Source: Deltaproteobacteria bacterium (GTDB lineage Bacteria; Desulfobacterota; Dissulfuribacteria; Dissulfuribacterales; QOAL01). From it: DNA of 45,935 bases. This document shows positions 1 to 45,935 of this stretch, piece after piece (within the stretch, counting starts at the first letter, position 1; each line of letters opens with the position of its first letter). The stretch spans positions 1-45,935 of the forward strand of contig JALVJO010000011.1 in the NCBI GenBank assembly GCA_027028245.1, given 5' to 3'. Below the pieces are notes generated by a model. The model was not told the origin of the DNA. It searched no databases and saw only the letters and a program-made list of their open reading frames with translations. A program made the translations under genes and the position numbers.

Positions 1-735
1 GTATGGTCCTGGGATATCACCAAGCTTAAGGGACCTGCCAAGTGGACATATTTCTATCTATACGTCATTCTGGACATATACAGCCGTTATGTGGTGGGAT
101 GGATGGTGGCCCATCGTGAACAGGCAGTCCTGGCCAAACGTCTGATTGAAGATACATGTGCCAAGCAAAATATTGTCAAGAAGCAGTTAACCCTTCATGC
201 AGATCGCGGCAGCAGCATGAAATCAAAGGTTGTAGCCAATCTTCTTGCCGACCTTGGAGTTACCAAGACCCATAGCCGGCCATATGTAAGTAATGACAAT
301 CCTTATTCAGAGTCTCAGTTCAAGACCATGAAATACTGTCCCGGATTCCCTGATCGTTTTGGCTGCATAGAGGATGCCAGGACATTTTGTCGTTCATTTT
401 TCACCTGGTACAACAGGGAGCATAAACATTCCGGCATTGGACTAATGACACCTGAACAGGTTCATTACGGCCAGGCACAGGAAATCCTTGAACACAGATC
501 AAGGACTCTGAAGGCAGCTTTTGATAAATTCCCAAATCGTTTCAAAGGCAGGATACCAAGTCCAATGTCTCTACCAGAAGCGGCATGGATAAACAAGCCT
601 TCCCTGGACCTTGCAGAAACGCCTGCAAAGGCGCCCGAAGGGGCGGGCCATGGCGGCCCGCTTTCTGCAAGGCTCGGCCAGGGATGGCCGAAACGTCCAC
701 AGGCAATAGTGAAAAAATTGTTCTCTAATTTATGA
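1..735 (+). CDS. IS3-family transposase, 5' end outside window
   Basis: This reading frame is open from base 1, so the gene starts upstream of the window; 244 codons are present. It is the catalytic (rve, DDE integrase) half of an IS3-type transposase (OrfB). The first Asp lies in WSWDITK (residue 5 of the visible part), the second in HADRG (residue 68) and the Glu in PYSES (residue 104), giving the DD(35)E spacing expected for this family. A Trp-Tyr-Asn-Arg block (WYNREHKHSG) follows, also typical. The C-terminal tail (from about base 620) is rich in GC palindromes and in Gly/Pro, unlike the rest of the protein. It ends 18 bp before the stop codon of the oppositely oriented kinase. Whether it is active cannot be told, because the left end is not visible. 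Confidence 0.9.
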   Translation, partial: VWSWDITKLKGPAKWTYFYLYVILDIYSRYVVGWMVAHREQAVLAKRLIEDTCAKQNIVKKQLTLHADRGSSMKSKVVANLLADLGVTKTHSRPYVSNDNPYSESQFKTMKYCPGFPDRFGCIEDARTFCRSFFTWYNREHKHSGIGLMTPEQVHYGQAQEILEHRSRTLKAAFDKFPNRFKGRIPSPMSLPEAAWINKPSLDLAETPAKAPEGAGHGGPLSARLGQGWPKRPQAIVKKLFSNL

Positions 736-740
736 ATACA

Positions 741-763
741 GGTGTCTCATTTTCATTGACACA
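741..763 (+). repeat. Right terminal repeat of the IS3-type element
   Basis: Directly after the transposase stop lies GTGTC-N11-GACAC. Read inward from the right it begins TGTGTCAATGAAAATGAGAC, the sort of TG...CA end expected of IS3-type elements. The left end is outside the window, so this is inferred from position and form. The stop codon and last codons of the neighbouring kinase lie inside this stretch. Confidence 0.55.
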
Positions 764-2987
764 TTCCGCAAGCCTTTTCTATTGCCCTTATCAATTCCGC
801 TGCAGTAAACGGCTTTATCACCAATTCTATGGCATCCGCTTCATTAATCTCTGAAGAATCAATTTTATCGCTAAAGCCAGTGCAGATAACTATGGGAAGG
901 CCGGGTCTCAGGATACGGACACGTCTTGCCAGTTGTAATCCGTTAATCCCCGGCATGCTCATGTCTGTTACCACCACATGAAAGGCATGTGGATTCTTTT
1001 CGAAAGTGGATAATGCAGTTTCTGGTTCGGAAAAAGGCGACACTCTATATCCCCTTTTTTCTAAAAAGATCTTGGCCAATTCTGCTATGGTAGGTTCATC
1101 GTCCACGAAAAGGATTCCCTCACCCTGCCCGGCGCCTTCTACTCTTTTTTCCTCGTCAAAGGCCTTTTCTTCACTTTCGTACACGGGGAAATAGACATCA
1201 AAGACCGTTCCCTCACCAGGCTTGCTTTCAACTCCTATGCATCCTCCATAATCGGTTATTATTCCATGGACTGTAGATAGTCCCAGACCAGTACCCTTAT
1301 CTTCTCCCTTGGTAGTAAAATAAGGTTCAAATATCCTGTTGATTATTTCTTCGGAGATTCCGTGGCCTGTGTCTGCGACCGAAAGCTTTATGTAGGCACC
1401 AGGTCGTATCTCATGGTGAATGTTAAGGGCAAGTTCCCTGGTTACATATATCTCCTCCAATGAACAAGTAAGGACCCCCCCTCCCACCATTGCATGCCAA
1501 GCGTTGGTGCAAAGGTTTATTACGATTTGGTGGATCTCGGTAGGATCTGCAAGGACGTATTTATCCACACCGTCAATTTGTTGGTTAATGACAATTTCAG
1601 CGGGCAGGGCAGCCCGAATCAGCTTGAGAGCCTCATTTACAATGCTGTAAATATTCAACGGGACCCTTTTGCGCTTGGCCTGGCGGCTGAAGGTGAGTAT
1701 TTGCTTGATAAGCTCCTTGGCCCTGTTTGATGCCAGGATGATTTGCTCAATATAATTTTCGAGTTTGTCGCCTGGAGGAATTGCACCCTTTGCTATTTCT
1801 GCATATCCCATGATGGGGGTCAGGATGTTGTTAAAATCGTGGGCAATCCCTCCAGCCAGGGTGCCGATGGCCTCCAGGCGCTTGACTTGTTCCTTTCTTT
1901 TTTCAAACCCCCTTTCTTCCGTTACGTCCCTAAAGGTGTAAACAAAATATCTATTTCCTTCTCTTCCATCCGAAACAGCGGACACCGTGGCTTCTACCAT
2001 CAGCTTCGACTGGTCTTTTTTTATGGCTACCATGTCCCCTCTCCAGACTTGGATTGGTGACAAGTCTGGATTCTTTGATTGAAATACGTCTAGTTTAGAG
2101 CCACATCCACAAAAGACCGAAGGGTTCTTTCCTAAAAGCTCCTGGCGCCGGTAGCCGCTCATCTTCTCAAAACGTTTGTTAACAACTACTATTTCTTGAA
2201 TGTTGTTGGTAATGATGATTCCCTCAGCAGTCTCTTCCATGGCTGAGGCAAGGAGACGCCTTTCAAGCTCGCTCTCGACTAATTCCGTAATGTCTCTGCA
2301 GCTGCCTCCGATCCTTTCTTCCTCCCCGGGAAGATTAATGGGGAACAATGTGACGTGCTGATGGAGCTTACCGCTGCCTGCCTTTAGTGTGAAATCAAAA
2401 CTGCGTGCTGAATTGCTTTCAAGTGCTTTCTTTGCTTCCAAATGAAATTTTTCCGCTATGTCAGCCGGAAACAGTTGCTTTAGGGTTTTTCCGATGACGT
2501 GATTGGAGTCCTGAATATTAAGGTATTTGACACTGCCGCTGCTCCAAACAAACTTTCCCTCACTGTTGAGCATGAATATATGATCCTTTGATGACTCAAC
2601 GATAGCCCTGATTTCAGTGTCTCGACGCTTGATGGTCCTGGCTTGGCTTCGGATCCTCAAAAACACCTTTATCCTGTTTTCGAGCTCGGATTTTGTCAGG
2701 GGCAGACGCAGGCAATCGTCAATGACTCCTGAGCTCAGCCAGTTGTCAGGTTTGTCCTGGGCTGTAATGGTCACCATAATGGGCAGGAACCCCGGGTCAG
2801 CATCCTTGAGGTCTTTAAAGAATTTTTCCCCGAACTCCTTGGCCTTTTTCGAATCCACGAGTACCAGGTCGGCACCGTTGGCTCTTGAAAGATCCTGGAT
2901 TTTGTATCCCAGAGCAGATAGGAATTCCGTTACAAGTCGTCTGTCGGCAGGTCTTTTGAAGGAAATCGCAATGGTGCAGGAAGACAT
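753..2987 (-). CDS. PAS-containing hybrid sensor histidine kinase
   Basis: 744 residues, no membrane segment, so probably a cytoplasmic sensor. Order of parts: residues 1-115 look like a receiver fold that keeps an Asp at 45 but has LPLT where a receiver has Lys-Pro, so it is probably a pseudo-receiver; about 122-236 a PAS domain; about 240-358 a second PAS with a PAC tail and a CGCG motif; 370-440 a HisKA domain with phospho-acceptor His383 in IAHDFNN; 480-600 an ATPase domain with an N box (NLCTNAWHAM), DTGHGI and GTGLGLS; 622-742 a C-terminal receiver with phospho-acceptor Asp675 and conserved Lys in IKPF. It starts 10 bp after the KaiC-like gene and is likely co-transcribed with it. The last codons and the stop come from the IS end, so the natural C-terminus may have been slightly longer. 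Confidence 0.93.
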   Translation of the reverse strand: MSSCTIAISFKRPADRRLVTEFLSALGYKIQDLSRANGADLVLVDSKKAKEFGEKFFKDLKDADPGFLPIMVTITAQDKPDNWLSSGVIDDCLRLPLTKSELENRIKVFLRIRSQARTIKRRDTEIRAIVESSKDHIFMLNSEGKFVWSSGSVKYLNIQDSNHVIGKTLKQLFPADIAEKFHLEAKKALESNSARSFDFTLKAGSGKLHQHVTLFPINLPGEEERIGGSCRDITELVESELERRLLASAMEETAEGIIITNNIQEIVVVNKRFEKMSGYRRQELLGKNPSVFCGCGSKLDVFQSKNPDLSPIQVWRGDMVAIKKDQSKLMVEATVSAVSDGREGNRYFVYTFRDVTEERGFEKRKEQVKRLEAIGTLAGGIAHDFNNILTPIMGYAEIAKGAIPPGDKLENYIEQIILASNRAKELIKQILTFSRQAKRKRVPLNIYSIVNEALKLIRAALPAEIVINQQIDGVDKYVLADPTEIHQIVINLCTNAWHAMVGGGVLTCSLEEIYVTRELALNIHHEIRPGAYIKLSVADTGHGISEEIINRIFEPYFTTKGEDKGTGLGLSTVHGIITDYGGCIGVESKPGEGTVFDVYFPVYESEEKAFDEEKRVEGAGQGEGILFVDDEPTIAELAKIFLEKRGYRVSPFSEPETALSTFEKNPHAFHVVVTDMSMPGINGLQLARRVRILRPGLPIVICTGFSDKIDSSEINEADAIELVIKPFTAAELIRAIEKACGMCQ

Positions 2988-2997
2988 AACCGCACCA

Positions 2998-4470
2998 CTA
3001 GAGTTCTGGTTTTCTGCCCAGGTCCTCTGTCTTTGGTATGCCTGAGAGCACCCCTCTCATACGGGTGAGTTTTTCGCCAATCAATATTCCCTGTTCGCTT
3101 ATCTTTATCTCTCGTAGATCACTTTCAAAATCGCCATGCCTTTTTTTAAGGCATGCTATGATCTTTATTATTTCGCCGTTATATTCTGCATAACGAAGCA
3201 GCAAAACATTATCGGTGAGGTAACTGACCCCCTCTTCAGAAAGAGAGATTTGGCCCAAGAGTCCCTGCATCTCGTTTACAAGAAAAAGACTAACCCCTCT
3301 CCCCCGGGTGTAATTAAGTATGTTCTGGACATTTGCAACGACGTTTCCATATTCCGCCATGGCCAGGTCATAACTCCTAAGGCTGTCCAGGGCCAGGATT
3401 TTACAACGTTCTGTTTCAACGTCATTGCGGATAATTCTCAGGAATTCATCCGGACTCATGGAAAGCGGGTTAATTTCTCTTAGGATTACCTTTCCATCAT
3501 CAACTTGCCTTTCAAGGGGTATATTTACCCCTGAACACCTATCAAGCACTGACTGTTTCCCCTCCTCAAAACAGTACATGACCCCCCTTTCTCCAAGGGA
3601 GGCATTGTGGCAAAGAAACTGTGTAACAAGGGTCGATTTGCCCACTCCAGAGCAGCCTGTGAGCATGGTGCAGGTTCCAGCCTGGAATCCTCCTTTTGTC
3701 AGCTGGTCCAGAAGGGGGATTCCAGAGGTTACCTTCTTATCTACGTGGGCCGGCTGTTTGATTTTTTCTATTTTCCGAGGGAAAACCTTTATGCCTGAAG
3801 AACAAATGGAAAGAGAATGGCGGCCAGAAAGGTAACCACTGCCTCTGAATTTTTCGATTTCTATTGAGCGAATTTCAATTAGTTTTTCCTTTGATATCTG
3901 CCTTCGAAACCTGAGGATCCCATCAACAATAGTGGCGATGGATTTGTCTTTTTCAAGTTCTGAGGATTCGAAGATGAGATAGGACAGGCAGTCACTTTTA
4001 GAAAGGTTGAGGATGAGATCCTGTACATTCTTCCTGTAGAGATACTCGCTGGTGGACAGGTATTTAAGGGTGGTCATAGAGTCTATGACAATCCCCTTGG
4101 GTTTATGTTTTTCTATGGATTCATAGAGATTCTTCCAGATATTTTCTGCCTCAACCTCACCTGGAGAAAAAATGGAATACTCGCCGTTGGTACTGGGCTT
4201 TCCGGAAAGGGTCAAGTCCACCAGGTTGATATCCTTAAGCTTCCAGCCAAAACTTTTTGCGTTCTTTCTTACACTATCAACAGACTCAGCCAGCGAAAGG
4301 TACAGACACTCGCCACCGTTATCGCGGCATTTTCTTAAAAAATGTAAAGAAAAAATGGTTTTTCCAGAACCAGGACTTCCAATTATCAGATAACTTGACG
4401 CAGGAAGCAGTCCCCCCTTTAAAATTTCATCGATACCGGGAACCCCGGTTGAAATCCTCAATAAAGACAT
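2998..4470 (-). CDS. KaiC-like double-domain RecA-superfamily ATPase
   Basis: 490 residues with two KaiC domains in tandem. Walker A motifs are GSPGSGKT (31-38) and GCSGVGKS (272-279). The catalytic Glu pair of KaiC is intact in the second domain (FEE, E302-E303) but is Ala-Glu in the first (A61-E62). At the site matching the cyanobacterial KaiC phosphorylation pair Ser431-Thr432 this protein has Ser416-Tyr417 (GVSYLTD). No kaiA or kaiB is nearby. KaiC homologues outside cyanobacteria are commonly paired with two-component proteins, and the hybrid kinase follows here after 10 bp. Function is probably ATP-dependent signalling rather than a clock; that is inference. The start is supported by a purine-rich GGAAAGG upstream. 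Confidence 0.9.
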   Translation of the reverse strand: MSLLRISTGVPGIDEILKGGLLPASSYLIIGSPGSGKTIFSLHFLRKCRDNGGECLYLSLAESVDSVRKNAKSFGWKLKDINLVDLTLSGKPSTNGEYSIFSPGEVEAENIWKNLYESIEKHKPKGIVIDSMTTLKYLSTSEYLYRKNVQDLILNLSKSDCLSYLIFESSELEKDKSIATIVDGILRFRRQISKEKLIEIRSIEIEKFRGSGYLSGRHSLSICSSGIKVFPRKIEKIKQPAHVDKKVTSGIPLLDQLTKGGFQAGTCTMLTGCSGVGKSTLVTQFLCHNASLGERGVMYCFEEGKQSVLDRCSGVNIPLERQVDDGKVILREINPLSMSPDEFLRIIRNDVETERCKILALDSLRSYDLAMAEYGNVVANVQNILNYTRGRGVSLFLVNEMQGLLGQISLSEEGVSYLTDNVLLLRYAEYNGEIIKIIACLKKRHGDFESDLREIKISEQGILIGEKLTRMRGVLSGIPKTEDLGRKPEL

Positions 4471-4803
4471 TAAGTTTTCCTTTCCTGAAAATTAGTCAAC
4501 AAAGACTATTTGGAATTTTTATTATACAATTATAGATTGATCAAGGACTTTGATGCCCAAACTCTTACTGCTCAGAAGTTGGGGGTAATGGCAAGGCCGA
4601 CGTAATCGCAACTGTCAGCCAATTGCCTTTCCGCCCATGATAACCGAGGTCTTGCAAAGGCGTTGTGCAGTTTGGGTTTTAGTCGCAGTGCCAGGCAGAT
4701 TTCTCCTAAGTTATCTGCAGTTTTCATGGACAAGGCAAAGGGCCTTGTGGGATAGGTCACTAGGGCTTTTTGTCAGGGTCTGCAAGATGCAGGAGGTGAG
4801 AAG
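4471..4803. other. Divergent intergenic region between kaiC-like gene and AOR
   Basis: This 333-bp gap separates two divergent genes. The left third is AT-rich and on the minus strand holds two TATAAT boxes (around 4522-4545), one of which may be the -10 of the KaiC operon, though no good -35 is at the right distance. The right two thirds hold the structured AOR leader described separately. A 62-codon minus-strand frame at 4572-4760 overlaps that leader and does not look like protein coding. Confidence 0.5.
4600..4798 (+). promoter_or_regulatory. Structured leader of AOR gene, candidate Moco/Tuco riboswitch
   Basis: The sequence before the AOR start can fold: GCCTTT at 4625-4630 pairs with AAAGGC at 4656-4661 around a CCGCCC...AACCGAGG loop, and GCAGAT at 4695-4700 pairs with ATCTGC at 4713-4718. 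A molybdenum/tungsten cofactor-sensing RNA class is known upstream of pterin-cofactor and AOR-type genes, and the CCGAGG-bearing element resembles it from memory. I could not align it to the family model, so the class is a guess; the hairpins are directly visible. An ideal ribosome site AGGAGGTGAG sits at its 3' end. Confidence 0.35.
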
Positions 4804-6747
4804 ATGAAGGGCTGGCAGGGAAAGATATTAGAGGTTGATCTTACTTCCGGAAAAGTGGAGTGGCAGCCGCTTGACAGGCTCACTGCCCAGAAGTTTCTGG
4901 GAGGCAGAGGGCTCAATTCTTATACTCTCATGAAAGACGTCGGGCCTGGTACCGATCCCCTGGGGCCTGACAATGTCCTGTGTATTGCGCCCGGTGTCCT
5001 TTCAGGGACCCCGCTTGCCATGTCAAGCCGAGTCGAAGTCAGCACCTTTTCTCCTTACAGCGGGATTCTGGGTGACGGCAGTGCCGGCGGCATGTTTCCC
5101 ACTTTTTTGAAGCTTGCAGGTGTGGACCAGATAGTGATCCGCGGCGCATCTTCCTCTCCGGTATACCTATGGATAGAGGACGGAAAGGCTGAGCTGAAGG
5201 ATGCTTCCTTTTTGTGGGGGAAAAACACCTGGGAGACAGTAGATGCCCTGAAGGAGGTTCACGGCAAAGATGTGAGAGTCGCCTGTATAGGCCAGGCAGG
5301 AGAAAACCTGGTTCGTTTTGCTTCCACCATGGTTGATAAGCACTCGTCGGCTGCCAGGGGGAGCGGGGCGGTATGGGGTGCAAAACGTCTTAAGGCCATA
5401 GCTGTCCGGGGCACTATGAAACCCGCCCTTTCAAGGCCGGAAGAATTCAAGCGCCTTTCGGATGCCGACAGGAAATTTTTCATAACAGATGACTTTCAGC
5501 ATAACATTGTGCGGAAATACGGGACACACATCGGGGTACTGAGCTGGCAGCCGGGGTTCCGCCACTACCAGCGCTATCTTGAGGAGAAGGATATCCCTAT
5601 CGAGCTTCTGCCGAATTCTTGGAAACGTTATGAATCCGGCCGGTATGCCTGCTTCGGATGTCCAGTTGCATGCAAGAACAGGTACGTGATTCCAGATGGC
5701 CCTTACACGGGTGAGGAAAATGCAGGCCTTGAATATGAATCCATACACTGCCTTGGCCTGAATGCCGGAGTCTCTGACCCCAAGGCCATAATGGTCCTTT
5801 CAAATCTGGCAGACAAGTACGGCATGGACGTTATAGCCCTGGGTAATACCGTGGCCCTTGCAAAGGACCTTTATTCCAGGGGCATCCTCTCCCGGGAAGA
5901 CACCGGCGGACTGAGTCTTGAGTGGGAGGACGGGGCTGCCGAAATAGAGCTGGTGCACCTTATTGCCCTTCGGGAGGGGTTCGGCAATGTTGCTGCAGAA
6001 GGGCTTTACAACATGGCAAAGATCATAGGCGGCCGTGCCCCTGATTTCTGCTGGCATGTTAAGGGGCTTTCACGTGGTGTCCATCCTCCCGGCATCATGG
6101 CCCTGGCCCATGCCACTTCAACCAGGGGAGCCGATCATCTAAGGGGCAGGACATGGGCCTATGGAGAGAATGACGGGGAGATATTTACGAGGCTCGTAAG
6201 CCAGGGGTATATCCCCGATGTTGAAACAGATGTGGTCAATTGTCTCACGGTATGCGAAAGGGTTACCACCGTGACCGATGCCCTTGGCAGGTGCAAGGGT
6301 GCTGTGACAAGCTGGGTTGCCGCTGTGCCCCTTGTTTGGAAGTATCCCCTGCTGGACGGTGTGGCCAGGCTTCTTTCAAGCGCAACAGGCATTTATTACA
6401 CAGAAGATGACGTCATGAGGGCAGGTGAACGCATCTACATAACAGAGCGTGCCTTCAACGTACGCCACGGCATAAGTGCCGTACACGATTCTTTACCCCA
6501 GAAGCCTGAAGTGCGGGATTCCGAGCAGGGAGAACATGAAAGAAGGCAGCACAGCCAGATGCTTCGGGAATATTACCGGGTGCACGGCTACAATGAAGAC
6601 AGCGGTATCCCCACCAGGGAAAAGCTGATGGAACTGGATCTGCCGGAGATTGCTGAAATCCTACATGAAACGAAACCTGCTGTTAGCTGGGATGGGCCGC
6701 CATTGTGGGAACTGGAAGCGTATCCCCACGGAGGCAGGAGGGCCTGA
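4804..6747 (+). CDS. aor: Tungsten-containing aldehyde:ferredoxin oxidoreductase
   Basis: 647 residues, the normal size for the AOR family. These cytoplasmic enzymes oxidise aldehydes to acids with ferredoxin, using a tungsten bis-pterin centre and one [4Fe-4S] cluster. The N-terminal domain has the family pterin-contact region (FLGGRGLNSY, 31-40). The cluster ligands are Cys283, Cys286 and Cys290 (CFGCPVAC) with the fourth, Cys497, in ALGRCKG. The start is fixed by AGGAGGTGAG just upstream. The gene stands alone: a long gap follows before the hydrogenase promoter. The exact substrate (aldehyde, formaldehyde, or the reverse acid reduction) cannot be told from sequence. moaC, a pterin-cofactor gene, lies elsewhere in the window. 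Confidence 0.93.
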   Translation: MKGWQGKILEVDLTSGKVEWQPLDRLTAQKFLGGRGLNSYTLMKDVGPGTDPLGPDNVLCIAPGVLSGTPLAMSSRVEVSTFSPYSGILGDGSAGGMFPTFLKLAGVDQIVIRGASSSPVYLWIEDGKAELKDASFLWGKNTWETVDALKEVHGKDVRVACIGQAGENLVRFASTMVDKHSSAARGSGAVWGAKRLKAIAVRGTMKPALSRPEEFKRLSDADRKFFITDDFQHNIVRKYGTHIGVLSWQPGFRHYQRYLEEKDIPIELLPNSWKRYESGRYACFGCPVACKNRYVIPDGPYTGEENAGLEYESIHCLGLNAGVSDPKAIMVLSNLADKYGMDVIALGNTVALAKDLYSRGILSREDTGGLSLEWEDGAAEIELVHLIALREGFGNVAAEGLYNMAKIIGGRAPDFCWHVKGLSRGVHPPGIMALAHATSTRGADHLRGRTWAYGENDGEIFTRLVSQGYIPDVETDVVNCLTVCERVTTVTDALGRCKGAVTSWVAAVPLVWKYPLLDGVARLLSSATGIYYTEDDVMRAGERIYITERAFNVRHGISAVHDSLPQKPEVRDSEQGEHERRQHSQMLREYYRVHGYNEDSGIPTREKLMELDLPEIAEILHETKPAVSWDGPPLWELEAYPHGGRRA

Positions 6748-6838
6748 AAGGTTTTTTGAAGACCGGCTCTTGTCCCTGATGTTTACACCAATTTGATTGT
6801 TTGATTAAAAAAATTTCATAGGTTCAAAATTGAGGCAA

Positions 6839-6867
6839 TTGACAATAAAATCATGCAGTGCTATCAT
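6839..6867 (+). promoter_or_regulatory. Sigma-70-type promoter of the hydrogenase cluster
   Basis: A consensus TTGACA (6839-6844) and TATCAT (6862-6867) are 17 bp apart, so transcription would start near 6874, about 385 nt before hyaA. It lies in the only AT-rich stretch before a 12-kb run of same-strand genes. Not tested experimentally; the match is direct. Confidence 0.65.
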
Positions 6868-6884
6868 GATATAGCTATTTCATT

Positions 6885-6900
6885 AGTTATTATTATAACT
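6885..6900 (+). promoter_or_regulatory. 16-bp palindrome just downstream of the promoter
   Basis: AGTTAT-TATT-ATAACT is a perfect inverted repeat about 11-26 nt after the predicted transcription start. In that place it could be a repressor operator or an RNA hairpin stabilising the leader. No regulator can be assigned. Confidence 0.4.
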
Positions 6901-7258
6901 TATGGTCTTTCATGGGCGGCGGATTGTGACTTGTTAATCATGCCCGTGACCAACCCGGTCTAAAGAGTGGGTGATGAGTTGAAAAGGACTTTCACAAGGC
7001 CGGTTTTTCTTCATCAGCATCTTCCGTCCCGTGAAGACACAACGGCAGGCACTGCCAATGTCTTAAGAAATCTGTCTGCAGACGTTCATCCACCCTCTCA
7101 TCCCCCCTTTTTAAAAAGCTCAGGAATCTCATCAACGCATTTAGGCCAGGATGCGGCAGATGATGCATTTGTCAATGTGTTTTTGTCATCATCTGGACCT
7201 GGACGGATTACTCCGTTTTCTCCTGGCGGAATTTTTTTTTAAATAGAGGAGGCCCAAG

Positions 7259-8365
7259 ATGTCGAGTAAAGATCACATAAATGATTTTGCAGGAGGCGGA
7301 GTTAGCCGGAGGACCTTCCTGAAAGGCTGTGCCCTGGCTGCAGCTGCCCTGGGGCTTTCCCCGGATGTGGTCCCGAAGATGGTGGAAGCCGCCATGTCTC
7401 CCAAGAGACCGCCTGTGGTCTGGCTGCATTTCCAGGAGTGCACCGGCTGTTCCGAGGCCCTGCTGAGGGCTGCAAGGCCCGACATCGCTACCCTCATCCT
7501 GGACCTCATTTCCCTGGATTACCACGAGACCCTCATGGCAGCTGCCGGCAAGCAGGCAGAAGAAAATCTGCATGATGCCATTACCAAGAATGCCGGCAAA
7601 TTCATTTGCGTAGTGGAAGGAGGCATCCCAACCAAGGATGGAGGTATTTACTGTAAGATTGGCGGCAGGACAGCTGTTGAAATACTCGACGAAGTGGCAT
7701 CCAAGGCCAAGACCGTCATTGCCATAGGCACCTGCGGGGCCTTTGGCGGTGTCCAGGCTGCAAAACCCAATCCTACGGGGGCGGTGGGCGTTCAGGACCT
7801 GGTAAAGGGAAAACCGGTGATAAACATCCCCGGCTGCCCCCCGAATCCGGAAAATTTTCTTGCCACCGTGGTCCAGATACTGACATACGGCCGTCCTCCT
7901 GAACTCGACGAGCTCAGCAGGCCCAAGTTCGCCTATGGCAGAAAGATACACGATCACTGTGAACGAAGGCCGCACTTCGACGAGGGGCGATTCGTGGAGC
8001 GCTTTGGCGACCCGGGGCATAAAAAGGGTTACTGCCTTTACAAGGTAGGATGCAAGGGGCCGGTTACCTATTCCAACTGTTCAGTGGAGCGTTTCTGCAA
8101 CATCGGCGCATGGCCTGTCGGGGCTGGTCACGGCTGTATTGGCTGTACGGAACCGCATTTTTGGGACACCATGATGCCGATTTACAAACACCTGCCGGGA
8201 ATCTACATACCCGTTGGAGGTGGGATAAGAGAGCAGGCCGAGGAAATTGGAAAGGTGGCTGTGGGAGGAGCTGCTGCCGTGATAGCTGCGCATGCAGCGG
8301 TGGGAATAGGCAAAAAGCTTTTTTCCATAAAGTGTACCAGCAAAGAGAAAGAGGAAGAAAAATAG
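7259..8365 (+). CDS. hyaA: [NiFe] hydrogenase small subunit (Tat-exported)
   Basis: 368 residues. It carries the iron-sulfur relay that takes electrons from the active site of the large subunit. A Tat signal with SRRTFLKGC (16-24) and a hydrophobic stretch precedes the mature domain, so the pair is folded and exported. The proximal cluster motif CTGC is at 61-64, with GTCGAFGG and GCPPNPE further on; the distal and medial cluster ligands are in VGCKGPVTYSNC and GHGCIGC. A C-terminal Ala/Val-rich hydrophobic helix followed by a charged tail is the membrane anchor seen in cytochrome b-linked group 1 uptake hydrogenases. The start follows GAGGAGG. First gene of the operon; 9 bp separate it from hyaB. 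Confidence 0.96.
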   Translation: MSSKDHINDFAGGGVSRRTFLKGCALAAAALGLSPDVVPKMVEAAMSPKRPPVVWLHFQECTGCSEALLRAARPDIATLILDLISLDYHETLMAAAGKQAEENLHDAITKNAGKFICVVEGGIPTKDGGIYCKIGGRTAVEILDEVASKAKTVIAIGTCGAFGGVQAAKPNPTGAVGVQDLVKGKPVINIPGCPPNPENFLATVVQILTYGRPPELDELSRPKFAYGRKIHDHCERRPHFDEGRFVERFGDPGHKKGYCLYKVGCKGPVTYSNCSVERFCNIGAWPVGAGHGCIGCTEPHFWDTMMPIYKHLPGIYIPVGGGIREQAEEIGKVAVGGAAAVIAAHAAVGIGKKLFSIKCTSKEKEEEK

Positions 8366-8374
8366 GAGGATAAA

Positions 8375-10084
8375 ATGGCTACCAAGATCACTGTTGATCC
8401 GATTACCAGGATAGAAGGCCATTTGAGAATAGACGTGGAAGTTGACGGCGGCAGTGTCACCAATGCATGGGCATCTCCCCAGATGTGGCGGGGCATAGAG
8501 GTAATTTTAAAGGGCAGGGATCCAAGGGATGCATGGGCTTTCTGCCAAAGGATATGCGGGGTTTGTACTACGGTTCACGCCATTGCCTCGGTGAGGGCGG
8601 TGGAAAATGCCCTTGGCATAGGGGTGCCCCTAAATGCCCAGTATGTCAGGAACATCATCCTGTGCGCCCATGCCATGCACGATCATATTGTTCATTTTTA
8701 TCAACTTTCGGCCCTTGACTGGGTTGACGTGGTCTCTGCCCTGGATGCAGACCCTGCCAAGACCGCAAGGCTTGCACAATCCCTTTCCGATTGGCCTGAC
8801 AATGGAAAGAGCCGATTCGAGGCTGTGAAGGCGAAGCTCAAGGCCCTGGTGGAAAGCGGCCAGCTCGGCCCCTTCAAGAACGGGTACTGGGGGCATCCTG
8901 CAATGAAGCTGCCGCCTGAAGCAAATCTCATGGCAGTTTCCCACTATCTTCAGGCCCTGGATTATCAGAGAAAGGCCGATCAGGTCGCAGCCATATTCGG
9001 AGGCAAGAACCCCCACATACAAACCGTAATAGTCGGCGGGGTTGCCCTTGCCATAAACCTCGACAATCTGGCCACATTGAACATGGACAAACTCATGCAG
9101 GCCAGGCAGCTCCTACAAGAGGTGAAACAGTTTGTGCAGCAGGTCTATCTTTCGGATGTTATTGCCATAGGTGCGCTCTACAAGGACTGGCTGGCATATG
9201 GAAGGGGAGTAACAAATTATCTTGCAGTGCCGGACCTGCCCCTCGATTCCAAGGGCACGGCCTTTGACCTGCCAGGGGGGACCATATTCGGCGCGGATCT
9301 CAAGGATTTTACTCCTATAACTTCCTTTAATGACAAGTATTTCCGAGACAACGTGGCCGAGTCCATAGTGCATTCCTGGTACAAGGGCGACTGGACCAGA
9401 CATCCCTGGAATGAGGAGACCGTGCCAGATTATACGGATTTCAATGAAAATGGAAAATATTCCTGGGCCAAGGCGCCCCGTTTCAACGGTCAGCCTATGC
9501 AGGTAGGGCCCCTTGCCCCGGTTCTGGTTGGCTACGTAAGCGGACACAAGGCAACCAGGCAGTGGGTGGATTTTGCCCTTAAAAAGGTTTCTGAAATCGC
9601 AGGTGTGAAGATAGGAGTGGAAGCCCTGCAGTCCACGCCGGGCAGGCATCTTGCCCGTGCCATCAGGGCCGCCATGATCGCAGATTACGGCCTTAAGCAC
9701 CTGGAACTGCTCACTAAGAATATCGGCATGGGAGATCTCGAGATCTATCCCTATAAGAACCCCCCGGAGTTCCCGGCAGGAGAGATAAGGGGGTTTGGTT
9801 TCCATGAAGCGCCAAGGGGTTCACTGTCCCACTGGGTAGTCATCCAGGACGGGAGGATAAAGAACTACCAGTGCGTGGTGCCTTCCACCTGGAACGTGAG
9901 CCCCAGGTGCTCAAAGGATTTCATGGGGCCCTATGAGTCTTCTCTCATGGGCAATCCCATTGCGCAGCCTGAAAGGCCCCTGGAGGTCCTGAGGACTGTT
10001 CATTCCTTTGACCCCTGCATAGCCTGTGCGGTTCATCTGCTGGATCCAAACAGGCGGGAATTCTCAAGGATAAAGGTGCTCTGA
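8375..10084 (+). CDS. hyaB: [NiFe] hydrogenase large subunit
   Basis: 569 residues, catalytic subunit holding the Ni-Fe(CN)2CO centre. N-terminal ligands are in RICGVC (C61, C64) and C-terminal ligands in DPCIACAVH (C548, C551). The 15-residue tail after His554 is the extension removed by the maturation protease once nickel is in place; the matching protease HyaD is encoded further along. The second ligand position is encoded by an ordinary Cys codon, so this is not a NiFeSe enzyme. It has no signal of its own and is exported with HyaA. A perfect AGGAGG precedes the ATG. Confidence 0.97.
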   Translation: MATKITVDPITRIEGHLRIDVEVDGGSVTNAWASPQMWRGIEVILKGRDPRDAWAFCQRICGVCTTVHAIASVRAVENALGIGVPLNAQYVRNIILCAHAMHDHIVHFYQLSALDWVDVVSALDADPAKTARLAQSLSDWPDNGKSRFEAVKAKLKALVESGQLGPFKNGYWGHPAMKLPPEANLMAVSHYLQALDYQRKADQVAAIFGGKNPHIQTVIVGGVALAINLDNLATLNMDKLMQARQLLQEVKQFVQQVYLSDVIAIGALYKDWLAYGRGVTNYLAVPDLPLDSKGTAFDLPGGTIFGADLKDFTPITSFNDKYFRDNVAESIVHSWYKGDWTRHPWNEETVPDYTDFNENGKYSWAKAPRFNGQPMQVGPLAPVLVGYVSGHKATRQWVDFALKKVSEIAGVKIGVEALQSTPGRHLARAIRAAMIADYGLKHLELLTKNIGMGDLEIYPYKNPPEFPAGEIRGFGFHEAPRGSLSHWVVIQDGRIKNYQCVVPSTWNVSPRCSKDFMGPYESSLMGNPIAQPERPLEVLRTVHSFDPCIACAVHLLDPNRREFSRIKVL

Positions 10085-10099
10085 CAAGGAGGGCATGTC

Positions 10100-10807
10100 A
10101 TGATAAGGAGAGAACCGAGACTTTATTACAGGGTCTTCGTTTGGAGCGGAACATTGAGGCTGTTTCACTGGACCCTGGCCTTCAGTACATTCATCTTGAT
10201 ACTTACCGGCATCTATATCCATTATCCGCCTATAACCACCAAGTGGGCAGAGTTCAAACCGCAGTACATCATGGCCACCTTGAGATATTGGCACTTTTGT
10301 GCCGGCTATTTTTTTCTCTGCGCCTTGGCTGTGAGATTTTATTTGTTCTTTGCAGGAAACCAGTATGAGCGCCCCATGGATTTTCTGCCCATAAACAGGA
10401 GAAATCTCAGATCACTTCGGCACAACATCAGATTCTATCTATATCTTACTGATGAACATGAGTGCCGCATGGGCCACACCGTCCTGGCAGGCACCATATA
10501 TTTCATCCTTTTCATCTGCGGGGTGGTTATGGGCCTTACCGGGCTTTACCTGCTTTATCCCGAGGCGCCCACCATAGCCAGGCTTGGTCATGAACTGTTC
10601 GGAACGCCCCAGCAGGCCCGCCTTATTCATTATCTTCTCAATTGGTTCTTCATCTTTTTCATTATGGTACATCTTTACATCGCTATCTGGAACGACTTCA
10701 AGGCGCCAGATGCCATCATCTCGGGTGCTTTTTCCGGCTCCAAGATGATGCCGGCTGACCTGGAGTGCCCGGTGGAAGAGCTGAAAAAGATACCCTTTGA
10801 AAAATAG
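10100..10807 (+). CDS. hyaC: Hydrogenase b-type cytochrome, membrane subunit
   Basis: 235 residues with about four strongly hydrophobic segments (near 20-40, 65-85, 130-155 and 180-200). It resembles the diheme cytochrome b that anchors the hydrogenase and passes electrons to the quinone pool. Candidate haem His residues lie in the hydrophobic parts (FHWTLA near 22, RYWHFCAGY near 63, HYLLNWFF and MVHLYIA near the end). AAGGAGG precedes the start. It lies 15 bp after hyaB in the usual small-large-cytochrome order of respiratory uptake hydrogenases. Confidence 0.93.
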   Translation: MIRREPRLYYRVFVWSGTLRLFHWTLAFSTFILILTGIYIHYPPITTKWAEFKPQYIMATLRYWHFCAGYFFLCALAVRFYLFFAGNQYERPMDFLPINRRNLRSLRHNIRFYLYLTDEHECRMGHTVLAGTIYFILFICGVVMGLTGLYLLYPEAPTIARLGHELFGTPQQARLIHYLLNWFFIFFIMVHLYIAIWNDFKAPDAIISGAFSGSKMMPADLECPVEELKKIPFEK

Positions 10808-10823
10808 CTGAGATTCTGACATC

Positions 10824-10856
10824 CAGAGTTCGCCTGGTTGGGACCGGCGAACTCTG
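10824..10856 (+). promoter_or_regulatory. Strong RNA hairpin between hyaC and the SulP gene
   Basis: CAGAGTTCGCC (10824-10834) is perfectly complementary to GGCGAACTCTG (10846-10856), and the 11-nt loop can add three more pairs. No T-run follows, so it is not a classical terminator. It could protect or cut the hyaABC message, or partly separate it from the genes behind it. Confidence 0.55.
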
Positions 10857-10943
10857 CGATGTATCTGCTGTCAGCGGCTTAGTTTGACAGAAGGCTGCAG
10901 GCACTCGGGACATTTTCTTGCCTGCAGCCTGTCCAGAAACAAG

Positions 10944-13289
10944 ATGAGTTCTGACGCTGAAAAAAATACAAGTCCAATTGCACGGATAAAGGGGATCATG
11001 AGACAGTTCTTGCCAGCCATCGAGTGGATGGCAAAATACAAAACCGACACGCTCCGTCATGACCTGATAGGTGGACTCACCGTGGCCTTGGTCTTGATTC
11101 CCCAGTCCATGGCCTACGCCCAGCTTGCGGGCCTCCCTCCCTATTACGGCCTGTACGCATCCTTCTTGCCGCCCATTGTGGCGGCCCTATTCGGCTCAAG
11201 CAGGCAGCTTGCCACAGGACCTGTTGCAGTGGTCTCCATGATGACCGCGGCGGCCCTGGAACCCATGGCTGTTGCCGGAAGTCAGGGCTACATAGCCTAT
11301 GCAGTTCTTCTTGCGCTTCTCGTTGGTGGCATACAGTTTTCTCTGGGGATTTTAAGGTTGGGCGTGGTGGTAAATCTCCTTTCCCATCCAGTGCTTCTCG
11401 GATTTACCAATGCGGCTTCCATCGTGATCGCCACCAGCCAGCTTGGAAAATTTCTCGGAGTTCCGGTGGAAAAGGCCCCGCACCATTTTGAAACAGTATG
11501 GCGTACCATCCAGCAGGCCCTTGATTACGTTTATTGGCCCACAATTGCCTTGGGGGCCGGGGCGCTGGGTGGAATGCTGTTTCTCAGATGGCTCAATCCC
11601 AGGCTGCCGTATGTACTAATTGCAGTGGCCGTAACCACCCTCATTTCCTGGAAATGTAACTATAGCCAGGACAGGCTGGTAAACGCGAAACAGATCGTTT
11701 GCCCGGAGCTTCCCAGGCTCGTAAGGGAATTTAACAGGCAGCTTTCCACCATCGAGGCCTTTAACCAGAGCCTTTCCGTTCTGAAACCAGAGATACAAAA
11801 AATTAAACAGGGGAAAAGTCAACCTTGCAGCAGGTGCCATCCCAGCAAGGTGCTAACACCCTTGTCCCTGATTGAAGAAAACCAGGGAAAAAACCGCCGG
11901 GAGTCCCAGGTTCCCATATCCAGTATCGGTCCCAGGCAGATCCTCTCTCTCCATCTCATGGCAGGGGTTATAGACGAGTTCATTGCGGATGCAAAAAGAA
12001 AGCTGGTAAACCTGCGGGCAAAGCTCATGGAGTACGAATTTGTGGAAGTGACAGAAAGAGACGGCTCTGTCCGGTACTACAAAAGATACAAAGTTCCTTA
12101 CGGGGGCCGGACAGACTGGCATGTTTGGAGAATAAGGGTTGGGAATACGCCCCTTTCCCTTAAGCGCCTGGTGCTCTCGGGAGGAGGTGACGTTCTGGGG
12201 CACGTGCCAAAGGGCCTGCCTGGTTTTTCCATGCCCTACTGGGACCTGGACGTGGCCAGAAAACTGTTGTTGTCTGCCTTTGTTATCTCCCTTGTTGGCT
12301 TCATGGAGGCGATATCCATCGCCAAGGTCATGGCGGCAAGATCGGGCCAGAGGCTCGACCCCAACCAGGAACTGGTGGGCCAGGGACTTGCCAACATGAC
12401 GGGCTCCTTTTTCCAGAGTTATGCCGTCTCTGGCTCCTTCTCTCGCTCTGCGGTCAACTTCCAGGCAGGTGCAAAAACGGGCATGTCAAACATATTTGCC
12501 TCTGTGGTGGTGGTCATAGTCATGCTGTTTCTCACCCCGCTTCTTTATTACCTGCCCCAAAGCGTTCTGGCTGCAGTGATAATGATGGCTGTACTGGGCC
12601 TCATAAACGTAAAGGGCGTAAAACATATCTTCAGGGTATCTATCTCTGACGGAATTATCTGCATCATGACCTTTGTTACCACCCTTGCCTTTGCACCCCA
12701 CCTGGACAAGGGTGTCATGCTGGGGGTAATCCTCAGCCTGGGCGTATTCTTTTATCGCCTCATGCGCCCTTCCATTGCGGTTCTATCGTTGTGGAAAGAC
12801 GGCCACTTCAGAAATGCCAGGAAATTCAGCCTGGAAACGTGCAGGTACCTGGCGATCATACGATTCGACGGACCTTTTTTCTTTGCAAATATTGGGTACC
12901 TTGAAGACGAGGTACTGAGAATTGTAAGGGAAATGCCGGAGCTCAAGGCCATAATCTTTAAATGTAATGGCATAAACATCATAGACGCATCGGGAGAGGA
13001 GGCCCTGGAGCTTCTGGTGGAGAGGCTGAGGGCAGCTGGTTACCAGGTCTATTTCAGCGGTCTCAAGGAGCAGATACTGGAGGTGCTTGAACGTTCATCT
13101 CTCTACATGAGGATAGGGCCAGAAAACATATTTCCAACGGTTTCCAAGGCGGTTGAAAAGATCTGGCCCGATATCCATGAAAAGGTTGAGGAAGAAATGT
13201 GTCCGCTTCGCCGTGTTATCCAGAAAAATGTGATCGACATGGAGGAACAGGATTCCAATGACCAGGAAGAATGGAACAGGCCCATGTGA
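10944..13289 (+). CDS. SulP anion transporter with large insert carrying CxxCH
   Basis: 781 residues from the ATG at 10944; a TTG at 10884 and an ATG at 10998 (behind AAAGGGG) are alternatives, and none has an ideal ribosome site. The parts of a SulP/SLC26 transporter are clear: the N-terminal signature around PQSMAYAQLAGLPPYYGLYA (51-70), the second half starting LVGFMEAISIAK with SGQRLDPNQELVGQGLAN, and a C-terminal STAS domain (about 640-760). Between them, residues about 238-410 form a hydrophilic insert some 150 residues longer than the usual link, with a c-type haem-binding signature CSRCH at 295-299. By SLC26 topology this link should face the periplasm, where cytochrome c is matured. 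Its 3' end overlaps hypF by 19 bp, so it belongs to the hydrogenase operon. The substrate is unknown. Confidence 0.88.
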   Translation: MSSDAEKNTSPIARIKGIMRQFLPAIEWMAKYKTDTLRHDLIGGLTVALVLIPQSMAYAQLAGLPPYYGLYASFLPPIVAALFGSSRQLATGPVAVVSMMTAAALEPMAVAGSQGYIAYAVLLALLVGGIQFSLGILRLGVVVNLLSHPVLLGFTNAASIVIATSQLGKFLGVPVEKAPHHFETVWRTIQQALDYVYWPTIALGAGALGGMLFLRWLNPRLPYVLIAVAVTTLISWKCNYSQDRLVNAKQIVCPELPRLVREFNRQLSTIEAFNQSLSVLKPEIQKIKQGKSQPCSRCHPSKVLTPLSLIEENQGKNRRESQVPISSIGPRQILSLHLMAGVIDEFIADAKRKLVNLRAKLMEYEFVEVTERDGSVRYYKRYKVPYGGRTDWHVWRIRVGNTPLSLKRLVLSGGGDVLGHVPKGLPGFSMPYWDLDVARKLLLSAFVISLVGFMEAISIAKVMAARSGQRLDPNQELVGQGLANMTGSFFQSYAVSGSFSRSAVNFQAGAKTGMSNIFASVVVVIVMLFLTPLLYYLPQSVLAAVIMMAVLGLINVKGVKHIFRVSISDGIICIMTFVTTLAFAPHLDKGVMLGVILSLGVFFYRLMRPSIAVLSLWKDGHFRNARKFSLETCRYLAIIRFDGPFFFANIGYLEDEVLRIVREMPELKAIIFKCNGINIIDASGEEALELLVERLRAAGYQVYFSGLKEQILEVLERSSLYMRIGPENIFPTVSKAVEKIWPDIHEKVEEEMCPLRRVIQKNVIDMEEQDSNDQEEWNRPM

Positions 13290-15610
13290 ATATGGAAAGT
13301 ATGGATGGCCATGGCGTTGAAATTAGAATAAGGGGAATCATCCAGGGCGTCGGATTCAGGCCCTTCGTCTACCGCTTGGCGACCGGGCTTGGACTAAAGG
13401 GCGAGGTCTCTAACAATGAGAAGGGGGTTGTGGTCAGACTAAAGGCCAAAGGCCCCACTATTGAGACCTTTTCCAGCCTTCTTACCTCAAGGTGCCCACC
13501 CCTTGCCCGAATAGACTCTGTTGAGATTAGGCCTGCCATCCTGGGAGATTTCAGGGACTTTAGAATCGTAAAGAGCAGCAAGGGCGGCAAGGTTGCCACT
13601 GAGGTTTCCCCTGACATTGCCACCTGCAAGGACTGTCTGAATGAAATACTTGACCCTGCGGACAGGCGCCACGGATATGCATTTACGAACTGTACCAACT
13701 GCGGCCCAAGATACACCATAATAAAGGCTCTTCCCTACGACAGGCCCCTTACCTCCATGAAGTCCTTTGTCATGTGTAAAAGGTGCCAGGAGGAATACGA
13801 AGACCCCTTGGACAGGCGATTGCACGCGCAGCCAAACGCATGCCCGAAATGTGGCCCAAGGCCCTTTTACATGGATCCGTCAGGGGAAAAGGATCTCGAC
13901 AAGCCCCTTGAAAGGGCCGCGGATCTCATAAAAAGAGACGGGATCGTTGCCATCAAAGGCCTTGGCGGCTTCCACCTTGCCTGCAGCGCCTTTTCAGATG
14001 TTGCCATCTCAGTACTTAGAAAGAGGAAGAGGCGTCCCTTTAAACCCCTTGCCATAATGATTCAGGACATTAAGACGGCAAAAGGGCTTGCCGTAGTAGA
14101 CGAAAACGCAAGGGGCTTTCTCACCTCCTTCACAGCCCCCATCGTGCTTTTGAAAAGGAAAGAAAAGAGCGGCGTTTCAAGGCTTGTTGCACCGGGCATT
14201 GGGGATATTGGCGTAATGCTTCCCTATACCCCGCTTCATCACCTCCTTCTAAGGATAGAGGGCTGCCCGGAGGCCCTTGTGATGACAAGCGGGAACCCCA
14301 AGGACGAACCCCTTTGCACGTCAAACGACGAGGCCTTCTCACGCCTTTCAGGCTTTGTGGACGGATTTTTGATGCACAACAGGGACATTTTCACAGGCGT
14401 TGATGATTCCGTTTTAAGGACCTTTTCTGGAGGCCACTATTTCATCAGAAGATCAAGGGGATATGCCCCTGCCCCCTTGCCCTTTCCTGTAAAGGCCACT
14501 GGCATCATGGCAGCAGGAGCTGAGCTCAAAAACACTTTTTGCCTCATAAAAGAAGGCCGGGCCTATCTCAGCCAGCACATAGGAAACCTTGTAACCAGGG
14601 CTACCCTTGACTTTTACAGGGAAAACATAAGGCATCTTTCAGGCCTCCTGGAAGTGGAACAGAGGGTGGTGGCCTGCGACCTTCACCCAGACTATATAAG
14701 CACAAGGTACGCGCTAGAGACGTCTCTTCCAGTTATAAGGGTCCAGCACCACTTTGCCCATGCCGCCTCCGTAATGGCAGAACACCATCTAAAGGGGCCA
14801 GTGGTTGCCATCTGCCTTGACGGGACAGGCCTTGGAACAGACAGGACCATCTGGGGCGGCGAGGTGCTAATCTGTACCAAAACAGGTTTTGAAAGAAGGG
14901 GAAGGCTAAGGCCCTTCAGGCTTCCAGGAGGGGACGCATGTGCAAAGAGCCCGTGGAGAGCTGCCCTGTCAACCCTGCTTAAGTCCTACGGGGGGGAAGC
15001 CACCTTTCCGGCACATCTAAAAGCCCATAAAGGGGAAGCCGTCTTTGACTTTGTTAGGGAGATGATAATCAGGAAGGTAAACAGCCCCTTGAGCTCTAGC
15101 CTTGGAAGGCTCTTCGATGCAGCCGCGGCCCTTTCTGGCATTTGCCTTGAAAACAGCTATGAGGCACAGGCGGCCATGGAGCTTGAGGCCCTATGCGAAG
15201 ACATTCTCGGAGATACATCCATAAACAGGACAGACGCCTTTGACCACTTTCTCAATGATGAAAGGTTCATTAGGGAAAAAGAGGGACTCCTTGAGCTCAA
15301 CTGGGCGCCCCTTTGGCAAAATATGTTACATGAGGCAGCAAAAAGGCCGGGGGATTTTTCGCTTTTTTTTCACTGCATGGTGCTAGCGGGTTTTTCAAGG
15401 ATTTCTGAAGCCATCTGCAAAAAAGAAGGAATAGACCAGGTAGTACTAAGCGGAGGCTGCATGCAAAACAGGGTCCTGGTCCAGGGTTTTCTGGATCACT
15501 TCGAAAAAAGGGGCATCAAGTGCTATATTAACAGGAATGTGCCCTCAAATGACGGTGGAATCAGCCTGGGACAGGCCTTCGTGGCGGCGAACATCATGCA
15601 AAAGGGTTAA
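13271..15610 (+). CDS. hypF: Carbamoyltransferase HypF, hydrogenase cyanide-ligand synthesis
   Basis: 779 residues, full length. HypF makes the carbamoyl group that HypE turns into the cyanide ligands of the active-site iron. Parts in order: acylphosphatase domain (about 15-100, with GIIQGVGFRPFVYR); two Cys4 zinc-finger blocks (CKDC...CTNC and CKRC...CPKC, about 117-200); a YrdC-like domain (about 210-390); and a Kae1-like carbamoyltransferase domain (about 400-779) with the metal-binding HHFAH motif. In-frame ATGs also occur at 13292 and 13301; the first overlaps the SulP gene, in keeping with translational coupling. Confidence 0.95.
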   Translation: MEQAHVNMESMDGHGVEIRIRGIIQGVGFRPFVYRLATGLGLKGEVSNNEKGVVVRLKAKGPTIETFSSLLTSRCPPLARIDSVEIRPAILGDFRDFRIVKSSKGGKVATEVSPDIATCKDCLNEILDPADRRHGYAFTNCTNCGPRYTIIKALPYDRPLTSMKSFVMCKRCQEEYEDPLDRRLHAQPNACPKCGPRPFYMDPSGEKDLDKPLERAADLIKRDGIVAIKGLGGFHLACSAFSDVAISVLRKRKRRPFKPLAIMIQDIKTAKGLAVVDENARGFLTSFTAPIVLLKRKEKSGVSRLVAPGIGDIGVMLPYTPLHHLLLRIEGCPEALVMTSGNPKDEPLCTSNDEAFSRLSGFVDGFLMHNRDIFTGVDDSVLRTFSGGHYFIRRSRGYAPAPLPFPVKATGIMAAGAELKNTFCLIKEGRAYLSQHIGNLVTRATLDFYRENIRHLSGLLEVEQRVVACDLHPDYISTRYALETSLPVIRVQHHFAHAASVMAEHHLKGPVVAICLDGTGLGTDRTIWGGEVLICTKTGFERRGRLRPFRLPGGDACAKSPWRAALSTLLKSYGGEATFPAHLKAHKGEAVFDFVREMIIRKVNSPLSSSLGRLFDAAAALSGICLENSYEAQAAMELEALCEDILGDTSINRTDAFDHFLNDERFIREKEGLLELNWAPLWQNMLHEAAKRPGDFSLFFHCMVLAGFSRISEAICKKEGIDQVVLSGGCMQNRVLVQGFLDHFEKRGIKCYINRNVPSNDGGISLGQAFVAANIMQKG

Positions 15611-15647
15611 CCATGGTTCTTGGAATTTTTCATCAGGAGAACAGGTT

Positions 15648-15920
15648 ATGTGTCTGGCAATTCCCATGGAAGTAAAGGATATAACAGGAACACCCGGTGA
15701 CTTTCTCGACCCGCCACTGGCTCAGGTTGAGGCCCAGGGCACAAGAGCGCAGGTGCGCCTTGACATAGTTGACCGCATGCCTGAGGTTGGCGATTTTGTA
15801 ATAGTCCATGCAGGCTTTGCAATACATACCCTTTCAAGGGATGAGGCCGAAAAGAGCCTTGAGCTTTTTAAAGACATGGCCAAAGCGGCGAAGGGGTCCG
15901 GGGATGAAAAACCAGCCTGA
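15648..15920 (+). CDS. hypC: Hydrogenase assembly chaperone HypC/HybG
   Basis: 90 residues. The protein begins with the family hallmark MCLAIPMEV, whose Cys2 binds the iron-cyanide intermediate. The frame extends further upstream, but the MCLAIP start is certain from the family and has AGGAGA nearby. HypC shuttles the Fe(CN)2CO unit between HypD and the large subunit precursor. It lies 37 bp after hypF and its end overlaps hypD by 17 bp. Confidence 0.95.
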   Translation: MCLAIPMEVKDITGTPGDFLDPPLAQVEAQGTRAQVRLDIVDRMPEVGDFVIVHAGFAIHTLSRDEAEKSLELFKDMAKAAKGSGDEKPA

Positions 15921-17001
15921 ATCCAAAAAAAGTGCCGAAAAGATTCTCCATATTACCAGTGCCATAGGTGAGCTTGCCACAAGGCCCAAGAGGTTCATGG
16001 AGGTCTGCGGGACCCATACCATGTCCATATTCAGACACGGTCTGCGCTCCCTTCTACCAAAGACCCTGGAGCTAGTCTCAGGTCCAGGCTGCCCGGTTTG
16101 CGTGACAAGCCAGGAAGACATCGACAGGATGATTGCATTTTCTTCAAAGGAAGAAGTCATTGTTGCAACCTTTGGAGACCTTGTCCGTGTTCCAGGCTCA
16201 CGCACATCCCTTGCCCAGGCGCGCGCGGCTGGGGCCAGGGTGAAAATCGTCTATTCGCCTGCAAGCGCCCTGGAAATTGCCAGGCAAAATCCTGACAAAC
16301 AGGTGGTTTTTTTGGGGGTTGGCTTTGAAACAACCGCTCCCACAGTTGCGGCAACCATCCTGGAGGCAGATGCCAGAGACATCCAGAACTTCTCGGTCTT
16401 CTCCACTCACAAGGTAATGCCTCCCGCCCTTGACGCCCTTTTCAGTGGCCAGGAACCTGGAATAGACGGACTCTTATGCCCAGGGCACGTAAGCGCCATA
16501 ATTGGGGCAAGGGCCTATGAAAAAATCTGCCAGGAATTCGATATCCCATGCGTGGTAGCTGGCTTTGAGCCAGAAGATATCCTGAGAGGCGTATTTCACC
16601 TTGTACGCCAGAAGGTTAAGGGGGAGGCAAGGGTGGAAAATGTCTACGAAAGGGTTGTCACATGGGAAGGGAACCAAAACGCATATGCTCTTATGCAAAG
16701 GGTTTTTGAGAAAAGGGATGCCAGGTGGCGGGGTCTTGGGACAATAAAGGAAAGCGGCCTTGCCTTACGGGATGACTTTTCCCATCTTGATGCGGAAAGA
16801 CGCTTTGATATCACAGTACCTGAAGCCAGAGAAAAAAAGGGATGTCTTTGTGGAGAGATAATCAGGGCCAGGGCCCTGCCCCTTGACTGTTCACTTTTTG
16901 GCAAGGTGTGTACGCCAACGAGCCCAGTTGGACCCTGCATGGTGTCAAGCGAAGGCACATGTTCTGCCTATTACAGGTATGGAGGCCACGGGCGTGGATA
17001 A
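15904..17001 (+). CDS. hypD: Hydrogenase maturation protein HypD
   Basis: 365 residues from the ATG at 15904. HypD is a [4Fe-4S] scaffold on which the cyanide and CO ligands are put on iron. Family motifs are present: EVCGTHTM with the iron-binding Cys near 38, SGPGCPVCVT near 65, and the C-terminal cluster Cys residues including CLCGEI and GPCMVSSEGTC. The open frame runs back to 15808, but that stretch overlaps hypC and is not conserved, so I use the later start. Its end overlaps hypE. Confidence 0.95.
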   Translation: MKNQPESKKSAEKILHITSAIGELATRPKRFMEVCGTHTMSIFRHGLRSLLPKTLELVSGPGCPVCVTSQEDIDRMIAFSSKEEVIVATFGDLVRVPGSRTSLAQARAAGARVKIVYSPASALEIARQNPDKQVVFLGVGFETTAPTVAATILEADARDIQNFSVFSTHKVMPPALDALFSGQEPGIDGLLCPGHVSAIIGARAYEKICQEFDIPCVVAGFEPEDILRGVFHLVRQKVKGEARVENVYERVVTWEGNQNAYALMQRVFEKRDARWRGLGTIKESGLALRDDFSHLDAERRFDITVPEAREKKGCLCGEIIRARALPLDCSLFGKVCTPTSPVGPCMVSSEGTCSAYYRYGGHGRG

Positions 17002-18010
17002 GATTCTGCTCGATCACGGAAGCGGAGGGCTTGCAACCAAAAGGCTCATAGAGGAAGTATTCCTCAAACACCTGGAAAACCCGGTGCTCTCCCGCATGGA
17101 AGACAGCGCTGTCCTTGATCTTCCGCCAGGCAGGGTCGCCTTTACAACAGACAGCTTTGTCATTGATCCTCCCTTTTTCCCAGGGGGCGATATAGGTTCC
17201 CTCTCCGTTCACGGAACCGTCAACGACCTTTCCATGCAGGGGGCAAGGCCTTTGTTTCTGAGCCTTGGCCTCATCCTGGAAGAGGGGCTTGAGATAGACG
17301 TTATTGAAAAAATTTCAAGGTCCATCTCAAGGGCCTCTAGGGAGGCGGGCGTAATGATTGCTGCTGCCGATACAAAGGTCGTGGGAAGGGGGCAGGCGGA
17401 CAAACTCTTCATAAACACCTCTGGAATTGGGGTGATCCCGCAAAACGTGGTGCTTGGCATAAACAGGGCACGGCCTGGAGACAGGGTTATTGTTTCAGGT
17501 TGCCTTGGAGATCACGGGGCGGCCGTCTTGCTTTCACGCTCAGGCCTTCCCTTTGACGCTGAGATAAAAAGCGATTGCGCCTCTTTGAACGGACTTGTAG
17601 AGGCCATTTTCCAAGCGGCACCTGGATCAATCCGCCTTCTAAGGGACCCGACCAGGGGTGGGCTTGCAACAGTGATTAACGAGATAGCAGAGGCCTCTAA
17701 TGTGAACATGGAAATCTGGGAGGAGCGCATTCCTGTAAGAAGCGAGGTGTCCGGGGTTTGTGAGCTTCTCGGCCTTGACCCCTTGTATCTTGCCAACGAG
17801 GGAAAGTGCGTTGTTGTGGTAAGGCCGGATGCGGCAGAAAAGGTTCTCGAGGCTATGAAGGGGCACAGGCTTGGCAGGGAAGCTGCCATTATAGGCGAGG
17901 TCAGGGAAAAGGGGGCAAAGGAGAGGCCCCAGGTACTTCTTAGAACCAGGGTAGGGGGGGTAAGGATGGTTCCAGTGCTGACGGGAGAGCCCCTTCCGAG
18001 GATATGTTAA
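16979..18010 (+). CDS. hypE: Carbamoyl-dehydratase HypE
   Basis: 343 residues from the ATG at 16979; the frame is open to 16883 but the earlier part overlaps hypD. HypE dehydrates the carbamoyl group taken from HypF to a thiocyanate on its C-terminal Cys, which is present here in the conserved ending PRIC. The N-terminal LLDHGSGGLATKRLI block and the AIR-synthase-like ATP-binding fold (DSFVIDPPFFPGGDIG and DPTRGGLA) are typical. It overlaps hypD by 23 bp and shares TAATG with the next gene. Confidence 0.95.
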   Translation: MEATGVDKILLDHGSGGLATKRLIEEVFLKHLENPVLSRMEDSAVLDLPPGRVAFTTDSFVIDPPFFPGGDIGSLSVHGTVNDLSMQGARPLFLSLGLILEEGLEIDVIEKISRSISRASREAGVMIAAADTKVVGRGQADKLFINTSGIGVIPQNVVLGINRARPGDRVIVSGCLGDHGAAVLLSRSGLPFDAEIKSDCASLNGLVEAIFQAAPGSIRLLRDPTRGGLATVINEIAEASNVNMEIWEERIPVRSEVSGVCELLGLDPLYLANEGKCVVVVRPDAAEKVLEAMKGHRLGREAAIIGEVREKGAKERPQVLLRTRVGGVRMVPVLTGEPLPRIC

Positions 18011-18507
18011 TGGTAGATAATGAGAAAATGGCAGTGGTCCTGGGGATTGGAAACCTCCTCATGGGGGACGAAGGCTTTGGAGTCCACGTTCTTCGCCATC
18101 TTGAAAGAAACTTTGTCTTTCCGGAAAATGTCAGGCTTGTGGACTGCGGGACCGCAGGCATCTACATGGCCCCCTTCTTTGAAGATGCGGACATTGCCAT
18201 TGTAATGGATGCGGCCCTGATTGATGGCTCAGAGCCAGGGCAAATCTTGAGGCTCAATCACCAGGAGGTAACGGCAAGTGATATCCAGTCTGCCCTAAGC
18301 CCCCACCAGATAGGGGTTTTGGAGATCCTTGAAATATGCAGGCTAAGGGACACGCTCCCTTCCCAGGTGGAATTTTTCCTTGTCATACCCCAAAGGGTTG
18401 AGCCTACGTTGGAGCTTTCTCAGATCCTTGAGGGTAAGGTAGAGGAGATGGCAAGGCTTGTGATGGATTACCTGAGGGCTGAAGGTTTTAAAGTGAAAAA
18501 TGCATGA
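18010..18507 (+). CDS. hyaD: Hydrogenase maturation protease (M52 family)
   Basis: 165 residues from the ATG that overlaps the hypE stop as TAATG; a start two codons upstream or at 18028 is also possible. This protease trims the C-terminal tail of the large subunit after nickel insertion. The GIGNLLMGDEGFG block supplies the nickel-sensing Glu, MDAALIDG the Asp and LSPHQIG the His, as in HybD/HyaD. Its substrate should be HyaB, whose tail after DPCIACAVH is intact. Confidence 0.92.
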   Translation: MVDNEKMAVVLGIGNLLMGDEGFGVHVLRHLERNFVFPENVRLVDCGTAGIYMAPFFEDADIAIVMDAALIDGSEPGQILRLNHQEVTASDIQSALSPHQIGVLEILEICRLRDTLPSQVEFFLVIPQRVEPTLELSQILEGKVEEMARLVMDYLRAEGFKVKNA

Positions 18508-18892
18508 ACTTTCCCTTGTTCAAGGCCTTTTTTCCCAGGTCAAAGAGGCGGCTTCCCGACACCATGCCCGGAAGGTGACAAGGGTTGTGGTGAAAATAGG
18601 CCCCTATTCCGGGGTGGTGATGGATTCATTCACCTTTGCCTTTGAGGTCCTGAAGGAAGATGAGGAGCTTTTACGCCATGCGCACCTTGAAATCATAAGG
18701 CCAGGGGCAAGGCTATGTTGCAGCCTTTGCGGAAGGGAGGTGGATGCTGAAAGTGGGCATCCGGACTTTAAGGATGAAACGCTTCAAAGTCAGCTTTTCT
18801 CCAAGGGGAAAACATGCCCCCATTGCGGCAAGGGAAACCTTTATCCTTCAGGAGGAGACGAGATACTTTTAATGCAAATAGAAATGGAGTAG
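18500..18892 (+). CDS. hypA: Hydrogenase nickel insertion protein HypA
   Basis: 130 residues. The N-terminal MHE is the nickel-binding motif and is intact, which also fixes the start. The zinc site is formed by CSLC and CPHC in the C-terminal half. A 20-odd-residue stretch between the two zinc halves is somewhat longer than in many HypA proteins. It works with HypB to load nickel into the large subunit. It overlaps the protease gene by 8 bp. Confidence 0.94.
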   Translation: MHELSLVQGLFSQVKEAASRHHARKVTRVVVKIGPYSGVVMDSFTFAFEVLKEDEELLRHAHLEIIRPGARLCCSLCGREVDAESGHPDFKDETLQSQLFSKGKTCPHCGKGNLYPSGGDEILLMQIEME

Positions 18893-18894
18893 CC

Positions 18895-19605
18895 ATGTGT
18901 GATACCTGCGGATGCCAGACAACAAAACACAGTCACCAGGACAGGAAACTTCTTGAGATCAACAAGAGCCTTCTTGAGGCAAACGATTCAGTTGCCAGAA
19001 AAAACAGAAAGCACTTTGGTGAGATCGGGGCAAGGGCCATCAACCTCATAAGCAGCCCCGGGGCAGGGAAAACCACCCTTCTTGAAAAGACAGCGGAGCT
19101 CCTTTCAGGTGAGTTCGATTTTGCCGTTATAGAAGGAGACATAGAAACAGAGCGCGACGCCCAGCGCATAAGGGCAAAGGGAATTCCTGCGGTCCAAATA
19201 ACCACGGGAGGTGCGTGCCACTTGGATGCATCCCTTGTTCATAAGGGACTTCACGAACTTCAGCACACGGTCCCGGAGTCCGGTTTGGACCTGGTCTTTA
19301 TCGAAAACGTTGGAAACCTCGTCTGCCCAGCAGCCTTTGACCTTGGCGAACACAAACGAGTTGTCATGGTCTCTGTTCCAGAAGGCTCTGACAAACCTGC
19401 CAAATACCCGAGGGCCTTCATGGGCTCTGATCTCTTAATCATTTCAAAGATGGACCTGCTGCCCTATTTTGATTTTTCCCTGGAAGAGGCCAGCCGGGAG
19501 GCCAGGAGGCTCAATCCGGATATCAAGATCATGGCTCTTTCGTCTGTCACAGGCCAGGGAATGGAACAATGGAGAGATTACCTGGCAGGCCTCACCAAGA
19601 TCTAA
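18895..19605 (+). CDS. hypB: Hydrogenase nickel incorporation GTPase HypB
   Basis: 236 residues from the ATG of MCDTCGCQ. The CxxCGC N-terminal motif binds nickel tightly, as in E. coli HypB. GTPase motifs: P-loop SSPGAGKTTLL, EGDIETERD, and the metal-binding GGACHLDA block; ENVGNLVCP contains the switch Cys. There is no His-rich nickel-storage tail. A frame open to 18814 overlaps hypA and is not used. Last gene of the hydrogenase cluster. Confidence 0.95.
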   Translation: MCDTCGCQTTKHSHQDRKLLEINKSLLEANDSVARKNRKHFGEIGARAINLISSPGAGKTTLLEKTAELLSGEFDFAVIEGDIETERDAQRIRAKGIPAVQITTGGACHLDASLVHKGLHELQHTVPESGLDLVFIENVGNLVCPAAFDLGEHKRVVMVSVPEGSDKPAKYPRAFMGSDLLIISKMDLLPYFDFSLEEASREARRLNPDIKIMALSSVTGQGMEQWRDYLAGLTKI

Positions 19606-19801
19606 GCGCACAGCAGCGGGTTTACGGCTTTTCTCTCTTTTTTCGGTCTGGAAAAGACCATAAAAACAAGGGAAAAATTTTCCTCATAATTTAAAAATGT
19701 CAGTATAAAAACCGGGATAAGCTTGACTGTTTTGAAATTATAAGAGAAAATGGAGAAAATATTTTCCTTTTTTTATGCATTCGCCTCTGGAGGGAAGGCC
19801 C
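19606..19801 (+). other. Intergenic region after hypB
   Basis: AT-rich 196-bp gap. A small stem GGTCT/AGACC (near 19652-19666) followed by ATAAAAA, and a palindrome GGAAAA-ATTTTCC shortly after, may together end transcription of the hydrogenase cluster, but neither is a strong terminator. The ribosome site of the next gene (GGAGGGAAGG) closes the region. Confidence 0.35.
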
Positions 19802-20875
19802 ATGGATTTGATAATCGGCAACAGCCAGCCCATGCAGCGGCTCAAGAATTTGATCAAGCAGGTCGCAGATACGGGCTTAAACGTACTCGTATGCGGTGAA
19901 AGCGGGGTTGGCAAGGAAGTCGTTGCCAGAAGCCTCCATTCTGAATCTAGCCGCAGCAAAAAGCCGTTTGTAAAGGTCAATTGTGCAGCTCTCCCGGGCG
20001 AGCTTCTGGAAAGTGAATTGTTCGGCTATGAAAAGGGTGCTTTCACTGGAGCTACAGAGGCCAAACCGGGTAAATTTGAACTTGCTGACAGAGGAGCAAT
20101 ATTTCTGGATGAAATAGGTGACATGTCTATTGCTCTCCAGGCCAAGCTTCTTCAAGTATTGCAGGATTCTGAATTTTGCCGGGTTGGAGGCATAAAGGAT
20201 ATCAAGGTGGATGTGTGGATAATCTGTGCTACACACCACGACCTCGAAGTCGATATCCAGAAGGGCAAGTTTCGCGAGGATCTTTTTTACAGGATTAATA
20301 TTATCAAGATAAAAGTCCCTCCCTTAAGAGAGAGAAAGGAAGATATCCCTTTACTTGTCAATCATTTTCTTGAGAAATATGCGGATTCTTTGAATCGACA
20401 TCCTTCTGATCTTCAGCTGTCCCAGGACCTGTTTGACTGTTTTTTCCAATATCACTGGCCTGGGAATGTCAGGGAACTGGAAAATTATGTCCAGAAAATG
20501 CTCGTCTTGGGTGAGGAAAGGCCGATCATAGAGGAATTGCAGGCCAAAAGCGTCCGGGGCATGGAAGCGGTCAGCCCGAATAACGAATGGAGCCAGGAAG
20601 AATTCCTGCTCGATACCGCAATAGGCGGCATGACCAAGGAACTCGATGACAAGTTCCCATCCCTTAAAGAAATAAAGAAAGAAGCCCAGGCCCGTGTGGA
20701 AAGGGTGGTCATAAAAGAAGCCCTCAGAAGAACGGCAGGAAACAAGAGAGATGCGGCAAAACTTCTTCAGATCAGCTACAAGGCCATTCTCTATAAGATT
20801 AGAGATTATGAAATAAACGTGGAACCGGAAGAATTTTTGACCAACAGCATCCATCTTAAAATCCCTGAAGGTTGA
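19802..20875 (+). CDS. Sigma-54-dependent activator without a receiver domain
   Basis: 357 residues. An AAA+ enhancer-binding protein made of only the central ATPase and a C-terminal Fis-type helix-turn-helix. Walker A is GESGVGK (near 32), the sigma-54 contact loop GAFTGA is at 79-84, and Walker B is FLDEIGDM (near 101). The recognition helix lies in [20 protein letters not shown] (about 308-335). With no N-terminal sensor domain it must be controlled by a partner protein or by its level. I prefer the start at 19802 (after GGAGGGAAGG) over 19775. The gene is followed by tandem AT-rich repeats and a sigma-54 promoter, then the PilZ gene, which is its likely target. Confidence 0.93.
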
Positions 20876-20880
20876 ACAAG

Positions 20881-20922
20881 TTTTCTCATTAAAATGGAAA
20901 TGATTTTCTTATAAAATGGAAA
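20881..20922 (+). repeat. Two copies of a 19-20 bp element before the sigma-54 promoter
   Basis: TTTTCTCATTAAAATGGAAA (20881-20900) and TTTTCTTATAAAATGGAAA (20904-20922) are near-identical direct repeats spaced 23 bp, about 100 bp upstream of the predicted sigma-54 promoter. This is the usual distance for enhancer (UAS) sites bound by activators such as the one encoded just before. The first copy also contains a partial inverted repeat TCATT/AATGA. Confidence 0.45.
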
Positions 20923-20999
20923 AAGATTTGCCTTCCTTTTAAGAATATGGCTAATGCCTCCGTTTTCTCCGGATAAATTATTCCAATAGACAAGGTTTT

Positions 21000-21017
21000 T
21001 TGGAGCCTTTTTTGCAC
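21000..21017 (+). promoter_or_regulatory. Sigma-54 (-24/-12) promoter of the PilZ gene
   Basis: TTGGAGCCTTTTTTGCAC has the GG at -24 (21002-21003) and GC at -12 (21014-21015) exactly 10 bp apart, with TTGCA at the -12 element as in the consensus. Transcription would start near 21027, just before the ribosome site and ATG at 21050. A sigma-54 activator gene lies immediately upstream. Confidence 0.65.
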
Positions 21018-21049
21018 AAGTACAGAAAAAAGGAAAGAAAGGATATCTC

Positions 21050-22498
21050 ATGTTGGGACAGAAAGGGCTGACTGCCGATTCGGCCGGCAGGGAGCGCAGG
21101 AAATTCCCCAGGCTCCCCGTCCAGATACCAGTCTATTTTACGTCGAATTCGTCACACAAACACCAGAGCGGTCTCACCAGGGATATTTCACCTCACGGGT
21201 TAAAGATTGTTGCCCGAAAGGGCAAGATGAGGATGAATGACAAGGTCAGGTTTATTCTTCCTGAATCCCGATCAGTTGAGCAGGTACAGGGCATAAGCGG
21301 CAGGGTAGTATGGACCTCGGCCGAGAACGACAGACTGATGTCAGGGGTGTCCTTGGAAAGCAGGATAGAAGATGTACTGAGTTACCTGCTTCTCATGTCG
21401 TCGTCCCAGGATGCCCTCCTGAGTTCAAGTTTTTTCCAGTCAATCTTGGACAGCCTGCCGGACGCATCCATACTCCTGGACAGCCAGCTTAAAATCATTG
21501 CCATAAGTTCTAATCAACCCCTTCTTCCCGGCGATCCCTCTTCGTTTCGGGGCGAAAAGATCAGCGAGGCCCCTACCATAATAAAACAGCTCGGCGGCAA
21601 GGGATTTGATGCCAAAAAGGCCATTTCTGAATGTCTATTCAGTGGAAAATCCAGGTGTTTCAGTGCCCTTCCTCTCAAACTGGGATCAAAAGAGTATGCA
21701 GAAGAAAGATATTTCAACCTGGATGTCAGGCCGTTGGCTGCAGGGCCTGATAAGGAACTCATACTTGTCCAGATAAAGGATGTCACTGTCTTATGCAAAC
21801 TTAAGGAAAAGATCCGCGAGAGGAATCAGGCTCTTTGGAGCCAGTACAAGTTTATGACAATGGGGCATATTGTGGATGAGCTGCTCGAGGATATTATAAG
21901 TCCTCTTTCCGCCTTGGTTGGCAGGCTCGACCTGCTGACCATGAAAATGACAAGCGCTCATGAAGCAGGCGGTGCTGCAACGGATGAATGGCTCAGGGAA
22001 CTGCACATCATGGACGGGCTGGTGGAGCAGATCACAGAATATTGCACTGTGGCAGCCAAGAGGAGGGAAAGGGAAAAACTTGGTTCCTTGGAAAAGACCA
22101 TATCCTTCAACAAGCTGATAGATGAAACCCTTCTGGTACTCAAGCCCAAATCCTCCTTCCGTGAAGTAAACATACACCTCAAATTCAGGAAGGATCTTCC
22201 GGAATTCGAGGGAGATTATTTCGACTGGCTGAATGCCTTGATAGCCCTGTTTCAGGCCATTATCAAGGAAATGAGGAGCCAGGCCAAGAAGGAAATTTCA
22301 GTTGTCACAGACGTAGAGGGGGATGCAGTCCTGCTGTCTGTTTCACACAATGCCCGGGCACTGAAGATCCCATTGGAACGGAAGATGGAGCTGGGGATAC
22401 TCGAGGTGCTGAGAGATAAATACGGTGTTTCAATAAAGATATCCGGCAGCAACGGCTGCCAGACCATTACTTTCCTGGTCAAAAAGGGAAAGGATTGA
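21050..22498 (+). CDS. PilZ-PAS protein with degenerate histidine-kinase region
   Basis: 482 residues, soluble. Residues about 14-110 are a PilZ domain with both c-di-GMP-binding motifs intact: RRKFPR (RxxxR, 17-21) and DISPHG (DxSxxG, 45-50). Residues about 125-250 look like a PAS domain. Residues about 262-300 align with a HisKA helix, but where the phospho-acceptor His should be there is Glu280 (MGHIVDELLEDIISPL). The C-terminal region keeps the general shape of a kinase ATPase domain but no recognisable N, G1 or G2 box. It therefore appears unable to autophosphorylate and is probably a c-di-GMP-responsive adaptor or pseudokinase. It follows a sigma-54 promoter and ends 10 bp from the convergent response regulator. 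Confidence 0.8.
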   Translation: MLGQKGLTADSAGRERRKFPRLPVQIPVYFTSNSSHKHQSGLTRDISPHGLKIVARKGKMRMNDKVRFILPESRSVEQVQGISGRVVWTSAENDRLMSGVSLESRIEDVLSYLLLMSSSQDALLSSSFFQSILDSLPDASILLDSQLKIIAISSNQPLLPGDPSSFRGEKISEAPTIIKQLGGKGFDAKKAISECLFSGKSRCFSALPLKLGSKEYAEERYFNLDVRPLAAGPDKELILVQIKDVTVLCKLKEKIRERNQALWSQYKFMTMGHIVDELLEDIISPLSALVGRLDLLTMKMTSAHEAGGAATDEWLRELHIMDGLVEQITEYCTVAAKRREREKLGSLEKTISFNKLIDETLLVLKPKSSFREVNIHLKFRKDLPEFEGDYFDWLNALIALFQAIIKEMRSQAKKEISVVTDVEGDAVLLSVSHNARALKIPLERKMELGILEVLRDKYGVSIKISGSNGCQTITFLVKKGKD

Positions 22499-22508
22499 TG
22501 TAAAGATG

Positions 22509-22877
22509 TCAACCCTTTTGAAGATGTCTTTTTACCGAAGCCTTTAGTTCATCCAGATTGAAGGATTTCACAATGTAGTCGTCGGATGCCCATGAAGCCA
22601 GGTCTTGTTTGTATTCTGGGTAGGCGGAGCTCAGGATTACCGGGACATTGGGCTTCATCTGCTTCATCTGCCTAAGCACCTCTATGCCGTCCATGCCCGG
22701 CATGTTGATGTCCAGAATAACCAGATCCGGCTGTTCCGACTCAAAAAGTTTCAGTGCATCTTCCCCGTTCATGGCAGAGACTACCTGGTAGCCTTCATCT
22801 TCCAGTTCCTCCCTGTAAAGCAGGTGTATACTCTCTTCGTCGTCTACCACCAATATCTTTTTCTTATCACTGCTCAT
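22509..22877 (-). CDS. Single-domain response regulator (receiver only)
   Basis: 122 residues, one CheY-like receiver domain and no output domain. Acidic pocket VVDDEE, phospho-acceptor Asp56 (VILDINMPGMDG), switch Ser in ILSSAY and conserved Lys104. The usual Lys-Pro is Lys-Ser (VKSF), a mild departure. It is the last gene of the minus-strand run from rpoZ and meets the PilZ-PAS gene tail to tail. It may be a phosphate shuttle for a kinase elsewhere. Confidence 0.93.
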   Translation of the reverse strand: MSSDKKKILVVDDEESIHLLYREELEDEGYQVVSAMNGEDALKLFESEQPDLVILDINMPGMDGIEVLRQMKQMKPNVPVILSSAYPEYKQDLASWASDDYIVKSFNLDELKASVKRHLQKG

Positions 22878-22889
22878 GTAAGTCTCCCT

Positions 22890-23891
22890 CTAATTTGGGT
22901 TAGAACCCTTTAGAATGCGGGCGGATTCTTCAGGTGGAGTAGTATTAATATAAAAGCCGGTTCCCCATTCAAAACCAGCAACTGTGTTGATTTTGGGCAT
23001 TATCTCTATGTGCCAGTGAAAGTGTTCCAGGCCGAAATCAGTAAGTGGAGCGGTGTGCAGCATGAAATTATAGGGCACGTTGGGCAGCACGCTGTCCAGC
23101 TTTTTCATGGTCAGCGAAAAAAGGCTTGTGAGTTGTTCTGCCTGTGAATCATCCAGGGAGACAAACCTGGACTGGTGCCTCTTTGGAAGCACCCACATTT
23201 CAAAGGGCGACCGGGGCGCAAAGGGACATATGGTAACAAAATCGTCATTTTCGCACACCATCCTCAGATTCTGCTGCCGTTCCTGCCTTATTATATCACA
23301 GAATACACATCTTTCCTTGTAGTCGAAATATTTCAGGCAGCCGTCCAGCTCTTCCTGGATAAGCTGAGGAACTATGGGGAGCGCAATAAGCTGGGAGTGT
23401 GAATGCTCAAGGGATGCACCAGCAGCCTTGCCGAAGTTTTTGAATACGATGATATACTTGAACCGTTTATCCCTGGCCAGGTCGATTATACGGTCTTTGT
23501 ATGCCATAAATATGAGCTGCAGCTGCTCGAGGGGCATTGAGGCAATGGTTTCCTTGTGATTCGGCGTTTCTATGATGACTTCGTGGGCGCCGATACCGTT
23601 CATTTTATCGTATATGCCTTCTCCCCTTTTATCCAGGTCGCCCTCGATCACCAGGGCGGGGAACTTGTTGGGTACTACCCGCAGTTTCCATCCCGGGCCG
23701 TTGGGGTCGTGAAAGGGCCTGCCATATGCGAGAACTTCCGGAGGCGTGGTTTTTTCATTCCCGGGACACAGCGGGCAGAAGCCACCCTTGGTCCTGTCCT
23801 TTTCAATGATGAAATCATAGGGCCTTTTACCCCGTTCCTGGGCAATAATGACCCATCTTCCAATTATGGGATCGCGTCTTAGTTCGGGCAT
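22890..23891 (-). CDS. galT: Galactose-1-phosphate uridylyltransferase-like protein
   Basis: 333 residues from the ATG at 23891 (a TTG one codon earlier also fits). HIT-superfamily nucleotidylyltransferase of the Leloir type: N-terminal PELRRDPIIGRWVIIA, metal-binding CPLC (near 40-43), catalytic block EHSHSQ with the nucleophile expected at the second His (near 166), and C-terminal HFHWHIEIMP. E. coli GalT has His-Pro-His; here it is His-Ser-His, common in the more distant bacterial GalT/ADP-glucose phosphorylase group, so the true sugar nucleotide may differ. It sits in the rpoZ-dnaJ-moaC-dksA run, 26 bp after dksA. Confidence 0.85.
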   Translation of the reverse strand: MPELRRDPIIGRWVIIAQERGKRPYDFIIEKDRTKGGFCPLCPGNEKTTPPEVLAYGRPFHDPNGPGWKLRVVPNKFPALVIEGDLDKRGEGIYDKMNGIGAHEVIIETPNHKETIASMPLEQLQLIFMAYKDRIIDLARDKRFKYIIVFKNFGKAAGASLEHSHSQLIALPIVPQLIQEELDGCLKYFDYKERCVFCDIIRQERQQNLRMVCENDDFVTICPFAPRSPFEMWVLPKRHQSRFVSLDDSQAEQLTSLFSLTMKKLDSVLPNVPYNFMLHTAPLTDFGLEHFHWHIEIMPKINTVAGFEWGTGFYINTTPPEESARILKGSNPN

Positions 23892-23917
23892 CAAGGATTG
23901 GTTTTAAGAAAAGGGAA

Positions 23918-24280
23918 TTAAAGACCTTTGGCCTTTTCCTCTTTTTCCTGCCTGGATTTGCATTCTATGCACAGGGTGGTTACGGGGCGGGCTTCGAGCC
24001 TCTTAACTCCTATCTCTTCACCGCATTCCTCACAGATGCCGTAGGTGCCCTCATCTATGCGCTCCAGGGCCTTTCTGATCTTTTTTATGAGTTTCCTCTC
24101 CCTGTCCCTTATTCTGAGTTCAAAGCTTCTTTCAGATTCCAGGGAAGCCCTGTCAGTGGGGTCTGGGACCTGACCGTCACTGGATGTCATCTCTTCCAGT
24201 GTTTTATCGGCCTCTCCCAGGAGATCGGAAAGCTTCCTGTTAAGTAATGCCCTGAAATATTCCAGCTGGGCCTGGTCCAT
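23918..24280 (-). CDS. dksA: DksA/TraR-type zinc-finger regulator
   Basis: 120 residues: an N-terminal coiled-coil region (about 1-80, strongly charged) and a Cys4 zinc finger, CEEC...CIEC. DksA proteins enter the RNA polymerase secondary channel and act with ppGpp. At the coiled-coil tip the protein has DPTDRAS, matching the DxxDxA tip motif needed for activity in DksA. A clear AGGAGG precedes the start. Neighbouring rpoZ encodes the omega subunit, which forms part of a ppGpp site in RNA polymerase. Confidence 0.88.
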   Translation of the reverse strand: MDQAQLEYFRALLNRKLSDLLGEADKTLEEMTSSDGQVPDPTDRASLESERSFELRIRDRERKLIKKIRKALERIDEGTYGICEECGEEIGVKRLEARPVTTLCIECKSRQEKEEKAKGL

Positions 24281-24318
24281 ATTAAACCTCCTGTGTCACC
24301 GAAGAAAAGGTATCAATC

Positions 24319-24801
24319 CTATTCGCGTCTCTTCCAGGTGCCGCTTTTGCCGCCGCTTTTCTCCAGCAGTTTTATGTCTGTGATCTTTATTCCCTTCTCT
24401 ACAGCCTTGCACATGTCATAGATGGTAAGTGCAGCCACGGATACAGCTGTGAGTGCCTCCATCTCTACGCCGGTTTTGGCCTTAATGGAAGCCGTCGCTC
24501 GTATTTCCACCCCGGGCAGTTCCTGAGACAAGATAAAATCAATGGAAACATGTTCCAGGGGCAGAGGATGGCAAAGCGGTATCAAATCCCCGACCCTTTT
24601 GGCAGCAAGTATGCCTGCAATCCTTGCTGCTGCCAGAACGTCCCCCTTGGGTATCTTTCTGTCGGCAAGCATCTTGAAGGTGTTGTCGTTGAGAATTACC
24701 TTGCCGGAAGCCAGGGCCCTTCTTGAAGTAACATTCTTGGACGAAACATCCACCATGACAGCATGGCCCTTTTGGTCCAGATGGCTGAGTCCTTTGGTCA
24801 T
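24319..24801 (-). CDS. moaC: Cyclic pyranopterin monophosphate synthase MoaC
   Basis: 160 residues from the ATG of MTKGLSHLD. MoaC catalyses the second half of the first step of molybdopterin (Mo or W cofactor) synthesis. Family motifs are present: MVDVSSKNVTSR, IPLCHPLPL with the active-site His, and TGVEMEALTAVSVAALTIYDM. The frame is open 22 codons upstream into dnaJ, but the family start fits the later ATG with AGGTGG upstream. The cofactor would be needed for the AOR encoded at 4804-6747. Confidence 0.94.
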   Translation of the reverse strand: MTKGLSHLDQKGHAVMVDVSSKNVTSRRALASGKVILNDNTFKMLADRKIPKGDVLAAARIAGILAAKRVGDLIPLCHPLPLEHVSIDFILSQELPGVEIRATASIKAKTGVEMEALTAVSVAALTIYDMCKAVEKGIKITDIKLLEKSGGKSGTWKRRE

Positions 24802-24802
24802 A

Positions 24803-25915
24803 TCAATGAAATTCCACCTTTTGGAAGAGTTTTTTAAAGAACCCGCCTTCCTTTTTGCCCTTTTCAATTTCCATGAATTCTTCCAGAAGCTCTTTTTGGC
24901 GCTCAGTCAGCCGAGTCGGCGTGACCACCTTTATCTTTATCAGCTGATCACCAGGAGAAAACCCCCTTAGATCCGGAAGGCCCTTGCCCTTCAATCTGAA
25001 GATTTCTCCAGACTGGGTCCCGGCTGGAATCTTAAGTTTCTCGCTGCCTTCAATGGTTGGAACCTCTATTGTATCTCCAAGGCAGACCTGGGCCATGGAA
25101 ACCGGTATTTCGCAGAAGATATCATTGCCCCGCCGCTTGAAAAACTCGTGGGATTCAACATGGATGACAATGTAAAGGTCTCCCCTGGGGCCGCCACGCT
25201 TGCCGGCTTCGCCCTCGTTCCTGAGCCGCAGCCTGGCACCGGTATCAACGCCTGCAGGTATGCGAACCTTGATCTTTTGTTTCTCTGGTCTCCGGCCTTC
25301 GCCTCGGCATCCAGGGCATGGTTCCGTTACGATGGTGCCCCTGCCCCTGCACTCAGGACAAGCAGTGGATATCTGAAAGAAGCCTTCTGATCGAACTACA
25401 TGACCCGAACCGCGGCAGCTCGGGCAGGTAATGACCTGGGAATTCTTGCTGGCTCCTGTGCCCCCGCACTGGGTGCAGGTTTCAAGGCGTTCTATTTCTA
25501 TCTCTTTCTCAGACCCCTTGGCTGCTTCCAGGAATTCTATGGTGATGTCATAGCGAAGATCCGATCCCCTTTCAGGGCCCATGCTCGATCTTTTTCTGCC
25601 CTGTCCCGTGGAGAAACCAAAAAAGTCTTCAAACAAGTCACTGAAGGTGCTGAAAATATCATCGGCACCGCTAAAACCTTGAAAGCCGGCTCCCGACAGG
25701 CCCTGGTGACCATGGAGGTCGTAAAGGCGTCTTTTTTCAGGATCCCTCAGGACCTCGTAGGCCTCGGCAGCCTCCTTGAAGAGTTCTTCTGCCTCTTTGT
25801 TGCCAGGATTCCTGTCTGGATGGTACTTGAGGGCAAGCCTTCTGTATGCCTTTTTGATTTCCTGGACAGTCGCCTGTCTGCTAACACCCAATATTTCGTA
25901 ATAGTCCCGCTTCAT
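24803..25915 (-). CDS. dnaJ: Chaperone DnaJ
   Basis: 370 residues from the ATG of [10 protein letters not shown]; the ten upstream codons in frame are not conserved. J domain with HPD (near 32-34), a Gly/Phe-rich linker (about 72-110), four zinc repeats ([32 protein letters not shown]) and the substrate-binding C-terminal half. It stimulates DnaK. dnaK is not nearby; instead dnaJ lies between rpoZ (7 bp away) and moaC (1 bp away), an unusual context. Confidence 0.96.
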
Positions 25916-25922
25916 GGTCTCG

Positions 25923-26183
25923 TCAGCCGTTTTTGTCCGCCTCAAGCCTTAAAGCTTCCATTATGCGTTTTTCTTCTGCTTCCTTGGCCAGCTGGTCCAG
26001 GTTTTCAAATGTAACCTTGCCGGCAGCAATCTCCCTGAGGGCCTGGACAATTTCTTTGTTTTTGCTTTTGACCAGGGGAGGGGCCCCCTTTCGCAGCTGC
26101 TTTACCCTCTCTATGGTGAGATGAACCAGCATGAACCTGTTTGGTACCTTTTCTAGACAATCTTCAACTGTAACTCGAGCCAT
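25923..26183 (-). CDS. rpoZ: RNA polymerase omega subunit
   Basis: 86 residues from the ATG of [17 protein letters not shown], the standard omega N-terminus. The start is fixed by CAGGAGGCACC; nine upstream in-frame codons are ignored. Omega helps assemble RNA polymerase around the beta-prime subunit. It is the first gene of the minus-strand housekeeping run and has its own promoter upstream. Confidence 0.94.
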
Positions 26184-26227
26184 GGTGCCTCCTGGAAAGA
26201 CTTGATCCAATCAATAGAATCATTAAA

Positions 26228-26255
26228 TATATAATGCCTGTGCGGTTCTGTGCAA
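26228..26255 (-). promoter_or_regulatory. Promoter of the rpoZ-dnaJ-moaC run
   Basis: On the minus strand TTGCAC (26250-26255) and TATATA (26228-26233) are 16 bp apart, about 45 bp before the rpoZ start. This is a plausible sigma-70 promoter for the whole minus-strand run. Confidence 0.5.
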
Positions 26256-26330
26256 TCCTATTATTTTAAATGGTTCCTGGTTCAGGAGAAACTGGACCGC
26301 CTGGAGCCCTTCTATTCTTAATTATCGGCA

Positions 26331-26366
26331 AAATAAAAAGGCCCTGACACTGTTAATGCCAGGGCC
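26331..26366 (-). terminator. Rho-independent terminator of the putative small RNA
   Basis: GGCCCTG (26340-26346) pairs with CAGGGCC (26360-26366); on the minus strand the stem is followed by CTTTTTATTT, a proper U-tract. It points leftward and lies upstream of rpoZ, so it ends a transcript coming from the right. Confidence 0.7.
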
Positions 26367-26449
26367 CTGACAAGATGCCTTTTGGGCAGTTGTTTACTGG
26401 CTCCCTTTTCTGGATACGCTTCGAAGCCGTTTGCCTAGGCCTTCGAAGG
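26331..26449 (-). ncRNA. Putative small RNA with own promoter and terminator
   Basis: A ~119-nt minus-strand unit bounded by a good promoter (26456-26484) and a Rho-independent terminator. It contains no ribosome site followed by a sensible reading frame. Inside are two copies of the palindrome CTTCGAAG about 23 nt apart and further self-complementary blocks (CCTAGG, GGGAGCCAG/CTGCCC). I do not recognise it as 6S, SRP, tmRNA, RNase P or a known riboswitch. The class is unknown; the case rests on promoter and terminator geometry. Confidence 0.45.
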
Positions 26450-26455
26450 ATCTGA

Positions 26456-26484
26456 TAGATACCATTCTTGCAGCACAGCGTCAA
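26456..26484 (-). promoter_or_regulatory. Sigma-70 promoter of the putative small RNA
   Basis: On the minus strand TTGACG (26479-26484) and TATCTA (26456-26461) are exactly 17 bp apart. Predicted start near 26449. Only about 80 nt separate that start from the terminator stem. Confidence 0.6.
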
Positions 26485-26672
26485 GTAAAGGATGGATTTT
26501 TTTTCAGCGGAGGATTTTTTTGGTTTTCGAACCACTTCCTGGCAAGGGCGCTTTCCCACATCTTCCCGGATAGCCTGAACGTTTCCGGCGTCCAGGCCTT
26601 CCGCTCCTTTTCAGGAAAGATATGCGTCCTTTTCGACCGCAGGTTCAGGATAGTCACTTTAAGGCCTGCCAC
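26481..26672 (-). CDS. Small ORF of unknown function (weak)
   Basis: A 63-codon GTG-started frame, basic and with a natural-looking amino-acid mix (many Lys, Arg, Trp, Pro). It has no clear ribosome site and no family I recognise. Its stop codon lies inside the -35 box of the small-RNA promoter. It may be a small protein or chance. Confidence 0.22.
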   Translation of the reverse strand: MAGLKVTILNLRSKRTHIFPEKERKAWTPETFRLSGKMWESALARKWFENQKNPPLKKNPSFT

Positions 26673-26990
26673 GGGTTGCAGGTCCTAGCGGGTTTATGCT
26701 CTTGCTCACGCGCCTTCCAGGCATTTTCAGTCCCCCACCCCTGCACTTGGGAATTAATTTCACTTTCGGCAAAAAATCGTTATCATCTATATAGGAAGGA
26801 GGTAGCAAGTTCAGTAGGCGAAAGAAGGATGAAGATAGATATTCTTCACAATTGTAAGATGACTCGGAACTGCGCAAGGAAAGGCTTCAGTCACAAGGGA
26901 GAAAACGACAGCGGCAAAGATAGCAAATGTAGTCAAACTGAAATCAGGTTTCAGGAATAAAGAAAATTAAAAATGCACAAATGGTGAATA
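26673..26990. other. Intergenic stretch before the defence island
   Basis: No convincing gene. A possible promoter TTTCAC-N17-TATCAT (about 26757-26785, plus strand) is followed by AAGGAGGT without a start at the right distance. A 43-codon frame with four Cys at 26829-26960 starts shortly after GAAAGAAGG but resembles no known family. Confidence 0.4.
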
Positions 26991-28391
26991 ATGCATCTTA
27001 GAGAACTGAAAGACATTGTCGCCCAGGGCGAATCGGATACCGTGGAATTTAAGAAGTCCACGGGGCAGTTGCGTCGTGCCGGTGAAAGCCTTTGCGGCAT
27101 GCTCAACGGGAGCGGCGGCATGGTATTAATCGGGATCACGCCAGCGGGCCGGATTGTCGGGCAAGAAATAGCTGATAAGACCCTGCGTGAAGTCGCCTCC
27201 GTGTTGAACAAATTAGAGCCGCCCGCTGGCTTCAACCAGATTCGTGTTGAACTTGAAAGCGGCAAAGAAGTGCTGGTGCTGAAGGTGATTCCCAACCCGG
27301 AGCTTCGACCATATGTATTTGATGGCCGCCCTTATCAACGCGTAGGTTCCACAACATCGGTTATGCCCCAGGAAACATATCAGCGTCTATTGACCGAAAG
27401 AGCGCATGGCCGGACGCGTTGGGAAAACCAGATAGCGGACGGATATGGTATTTCTGAACTCGATGGCGAGGAAATTCTTCGCACAGTAAGGCTCGGTATC
27501 GCAGCCGGACGTCTTCCTGAGTCCACTGGTGGTGATATCGCCGACATCCTGTCCCGCTTTGAACTGCTCAAGAAGAGCGACCTGATCAATGCCGCGATCG
27601 TCCTTTTCGGAACACGCTTCATGCCAGATTATCCGCAGTGTCAATTGCGCATGGCACGCTTTCGCGGCGTGGACAAATCGGAATTCCTCGATCAGCGCCA
27701 ACTTGAAGGACACGCTTTTCATCTGCTTGAAGAGGCGATGCTTTTCCTGCGGCGTCACCTGCCGGTGGCAGGCCGCGTAGTGCCTGGATTGTTTGAACGT
27801 GAAGATGAACCCCTTTTCCCTCTGGAAGCCTTGCGGGAGGCTCTGGTCAACGCCTTTTGCCATCGTGATTACTCAATCATCGGCGGTGCAGTGAGTCTTG
27901 CTATCTACGACGACCGTCTGGAAATATGGAGCGATGGAGCGCTTCCCTTTGGCCTGAAGCCGGAAGATCTCAAGCGCGAACATTCATCCAGGCCCCGCAA
28001 TCCCCTTGTTGCCAACGTGTTTTATCTGCGAGGCGTTATTGAACGTTGGGGCCGGGGCACCCAGAAAATCGTGGAATTGTGCGTCAAGGCCGGTCATCCA
28101 GAACCTGAATTCGGCGAGCAGGCCGGCAGCGTCTGGGTGCGCTTTCTGCCCAGCGGCTACATCGCGCCCCATCGAGTGGCGCATGACTTGACGGACCGGC
28201 AGAGGGAATTGCTGCAGGTTCTTGCCAGTTCCCATCACATGGCCTTTCGGGATATCAGACAGGCGATTAAAAATCCGCCCCCGGACAGGTCTTTGAGAGA
28301 AGACTTGCTCCACCTTAAACGACTGGGGTTAATCACATCGGAAGGCTTCGGTCGGGGAGCAGTCTGGCGTCTTTTCCGCAAGAATATCTAA
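26991..28391 (+). CDS. AlbA_2/Schlafen-fold ATP-binding protein with winged helix
   Basis: 466 residues. About 1-130 is an AlbA_2 (Schlafen-fold) domain with ESDTVEFKKS and the Gly-rich NGSGGMVLIGI motif. About 265-390 is a GHKL-type ATPase_c_4 domain (LREALVNAFCHRDY, IYDDRLEIWSDG, GRGTQKIVE). About 395-466 is a winged helix (LTDRQRELLQVLASS). Such proteins are often called RecG-like or transcriptional regulators and are frequent in type I restriction and other defence loci; some act as regulators, some may act on nucleic acid. It looks intact and has a weak ribosome site. The tandem repeats begin at its stop codon. Confidence 0.85.
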   Translation: MHLRELKDIVAQGESDTVEFKKSTGQLRRAGESLCGMLNGSGGMVLIGITPAGRIVGQEIADKTLREVASVLNKLEPPAGFNQIRVELESGKEVLVLKVIPNPELRPYVFDGRPYQRVGSTTSVMPQETYQRLLTERAHGRTRWENQIADGYGISELDGEEILRTVRLGIAAGRLPESTGGDIADILSRFELLKKSDLINAAIVLFGTRFMPDYPQCQLRMARFRGVDKSEFLDQRQLEGHAFHLLEEAMLFLRRHLPVAGRVVPGLFEREDEPLFPLEALREALVNAFCHRDYSIIGGAVSLAIYDDRLEIWSDGALPFGLKPEDLKREHSSRPRNPLVANVFYLRGVIERWGRGTQKIVELCVKAGHPEPEFGEQAGSVWVRFLPSGYIAPHRVAHDLTDRQRELLQVLASSHHMAFRDIRQAIKNPPPDRSLREDLLHLKRLGLITSEGFGRGAVWRLFRKNI

Positions 28392-28431
28392 TAAGGCAAG
28401 AATAAGGCAAGAATAAGGCAAGAATAAGGCA
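28390..28431 (+). repeat. 11-bp tandem repeat, nearly four copies
   Basis: AATAAGGCAAG is repeated head to tail, the fourth copy ending AATAAGGCAGC. The first copy overlaps the stop codon of the AlbA_2-type gene. As the unit is not a multiple of three and brings stop codons, loss or gain of copies would change which frame continues. This looks like slippage. Confidence 0.85.
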
Positions 28432-28568
28432 GCTTGATTAATGAATCCGTCCGCAACTCAAGAGAAAGCTCTCGTGAAGTCGCTAAAAAAGACCGGGGTG
28501 GAGTCAAGGCGATGATTGATAAATATCCAAGCTATTTTCAGGAGCGAATGAATGATATTTTCGGCTAA
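28431..28568 (+). pseudogene. Start-less coding remnant, 45 codons, unknown family
   Basis: This frame has a protein-like composition (INESVRNSRESSREVAKKD near the start, PSYFQERMNDIFG at the end) but no start codon near its beginning; a stop from the tandem repeat precedes it. It looks like the C-terminal end of a gene whose front was lost. Its stop TAA lies inside the attC-like element that follows. I do not recognise the family. Confidence 0.35.
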
Positions 28569-28634
28569 CGAATAAAGTTAGATTGTGAAAGCGACGGTAA
28601 ATGAGCGAGCCACAATCTGAACCGTTTGTTGGGG
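28563..28634. repeat. 72-bp imperfect inverted repeat resembling an integron attC site
   Basis: The arms begin GGCTAAC (28563-28569) and end GTTGGGG (28628-28634), with a perfect inner stem AGATTGTG (28580-28587)/CACAATCT (28611-28618). Reading on the minus strand gives CCCAACAAACGG ... TTCGTTAGCC, the general R''-L''...L'-R' plan of attC recombination sites. Each end has one mismatch to RYYYAAC/GTTRRRY. A coding remnant ends within it, as cassette genes commonly do. No integrase or second site is in the window, so this would be a lone site. It could also be the end of another mobile element. Confidence 0.35.
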
Positions 28635-28814
28635 AAGCCCTACTTTTTATAGAAAAAAACCTTTTTGGTGATCTGGGGTTTTTGATCAGAAGAAATATTT
28701 TTGAGACTTTTTGATAGCTTGGTAATAGTTTTTTTGAGGTAGTTTCTTTAGGTTTTTGTGGCATTTTAGGCAAAACTTTCATGTTTAGGGCGCAAATTAC
28801 CTTTGCCGGTGTCT

Positions 28815-29000
28815 TTAAGTGATTTCCGGATTGAAAGTAATATGTTGCGTATAGTTACATAGCCGTTCTCCTGAATTACTCATGTACAGGAGGTAGTTTG
28901 TCTTGGCCGAGGCCATGGTTTGAACGATTTTCATGGCTTTTCCGCAGGCAGGGCAGGTTATTTTTGGCCTTGTCTTTTGTTCAACAACATTATGGGCTTG
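28815..29000 (-). pseudogene. C-terminal tail of a transposase-like protein
   Basis: An open minus-strand frame without a start, about 60 codons, reading FGHLWNQAHNVVEQ then ITCPACGKAMKIVQTM and ending FNPEIT. A CPxCG zinc-knuckle followed by MKI near the C-terminus is typical of IS91/IS801-type transposases, but the match is from memory. It meets the hsdS remnant head on near 29000-29045, which suggests that a mobile element entered the hsdS gene. Confidence 0.4.
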
Positions 29001-29044
29001 GTTCCAGAGGTGCCCAAATTTAAAGCAACTATCTGCTATTTTTT

Positions 29045-29288
29045 TATGTACACGATTGACCTAAGAAATCTTTCGAAGGTAGGCCCTGTTCCCTTTATAC
29101 GGCAATCAGTTGTGAGAAAACAGAAGATTCCCTTTTCCACCCTCACCGAACAGCGCCGTATTGTGGCGCGGCTGGAGGCGATAGAGGAGCAGGTGCAGGC
29201 GTTGAAGAAAGCCCAGGAAGACACCGAAGGCCACCTAAAAAAACTGGAAGACTCCATCCTGAACAAGGCATTTCTGGGGGAGTTGTAA
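29045..29288 (+). pseudogene. hsdS: 3' remnant of a type I restriction specificity gene
   Basis: About 80 codons matching the end of HsdS: IPFSTLTEQRRIVARLEAIE, a coiled-coil helix, then the ending SILNKAFLGEL. This helix separates target-recognition domains and contacts the methylase. The target-recognition domains themselves are gone; a 122-codon frame open from 28920 joins unrelated sequence to this tail. The next gene starts 1 bp after its stop, so that gene was probably part of the same operon as the restriction system. Confidence 0.75.
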
Positions 29289-29289
29289 C

Positions 29290-32200
29290 ATGGAGCCCCA
29301 GCAACCGAGGTCCTCGGTCTTTCGATTTTCAGATCCTCGCCAGCAGCGAATCTACGAGGAATTGAAGGAGGTTGTTGGCCCGGGTCCTGCTGCGTTCTTC
29401 CACGATGCCTGTTGGCTTATGACCTATCCTGAGACACTTCACACCACAGCGCACTTGGTGGCTCATCTCCTTCGTGAACTCGAGAGTACAATTCGTGCCG
29501 TATTTAAACCAGTTGCCGAAGGTGTATCGCAGTGGACAAATGGCTCAGGATCACAAAAGGATCAAATCAAGTCGATTTTAGCTGCACTCAATATTGATGA
29601 GAAAGCATCTGAAGCAAAGGCATGGTTTGAGCTAGCGGACCGGCTCCACGGTCTAGCGCATCGGCGAGGACTCGATGCGCCCAGGCAGATGGTGGAAATA
29701 GAGCCTTTATGGAATCAGATACAAAACCTGCTTGATATCATTCTGGTGGCTCTACGCGAGCACTTCATTACTTGGATCGGGATTCTGGACGAACTTTTGA
29801 CAAAGCCGCAGCCCATCAAAACAGATCTTAAACAGCTCGCCCAGGAGATCCCAAACAACCAAGTAACGCGGCAATACTTTTTTGAGCGTCTCCAGTTTCC
29901 CGAGTGGCTGGAGCCATTGCGAGCAAAAGGCTTTTTCCAGAACCCACTATGGCCTGAGGCACGTTACCTGGCACGGATGGCCAAGCACAAGTCAAATCTC
30001 GTAGCCGAAATCATCCAGGAGATGGAGGACACCGAAAATGACTCAGTGATCTCGGACCTCGTAGATGCTTTGCTTGCTATGCCGCAGGAAGTTTCTACGA
30101 CGCTCGTGGAGGAGGTCGCACGCTGGGCAAAGTCTCCTTATCTGCTATTGCCGGAGAAACTGGGCCAATTGCTTGCTCATTGGGCGAAGGGTGGTGGTAT
30201 CGAAGAGGCGTTGCGCGTTTCGCGTGTGTTACTTGACGTTCTGCCAGATGACCGCCGTATGGAGTTCGGACCCGACGAGGTATATCGCCTTCCTCCAGAA
30301 CCTCGAGCACGCTTTGACGTCTGGCATTATGAGCAGATTCTTAAGGAGCATTACCCAGACTTTGTGCGGGAGGCCGGGTTGATTGCCCTGGAATTGCTTT
30401 GCGATCTGCTGGAGAAGGCCATAACCTATTCCAGGCACCATGACGATGATGACCATGGGCCCTTAGATCATTCCTATATCTGGCGACCTGCGATTGAGGA
30501 GCATTCCCAGAACCTTGGTGACACAATCAAGGACTCTTTAGTCTCTGCGGTTCGCGATGCAGCAGAGCTTCTGGTCCGCTCCAAACGAGCCACTGTTGAG
30601 GAGGTCGTGAACGCCCTCGAACGCAGGCGCTGGAAGGTCTTCCAGCGCTTCGCACTCCATATTCTCAGAATATTTTCGAGCCGGGCAGGGGAACTAGCGG
30701 CCTTAAGGCTCACTGACCGATCGCTGTTCGAGGATGTGTGTCTTCGGCACGAGTATGTGTTGCTACTGAGGGAGCATTTTTCACGTCTCACCCTGGAAGA
30801 CCAGAGTAGAATCCTCGGATGGGTTGAAGACGGACCTGAAGTGAATAAATGGAAGCAATGGAGAGAAAGTGAGACGGGCTCTCTTCCCTCGGATGAAGAT
30901 GCGGCCTGCTACCAGGAGAACTGGCAGCGGGACTGGCTGGCCAGGATCGGGTCTGAGAACCTGCCCGGAGAATGGCAGAAACGTTATCGAGAACTCGTTG
31001 AAAAACACGGCGAACCAGAGCATCCAGAGTTTTCGTCGTACACGGAAGGCGGTTGGGCGGGACCCACGAGCCCCAAGACAGCCGATGAGCTCAAGGCAAT
31101 GTCAGTCACGGAGATCGTGGAATTTCTCAAGAGGTGGAAGCCTCTGGAGAACGTTTTCGGGGAACCTTCTCCAGAGGGCCTTGGCCGTTTGCTCTCGTCT
31201 GTTGTCGCCGATGATCCTAGACGTTTTGCCATTGAAGCAAAAGTATTTCAGGGGCTGGATCCGACTTACGTCCGTGCTGTCATGTCCGGCCTCAGAGAGG
31301 CTGTGAAACAAGAAAGGGCTTTTGATTGGGGGCCGGTTTTGGATCTCTGCGACTGGGTACTATTATCACAGCCGCGGGAGATTGAGGGCCGGAAAGTACA
31401 AGAAATGGTCGCCGATCAGGACTGGGGCTGGACGCGCAAGGCGATTGCCGATCTCCTTTCAATTGGGTTTGAAAACCGCCGGAGTTGCATCCCCATCGGC
31501 TTCCGTCATAAGGTTTGGAACATTTTGAAACCGCTGACCGATGATCCCGATCCGACGCCAGAACAAGAACAACGCTACGGCGGCTCCGACATGGACACTG
31601 CCACCCTGTCAATCAACACTACCCGTGGCCAGGCCATGCACGCGGTTGTCCTATATGCATTGTGGGTGAGACGTCATCTGGAAAAAAAGCTGAATCCGGA
31701 AGTTCGGCTTCAAAAGGGATTTCACCAGATGCCTGAGGTGCGTGAGGTATTAGAAATGCACTTGGATCCGGCACGAGAACCCTCATTAGCTATCCGTACG
31801 GTGTATGGGAGGTGGTTCCCATGGCTCGCTTTTCTCGACCCAGATTGGACACATACCCATACAGCAAGAATCTTTCCACAAGACGTAGAAAGCGAGGCTT
31901 TCTTTGAAGCCTCCTGGAGCACCTATCTTAGGTTTTGCATAGCCTATGATGATGTATGGGATATGCTTAAACCATATTACCGCTTGGCTGCGGATCGGCT
32001 GGCCATCCAGGGTGACGACGAATGGCAGCTCGCTTACCCTAATAAAAAACTGGCCGAGCATCTCATGGTTTTTTACTGGCGCGGGAAAATTTCGTTAGAC
32101 GACTCAATTTTTTCAACCTTTTGGCAAAACGCGGCTGATGGCCTTCGAACTCATGCCATCTCATTCATTGGACGCTCTCTGAAGCAGACAAATGGTGATA

Positions 32201-32646
32201 TTTCAGCAGAAATCTTAGATCGGCTGAAGAGGCTGTGGAAATGGCGTCTTGCCGCCGCCAAAAAGGCTCGACGATTCTCTGCTTTCGAAAAGGAAATAGC
32301 CGCCTTAGGCTGGTGGTTTGTATCCAAGAAGTTTGACGTTGGCTGGGCCATTTCACAACTCTCTGAGTCGCTTAAACTCGTTCATAAGACAGACCCTAAT
32401 TATTTAGTGCTGGAGCAACTTACTATAATAGTGCAGACCCTTCCGTTGGAATCAGTTGTGTGTCTGAGAATGATTGCAGAAGGGGACCATGAGGGCTGGA
32501 CAATCTCTCGTAGTCGCGATCATGTACGGAGGATTTTAGAGGTGGGGTTGCAGCATCCCAGCGCCGCAGATGAGGCAGAACGGGTGATTCACTATCTTGG
32601 CAGCCGTGGATTCCTCGAATTTCGAAATTTGTTGGAGATCAAATGA
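29290..32646 (+). CDS. 1118-residue protein of unknown function in defence island
   Basis: A long intact gene, start fixed by GGGGGAG and by its tight link (1 bp) to the hsdS tail. No signal peptide, membrane segment, P-loop or helicase motif is visible. The protein appears mostly helical, rich in Trp, Leu, Glu and Arg, and may be built of helical repeats. Near the N-terminus a helix (THHAHL-like, HTTAHLVAHLLRELESTIR at 51-69) is followed by RLHGLAH (118-124), which fits the Rx4-6H motif of HEPN ribonucleases; that link is a guess. Other features include an acidic stretch with four Asp-His-rich residues (near 388-396). It continues in the same frame past its TGA into the pglZ remnant. It is the only undamaged large gene between relics of type I restriction and BREX genes, which suggests a role in phage defence. 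I do not recognise the family. Confidence 0.75.
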   Translation: MEPQQPRSSVFRFSDPRQQRIYEELKEVVGPGPAAFFHDACWLMTYPETLHTTAHLVAHLLRELESTIRAVFKPVAEGVSQWTNGSGSQKDQIKSILAALNIDEKASEAKAWFELADRLHGLAHRRGLDAPRQMVEIEPLWNQIQNLLDIILVALREHFITWIGILDELLTKPQPIKTDLKQLAQEIPNNQVTRQYFFERLQFPEWLEPLRAKGFFQNPLWPEARYLARMAKHKSNLVAEIIQEMEDTENDSVISDLVDALLAMPQEVSTTLVEEVARWAKSPYLLLPEKLGQLLAHWAKGGGIEEALRVSRVLLDVLPDDRRMEFGPDEVYRLPPEPRARFDVWHYEQILKEHYPDFVREAGLIALELLCDLLEKAITYSRHHDDDDHGPLDHSYIWRPAIEEHSQNLGDTIKDSLVSAVRDAAELLVRSKRATVEEVVNALERRRWKVFQRFALHILRIFSSRAGELAALRLTDRSLFEDVCLRHEYVLLLREHFSRLTLEDQSRILGWVEDGPEVNKWKQWRESETGSLPSDEDAACYQENWQRDWLARIGSENLPGEWQKRYRELVEKHGEPEHPEFSSYTEGGWAGPTSPKTADELKAMSVTEIVEFLKRWKPLENVFGEPSPEGLGRLLSSVVADDPRRFAIEAKVFQGLDPTYVRAVMSGLREAVKQERAFDWGPVLDLCDWVLLSQPREIEGRKVQEMVADQDWGWTRKAIADLLSIGFENRRSCIPIGFRHKVWNILKPLTDDPDPTPEQEQRYGGSDMDTATLSINTTRGQAMHAVVLYALWVRRHLEKKLNPEVRLQKGFHQMPEVREVLEMHLDPAREPSLAIRTVYGRWFPWLAFLDPDWTHTHTARIFPQDVESEAFFEASWSTYLRFCIAYDDVWDMLKPYYRLAADRLAIQGDDEWQLAYPNKKLAEHLMVFYWRGKISLDDSIFSTFWQNAADGLRTHAISFIGRSLKQTNGDISAEILDRLKRLWKWRLAAAKKARRFSAFEKEIAALGWWFVSKKFDVGWAISQLSESLKLVHKTDPNYLVLEQLTIIVQTLPLESVVCLRMIAEGDHEGWTISRSRDHVRRILEVGLQHPSAADEAERVIHYLGSRGFLEFRNLLEIK

Positions 32647-33062
32647 AGTGTTCACGAACTAAATTCAAACATGCACAACCAGGTTCGGCAACGGACAGGG
32701 CAGACATACATGGCAAACCTCATCGACCTGTTGCTGGACAACGGGTTCGGTGTGTTCCTGACTTCAGACCACGGGAACATTGAGGCAACTGGCTGGGTCG
32801 GTCTGCTGAAGGCTCAGTTGCAGATTTGCGCGGCGAGTGCGTTCGGATTTATTCTGATTCTCTTTTGCGCGGTCAAGTTAAGGGCCGATTCCCGCACGCC
32901 ATCGAATGGCCGCCCATAGGTCTTCCGGAAGACTATCTGCCCTTGCTCGCGCCGGCCCGCTCTGTATTCGTTCCCGAGGGACGGCACCTTGTAAGTCATG
33001 GTGGAGTCTCTCTCGAAGAGCTCATCGTCCCTCTTGTTCAAATCGAAAGGAGGGATACATGA
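32647..33062 (+). pseudogene. pglZ: Frameshifted 3' remnant of a pglZ (BREX) gene
   Basis: About 138 codons matching the C-terminal end of PglZ, the alkaline-phosphatase-fold protein of BREX and related defence systems. Frame 1 reads VHELNSN, NLIDLLLDNGF and LTSDHGNIEATG, the last holding a metal-binding Asp-His. A single missing G near 32796-32799 shifts the reading, and frame 3 continues with RGECVRIYSDS, GLPEDYLPLLAPAR, HGGVSLEELIVPLVQIERR. Full PglZ proteins have some 600-850 residues, so most of the front is missing; similarity begins immediately after the stop of the 1118-residue gene. Its stop overlaps the next start as ATGA. Confidence 0.8.
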
Positions 33063-33277
33063 AAGAACGAAAAGCACAGAGCGGTTTCAGCCAACGTATC
33101 CGGCTTGAGTGGTTTGAAAAGACAGCCAATTTGATATTGGCCGGGAATGACAAAACCGCTGTCAACGATTCGCTGCAGGACATGCTGAAAGACAAGATCT
33201 CAGTTGGCGGTAAAGCGGTTCGGGGCAATAGAGAAAATTTACTTCTGCGTCTTCAGCGTTTCAGATTAGCCACTTAA
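33059..33277 (+). pseudogene. BrxA-like (DUF1819) N-terminal fragment
   Basis: 72 codons, start coupled to the pglZ stop by ATGA and preceded by AGGAGG. It reads SGFSQRIRLEWFEKTANLIL, then LKDKISVGGKAVRGNREN. This resembles the beginning of the BrxA-like protein that follows pglZ in type 3 BREX loci; the match is from memory. BrxA proteins have around 200 residues, so it seems cut short. Its last 17 bp overlap the 3' end of the transporter gene, which suggests that the island's right junction lies here. Confidence 0.45.
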
Positions 33278-34532
33278 ACAGCATCACACCTGTAAGCCCC
33301 AGGGTCACAAACAGGGCAAACGACGAAAAAATATTTTCAAATCGCGAGGCAGTAAATTCTCCCATGGCTGCCCGGTTATTGGAGAGTATTAACATGATGT
33401 CGATGAGGACGGGAATAAGCATTCCGTCTAACACCTGGGAATAGTAAAGGGCATCTACTACGCTGATCCTGGGACTCATATCGATAGCTGCTCCTACGAG
33501 CATTGCTCCCACAAAAACGATATAAAAGCCCTTGGCATCGCTGATTTTGTTGTCCATCCCTTCCCGCCAGCCGAAGGTATCGGCTACTGCATAGGCAGTC
33601 GATCCTGCCAGGACTGGGGCTGCCAGAAGCCCGGAAACGACGATTCCAAGGGCGAATAGGGAGAAGGCGTATTGCCCTGCAACAGGACGCAGAGTATTTG
33701 CAAGAGCATTTACGTCCTGCAGGTCGTGGCTGGCGCCATAAAGAACAGCAGCGCCTGTAATAATCATTGCGTAAGCCAGGAGATTGGACCAGATCATCCC
33801 TGTAACAGTATCGAAGCCCACCTCGCCAGCCTGGACGATGCTCTTTTTCTCCTCCTTCTCCTCGGAGGCCAGCCAGAACATCAGGTAAGGGGAGATGGTG
33901 GTGCCGAGCATGCCCAGTGCTGCGATGATCCAGGCGGTATCTGCAGGAAGCTGTGGGATGAAGGTATTTTTTATTACCAGCAGAAGCGGAGGCCTGGCCA
34001 GAACAGCCGAAAGGATATAGACCCCCAGGATTGCCGTAAGCCCTATCAGCACCCTTTTTATAGTGCGATATTTGCCAAAGACGATGAGCCAGGTTATCAG
34101 GCCGGTAACGAGGATAAGGAGATTAGGAGTCTTGTAGCTGGTCGTGATATGTAAAATTGTGGCAATGGCGTTGAGATCAGCACCTATGGTTAGGATATTT
34201 GCCATAGCCAGGATCGAGACCATTAAGATGGTCAGTCTTTTGGAGTAGAAAGCAGTTGTGATCTCAGGAAGGCTTTTCCCCGTGACCATGGCGATGCGTG
34301 CCGCCATGTTCTGGATGGCGATCATCATGGGGGTGGAAAGCAGCAGAAGCCAGAGCTGAGAGTATCCAGTGCTTGCACCTACGACGGTATAGGTAACGAT
34401 CCCGGCAGGGTCGTCGCCTGCGCCTCCGGTAATTAGTCCGGGACCCAGCTTTTTGATGCGATCCCGGTTGCGGGCAATATCTTCCCGGATGCGGGCCCTC
34501 AAGGGTTTCCTGGCAGTACTGTTCATCTGCAT
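33261..34532 (-). CDS. NRAMP-related metal ion transporter with atypical site
   Basis: 423 residues, about 11 membrane segments, plainly of the NRAMP (SLC11) fold. Two ion-binding motifs differ from the classic ones: the first helix has GDDPAG instead of DPGN, and the sixth has TTISPYLMFW instead of the MPH motif with its soft-metal Met. Loss of that Met is known from the NRAMP-related magnesium transporters and some distant groups, so the ion may be Mg2+ or Mn2+ rather than Fe2+. It starts at the end of the broken antiporter gene and may have been co-transcribed with it. Confidence 0.8.
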   Translation of the reverse strand: MQMNSTARKPLRARIREDIARNRDRIKKLGPGLITGGAGDDPAGIVTYTVVGASTGYSQLWLLLLSTPMMIAIQNMAARIAMVTGKSLPEITTAFYSKRLTILMVSILAMANILTIGADLNAIATILHITTSYKTPNLLILVTGLITWLIVFGKYRTIKRVLIGLTAILGVYILSAVLARPPLLLVIKNTFIPQLPADTAWIIAALGMLGTTISPYLMFWLASEEKEEKKSIVQAGEVGFDTVTGMIWSNLLAYAMIITGAAVLYGASHDLQDVNALANTLRPVAGQYAFSLFALGIVVSGLLAAPVLAGSTAYAVADTFGWREGMDNKISDAKGFYIVFVGAMLVGAAIDMSPRISVVDALYYSQVLDGMLIPVLIDIMLILSNNRAAMGEFTASRFENIFSSFALFVTLGLTGVMLFKWLI

Positions 34533-35204
34533 CAGCTCTCCATGTTGTCGATATTCAAGAGTCTGGCATCGATCTCGGTGTTGAGTTTTTCAAAAAGTCC
34601 CCGACTGATGGAACCCTTATGGTAGGCCTCCAGCAGGCGGGATTTCTGAAGGTTGAGAAGGTACCTCTGGACGCGCAGGCTCTCTTCAGTACTTAGGAGT
34701 TCCGTTTGGGGCTTATTATCCTGGATCTCTTTTTCAGCCTTCTCTTTTAATGCTCTGTATTCTTCGGTGATTTGCTTAAGTGTCTCTTTTGAGGCAATAT
34801 GGTGCTTTTGGAGGTGTTCTATTTCGTCCAGGGCGCTTTGGGTCAGCATGGCCTGGATTCGGGCCAGTTCGCAGGCCTCCAATTCCTCTTTTTTGCCAAG
34901 AATACTCAGCCACTTGGCAAGGGGTGCCATTGTAAGTCCCTGTATGAAGATTGAGATAAGAACAACCCCCGGAGACCATCCAGAAGTCCCAGCAGTGCTC
35001 CCAACCCTGCGACTTTGAGAAACTCCAAGCTGATATCTCCAGATGGCCGACAAAATTAAGAACAATGCCGAAGATAACGATGTTGTCCATGAATAAACCT
35101 AATGCAACCAGGGCCACGGTGTAGGGAAGGTGGATCTTTCGAACCGCTATGGCAGCCAGTGATGCAATTAGAAAAAGCGTGAGTATGGCTATTTCATGGG
35201 GCAT
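34532..35204 (-). pseudogene. Na+/H+ antiporter (CPA1) with middle deleted
   Basis: Two pieces of one gene lie in different frames. The front (about 35204-35095) reads MPHEIAILTLFLIASLAAIA and HLPYTVALVALGL, the first two membrane helices of a NhaP-type antiporter. The back (about 34990-34532) reads VVLISIFIQGLTMAPLAKWL, the last helix, followed by a long charged cytoplasmic tail. Roughly 300 residues of transport domain are absent and the frames do not join. The tail frame is still open to the end. It is not functional as an antiporter. Confidence 0.8.
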
Positions 35205-35367
35205 CGTGTCCTCGTATTTGAAGGAGGAACATAATACTGGGGTGTACTCACGTTTTGAAAAAAAACTTGAACCTTAACCGGGCCTAAAGACAAGCGTCTG
35301 AACAGTTTCGTGCCCACCCCCTGACCTTAAGCCGTAATAAGAAGTCAGTTAAAGAACAGTGATCAGC
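35205..35367. other. Intergenic region between antiporter remnant and prxU
   Basis: AT-rich 163-bp gap. The ribosome site AGGAGG of the antiporter remnant is at its left. A run of eight A's near 35260 (T's on the minus strand) may mark the end of the fprA-prxU message, but I see no clean stem before it. Confidence 0.3.
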
Positions 35368-36090
35368 CTAATCATCAAAGGCCATATCTGTCTTCCATTC
35401 CCTGTATACTTTGCCTACAAGGTCGATTCCCGGCTTCAGGGTGGGCTTTCCTGGCTTCCAGCCCGAGGGGGTGGCCTCTGTGCCTTTGCTGTCCCGCACA
35501 AGTTGAAATGCCTGGATCTGCCGCAGGGATTCTGCGACATTGCGGCCTACAGGCGGGGTAAGGACTTCATAACCCTGAATTATACCATCCGGATCTATGA
35601 TAAACCGACCCCTGGTTTCCACTCCGGCATCAGCATCATAAATGCCATAGATGGTGCCAACCCTTCCTGCCCCGTCTGAGAGCATGGGAAACGGTATTCC
35701 ACCATCCACCATTTTGGAAAGCTCTGTCTCATCCCACATCTTGTGAACAAACATACTGTCAACACTCATTGCCAGCACTTCCACGCCCAGCTTTTCAAAT
35801 TCCTGATATTTTGCAGCAACTGCCGCAAGTTCTGTTGCTCAGACAAATGTAAAATCACCTGGATAGAAGCAGAGTACCACCCACTTACCTGCATAATCCG
35901 AGAGCGTGACATTAACAAATTTGCCCTTGTGATATGCCGGTGCTGTAAAATCCGGCGCCTTTTTCCCTACCATAATCATGTTTTTTGCCTCCTTTTCTTC
36001 CTGCTGTTCTTTTTCTGCTGTTTCCGGGGAATCTTCTCCAACTGCGCCACTGACAGGGCGCGCACAAGATACATCAAATTCTTCACCCAT
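35368..36090 (-). CDS. prxU: Selenocysteine peroxiredoxin (in-frame TGA at peroxidatic site)
   Basis: One peroxiredoxin gene interrupted by a single TGA at 35839-35841. The front reads [18 protein letters not shown] and [10 protein letters not shown]; then TGA; then [20 protein letters not shown] with the rest of the AhpC/TSA fold. In ordinary peroxiredoxins the residue at the TGA is the peroxidatic Cys (FTFVCPTE), so UGA is read as selenocysteine here with high likelihood. The resolving Cys of 2-Cys enzymes (EVCPAGW) is Thr-Pro-Ser (EATPSGW), so the enzyme would be of a one-Sec type. Two starts are possible: 36090, giving 240 residues with an N-terminal extension holding a Cys, and 35979, giving 203 residues behind AAGGAGG. 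It follows fprA by 19 bp; together they would remove peroxide and oxygen. Confidence 0.88.
35815..35841 (-). promoter_or_regulatory. Candidate bacterial SECIS hairpin at the UGA codon
   Basis: Starting at the A of the TGA, AGCAAC (35834-35839) is complementary to GTTGCT (35815-35820), with a 13-nt loop that includes GCGG. Bacterial SECIS elements lie directly 3' of the UGA within the coding region; this one is shorter than the well-studied fdhF element, so the exact fold is uncertain. Confidence 0.45.
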
Positions 36091-36109
36091 ACATTTTTCC
36101 TCCTTTTGT

Positions 36110-37321
36110 CTACTGCTTCAAGGAACCGGCAAGGTCCGAGGCTGCCTTTTCAGCCGCAGCCAGCACTTTATCATCCGGGGCACCCTGCCACTCTAAAGGT
36201 TCCATAAAATCCCACTGAAGCCTTGAGGTTAATTGCTGAAGTTCCTTCTGGGCGCCTCCAGACCATCCAAAGGAGCCGAAACGAAGCACCTTTTTCTTTA
36301 TTACTTTTTTTCTCGCAAACATGTCTATTACCCAGGCCATGGGTGGAAACATCCTGTATTCATAAGTGGGCATGCCAAGGACAATGGCAGAAGATTTCCA
36401 CGCGGAAGCAAGGATAAAGCCAACGTCATCGTCAGGTACCCTGTGAACGTGCACCGGTACCCCCTGGCTTCTTATTCCCCTTACGATGGAATCAACCACC
36501 TTGCCCGTGTTGCCATACATGCTGCTCCATATCACTGTTATTTCAGGCTCGGCAGGCCCGTTCATATACCGGGCAAACCTGGCATATGCATCTATAATTG
36601 CACCTGGCCGCTCTCTCCAGATGATTCCGTGTGAAGGGGCAATTGCCTTGATGTCAAGAGGCTTTAGTTTCGTTATGGCCTTTTCCACAAACATGGAAAA
36701 ACCCGCGATGATATTGGCATAATAGCGAAGGGCCTCCTTCATGAAAAACTCATGCTCCTCTGATGAAAGCTGGTCATCAAAAACCTTGTCCCTTATGGCC
36801 CCGTAAGAACCAAAGGCATCACAGGAAAAGAGTATTCCTGAGCCGGTTTCATAGGTAACCATGGTCTCAGGCCAGTGCAGATTAGGGGCCTCGTAAAACA
36901 CAAGTTTCTTTCCATCTCCAAGATCAAGTCTGTCGTCGGTGGTCACTACATGGACATTCCTGGATATGCCGCAGAATGCCTTCAGCACCTTTGCCCCCTT
37001 TTGGGTCACGAAAAATTCCATGTCAGGGTTCTGACTGTAAAATTCAGGGAGCCACCCGGTATGGTCAGGTTCCATGTGATTAATAATCATGTAGTCAACT
37101 TCCTTTGCCACAACCGGTATGGAGTGCAGTTCTTCCTCAAATTCCGCAGGCAGGCCATTGAGATCCTGGACAAGGTCTATGACTGCGGTTTTTTCTCCCC
37201 TGACCACATAGGAATTAATGGAAATACCGTCAGGCATGGGCCACATGCCTTCAAAAAGGTTTCCTGATTCCATATTTACACCAAGCCTGTAAATTCCCTC
37301 GCCCATAATGGTTGCCTTCAT
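36110..37321 (-). CDS. fprA: Flavodiiron protein (A-type flavoprotein)
   Basis: 403 residues from the ATG of [14 protein letters not shown], behind AAAGGAG; the frame is open 33 codons further but those are not conserved. N-terminal metallo-beta-lactamase-fold diiron domain with the ligand motif HMEPDH (near 80) and a later His; C-terminal flavodoxin domain with the FMN-binding SMYGNTGK (near 265). These cytoplasmic enzymes reduce O2 to water and/or NO to N2O in anaerobes. It lies upstream of prxU in an apparent two-gene operon. The first inverted repeat copy covers its promoter region. Confidence 0.93.
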
Positions 37322-37365
37322 GGTGATTATTTCTCCTTTAAGCTGTGCCGCTGATTTAATGTTAC

Positions 37366-37571
37366 CTAAGTTGAGCGATTGTTCGGATTTGCTGCATGTC
37401 CGCGAAAGAGGAATTCCCATTATAGTCCGCTACATGGGTATTCCGATGACAAAGGAGATGCGGTGAAGACGGCAATCCCGAAGGGTTTCAAAATTGGAAA
37501 ACTATAATCGATGTGACTTCTTTTAATGTCTTTACAAAAATGACTTCCCACATTTTAAAACGCTCAATTTA
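37366..37571. repeat. Left copy of ~200-bp inverted repeat
   Basis: Reading on the plus strand, 37366-37571 matches the reverse complement of about 39232-39430. The core 37441-37508 differs at only a few positions; the flanks are roughly 70-80 percent alike, with one ~11-bp gap. It covers the fprA upstream region and stops just before the end of the rhodanese gene. A TATAAT box at 37429-37434 (minus strand reading) could serve fprA. Confidence 0.8.
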
Positions 37572-37578
37572 GGTGTTA

Positions 37579-38961
37579 TTATTTTGTGACAACAGGGTAT
37601 CCGCCGTTTATCCATGCCTTCATCCCCCCTGCGAGGCTATGTACATGGGTAAACCCGTGTCTCTGAAGATAACTTGCAGCAATATTGCCCCTGTAGCCAA
37701 CGCCGCAGGTAACGATAACCTCCTTGTCTCTGGGGATATCAGGGATTTCCGCAAGGAGCCTGTTCAGAGGCAAATGCACCGCCTCCTTTATCCTTCCAGC
37801 AGCCCATTCTGAAGGGGTCCTGACATCAAAAAAGTAATCATAACTGCCGCTTTGCAGCTTCTCGAAAAGTCTTTGAGCCGAGATCTGCCATAACTGGCCT
37901 ATTGGCAGCCCTGCCTCCTGCCATGCGGCAATGCCTCCATACAGGTAACCGATTATGTTGTCATAGCCTATCCTGTGGAGTTGCCTTGTCATTTCATCAT
38001 AGGCTTCATCACTTGTTACCACCAGAACAAGCTCGGCATCAGGCTCGATAACCATGCCTGTCCAGTTGGCGCTGTTTGGGGCAAAACCGATATTTATGGA
38101 GCCTGGTATGTGAGCACCGCCAAAGGCTGCGGTATCCCTGGTATCAAGGATGACTGCCCCCTTCTCTATAAGCCTGTTCACCTGTAAAGGACTAAGATCG
38201 CGAGTTATGGGGCAGCGTTCAAGCAGTGGCGCCCCTTTCAGATTGGTATTTATAATATGAGAAAAACTCCTGGGCCTTTCCGGGAAGTCCTTTTTCATTA
38301 CACCTTCAAATTCTTCAAAGGAAAGCTGCAGAACAGGATTATGCGCCATTTCGAAACCGATGGTGGAATTGGGCTTAGAGCTCATGCCTTTGCCGCAAAG
38401 AGAGCCCTCGCCGTGGGCCGGATATATCTCCATGTTTGAAGGAAGTTTTCCAAGCTTTTCATGAAGGGAGGAGTAGAGATTTTTAACCTGTTCATCAAGA
38501 TGTTCTTTGCCGGCAAGGTCGGGACGTCCGATGTCTCCCACAAAAAGGCAATCTCCGGTCAGCACCAGCCAGGGAGATTCGGCCCTTGAAAGGTCGGTAA
38601 CCAGGATGGACATAGAATTGGGAGTATGGCCAGGGGTCTTTAAAAATTGCAGGCGAACTTTCCCAAATTCCATGGTCTCCTGTTCCTTCACTTCCCTGTG
38701 TTCAAATTCCACGGGTGTATCTTCCATAAAGTATATGTCAGCTCCGGTGCGGGATCTTAGTTCCTGACAACCGCTGACATGGTCTGCATGTACATGAGTT
38801 TCAAATATATGCGTGATCTCCATGCCGTTTTCCCTGGCAGTATCCAGGTATTCCTGGACATCTCTCTTGGGGTCAACCACACAGGCCTTTTTTGCCATTG
38901 GGCATCCGATCAGGTATGAAAGGCAACCCATTCCCTTGACTGTAAATTGTTTGAAAAACAT
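37579..38961 (-). CDS. Persulfide dioxygenase-like MBL protein with two rhodanese domains
   Basis: 460 residues from the ATG of MFFKQFTVKGMG, behind CGGAGGA; an open frame to 39075 is ignored. About 1-250 is a metallo-beta-lactamase domain of the ETHE1/glyoxalase II type (HVHADH, GHTPNSM, LTGDCLF). About 255-355 is a rhodanese fold without an active-site Cys (VVTSDEAY in its place). About 365-460 is a rhodanese with Cys in TCGVGYRG. Such fusions oxidise glutathione persulfide or similar to sulfite and shuttle sulfane sulfur. The protein is cytoplasmic. It has a consensus promoter upstream and is bracketed by the inverted repeats. Confidence 0.88.
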   Translation of the reverse strand: MFFKQFTVKGMGCLSYLIGCPMAKKACVVDPKRDVQEYLDTARENGMEITHIFETHVHADHVSGCQELRSRTGADIYFMEDTPVEFEHREVKEQETMEFGKVRLQFLKTPGHTPNSMSILVTDLSRAESPWLVLTGDCLFVGDIGRPDLAGKEHLDEQVKNLYSSLHEKLGKLPSNMEIYPAHGEGSLCGKGMSSKPNSTIGFEMAHNPVLQLSFEEFEGVMKKDFPERPRSFSHIINTNLKGAPLLERCPITRDLSPLQVNRLIEKGAVILDTRDTAAFGGAHIPGSINIGFAPNSANWTGMVIEPDAELVLVVTSDEAYDEMTRQLHRIGYDNIIGYLYGGIAAWQEAGLPIGQLWQISAQRLFEKLQSGSYDYFFDVRTPSEWAAGRIKEAVHLPLNRLLAEIPDIPRDKEVIVTCGVGYRGNIAASYLQRHGFTHVHSLAGGMKAWINGGYPVVTK

Positions 38962-39088
38962 GAGGATTCCTCCGTGCTTGGGATGACTGAGATATAGGCA
39001 GGAAGTACAGCGGACACAGGAAATGCCCTCAAATTCTGCCAGGAAATTCGTATCCTGTGCGCGGGCACAAAACACGCTATGATGAATA

Positions 39089-39117
39089 ACAGTAGGGTTG
39101 GAGTCGATTTATGTCAA
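39089..39117 (-). promoter_or_regulatory. Sigma-70 promoter of the rhodanese/MBL gene
   Basis: On the minus strand TTGACA (39112-39117) and TACTGT (39089-39094) are 17 bp apart, giving a start near 39082 and a leader of about 120 nt. Confidence 0.6.
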
Positions 39118-39297
39118 CTGACAAAAAACAGCAGCCAAAATTGGAGCGACTATCATATTAGCCGCATTTCCAGAAAAGAGGAGACCCGCTATAGCGGGCT
39201 TCGCCGAATAACTATGGAAAAAAATACCATAAACTGAATTGAACTTTTCAAAATGTGAAAGATTATTCTTAAAAAGTCATTCAAAGGAGTTACATTG
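39118..39297. other. Non-coding stretch with palindromes
   Basis: It contains a perfect 14-bp palindrome CCCGCTATAGCGGG (39185-39198) and a second hairpin TATGG-N9-CCATA shortly after. The right part belongs to the second inverted-repeat copy. No gene is visible. Confidence 0.5.
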
Positions 39298-39430
39298 ATT
39301 ATAACTTTCCATTTTTGAAACCCTTCGGGATTGCCGCCTTCACCGCATCTCCTTTGTCATCGGACTTCCCACATAGCCTGCTATAGTGGAAAGCCCTCTT
39401 TCGCTGATATACGGCAATCGCTCAAATTAG
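39232..39430. repeat. Right copy of ~200-bp inverted repeat
   Basis: Reverse-complement partner of 37366-37571. The strongest match is 39298-39364. Its inner features, a GAAACCCTTCGGGATT hairpin and a CTATAG box where the left copy has TATAAT, are kept. It runs directly into the decayed pgi gene, so in both copies the same side faces a gene start or front. A miniature mobile element (MITE) or an old inverted duplication would both explain it. Confidence 0.8.
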
Positions 39431-39479
39431 CAATCTGAATTGAATTCAGGCATAAGGTATTGCATAACTCCACACAATG

Positions 39480-40035
<556 letters not shown>

Positions 40036-40076
40036 AGAGATGGCTGGACAATAACTATGACGGGGGGAACAATACC

Positions 40077-40772
40077 ATGAAGACATCGAGACTGATTCTA
40101 CTGCGCCATGGCCAGAGTCTTTACAATAAAGAAAACCTCTTCACAGGCTGGACTGATATCGACCTCAGCGATCAGGGTGTCGAAGAAGCCAAAAGGGCGG
40201 GTAATATCTTGAAAGGACAAGGCATTTACCCTGATATATGCTTCACCTCCTGGCTTAAACGCGCCATTCATACAGCACAGCTGGCCCTCAGAGAGCTTGA
40301 ATGGGAGCATATAAACTGCATCAAAAGCTGGAAGCTCAACGAACGTCACTATGGAGCATGGCAGGAGCGTGACAAGAAAGCAGTAAAGAGGGAAGTAGGG
40401 GATGATCGTTTTATCGCTGTCAGAAGGGGCTATGATACACCTCCTCCTCTTCTTGAAGACGGGGATCCGAGACTTGCACAAAATGATCCCAAGTATCGCA
40501 ATGTTGAACCTGAGCTGTTGCCACGCGGAGAATCCCTCAAGGATACAAAGAGGCGCGCGTTAAATTATTTTTTTGGCGTCATCGCCCCTGAACTAACGCG
40601 CGGCAAGACAGCCCTCGTAAGCGCTCACGGCAATTCGCTCAGGGCCCTTGTAATGGCGATTGAACGACTTTCGCCGGAAGAGATTGTCGCACAAGAGATC
40701 CCTACCGGAAAACCAATAATTTATCTTTTTGACGAGACGCTGCATCTGCAAAAAAAGGTAACAAACCTGTAA
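40077..40772 (+). CDS. gpmA: 2,3-bisphosphoglycerate-dependent phosphoglycerate mutase
   Basis: 231 residues. Histidine-phosphatase fold with the phospho-acceptor block LLRHGQSLYNKENLFTGWTD, the ERHYG motif and the second catalytic His in VSAHGNSLRAL. It interconverts 3- and 2-phosphoglycerate in glycolysis or gluconeogenesis. The C-terminus is slightly shorter than in E. coli GpmA. It lies 41 bp after the pgi remnant, suggesting a former sugar-metabolism operon. Confidence 0.93.
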   Translation: MKTSRLILLRHGQSLYNKENLFTGWTDIDLSDQGVEEAKRAGNILKGQGIYPDICFTSWLKRAIHTAQLALRELEWEHINCIKSWKLNERHYGAWQERDKKAVKREVGDDRFIAVRRGYDTPPPLLEDGDPRLAQNDPKYRNVEPELLPRGESLKDTKRRALNYFFGVIAPELTRGKTALVSAHGNSLRALVMAIERLSPEEIVAQEIPTGKPIIYLFDETLHLQKKVTNL

Positions 40773-40868
40773 AGTTCCTCTGTCCCTTGGCCGCAACGTT
40801 TCTTGTCATGATAACGCAGGCGATTTTCTTCGGCATTTTCACTGTGATACATTATTGAAATTAGCATA

Positions 40869-41501
40869 ATGAGAAAACAAAATGCGTATAAGGAGAAACT
40901 GGGACTTAAGGAATCAATAGCCATCGGCGTAGAAGGCATGGTGGGCGGAGTCATTTTCTCCGTTCTTGGCCTTTCGGTTGAGCTCTCCGGCCATGCCGCT
41001 CCCATTGCCTTCAGCCTCGGGGCCGTGATCGCTCTACTCACCGGCCTGTCCTATTCAAGGCTCGGTCTTAATGCAACCCTCTTCGGCACGGCAAGGCTGG
41101 GTATGATCATGGCAAGGGAAAAAGATCTTCCCAAGGTCTTTTCTCACAGAGAATGGACCAAAGACATCCCCTACGTAAGCCTCATCTTTATCACGGTAGT
41201 TACCCTTGTCTTTGTAAATACTACAGATCTTACCATAATATCCTCTTTCGCAAGTTCCACCTTTCTGCTCACCTTCGTAAGCATAAACGCAGCGGCGATC
41301 AGGTTGAGGGACCGGATCGGCATAAACCCTCTGATCCCCCTGGTTGGTCTTTTTTTGAGCGGGGCATCCTGGCTAGTCCTGTTTGTCTATCTCTGGCAGA
41401 CTAATTTCAAGGCGTTGAGCTGGATTGGAGGATTTTATCTTGCGGTAATGGCGGCCGAGTTGATGTTCAGCAAGAGACGCCTGGTCTTCAAAAAGGTATA
41501 A
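40869..41501 (+). pseudogene. Amino-acid permease (APC) with middle deleted in frame
   Basis: 210 codons without a stop. The start (to about residue 68, LGLKESIAIGVEGMVGG and GLSYSRLGL) matches helices 1-2 of an APC transporter; the rest (from NATLFGTARLGMIMAREKDL) matches the region from helix 8 on. About 200 residues between are missing, and the join is in frame. A transporter lacking helices 3-7 should not work, so I call it a remnant although it could still be translated. Confidence 0.8.
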
Positions 41502-41647
41502 TGGCTGATACAAAGGCACGGCGCAGGTCGAGGATCATCATAATATTACTGGATTTGGTCAACTTTTTATTCCCTGAAAAGGAGGAAAATGATAATGGCA
41601 GAAGAAAGCAACACGTCTACCTTGCCCTTCACCGGCCTCACAACTGA
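41501..41647 (+). CDS. 48-codon ORF between permease and H+-ATPase (weak)
   Basis: Its ATG overlaps the permease stop as TAATG, and it ends inside the ATPase gene. The start MADTKARRRSRIIIILLDL is basic then hydrophobic. It could be a small coupled protein, the worn front of another gene, or chance. It lacks any recognisable family. Confidence 0.2.
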   Translation: MADTKARRRSRIIIILLDLVNFLFPEKEENDNGRRKQHVYLALHRPHN

Positions 41648-44078
41648 AGAAGCCCAGGAAAGGCTGAAGCAATATGGACCAAATGCCCTTGAGGAGAAAA
41701 AGCGGTCCCTTATCGCGCGGCTTTTTTCCTATTTCTGGGGGCCGATTCCATGGATGATAGAGATAGCTGCAGCACTGTCTGCAATGGTCCAGCACTGGAC
41801 CGATTTTGGCATTATTGTCGCCCTTCTGATTTTCAATGCGGGAGTTGGTTTCTGGCAGGAATTTACTGCTGGGAATGCCGTTGAGGCCCTGAAAAAACAG
41901 CTTGCTCAGAAGGCGCGCGTATTAAGAGATGGAGTATGGAAGGAGATAGATGCAGCAGGACTTGTCCCGGGAGATATAATCAGAGTCCGTCTCGGTGATA
42001 TAATACCGGCAGATGTTACCATTATAGATGGTGACTACTTAAGTGTGGATCAGTCTGCTCTTACCGGCGAATCCCTTCCTGTCACAAAGAAAAAGGGGGA
42101 AGATGCCTTTTCTGGCACGGTCGTAAAACAGGGCGAGGTGGTCGCAGAGGTAAAGGCGACCGGCAAGAATACCCGGTTTGGAAAGACAGCGGGCCTGGTT
42201 GAACAGGCGAAGACAGTGTCACATTTTCAGAAGGCGGTTCTCACAATCGGGGATTACCTGATTTATGTCAGCCTTGCCCTGGTAGCTGTCCTGGTACTGG
42301 TGGAGCTCCATAGAAGCGTCCCATGGCTGGACCTCGTTCAGTTTGCCCTGATTCTTACAGTTGCCTCCATACCAGTTGCAATGCCCGCAGTTCTTTCCAT
42401 GTCCATGGCAGTTGGAGCGGTTGCCCTCTCCAAGAAAAAGGCCATTGTGACCAGGCTGGAATCCATCGAAGAGATGGCCAGTATGGATGTGCTTTGTTCT
42501 GATAAAACAGGAACGCTCACCCAGAACAAGCTTACACTTGGTTCTGTTGAGGTCTTTGATACGGCTACAGAGCAGGATGTGCTTTTGGCAGCAGCCCTTG
42601 CTTCAAGGGAAGAAGACAGGGATGCCATAGACGAAGCAATAATCGAAGGCCTTACTGATAAAAAGGTGCTTGAGAAATTTACACAGGTTTCCTTTGTGCC
42701 CTTTGACCCAGTGCATAAACGCACGGAGGCTACGGTGAAAGGCTCCGATGGCAAGGAAATAATGGTGGCCAAGGGCGCTCCTCAGGTAATAATGAAGATG
42801 GCCAAGCTGAGCGGCGATGATCTTGAGTGGGCCCAGCAGATAGTGACCCGTTTTGCTCAGCAGGGTTACCGGGCGCTTGGGGTAGCGCGTAAAGAAAAGA
42901 ATCAAGATAATTGGACATTCTTAGGCCTAATTTCACTCTTTGATCCGCCGAGGGAAGATTCGGCAGAAACCATCAGGAGGGCAAAGGCCTATGGAATAAA
43001 AATCAAGATGGTCACTGGTGACAACCTTGCCATTGCCAAGCAGATAGCTTCAAAATTGGGTCTTGGTAGTAATATTTTACAGGCGGACAGGCTTCCTGTT
43101 GCAGGAAAGGCCGGAGATGTTGACAAAGTTGGCGAAGAGGTTGTTGAAAAAGCAGACGGTTTTGCCGAGGTTTTCCCCGAACATAAGTTTGGTATTGTCA
43201 AGATACTGCAAAAGCTCGGTCATATTACCGGTATGACAGGAGATGGGGTCAACGATGCCCCAGCTCTGAAGCAGGCAGATGTCGGTATTGCTGTGAGCGG
43301 CGCAACAGATGCGGCACGGGCTGCCGCTGACCTGGTCCTTACCGCCCCCGGCCTTTCAGTAATTATAAAGGCAGTCGAAGAGGCGCGCCGCATATTTGAA
43401 CGTATGAACAGCTATGCCATCTACCGGATCAGCGAAACCATCCGCATCATGATTTTTGTTGTGCTGGCCATGATATTTTTCAACTTCTATCCCATCACTG
43501 CGATCATGATAATACTCCTGGCCTTTTTCAATGATGTGCCCATAATGACCATTGCGTACGACCAGACCGCCCTGCCAGAAAAGCCTGTGCGCTGGAATAT
43601 GCACCAGGTAATCATTGTGGCTACTTCCATGGGAATAGTTGGTGTAATAGGAAGTTTTGGAATGCTGCTTCTTGCTATGGACTGGCTCCATCTCGATATT
43701 GGACAAATCCAGACCTATGTCTTTCTGAAAATGGCTGTAGCCGGGCACCTTGTCCTTTTTGTGGCAAGAAGCCGGGATCATTTCTGGAAGCGGCCTTTCC
43801 CGGCTCCTATCATGGTATGGTCTGCAATAATTACAAAAGGGGCAGCAACTATACTAGCCGCATACGGCTTTGGTCTGATAACTCCCATAGGATGGACTGA
43901 TATCGGCATCATATGGGCCTATTCCATAGGTTCAGCCGTGGTAACAGATATGGTAAAGGTGGAAGTCTACAGGCATTTTCAGCGCAAAGTGTCTCGTCAC
44001 CGCCGGTTTCTAAAGACAATCAAACAGCCTCTGAGAGGAGCTGGCAAGTCTTCCAGTCAGAATATGGCCAGAAGCTGA
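41595..44078 (+). CDS. P-type proton ATPase (plasma-membrane H+-ATPase type)
   Basis: 827 residues from the ATG at 41595 (9 nt after AGGAGG); the ATG at 41589 is only 3 nt after it and so less likely. P3A-type: actuator TGES (SALTGESLPVT), phosphorylation motif SDKTGTLTQNK, nucleotide-binding KGAPQVI, hinge MTGDGVNDAPALK. N-terminal cytoplasmic domain starts with the usual LTTEEAQERLKQYGPN. Membrane helix 6 region FFNDVPIMTIAYDQ fits proton pumps rather than calcium pumps. In archaea and bacteria these pump protons out at the cost of ATP; some are acid-stress proteins. It ends before a bidirectional terminator. Confidence 0.93.
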   Translation: MAEESNTSTLPFTGLTTEEAQERLKQYGPNALEEKKRSLIARLFSYFWGPIPWMIEIAAALSAMVQHWTDFGIIVALLIFNAGVGFWQEFTAGNAVEALKKQLAQKARVLRDGVWKEIDAAGLVPGDIIRVRLGDIIPADVTIIDGDYLSVDQSALTGESLPVTKKKGEDAFSGTVVKQGEVVAEVKATGKNTRFGKTAGLVEQAKTVSHFQKAVLTIGDYLIYVSLALVAVLVLVELHRSVPWLDLVQFALILTVASIPVAMPAVLSMSMAVGAVALSKKKAIVTRLESIEEMASMDVLCSDKTGTLTQNKLTLGSVEVFDTATEQDVLLAAALASREEDRDAIDEAIIEGLTDKKVLEKFTQVSFVPFDPVHKRTEATVKGSDGKEIMVAKGAPQVIMKMAKLSGDDLEWAQQIVTRFAQQGYRALGVARKEKNQDNWTFLGLISLFDPPREDSAETIRRAKAYGIKIKMVTGDNLAIAKQIASKLGLGSNILQADRLPVAGKAGDVDKVGEEVVEKADGFAEVFPEHKFGIVKILQKLGHITGMTGDGVNDAPALKQADVGIAVSGATDAARAAADLVLTAPGLSVIIKAVEEARRIFERMNSYAIYRISETIRIMIFVVLAMIFFNFYPITAIMIILLAFFNDVPIMTIAYDQTALPEKPVRWNMHQVIIVATSMGIVGVIGSFGMLLLAMDWLHLDIGQIQTYVFLKMAVAGHLVLFVARSRDHFWKRPFPAPIMVWSAIITKGAATILAAYGFGLITPIGWTDIGIIWAYSIGSAVVTDMVKVEVYRHFQRKVSRHRRFLKTIKQPLRGAGKSSSQNMARS

Positions 44079-44117
44079 TAAATGTAGACTGTTAAAATAA
44101 CTATTATCCCGGATTAT

Positions 44118-44151
44118 AGAGCTGCATAATTTGTTCTAATTATGCAGCTCT
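44118..44151. terminator. Bidirectional terminator between the ATPase and yfdX-like genes
   Basis: AGAGCTGCATAATT (44118-44131) is perfectly complementary to AATTATGCAGCTCT (44138-44151), a 14-bp stem with a 6-nt loop; TTTA-rich sequence lies on one side and TATAAT-rich sequence on the other. It separates two convergent genes. Confidence 0.85.
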
Positions 44152-44198
44152 CTTTATTAATATTCTTATCTCTGTCGGGTACTTTTTCTATTAATGAT

Positions 44199-45470
44199 TT
44201 ATATATCATGGATGGTCTGTCGGAGATCTGCTTTGAGCTGATCATAGCGAGCATGAGCCTTGCTGCTCTTGTCATGAAGATTGGCCTTTAGCTGCTTCAA
44301 TTCATCCATCATCGTATGAATTTTGCTCTTCAATGCCTTGTCAGAGGTTTTGGCCGCTTTGTCCAGGTAGCCCTGGGCTTTATCTAGTTCACTGCTGACT
44401 TCTTCAGATTTGCCCTTAACAAACTGTGCGGTTTGTGCATAGGCCAAGTGTAATTTGGCCTCGATAAGGTCTTCCTTTGTAGCAATCTCATCATGCAGCT
44501 TTCCCCAGGCGGCAGAAGCCTTTTCTGACTCGCGTTCAACCAGTGCTTGGCTGCGCTGCCAAAGTCTGGACATACCAGCCCCAGCACCCTGGGCCGTCAT
44601 GTTCATCTGCATTTTCAGTTTTTCCAGGTCTTCTTTAAGTTTCATGGCTTCTTCGCGGGTGGTCTTGTCTGTACTATGCGCCGCCTTGTCCAGCCATTCA
44701 CTGGCCTTTGCAAGATCTTTCTTGGCGGCTGCATAATGCCTGGCTGCAAAATCTTTGCTGGCTTGCCAGATACTGTCGCGAGCCTTTGTGATCGGAGCTG
44801 TAATAGCAACGGACAGGATTTGTACACCATCTTCGGCCTGTTTAAGTGCCTCGTCGGCCTTGGCCAGTTGTTGGTTATTGAGCGCTTTCAGTGCAGCGGT
44901 AATCTGTCTTTCCGTGTTTGACAGTGGCAGGTCCACTTCGGTGTAGATCAATGCAGCATCCGCTGCTTCCAGTTCTTTTTTGGCACCGGCCTTATCGCCT
45001 TTTTTCAGATATGCACCAGCAGATCGGATGTGCTTCCTGGCCTCTTCCACCGGAACAAAATCCTCGATCTTGGTCAGGTCAGCTTCGATGGGCACCAGGT
45101 CCTCAGCCACTTCCTCGGTACTCTCATATTCCAGGTGTTTTTTGGCGACCCAGATGTGATCGCGTACTTTGACAGTAGGTTGTTGTAACTTGAGAATGTC
45201 TATCAAATTAAGGGATTGCTGCAGATCTGATGTGGCCTTTGCAATATCATTGGCCGCAATAGCAGATCTTGCGTCTGCAATATACCGCAGTATATGGGCC
45301 GCAGATCGAGCCATGATGCGTTCTTCTGCCGGCGTGATAGTACGGCCGGGGCTTATGCTGAGATTTTCACGAACCTCATCTGCCAGGACGTTTTGTATCA
45401 CCACAGCACTTACTGTCAAAATGCTGGCGATCATCAAGATTGATATCCGGGATCGAGATTGGTTTTTCAT
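44199..45470 (-). CDS. Exported YfdX-like helical protein
   Basis: 423 residues from the ATG of MKNQSRSRISILM, behind AAAGGAGG; an open frame 8 codons upstream is ignored. A signal peptide (about 1-30, cutting after VLA) targets it to the periplasm. The rest is nearly all helical and built of related repeats (for instance ARSAIAANDIAKATSDLQQS, ARDSIWQASKDFAARHYAAA, LDKAAHSTDKTTREEA), which fits the YfdX family. YfdX of E. coli is linked to acid resistance; a neighbouring proton ATPase is in line with that. Later residues (after about 300) form a long coiled coil. Confidence 0.75.
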   Translation of the reverse strand: MKNQSRSRISILMIASILTVSAVVIQNVLADEVRENLSISPGRTITPAEERIMARSAAHILRYIADARSAIAANDIAKATSDLQQSLNLIDILKLQQPTVKVRDHIWVAKKHLEYESTEEVAEDLVPIEADLTKIEDFVPVEEARKHIRSAGAYLKKGDKAGAKKELEAADAALIYTEVDLPLSNTERQITAALKALNNQQLAKADEALKQAEDGVQILSVAITAPITKARDSIWQASKDFAARHYAAAKKDLAKASEWLDKAAHSTDKTTREEAMKLKEDLEKLKMQMNMTAQGAGAGMSRLWQRSQALVERESEKASAAWGKLHDEIATKEDLIEAKLHLAYAQTAQFVKGKSEEVSSELDKAQGYLDKAAKTSDKALKSKIHTMMDELKQLKANLHDKSSKAHARYDQLKADLRQTIHDI

Positions 45471-45630
45471 GAAATATCCTCCTTTAGATGACAATGTAAA
45501 AAGGACTTGTATTTTCGATAGACTGATTAAAAGAATGCCTTCAGAAGTTCAGCCTTTCCAGTTCAATCATTATCGATATCCCTGCCGAAGAGGCAGGCTG
45601 CACGAATACTTTTCAACCTTCGCGATACGA
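45471..45630. other. Intergenic region between yfdX-like gene and ldhA
   Basis: 160 bp. A stem CCTGCC/GGCAGG with loop GAAGA (about 45581-45597) lies just after ldhA but has no T-tract. No gene visible. Confidence 0.35.
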
Positions 45631-45935
45631 TCATGCCTGCCTGATAACGTCTCTTGCAACCAGGAGGTTTTCATTGGCCCTTCCGGCCAGGAAATCGGCC
45701 GCGTTTCTTATGGTCGTTTCGGCTATGTGGGTCAGGGCCTCTCTGGTGAAGTATGCCTGGTGGCCTGTGACTACCACGTTTGGAAAGGTCAGCAACAGGA
45801 GGAATACCTCATCATCGATGATCTGTTCAGAAAGGTTTTTATAGAATATGTCTCCTTCCTCTTCATAGACATCGAGGCCCGCAAAGCCAAGATGTCGCTT
45901 CCGCAGACTTTCAATCAACGCCCTGGTATCTACAA
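45631..45935 (-). CDS. ldhA: D-lactate dehydrogenase-type 2-hydroxyacid dehydrogenase, 5' end outside window
   Basis: The last 100 or so codons of a D-2-hydroxyacid dehydrogenase; the gene enters from the right edge. It reads VDTRALIES, GLDVYEEEGDIFY, then TFPNVVVTGHQAYFTREAL with the catalytic His in GHQA, and TIRNAADF. The EEEGD/FTREAL pattern fits fermentative D-lactate dehydrogenases (LdhA) more than phosphoglycerate or formate dehydrogenases. The rest of the gene is not visible. Confidence 0.85.
   Translation of the reverse strand, partial: VDTRALIESLRKRHLGFAGLDVYEEEGDIFYKNLSEQIIDDEVFLLLLTFPNVVVTGHQAYFTREALTHIAETTIRNAADFLAGRANENLLVARDVIRQA

Follow-up and report, generated by a model that had tools for sequence, protein, structure and literature searches.

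The SulP-type transporter gene found in the window (the whole stretch of DNA that was analysed, 45,935 nucleotides) encodes an otherwise ordinary SulP transporter that bears a conserved CxxCH motif on an extracytoplasmic loop. The attachment of haem to the transporter is considered highly probable. The gene and its parts were mapped as follows.

10944 to 13289, plus strand: SulP/SLC26 anion transporter with STAS domain, 781 residues from the ATG (Pfam, TIGR00815)
11103 and 11115: Q54 and Y58, which go with the S500-R501 sulfate site (alignment)
11655 to 12182, plus strand: TM7-TM8 loop, predicted to be extracytoplasmic, residues 238-413 (aligned with the structures of prestin and SULTR4;1; topology count)
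11709 to 11807, plus strand: predicted hairpin helix 1, residues 256-288 (AlphaFold2, insert alone)
11826 to 11840, plus strand: CxxCH haem c attachment motif, C295-S-R-C-H299 (25/25 haem-type, 0/46 sister SulPs)
11931 to 12032, plus strand: predicted hairpin helix 2, residues 330-363 (AlphaFold2, insert alone)
11949 to 11966, plus strand: LHLMAG, residues 336-341, with H337 as candidate distal haem ligand and invariant G341
12039 to 12182, plus strand: predicted beta strands at the hairpin base, residues 366-413 (model)
12306 to 12308, plus strand: E455, equivalent of the H+-coupling Glu347 of AtSULTR4;1 (alignment, PMC8298490; conserved in 71/71)
12441 to 12446, plus strand: S500-R501, equivalents of the sulfate-site Ser392-Arg393 (alignment)
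12852 to 13151, plus strand: cytosolic STAS domain (Pfam)

The gene product scored 372.8 bits with Pfam Sulfate_transp PF00916 (cut-off 23.2; E 2e-111), matched in two stretches, and 58.3 bits with STAS PF01740 (cut-off 22.6; E 7e-16), and it was above the cut-off of TIGR00815 sulP (457.5 versus 380.5 bits). A TTG at 10884 is a possible alternative start and would give a protein of 801 residues. This gene was the sole SulP of its kind found in its own genome.

The known SLC26 fold has 14 TM segments in a 7+7 repeat with the N-terminus and the STAS domain in the cytosol, and the TM7-TM8 linker joins the two repeats (PMC8755724, PMC8298490, PMC11362169). The window protein is predicted to have the same 7+7 fold, as both halves align to solved members and the TM count agrees. 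When compared with prestin (7v73), the query residues 14-241 and 414-660 aligned to 56-310 and 314-559, respectively, and thus 172 query residues stand against three in prestin (310 to 314) and residues 242-413 are without counterpart in solved SLC26 proteins. Prestin (SLC26A5) and SLC26A9 share with the window protein the 14 TM inverted repeat, the cytosolic STAS domain and the TM7-TM8 loop at the same point, but they have neither the insert nor a haem. Seven hydrophobic N-terminal segments precede the insert, and because the chain lies outside after an odd number of crossings, the insert is predicted from homology to be extracytoplasmic. The periplasmic location that the sequence-only reading had proposed was thus supported, with homology placing the segment outside and not in the cytoplasm, after TM7 in the TM7-TM8 loop of the 7+7 fold. 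Over 19 residues the hydrophobicity of the insert reached at most 0.76, too little for any part of it to span the membrane.

The same reading had counted about 150 extra residues in this loop, which holds against a typical SulP but not against the nearest sister SulPs, where the loop is already 135-148 residues long. The loop of the haem type measures 166-181 residues, of which the haem part contributes about 25-40. The 46 sister proteins, with open frames mostly of about 710-870 aa, are probably the group Ci SulPs of dissimilatory sulfate reducers, as judged from length and host groups; group Ci was described as putative sulfate transporters some 710 aa in length that have gained roughly 90 aa when compared with Rv1739c (PMC5840216). 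That insertion was read as an extra transmembrane helix in PMC5840216; in the haem type the loop is longer and contains CxxCH and LHxxAG. An added transmembrane helix was also considered for the insert of the window protein and was rejected, as its hydrophobicity is too low and the model is a coiled coil. The terms heme, cytochrome and hydrogenase had no match in the text of PMC5840216.

The CSRCH motif falls exactly at C295-H299 when counted from the ATG, as first reported. A CxxCH arises by composition shuffle of the sequence in 0.1-0.2% of cases; stronger evidence comes from its retention in 25/25 haem-type SulPs while synonymous changes accumulate. These 25 proteins represent four families, spread over three classes of the phylum, the distribution being that of samples within the phylum and of a genome-wide scan with patterns fitted to the close group, and CxxCH was found in 0/46 of the sister SulPs with a shorter loop. 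The conservation among homologues on which the earlier proposal depended was therefore found within the haem type. In its own family (group f1), the insert was present in 11/19 genomes and was CxRCH in every one of them; in a second class (group f72) a profile search recovered the insert with CLRCH, and a third class (groups f25 and f105) added ten more with CSSCH, CSTCH, CGSCH, CIDCH, CTGCH and CGRCH. The histidine of LHxxAG (H337), located 28-42 residues after CxxCH, and G341 were each found in 25/25, and the sister rows have mostly E/Q/K and S/R at these positions. Thus, over all rows, the haem type never varies at C295, C298, H337 or G341, residues that most of the sisters lack. M339 was rejected as a general distal ligand, being L or K in 6/25. 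The WRI...GN...GGG motifs of the base-strand region (residues 366-413) are common to the haem type and the sister SulPs.

The insert was found to be under purifying selection within the close group (dN/dS 0.13-0.28), where silent changes have occurred in the Cys and His codons. Across long branches the loop identity is 24-38%, with the haem site strictly kept and its surroundings varying freely. In trees built without the insert, which are unrooted, all the haem rows fell on one side of one branch (support 99/95 in the 48-row tree; SH-aLRT 96 in the 71-row tree). Since the alignment of the sisters runs along the helices of the haem type and their tip is shorter, the haem site may have been added to the tip of a pre-existing arm or lost in the sisters. 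No SulP relative was found on the viral contigs, and none of the plasmids carried one. One genome of family f1 (G015; locus L035) has the second-class version of the haem SulP, known from L098 and L106-L108, together with the same upstream Usp gene as in L098, L106 and L108, which suggests horizontal transfer in this case.

The presence of a cytochrome c assembly function was searched by PF01578, which was found in 12/12 carrier genomes searched, all drawn from the first two clades; the genome of the window has two copies. None of the cytochrome c domain models reached its cut-off with the insert, and a NapC/NirT match in the window SulP was sub-threshold (E 0.04). The invariant set of C295, C298, H299 and H337 would also fit a zinc-binding CCHH site, or a hook of the Rad50 type that joins two hairpins, with no haem. 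The Rad50 zinc hook has its CxxC where two antiparallel helices of a coiled coil meet, as predicted for the window protein, and it was among the structural look-alikes with Z of 8.6, a middling value typical of any coiled coil; it differs in being intracellular and unrelated in sequence, and the window protein has a His directly after the second Cys and a tip loop of about 40 residues. This zinc reading is judged very unlikely: a His directly after the second Cys in 25/25 is the haem c signature, the middle residues of CxxCH vary freely (SR, GR, LR, SS, ST, GS, ID, TG), and the site is extracytoplasmic in genomes with cytochrome c assembly genes, where CxxCH is a substrate for haem attachment. 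The invariance of the cysteines and their periplasmic location could serve a haem-free thiol-disulfide switch that senses the periplasmic redox state, but H299 and H337 are as invariant as the cysteines and neither is needed for such a switch, which makes it a highly improbable explanation.

The structure of the loop was predicted with AlphaFold2 on the insert alone using ten sequences. The model consists of a strand at 243-246, a helix at 256-288, the CxxCH stretch, a helix at 330-363 and four strands up to 413, and it suggests an antiparallel coiled-coil hairpin of about 5 nm (33-34 residues) with CxxCH at the tip. The confidence outside the haem stretch was mostly 80-90 and lower near the tip; helix 1 had a pLDDT of 84-91 over its first half, which fell to about 50-70 nearer the tip, and helix 2 about 57-89 with the lowest values at the end of the haem loop. 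A full-length AlphaFold2 model of the window SulP, also from 10 sequences, reached a pLDDT of 41 and was unusable. Modelling thus gave a hairpin of fair confidence, but the haem loop was of low confidence and the full-length model too poor to inform on topology. A profile search found CxxCH-bearing relatives in other classes. Fold and PDB searches with the insert gave no credible relative: the fold search returned generic coiled coils only, and a comparison of the insert profile with PDB sequences a single chance match.

The closest solved relative of the window protein is AtSULTR4;1 (7lhv; E 3e-93), a plant H+/sulfate symporter. The five residues compared from its sulfate and proton site, Q112, Y116, E347, S392 and R393, correspond to Q54, Y58, E455, S500 and R501, which are kept in 25/25 of the haem type; AtSULTR4;1 has the same five H+/sulfate residues and differs in its short TM7-TM8 linker without a haem loop. 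Among the mammalian members, only SLC26A11 has the proton-coupling Glu (PMC8298490). The genome of the window also contains dsrA, which fits the expected sulfate or sulfur metabolism. Sulfate is the likely substrate, and import the likely direction. No transport assay was found for any member. In the STAS domain, C674 (12963-12965) was Cys in all 23 of the haem-type rows that reach the position and in 3/46 sister SulPs, where it is mostly Ala or Ser; lying in the cytosol, it might be a second redox-sensitive or regulatory site.

One carrier (G560) is the cultured Desulfolithobacter dissulfuricans GF1, whose SulP GF1_18110 falls in the same haem-type branch (locus L148), adjoins HynABC and is listed by the authors as a SulP transporter (PMC9751629). 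The gene order of L148 matches that of GF1, with HynC-HynA-HynB (GF1_18080 to 18100) followed by the SulP GF1_18110, GF1_18120 and mvh/hdr from GF1_18140. In the proteomics of GF1, GF1_18110 was detected only in H2-dependent sulfate reduction and not in thiosulfate disproportionation, of which sulfate is a product (PMC9751629). Its restriction to growth on H2 and sulfate favours sulfate import during H2-dependent respiration. A text search of PMC9751629 gave no mention of a c-type cytochrome linked to GF1_18110. GF1_18120, a small hypothetical protein, ranked first in abundance among the proteins specific to H2-dependent sulfate reduction (PMC9751629). In D. dissulfuricans it corresponds by position to a small conserved protein with GACGYVGH...DGTCPxCGxVH and no Pfam family, which occurs in the same hydrogenase/SulP clusters at L148:11089-11385 (minus strand), L150:2746-3024 (minus strand) and L155:6233-6529 (plus strand).

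The placement of the SulP gene inside a respiratory hydrogenase operon was confirmed in the window, where cytB precedes it and hypF follows it in the operon of a Tat-exported NiFe hydrogenase.

7259 to 8365, plus strand: NiFe hydrogenase small subunit HynB with Tat signal (TIGR00391)
8375 to 10084, plus strand: NiFe hydrogenase large subunit HynA
10100 to 10807, plus strand: hydrogenase b-type cytochrome subunit, cytB (TIGR02125, over cut-off)
13271 to 15610, plus strand: HypF, overlapping the end of the SulP gene
15648 to 19605, plus strand: HypC, HypD, HypE, maturation protease, HypA and HypB (order conserved in relatives)

The SulP was located between cytB and hypF in eight other f1 contigs, where visible. 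At five loci (L132, L133, L136, L139 and L140) SulP is absent and cytB runs directly to hypF, and the SulP gene was therefore probably added to the operon. Hydrogenase genes are found in most genomes of the order, many of them without any SulP, and since the same operon occurs in many relatives without SulP, the transporter is not needed for the hydrogenase. The hydrogenase link was nevertheless real and wider than could be seen from one stretch of DNA: hydrogenase or hyp genes occurred within 8 kb of 16/25 haem-type genes and 0/46 sister genes, a difference that the Fisher p of 6e-10 overstates, since the rows are related sequences and the linkage label needs only at least 4 changes on the tree. 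A hydrogenase was not adjacent in 9/25 haem-type genes, some of whose contigs end early. In the third class, the haem SulP adjoins Hdr/Mvh together with HynABC in L148, Hdr/Mvh in L150, L152 and L155, a Hyb-like set with Fer4 and NrfD subunits in L154 and hypA/hypB alone in L151 and L156, and a cytochrome P460 adjoins two other haem SulPs. In the second class, a five-CxxCH cytochrome adjoins 2/4 haem SulPs, and a tandem Usp protein is encoded upstream where the upstream gene is readable.

The recurrence of redox proteins beside the haem SulP in all three lineages (HynABC, multihaem cytochrome and cytochrome P460) raises the possibility that the haem is real but has no part in transport control, and that it docks or exchanges electrons with periplasmic carriers such as the hydrogenase, the multihaem cytochrome or P460 in a physical complex, with the transporter as a membrane anchor. 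The modelled hairpin would bring the haem level with redox partners in the periplasm. However, the partner genes vary among carriers, and in L150, L152 and L155 the neighbouring hydrogenase is the cytosolic Mvh/Hdr, the type named "cytoplasmic" for L148 (PMC9751629), so that the haem cannot generally be in fixed contact with the hydrogenase; this role as mere anchor is regarded as unlikely. The linkage could otherwise reflect shared regulation of genes for H2-driven sulfate respiration only, with the hairpin stabilising the protein and having no specific role. The co-production of SulP and hydrogenase in D. dissulfuricans under H2 and sulfate agrees with that, as do the different hydrogenase types and gene orders in the linkage, but the haem site is strict over long branches (24-38% loop identity) while the loop around it is free to vary, and clades without a nearby hydrogenase also keep the site. 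Shared regulation by itself thus appears quite unlikely.

Taken as a whole, the best explanation, to which we give an even chance, is an H+/sulfate importer for H2-driven respiration whose periplasmic haem c would sense the redox state or a ligand, or offer a docking site. In the proposed mechanism, an H+-coupled SulP/SLC26 sulfate importer would serve H2-dependent sulfate respiration and bear a mono-haem c site where a helical hairpin ends in the periplasm. This hairpin would be inserted in the TM7-TM8 linker, which connects the gate domain of the elevator-type transporter to its core domain. The cytochrome c assembly system would attach the haem to C295/C298, and H299 and H337 would probably be its ligands. 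The haem may then signal how far the electron pool of the periplasm is reduced, or signal a small ligand, or it may be a docking point, and the hairpin would relay its state to the gate/core movement in such a way that sulfate import follows electron supply. The TM7-TM8 linker is known to join the gate (TM5-7) and the core (TM8-11), which move against each other in transport (PMC8298490, PMC11362169), and by analogy a rigid arm at this point could pass a change at the tip to the transporter. In the SLC23 relative UraA, the TM7-TM8 loop is an unstructured flexible tether and control was shown in the other two linkers (PMC11362169), which makes the analogy loose. An effect of the haem on transport is given an even chance, and the more specific reading, in which the haem on the gate-core linker opens and shuts H+/sulfate import according to the electron supply from H2 and makes this the first SLC26/SulP branch with covalent haem, is put forward only tentatively. 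A literature search for papers on SulP or SLC26 with haem gave no relevant match. The electron-linked transport suggested by the sequence-only reading is disfavoured in the strict sense, as the predicted hairpin would keep the haem and the transport site much too far apart for tunnelling and the hydrogenase of L150, L152 and L155 is cytosolic. The predicted distance would preclude direct electron transfer, and sensing or docking is therefore likelier than electron-driven transport.

To our knowledge, the regulation of sulfate uptake in sulfate reducers is hardly known. If the proposed mechanism is true, haem on the transporter would tie acceptor uptake to donor supply at the protein level, and sulfate uptake may be under redox control in hydrogenase-linked sulfate reducers. 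The SLC26 family includes prestin and human disease genes, and a natural sensor-like domain in the gate-core linker would show how the SLC26 fold comes under external control. Sulfate reduction starts with sulfate uptake, which influences how fast it proceeds, and assays exist for few of the SulP sulfate transporters of prokaryotes (PMC5840216).

Several minor observations were made on the gene neighbourhoods. Directly upstream of the hydrogenase operon, the window contains an aldehyde:ferredoxin oxidoreductase-type gene (4804-6747, plus strand), and further along it has an open frame of 1118 residues (29290-32646, plus strand) for which Pfam gave no match at E 0.001. At L106:5822-6571 (plus strand), near a haem SulP and a multihaem cytochrome, lies a gene for a beta-carbonic anhydrase whose start is hydrophobic and signal-like. 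The haem-less sister SulPs of L037 and L038 adjoin sensor-kinase-like and NtrC-type regulator genes. Furthermore, the genome G014 (L138 and L029) has two copies of this hydrogenase, and its SulP was located beside the copy less like that of the window (69% versus 91% for the small subunit).
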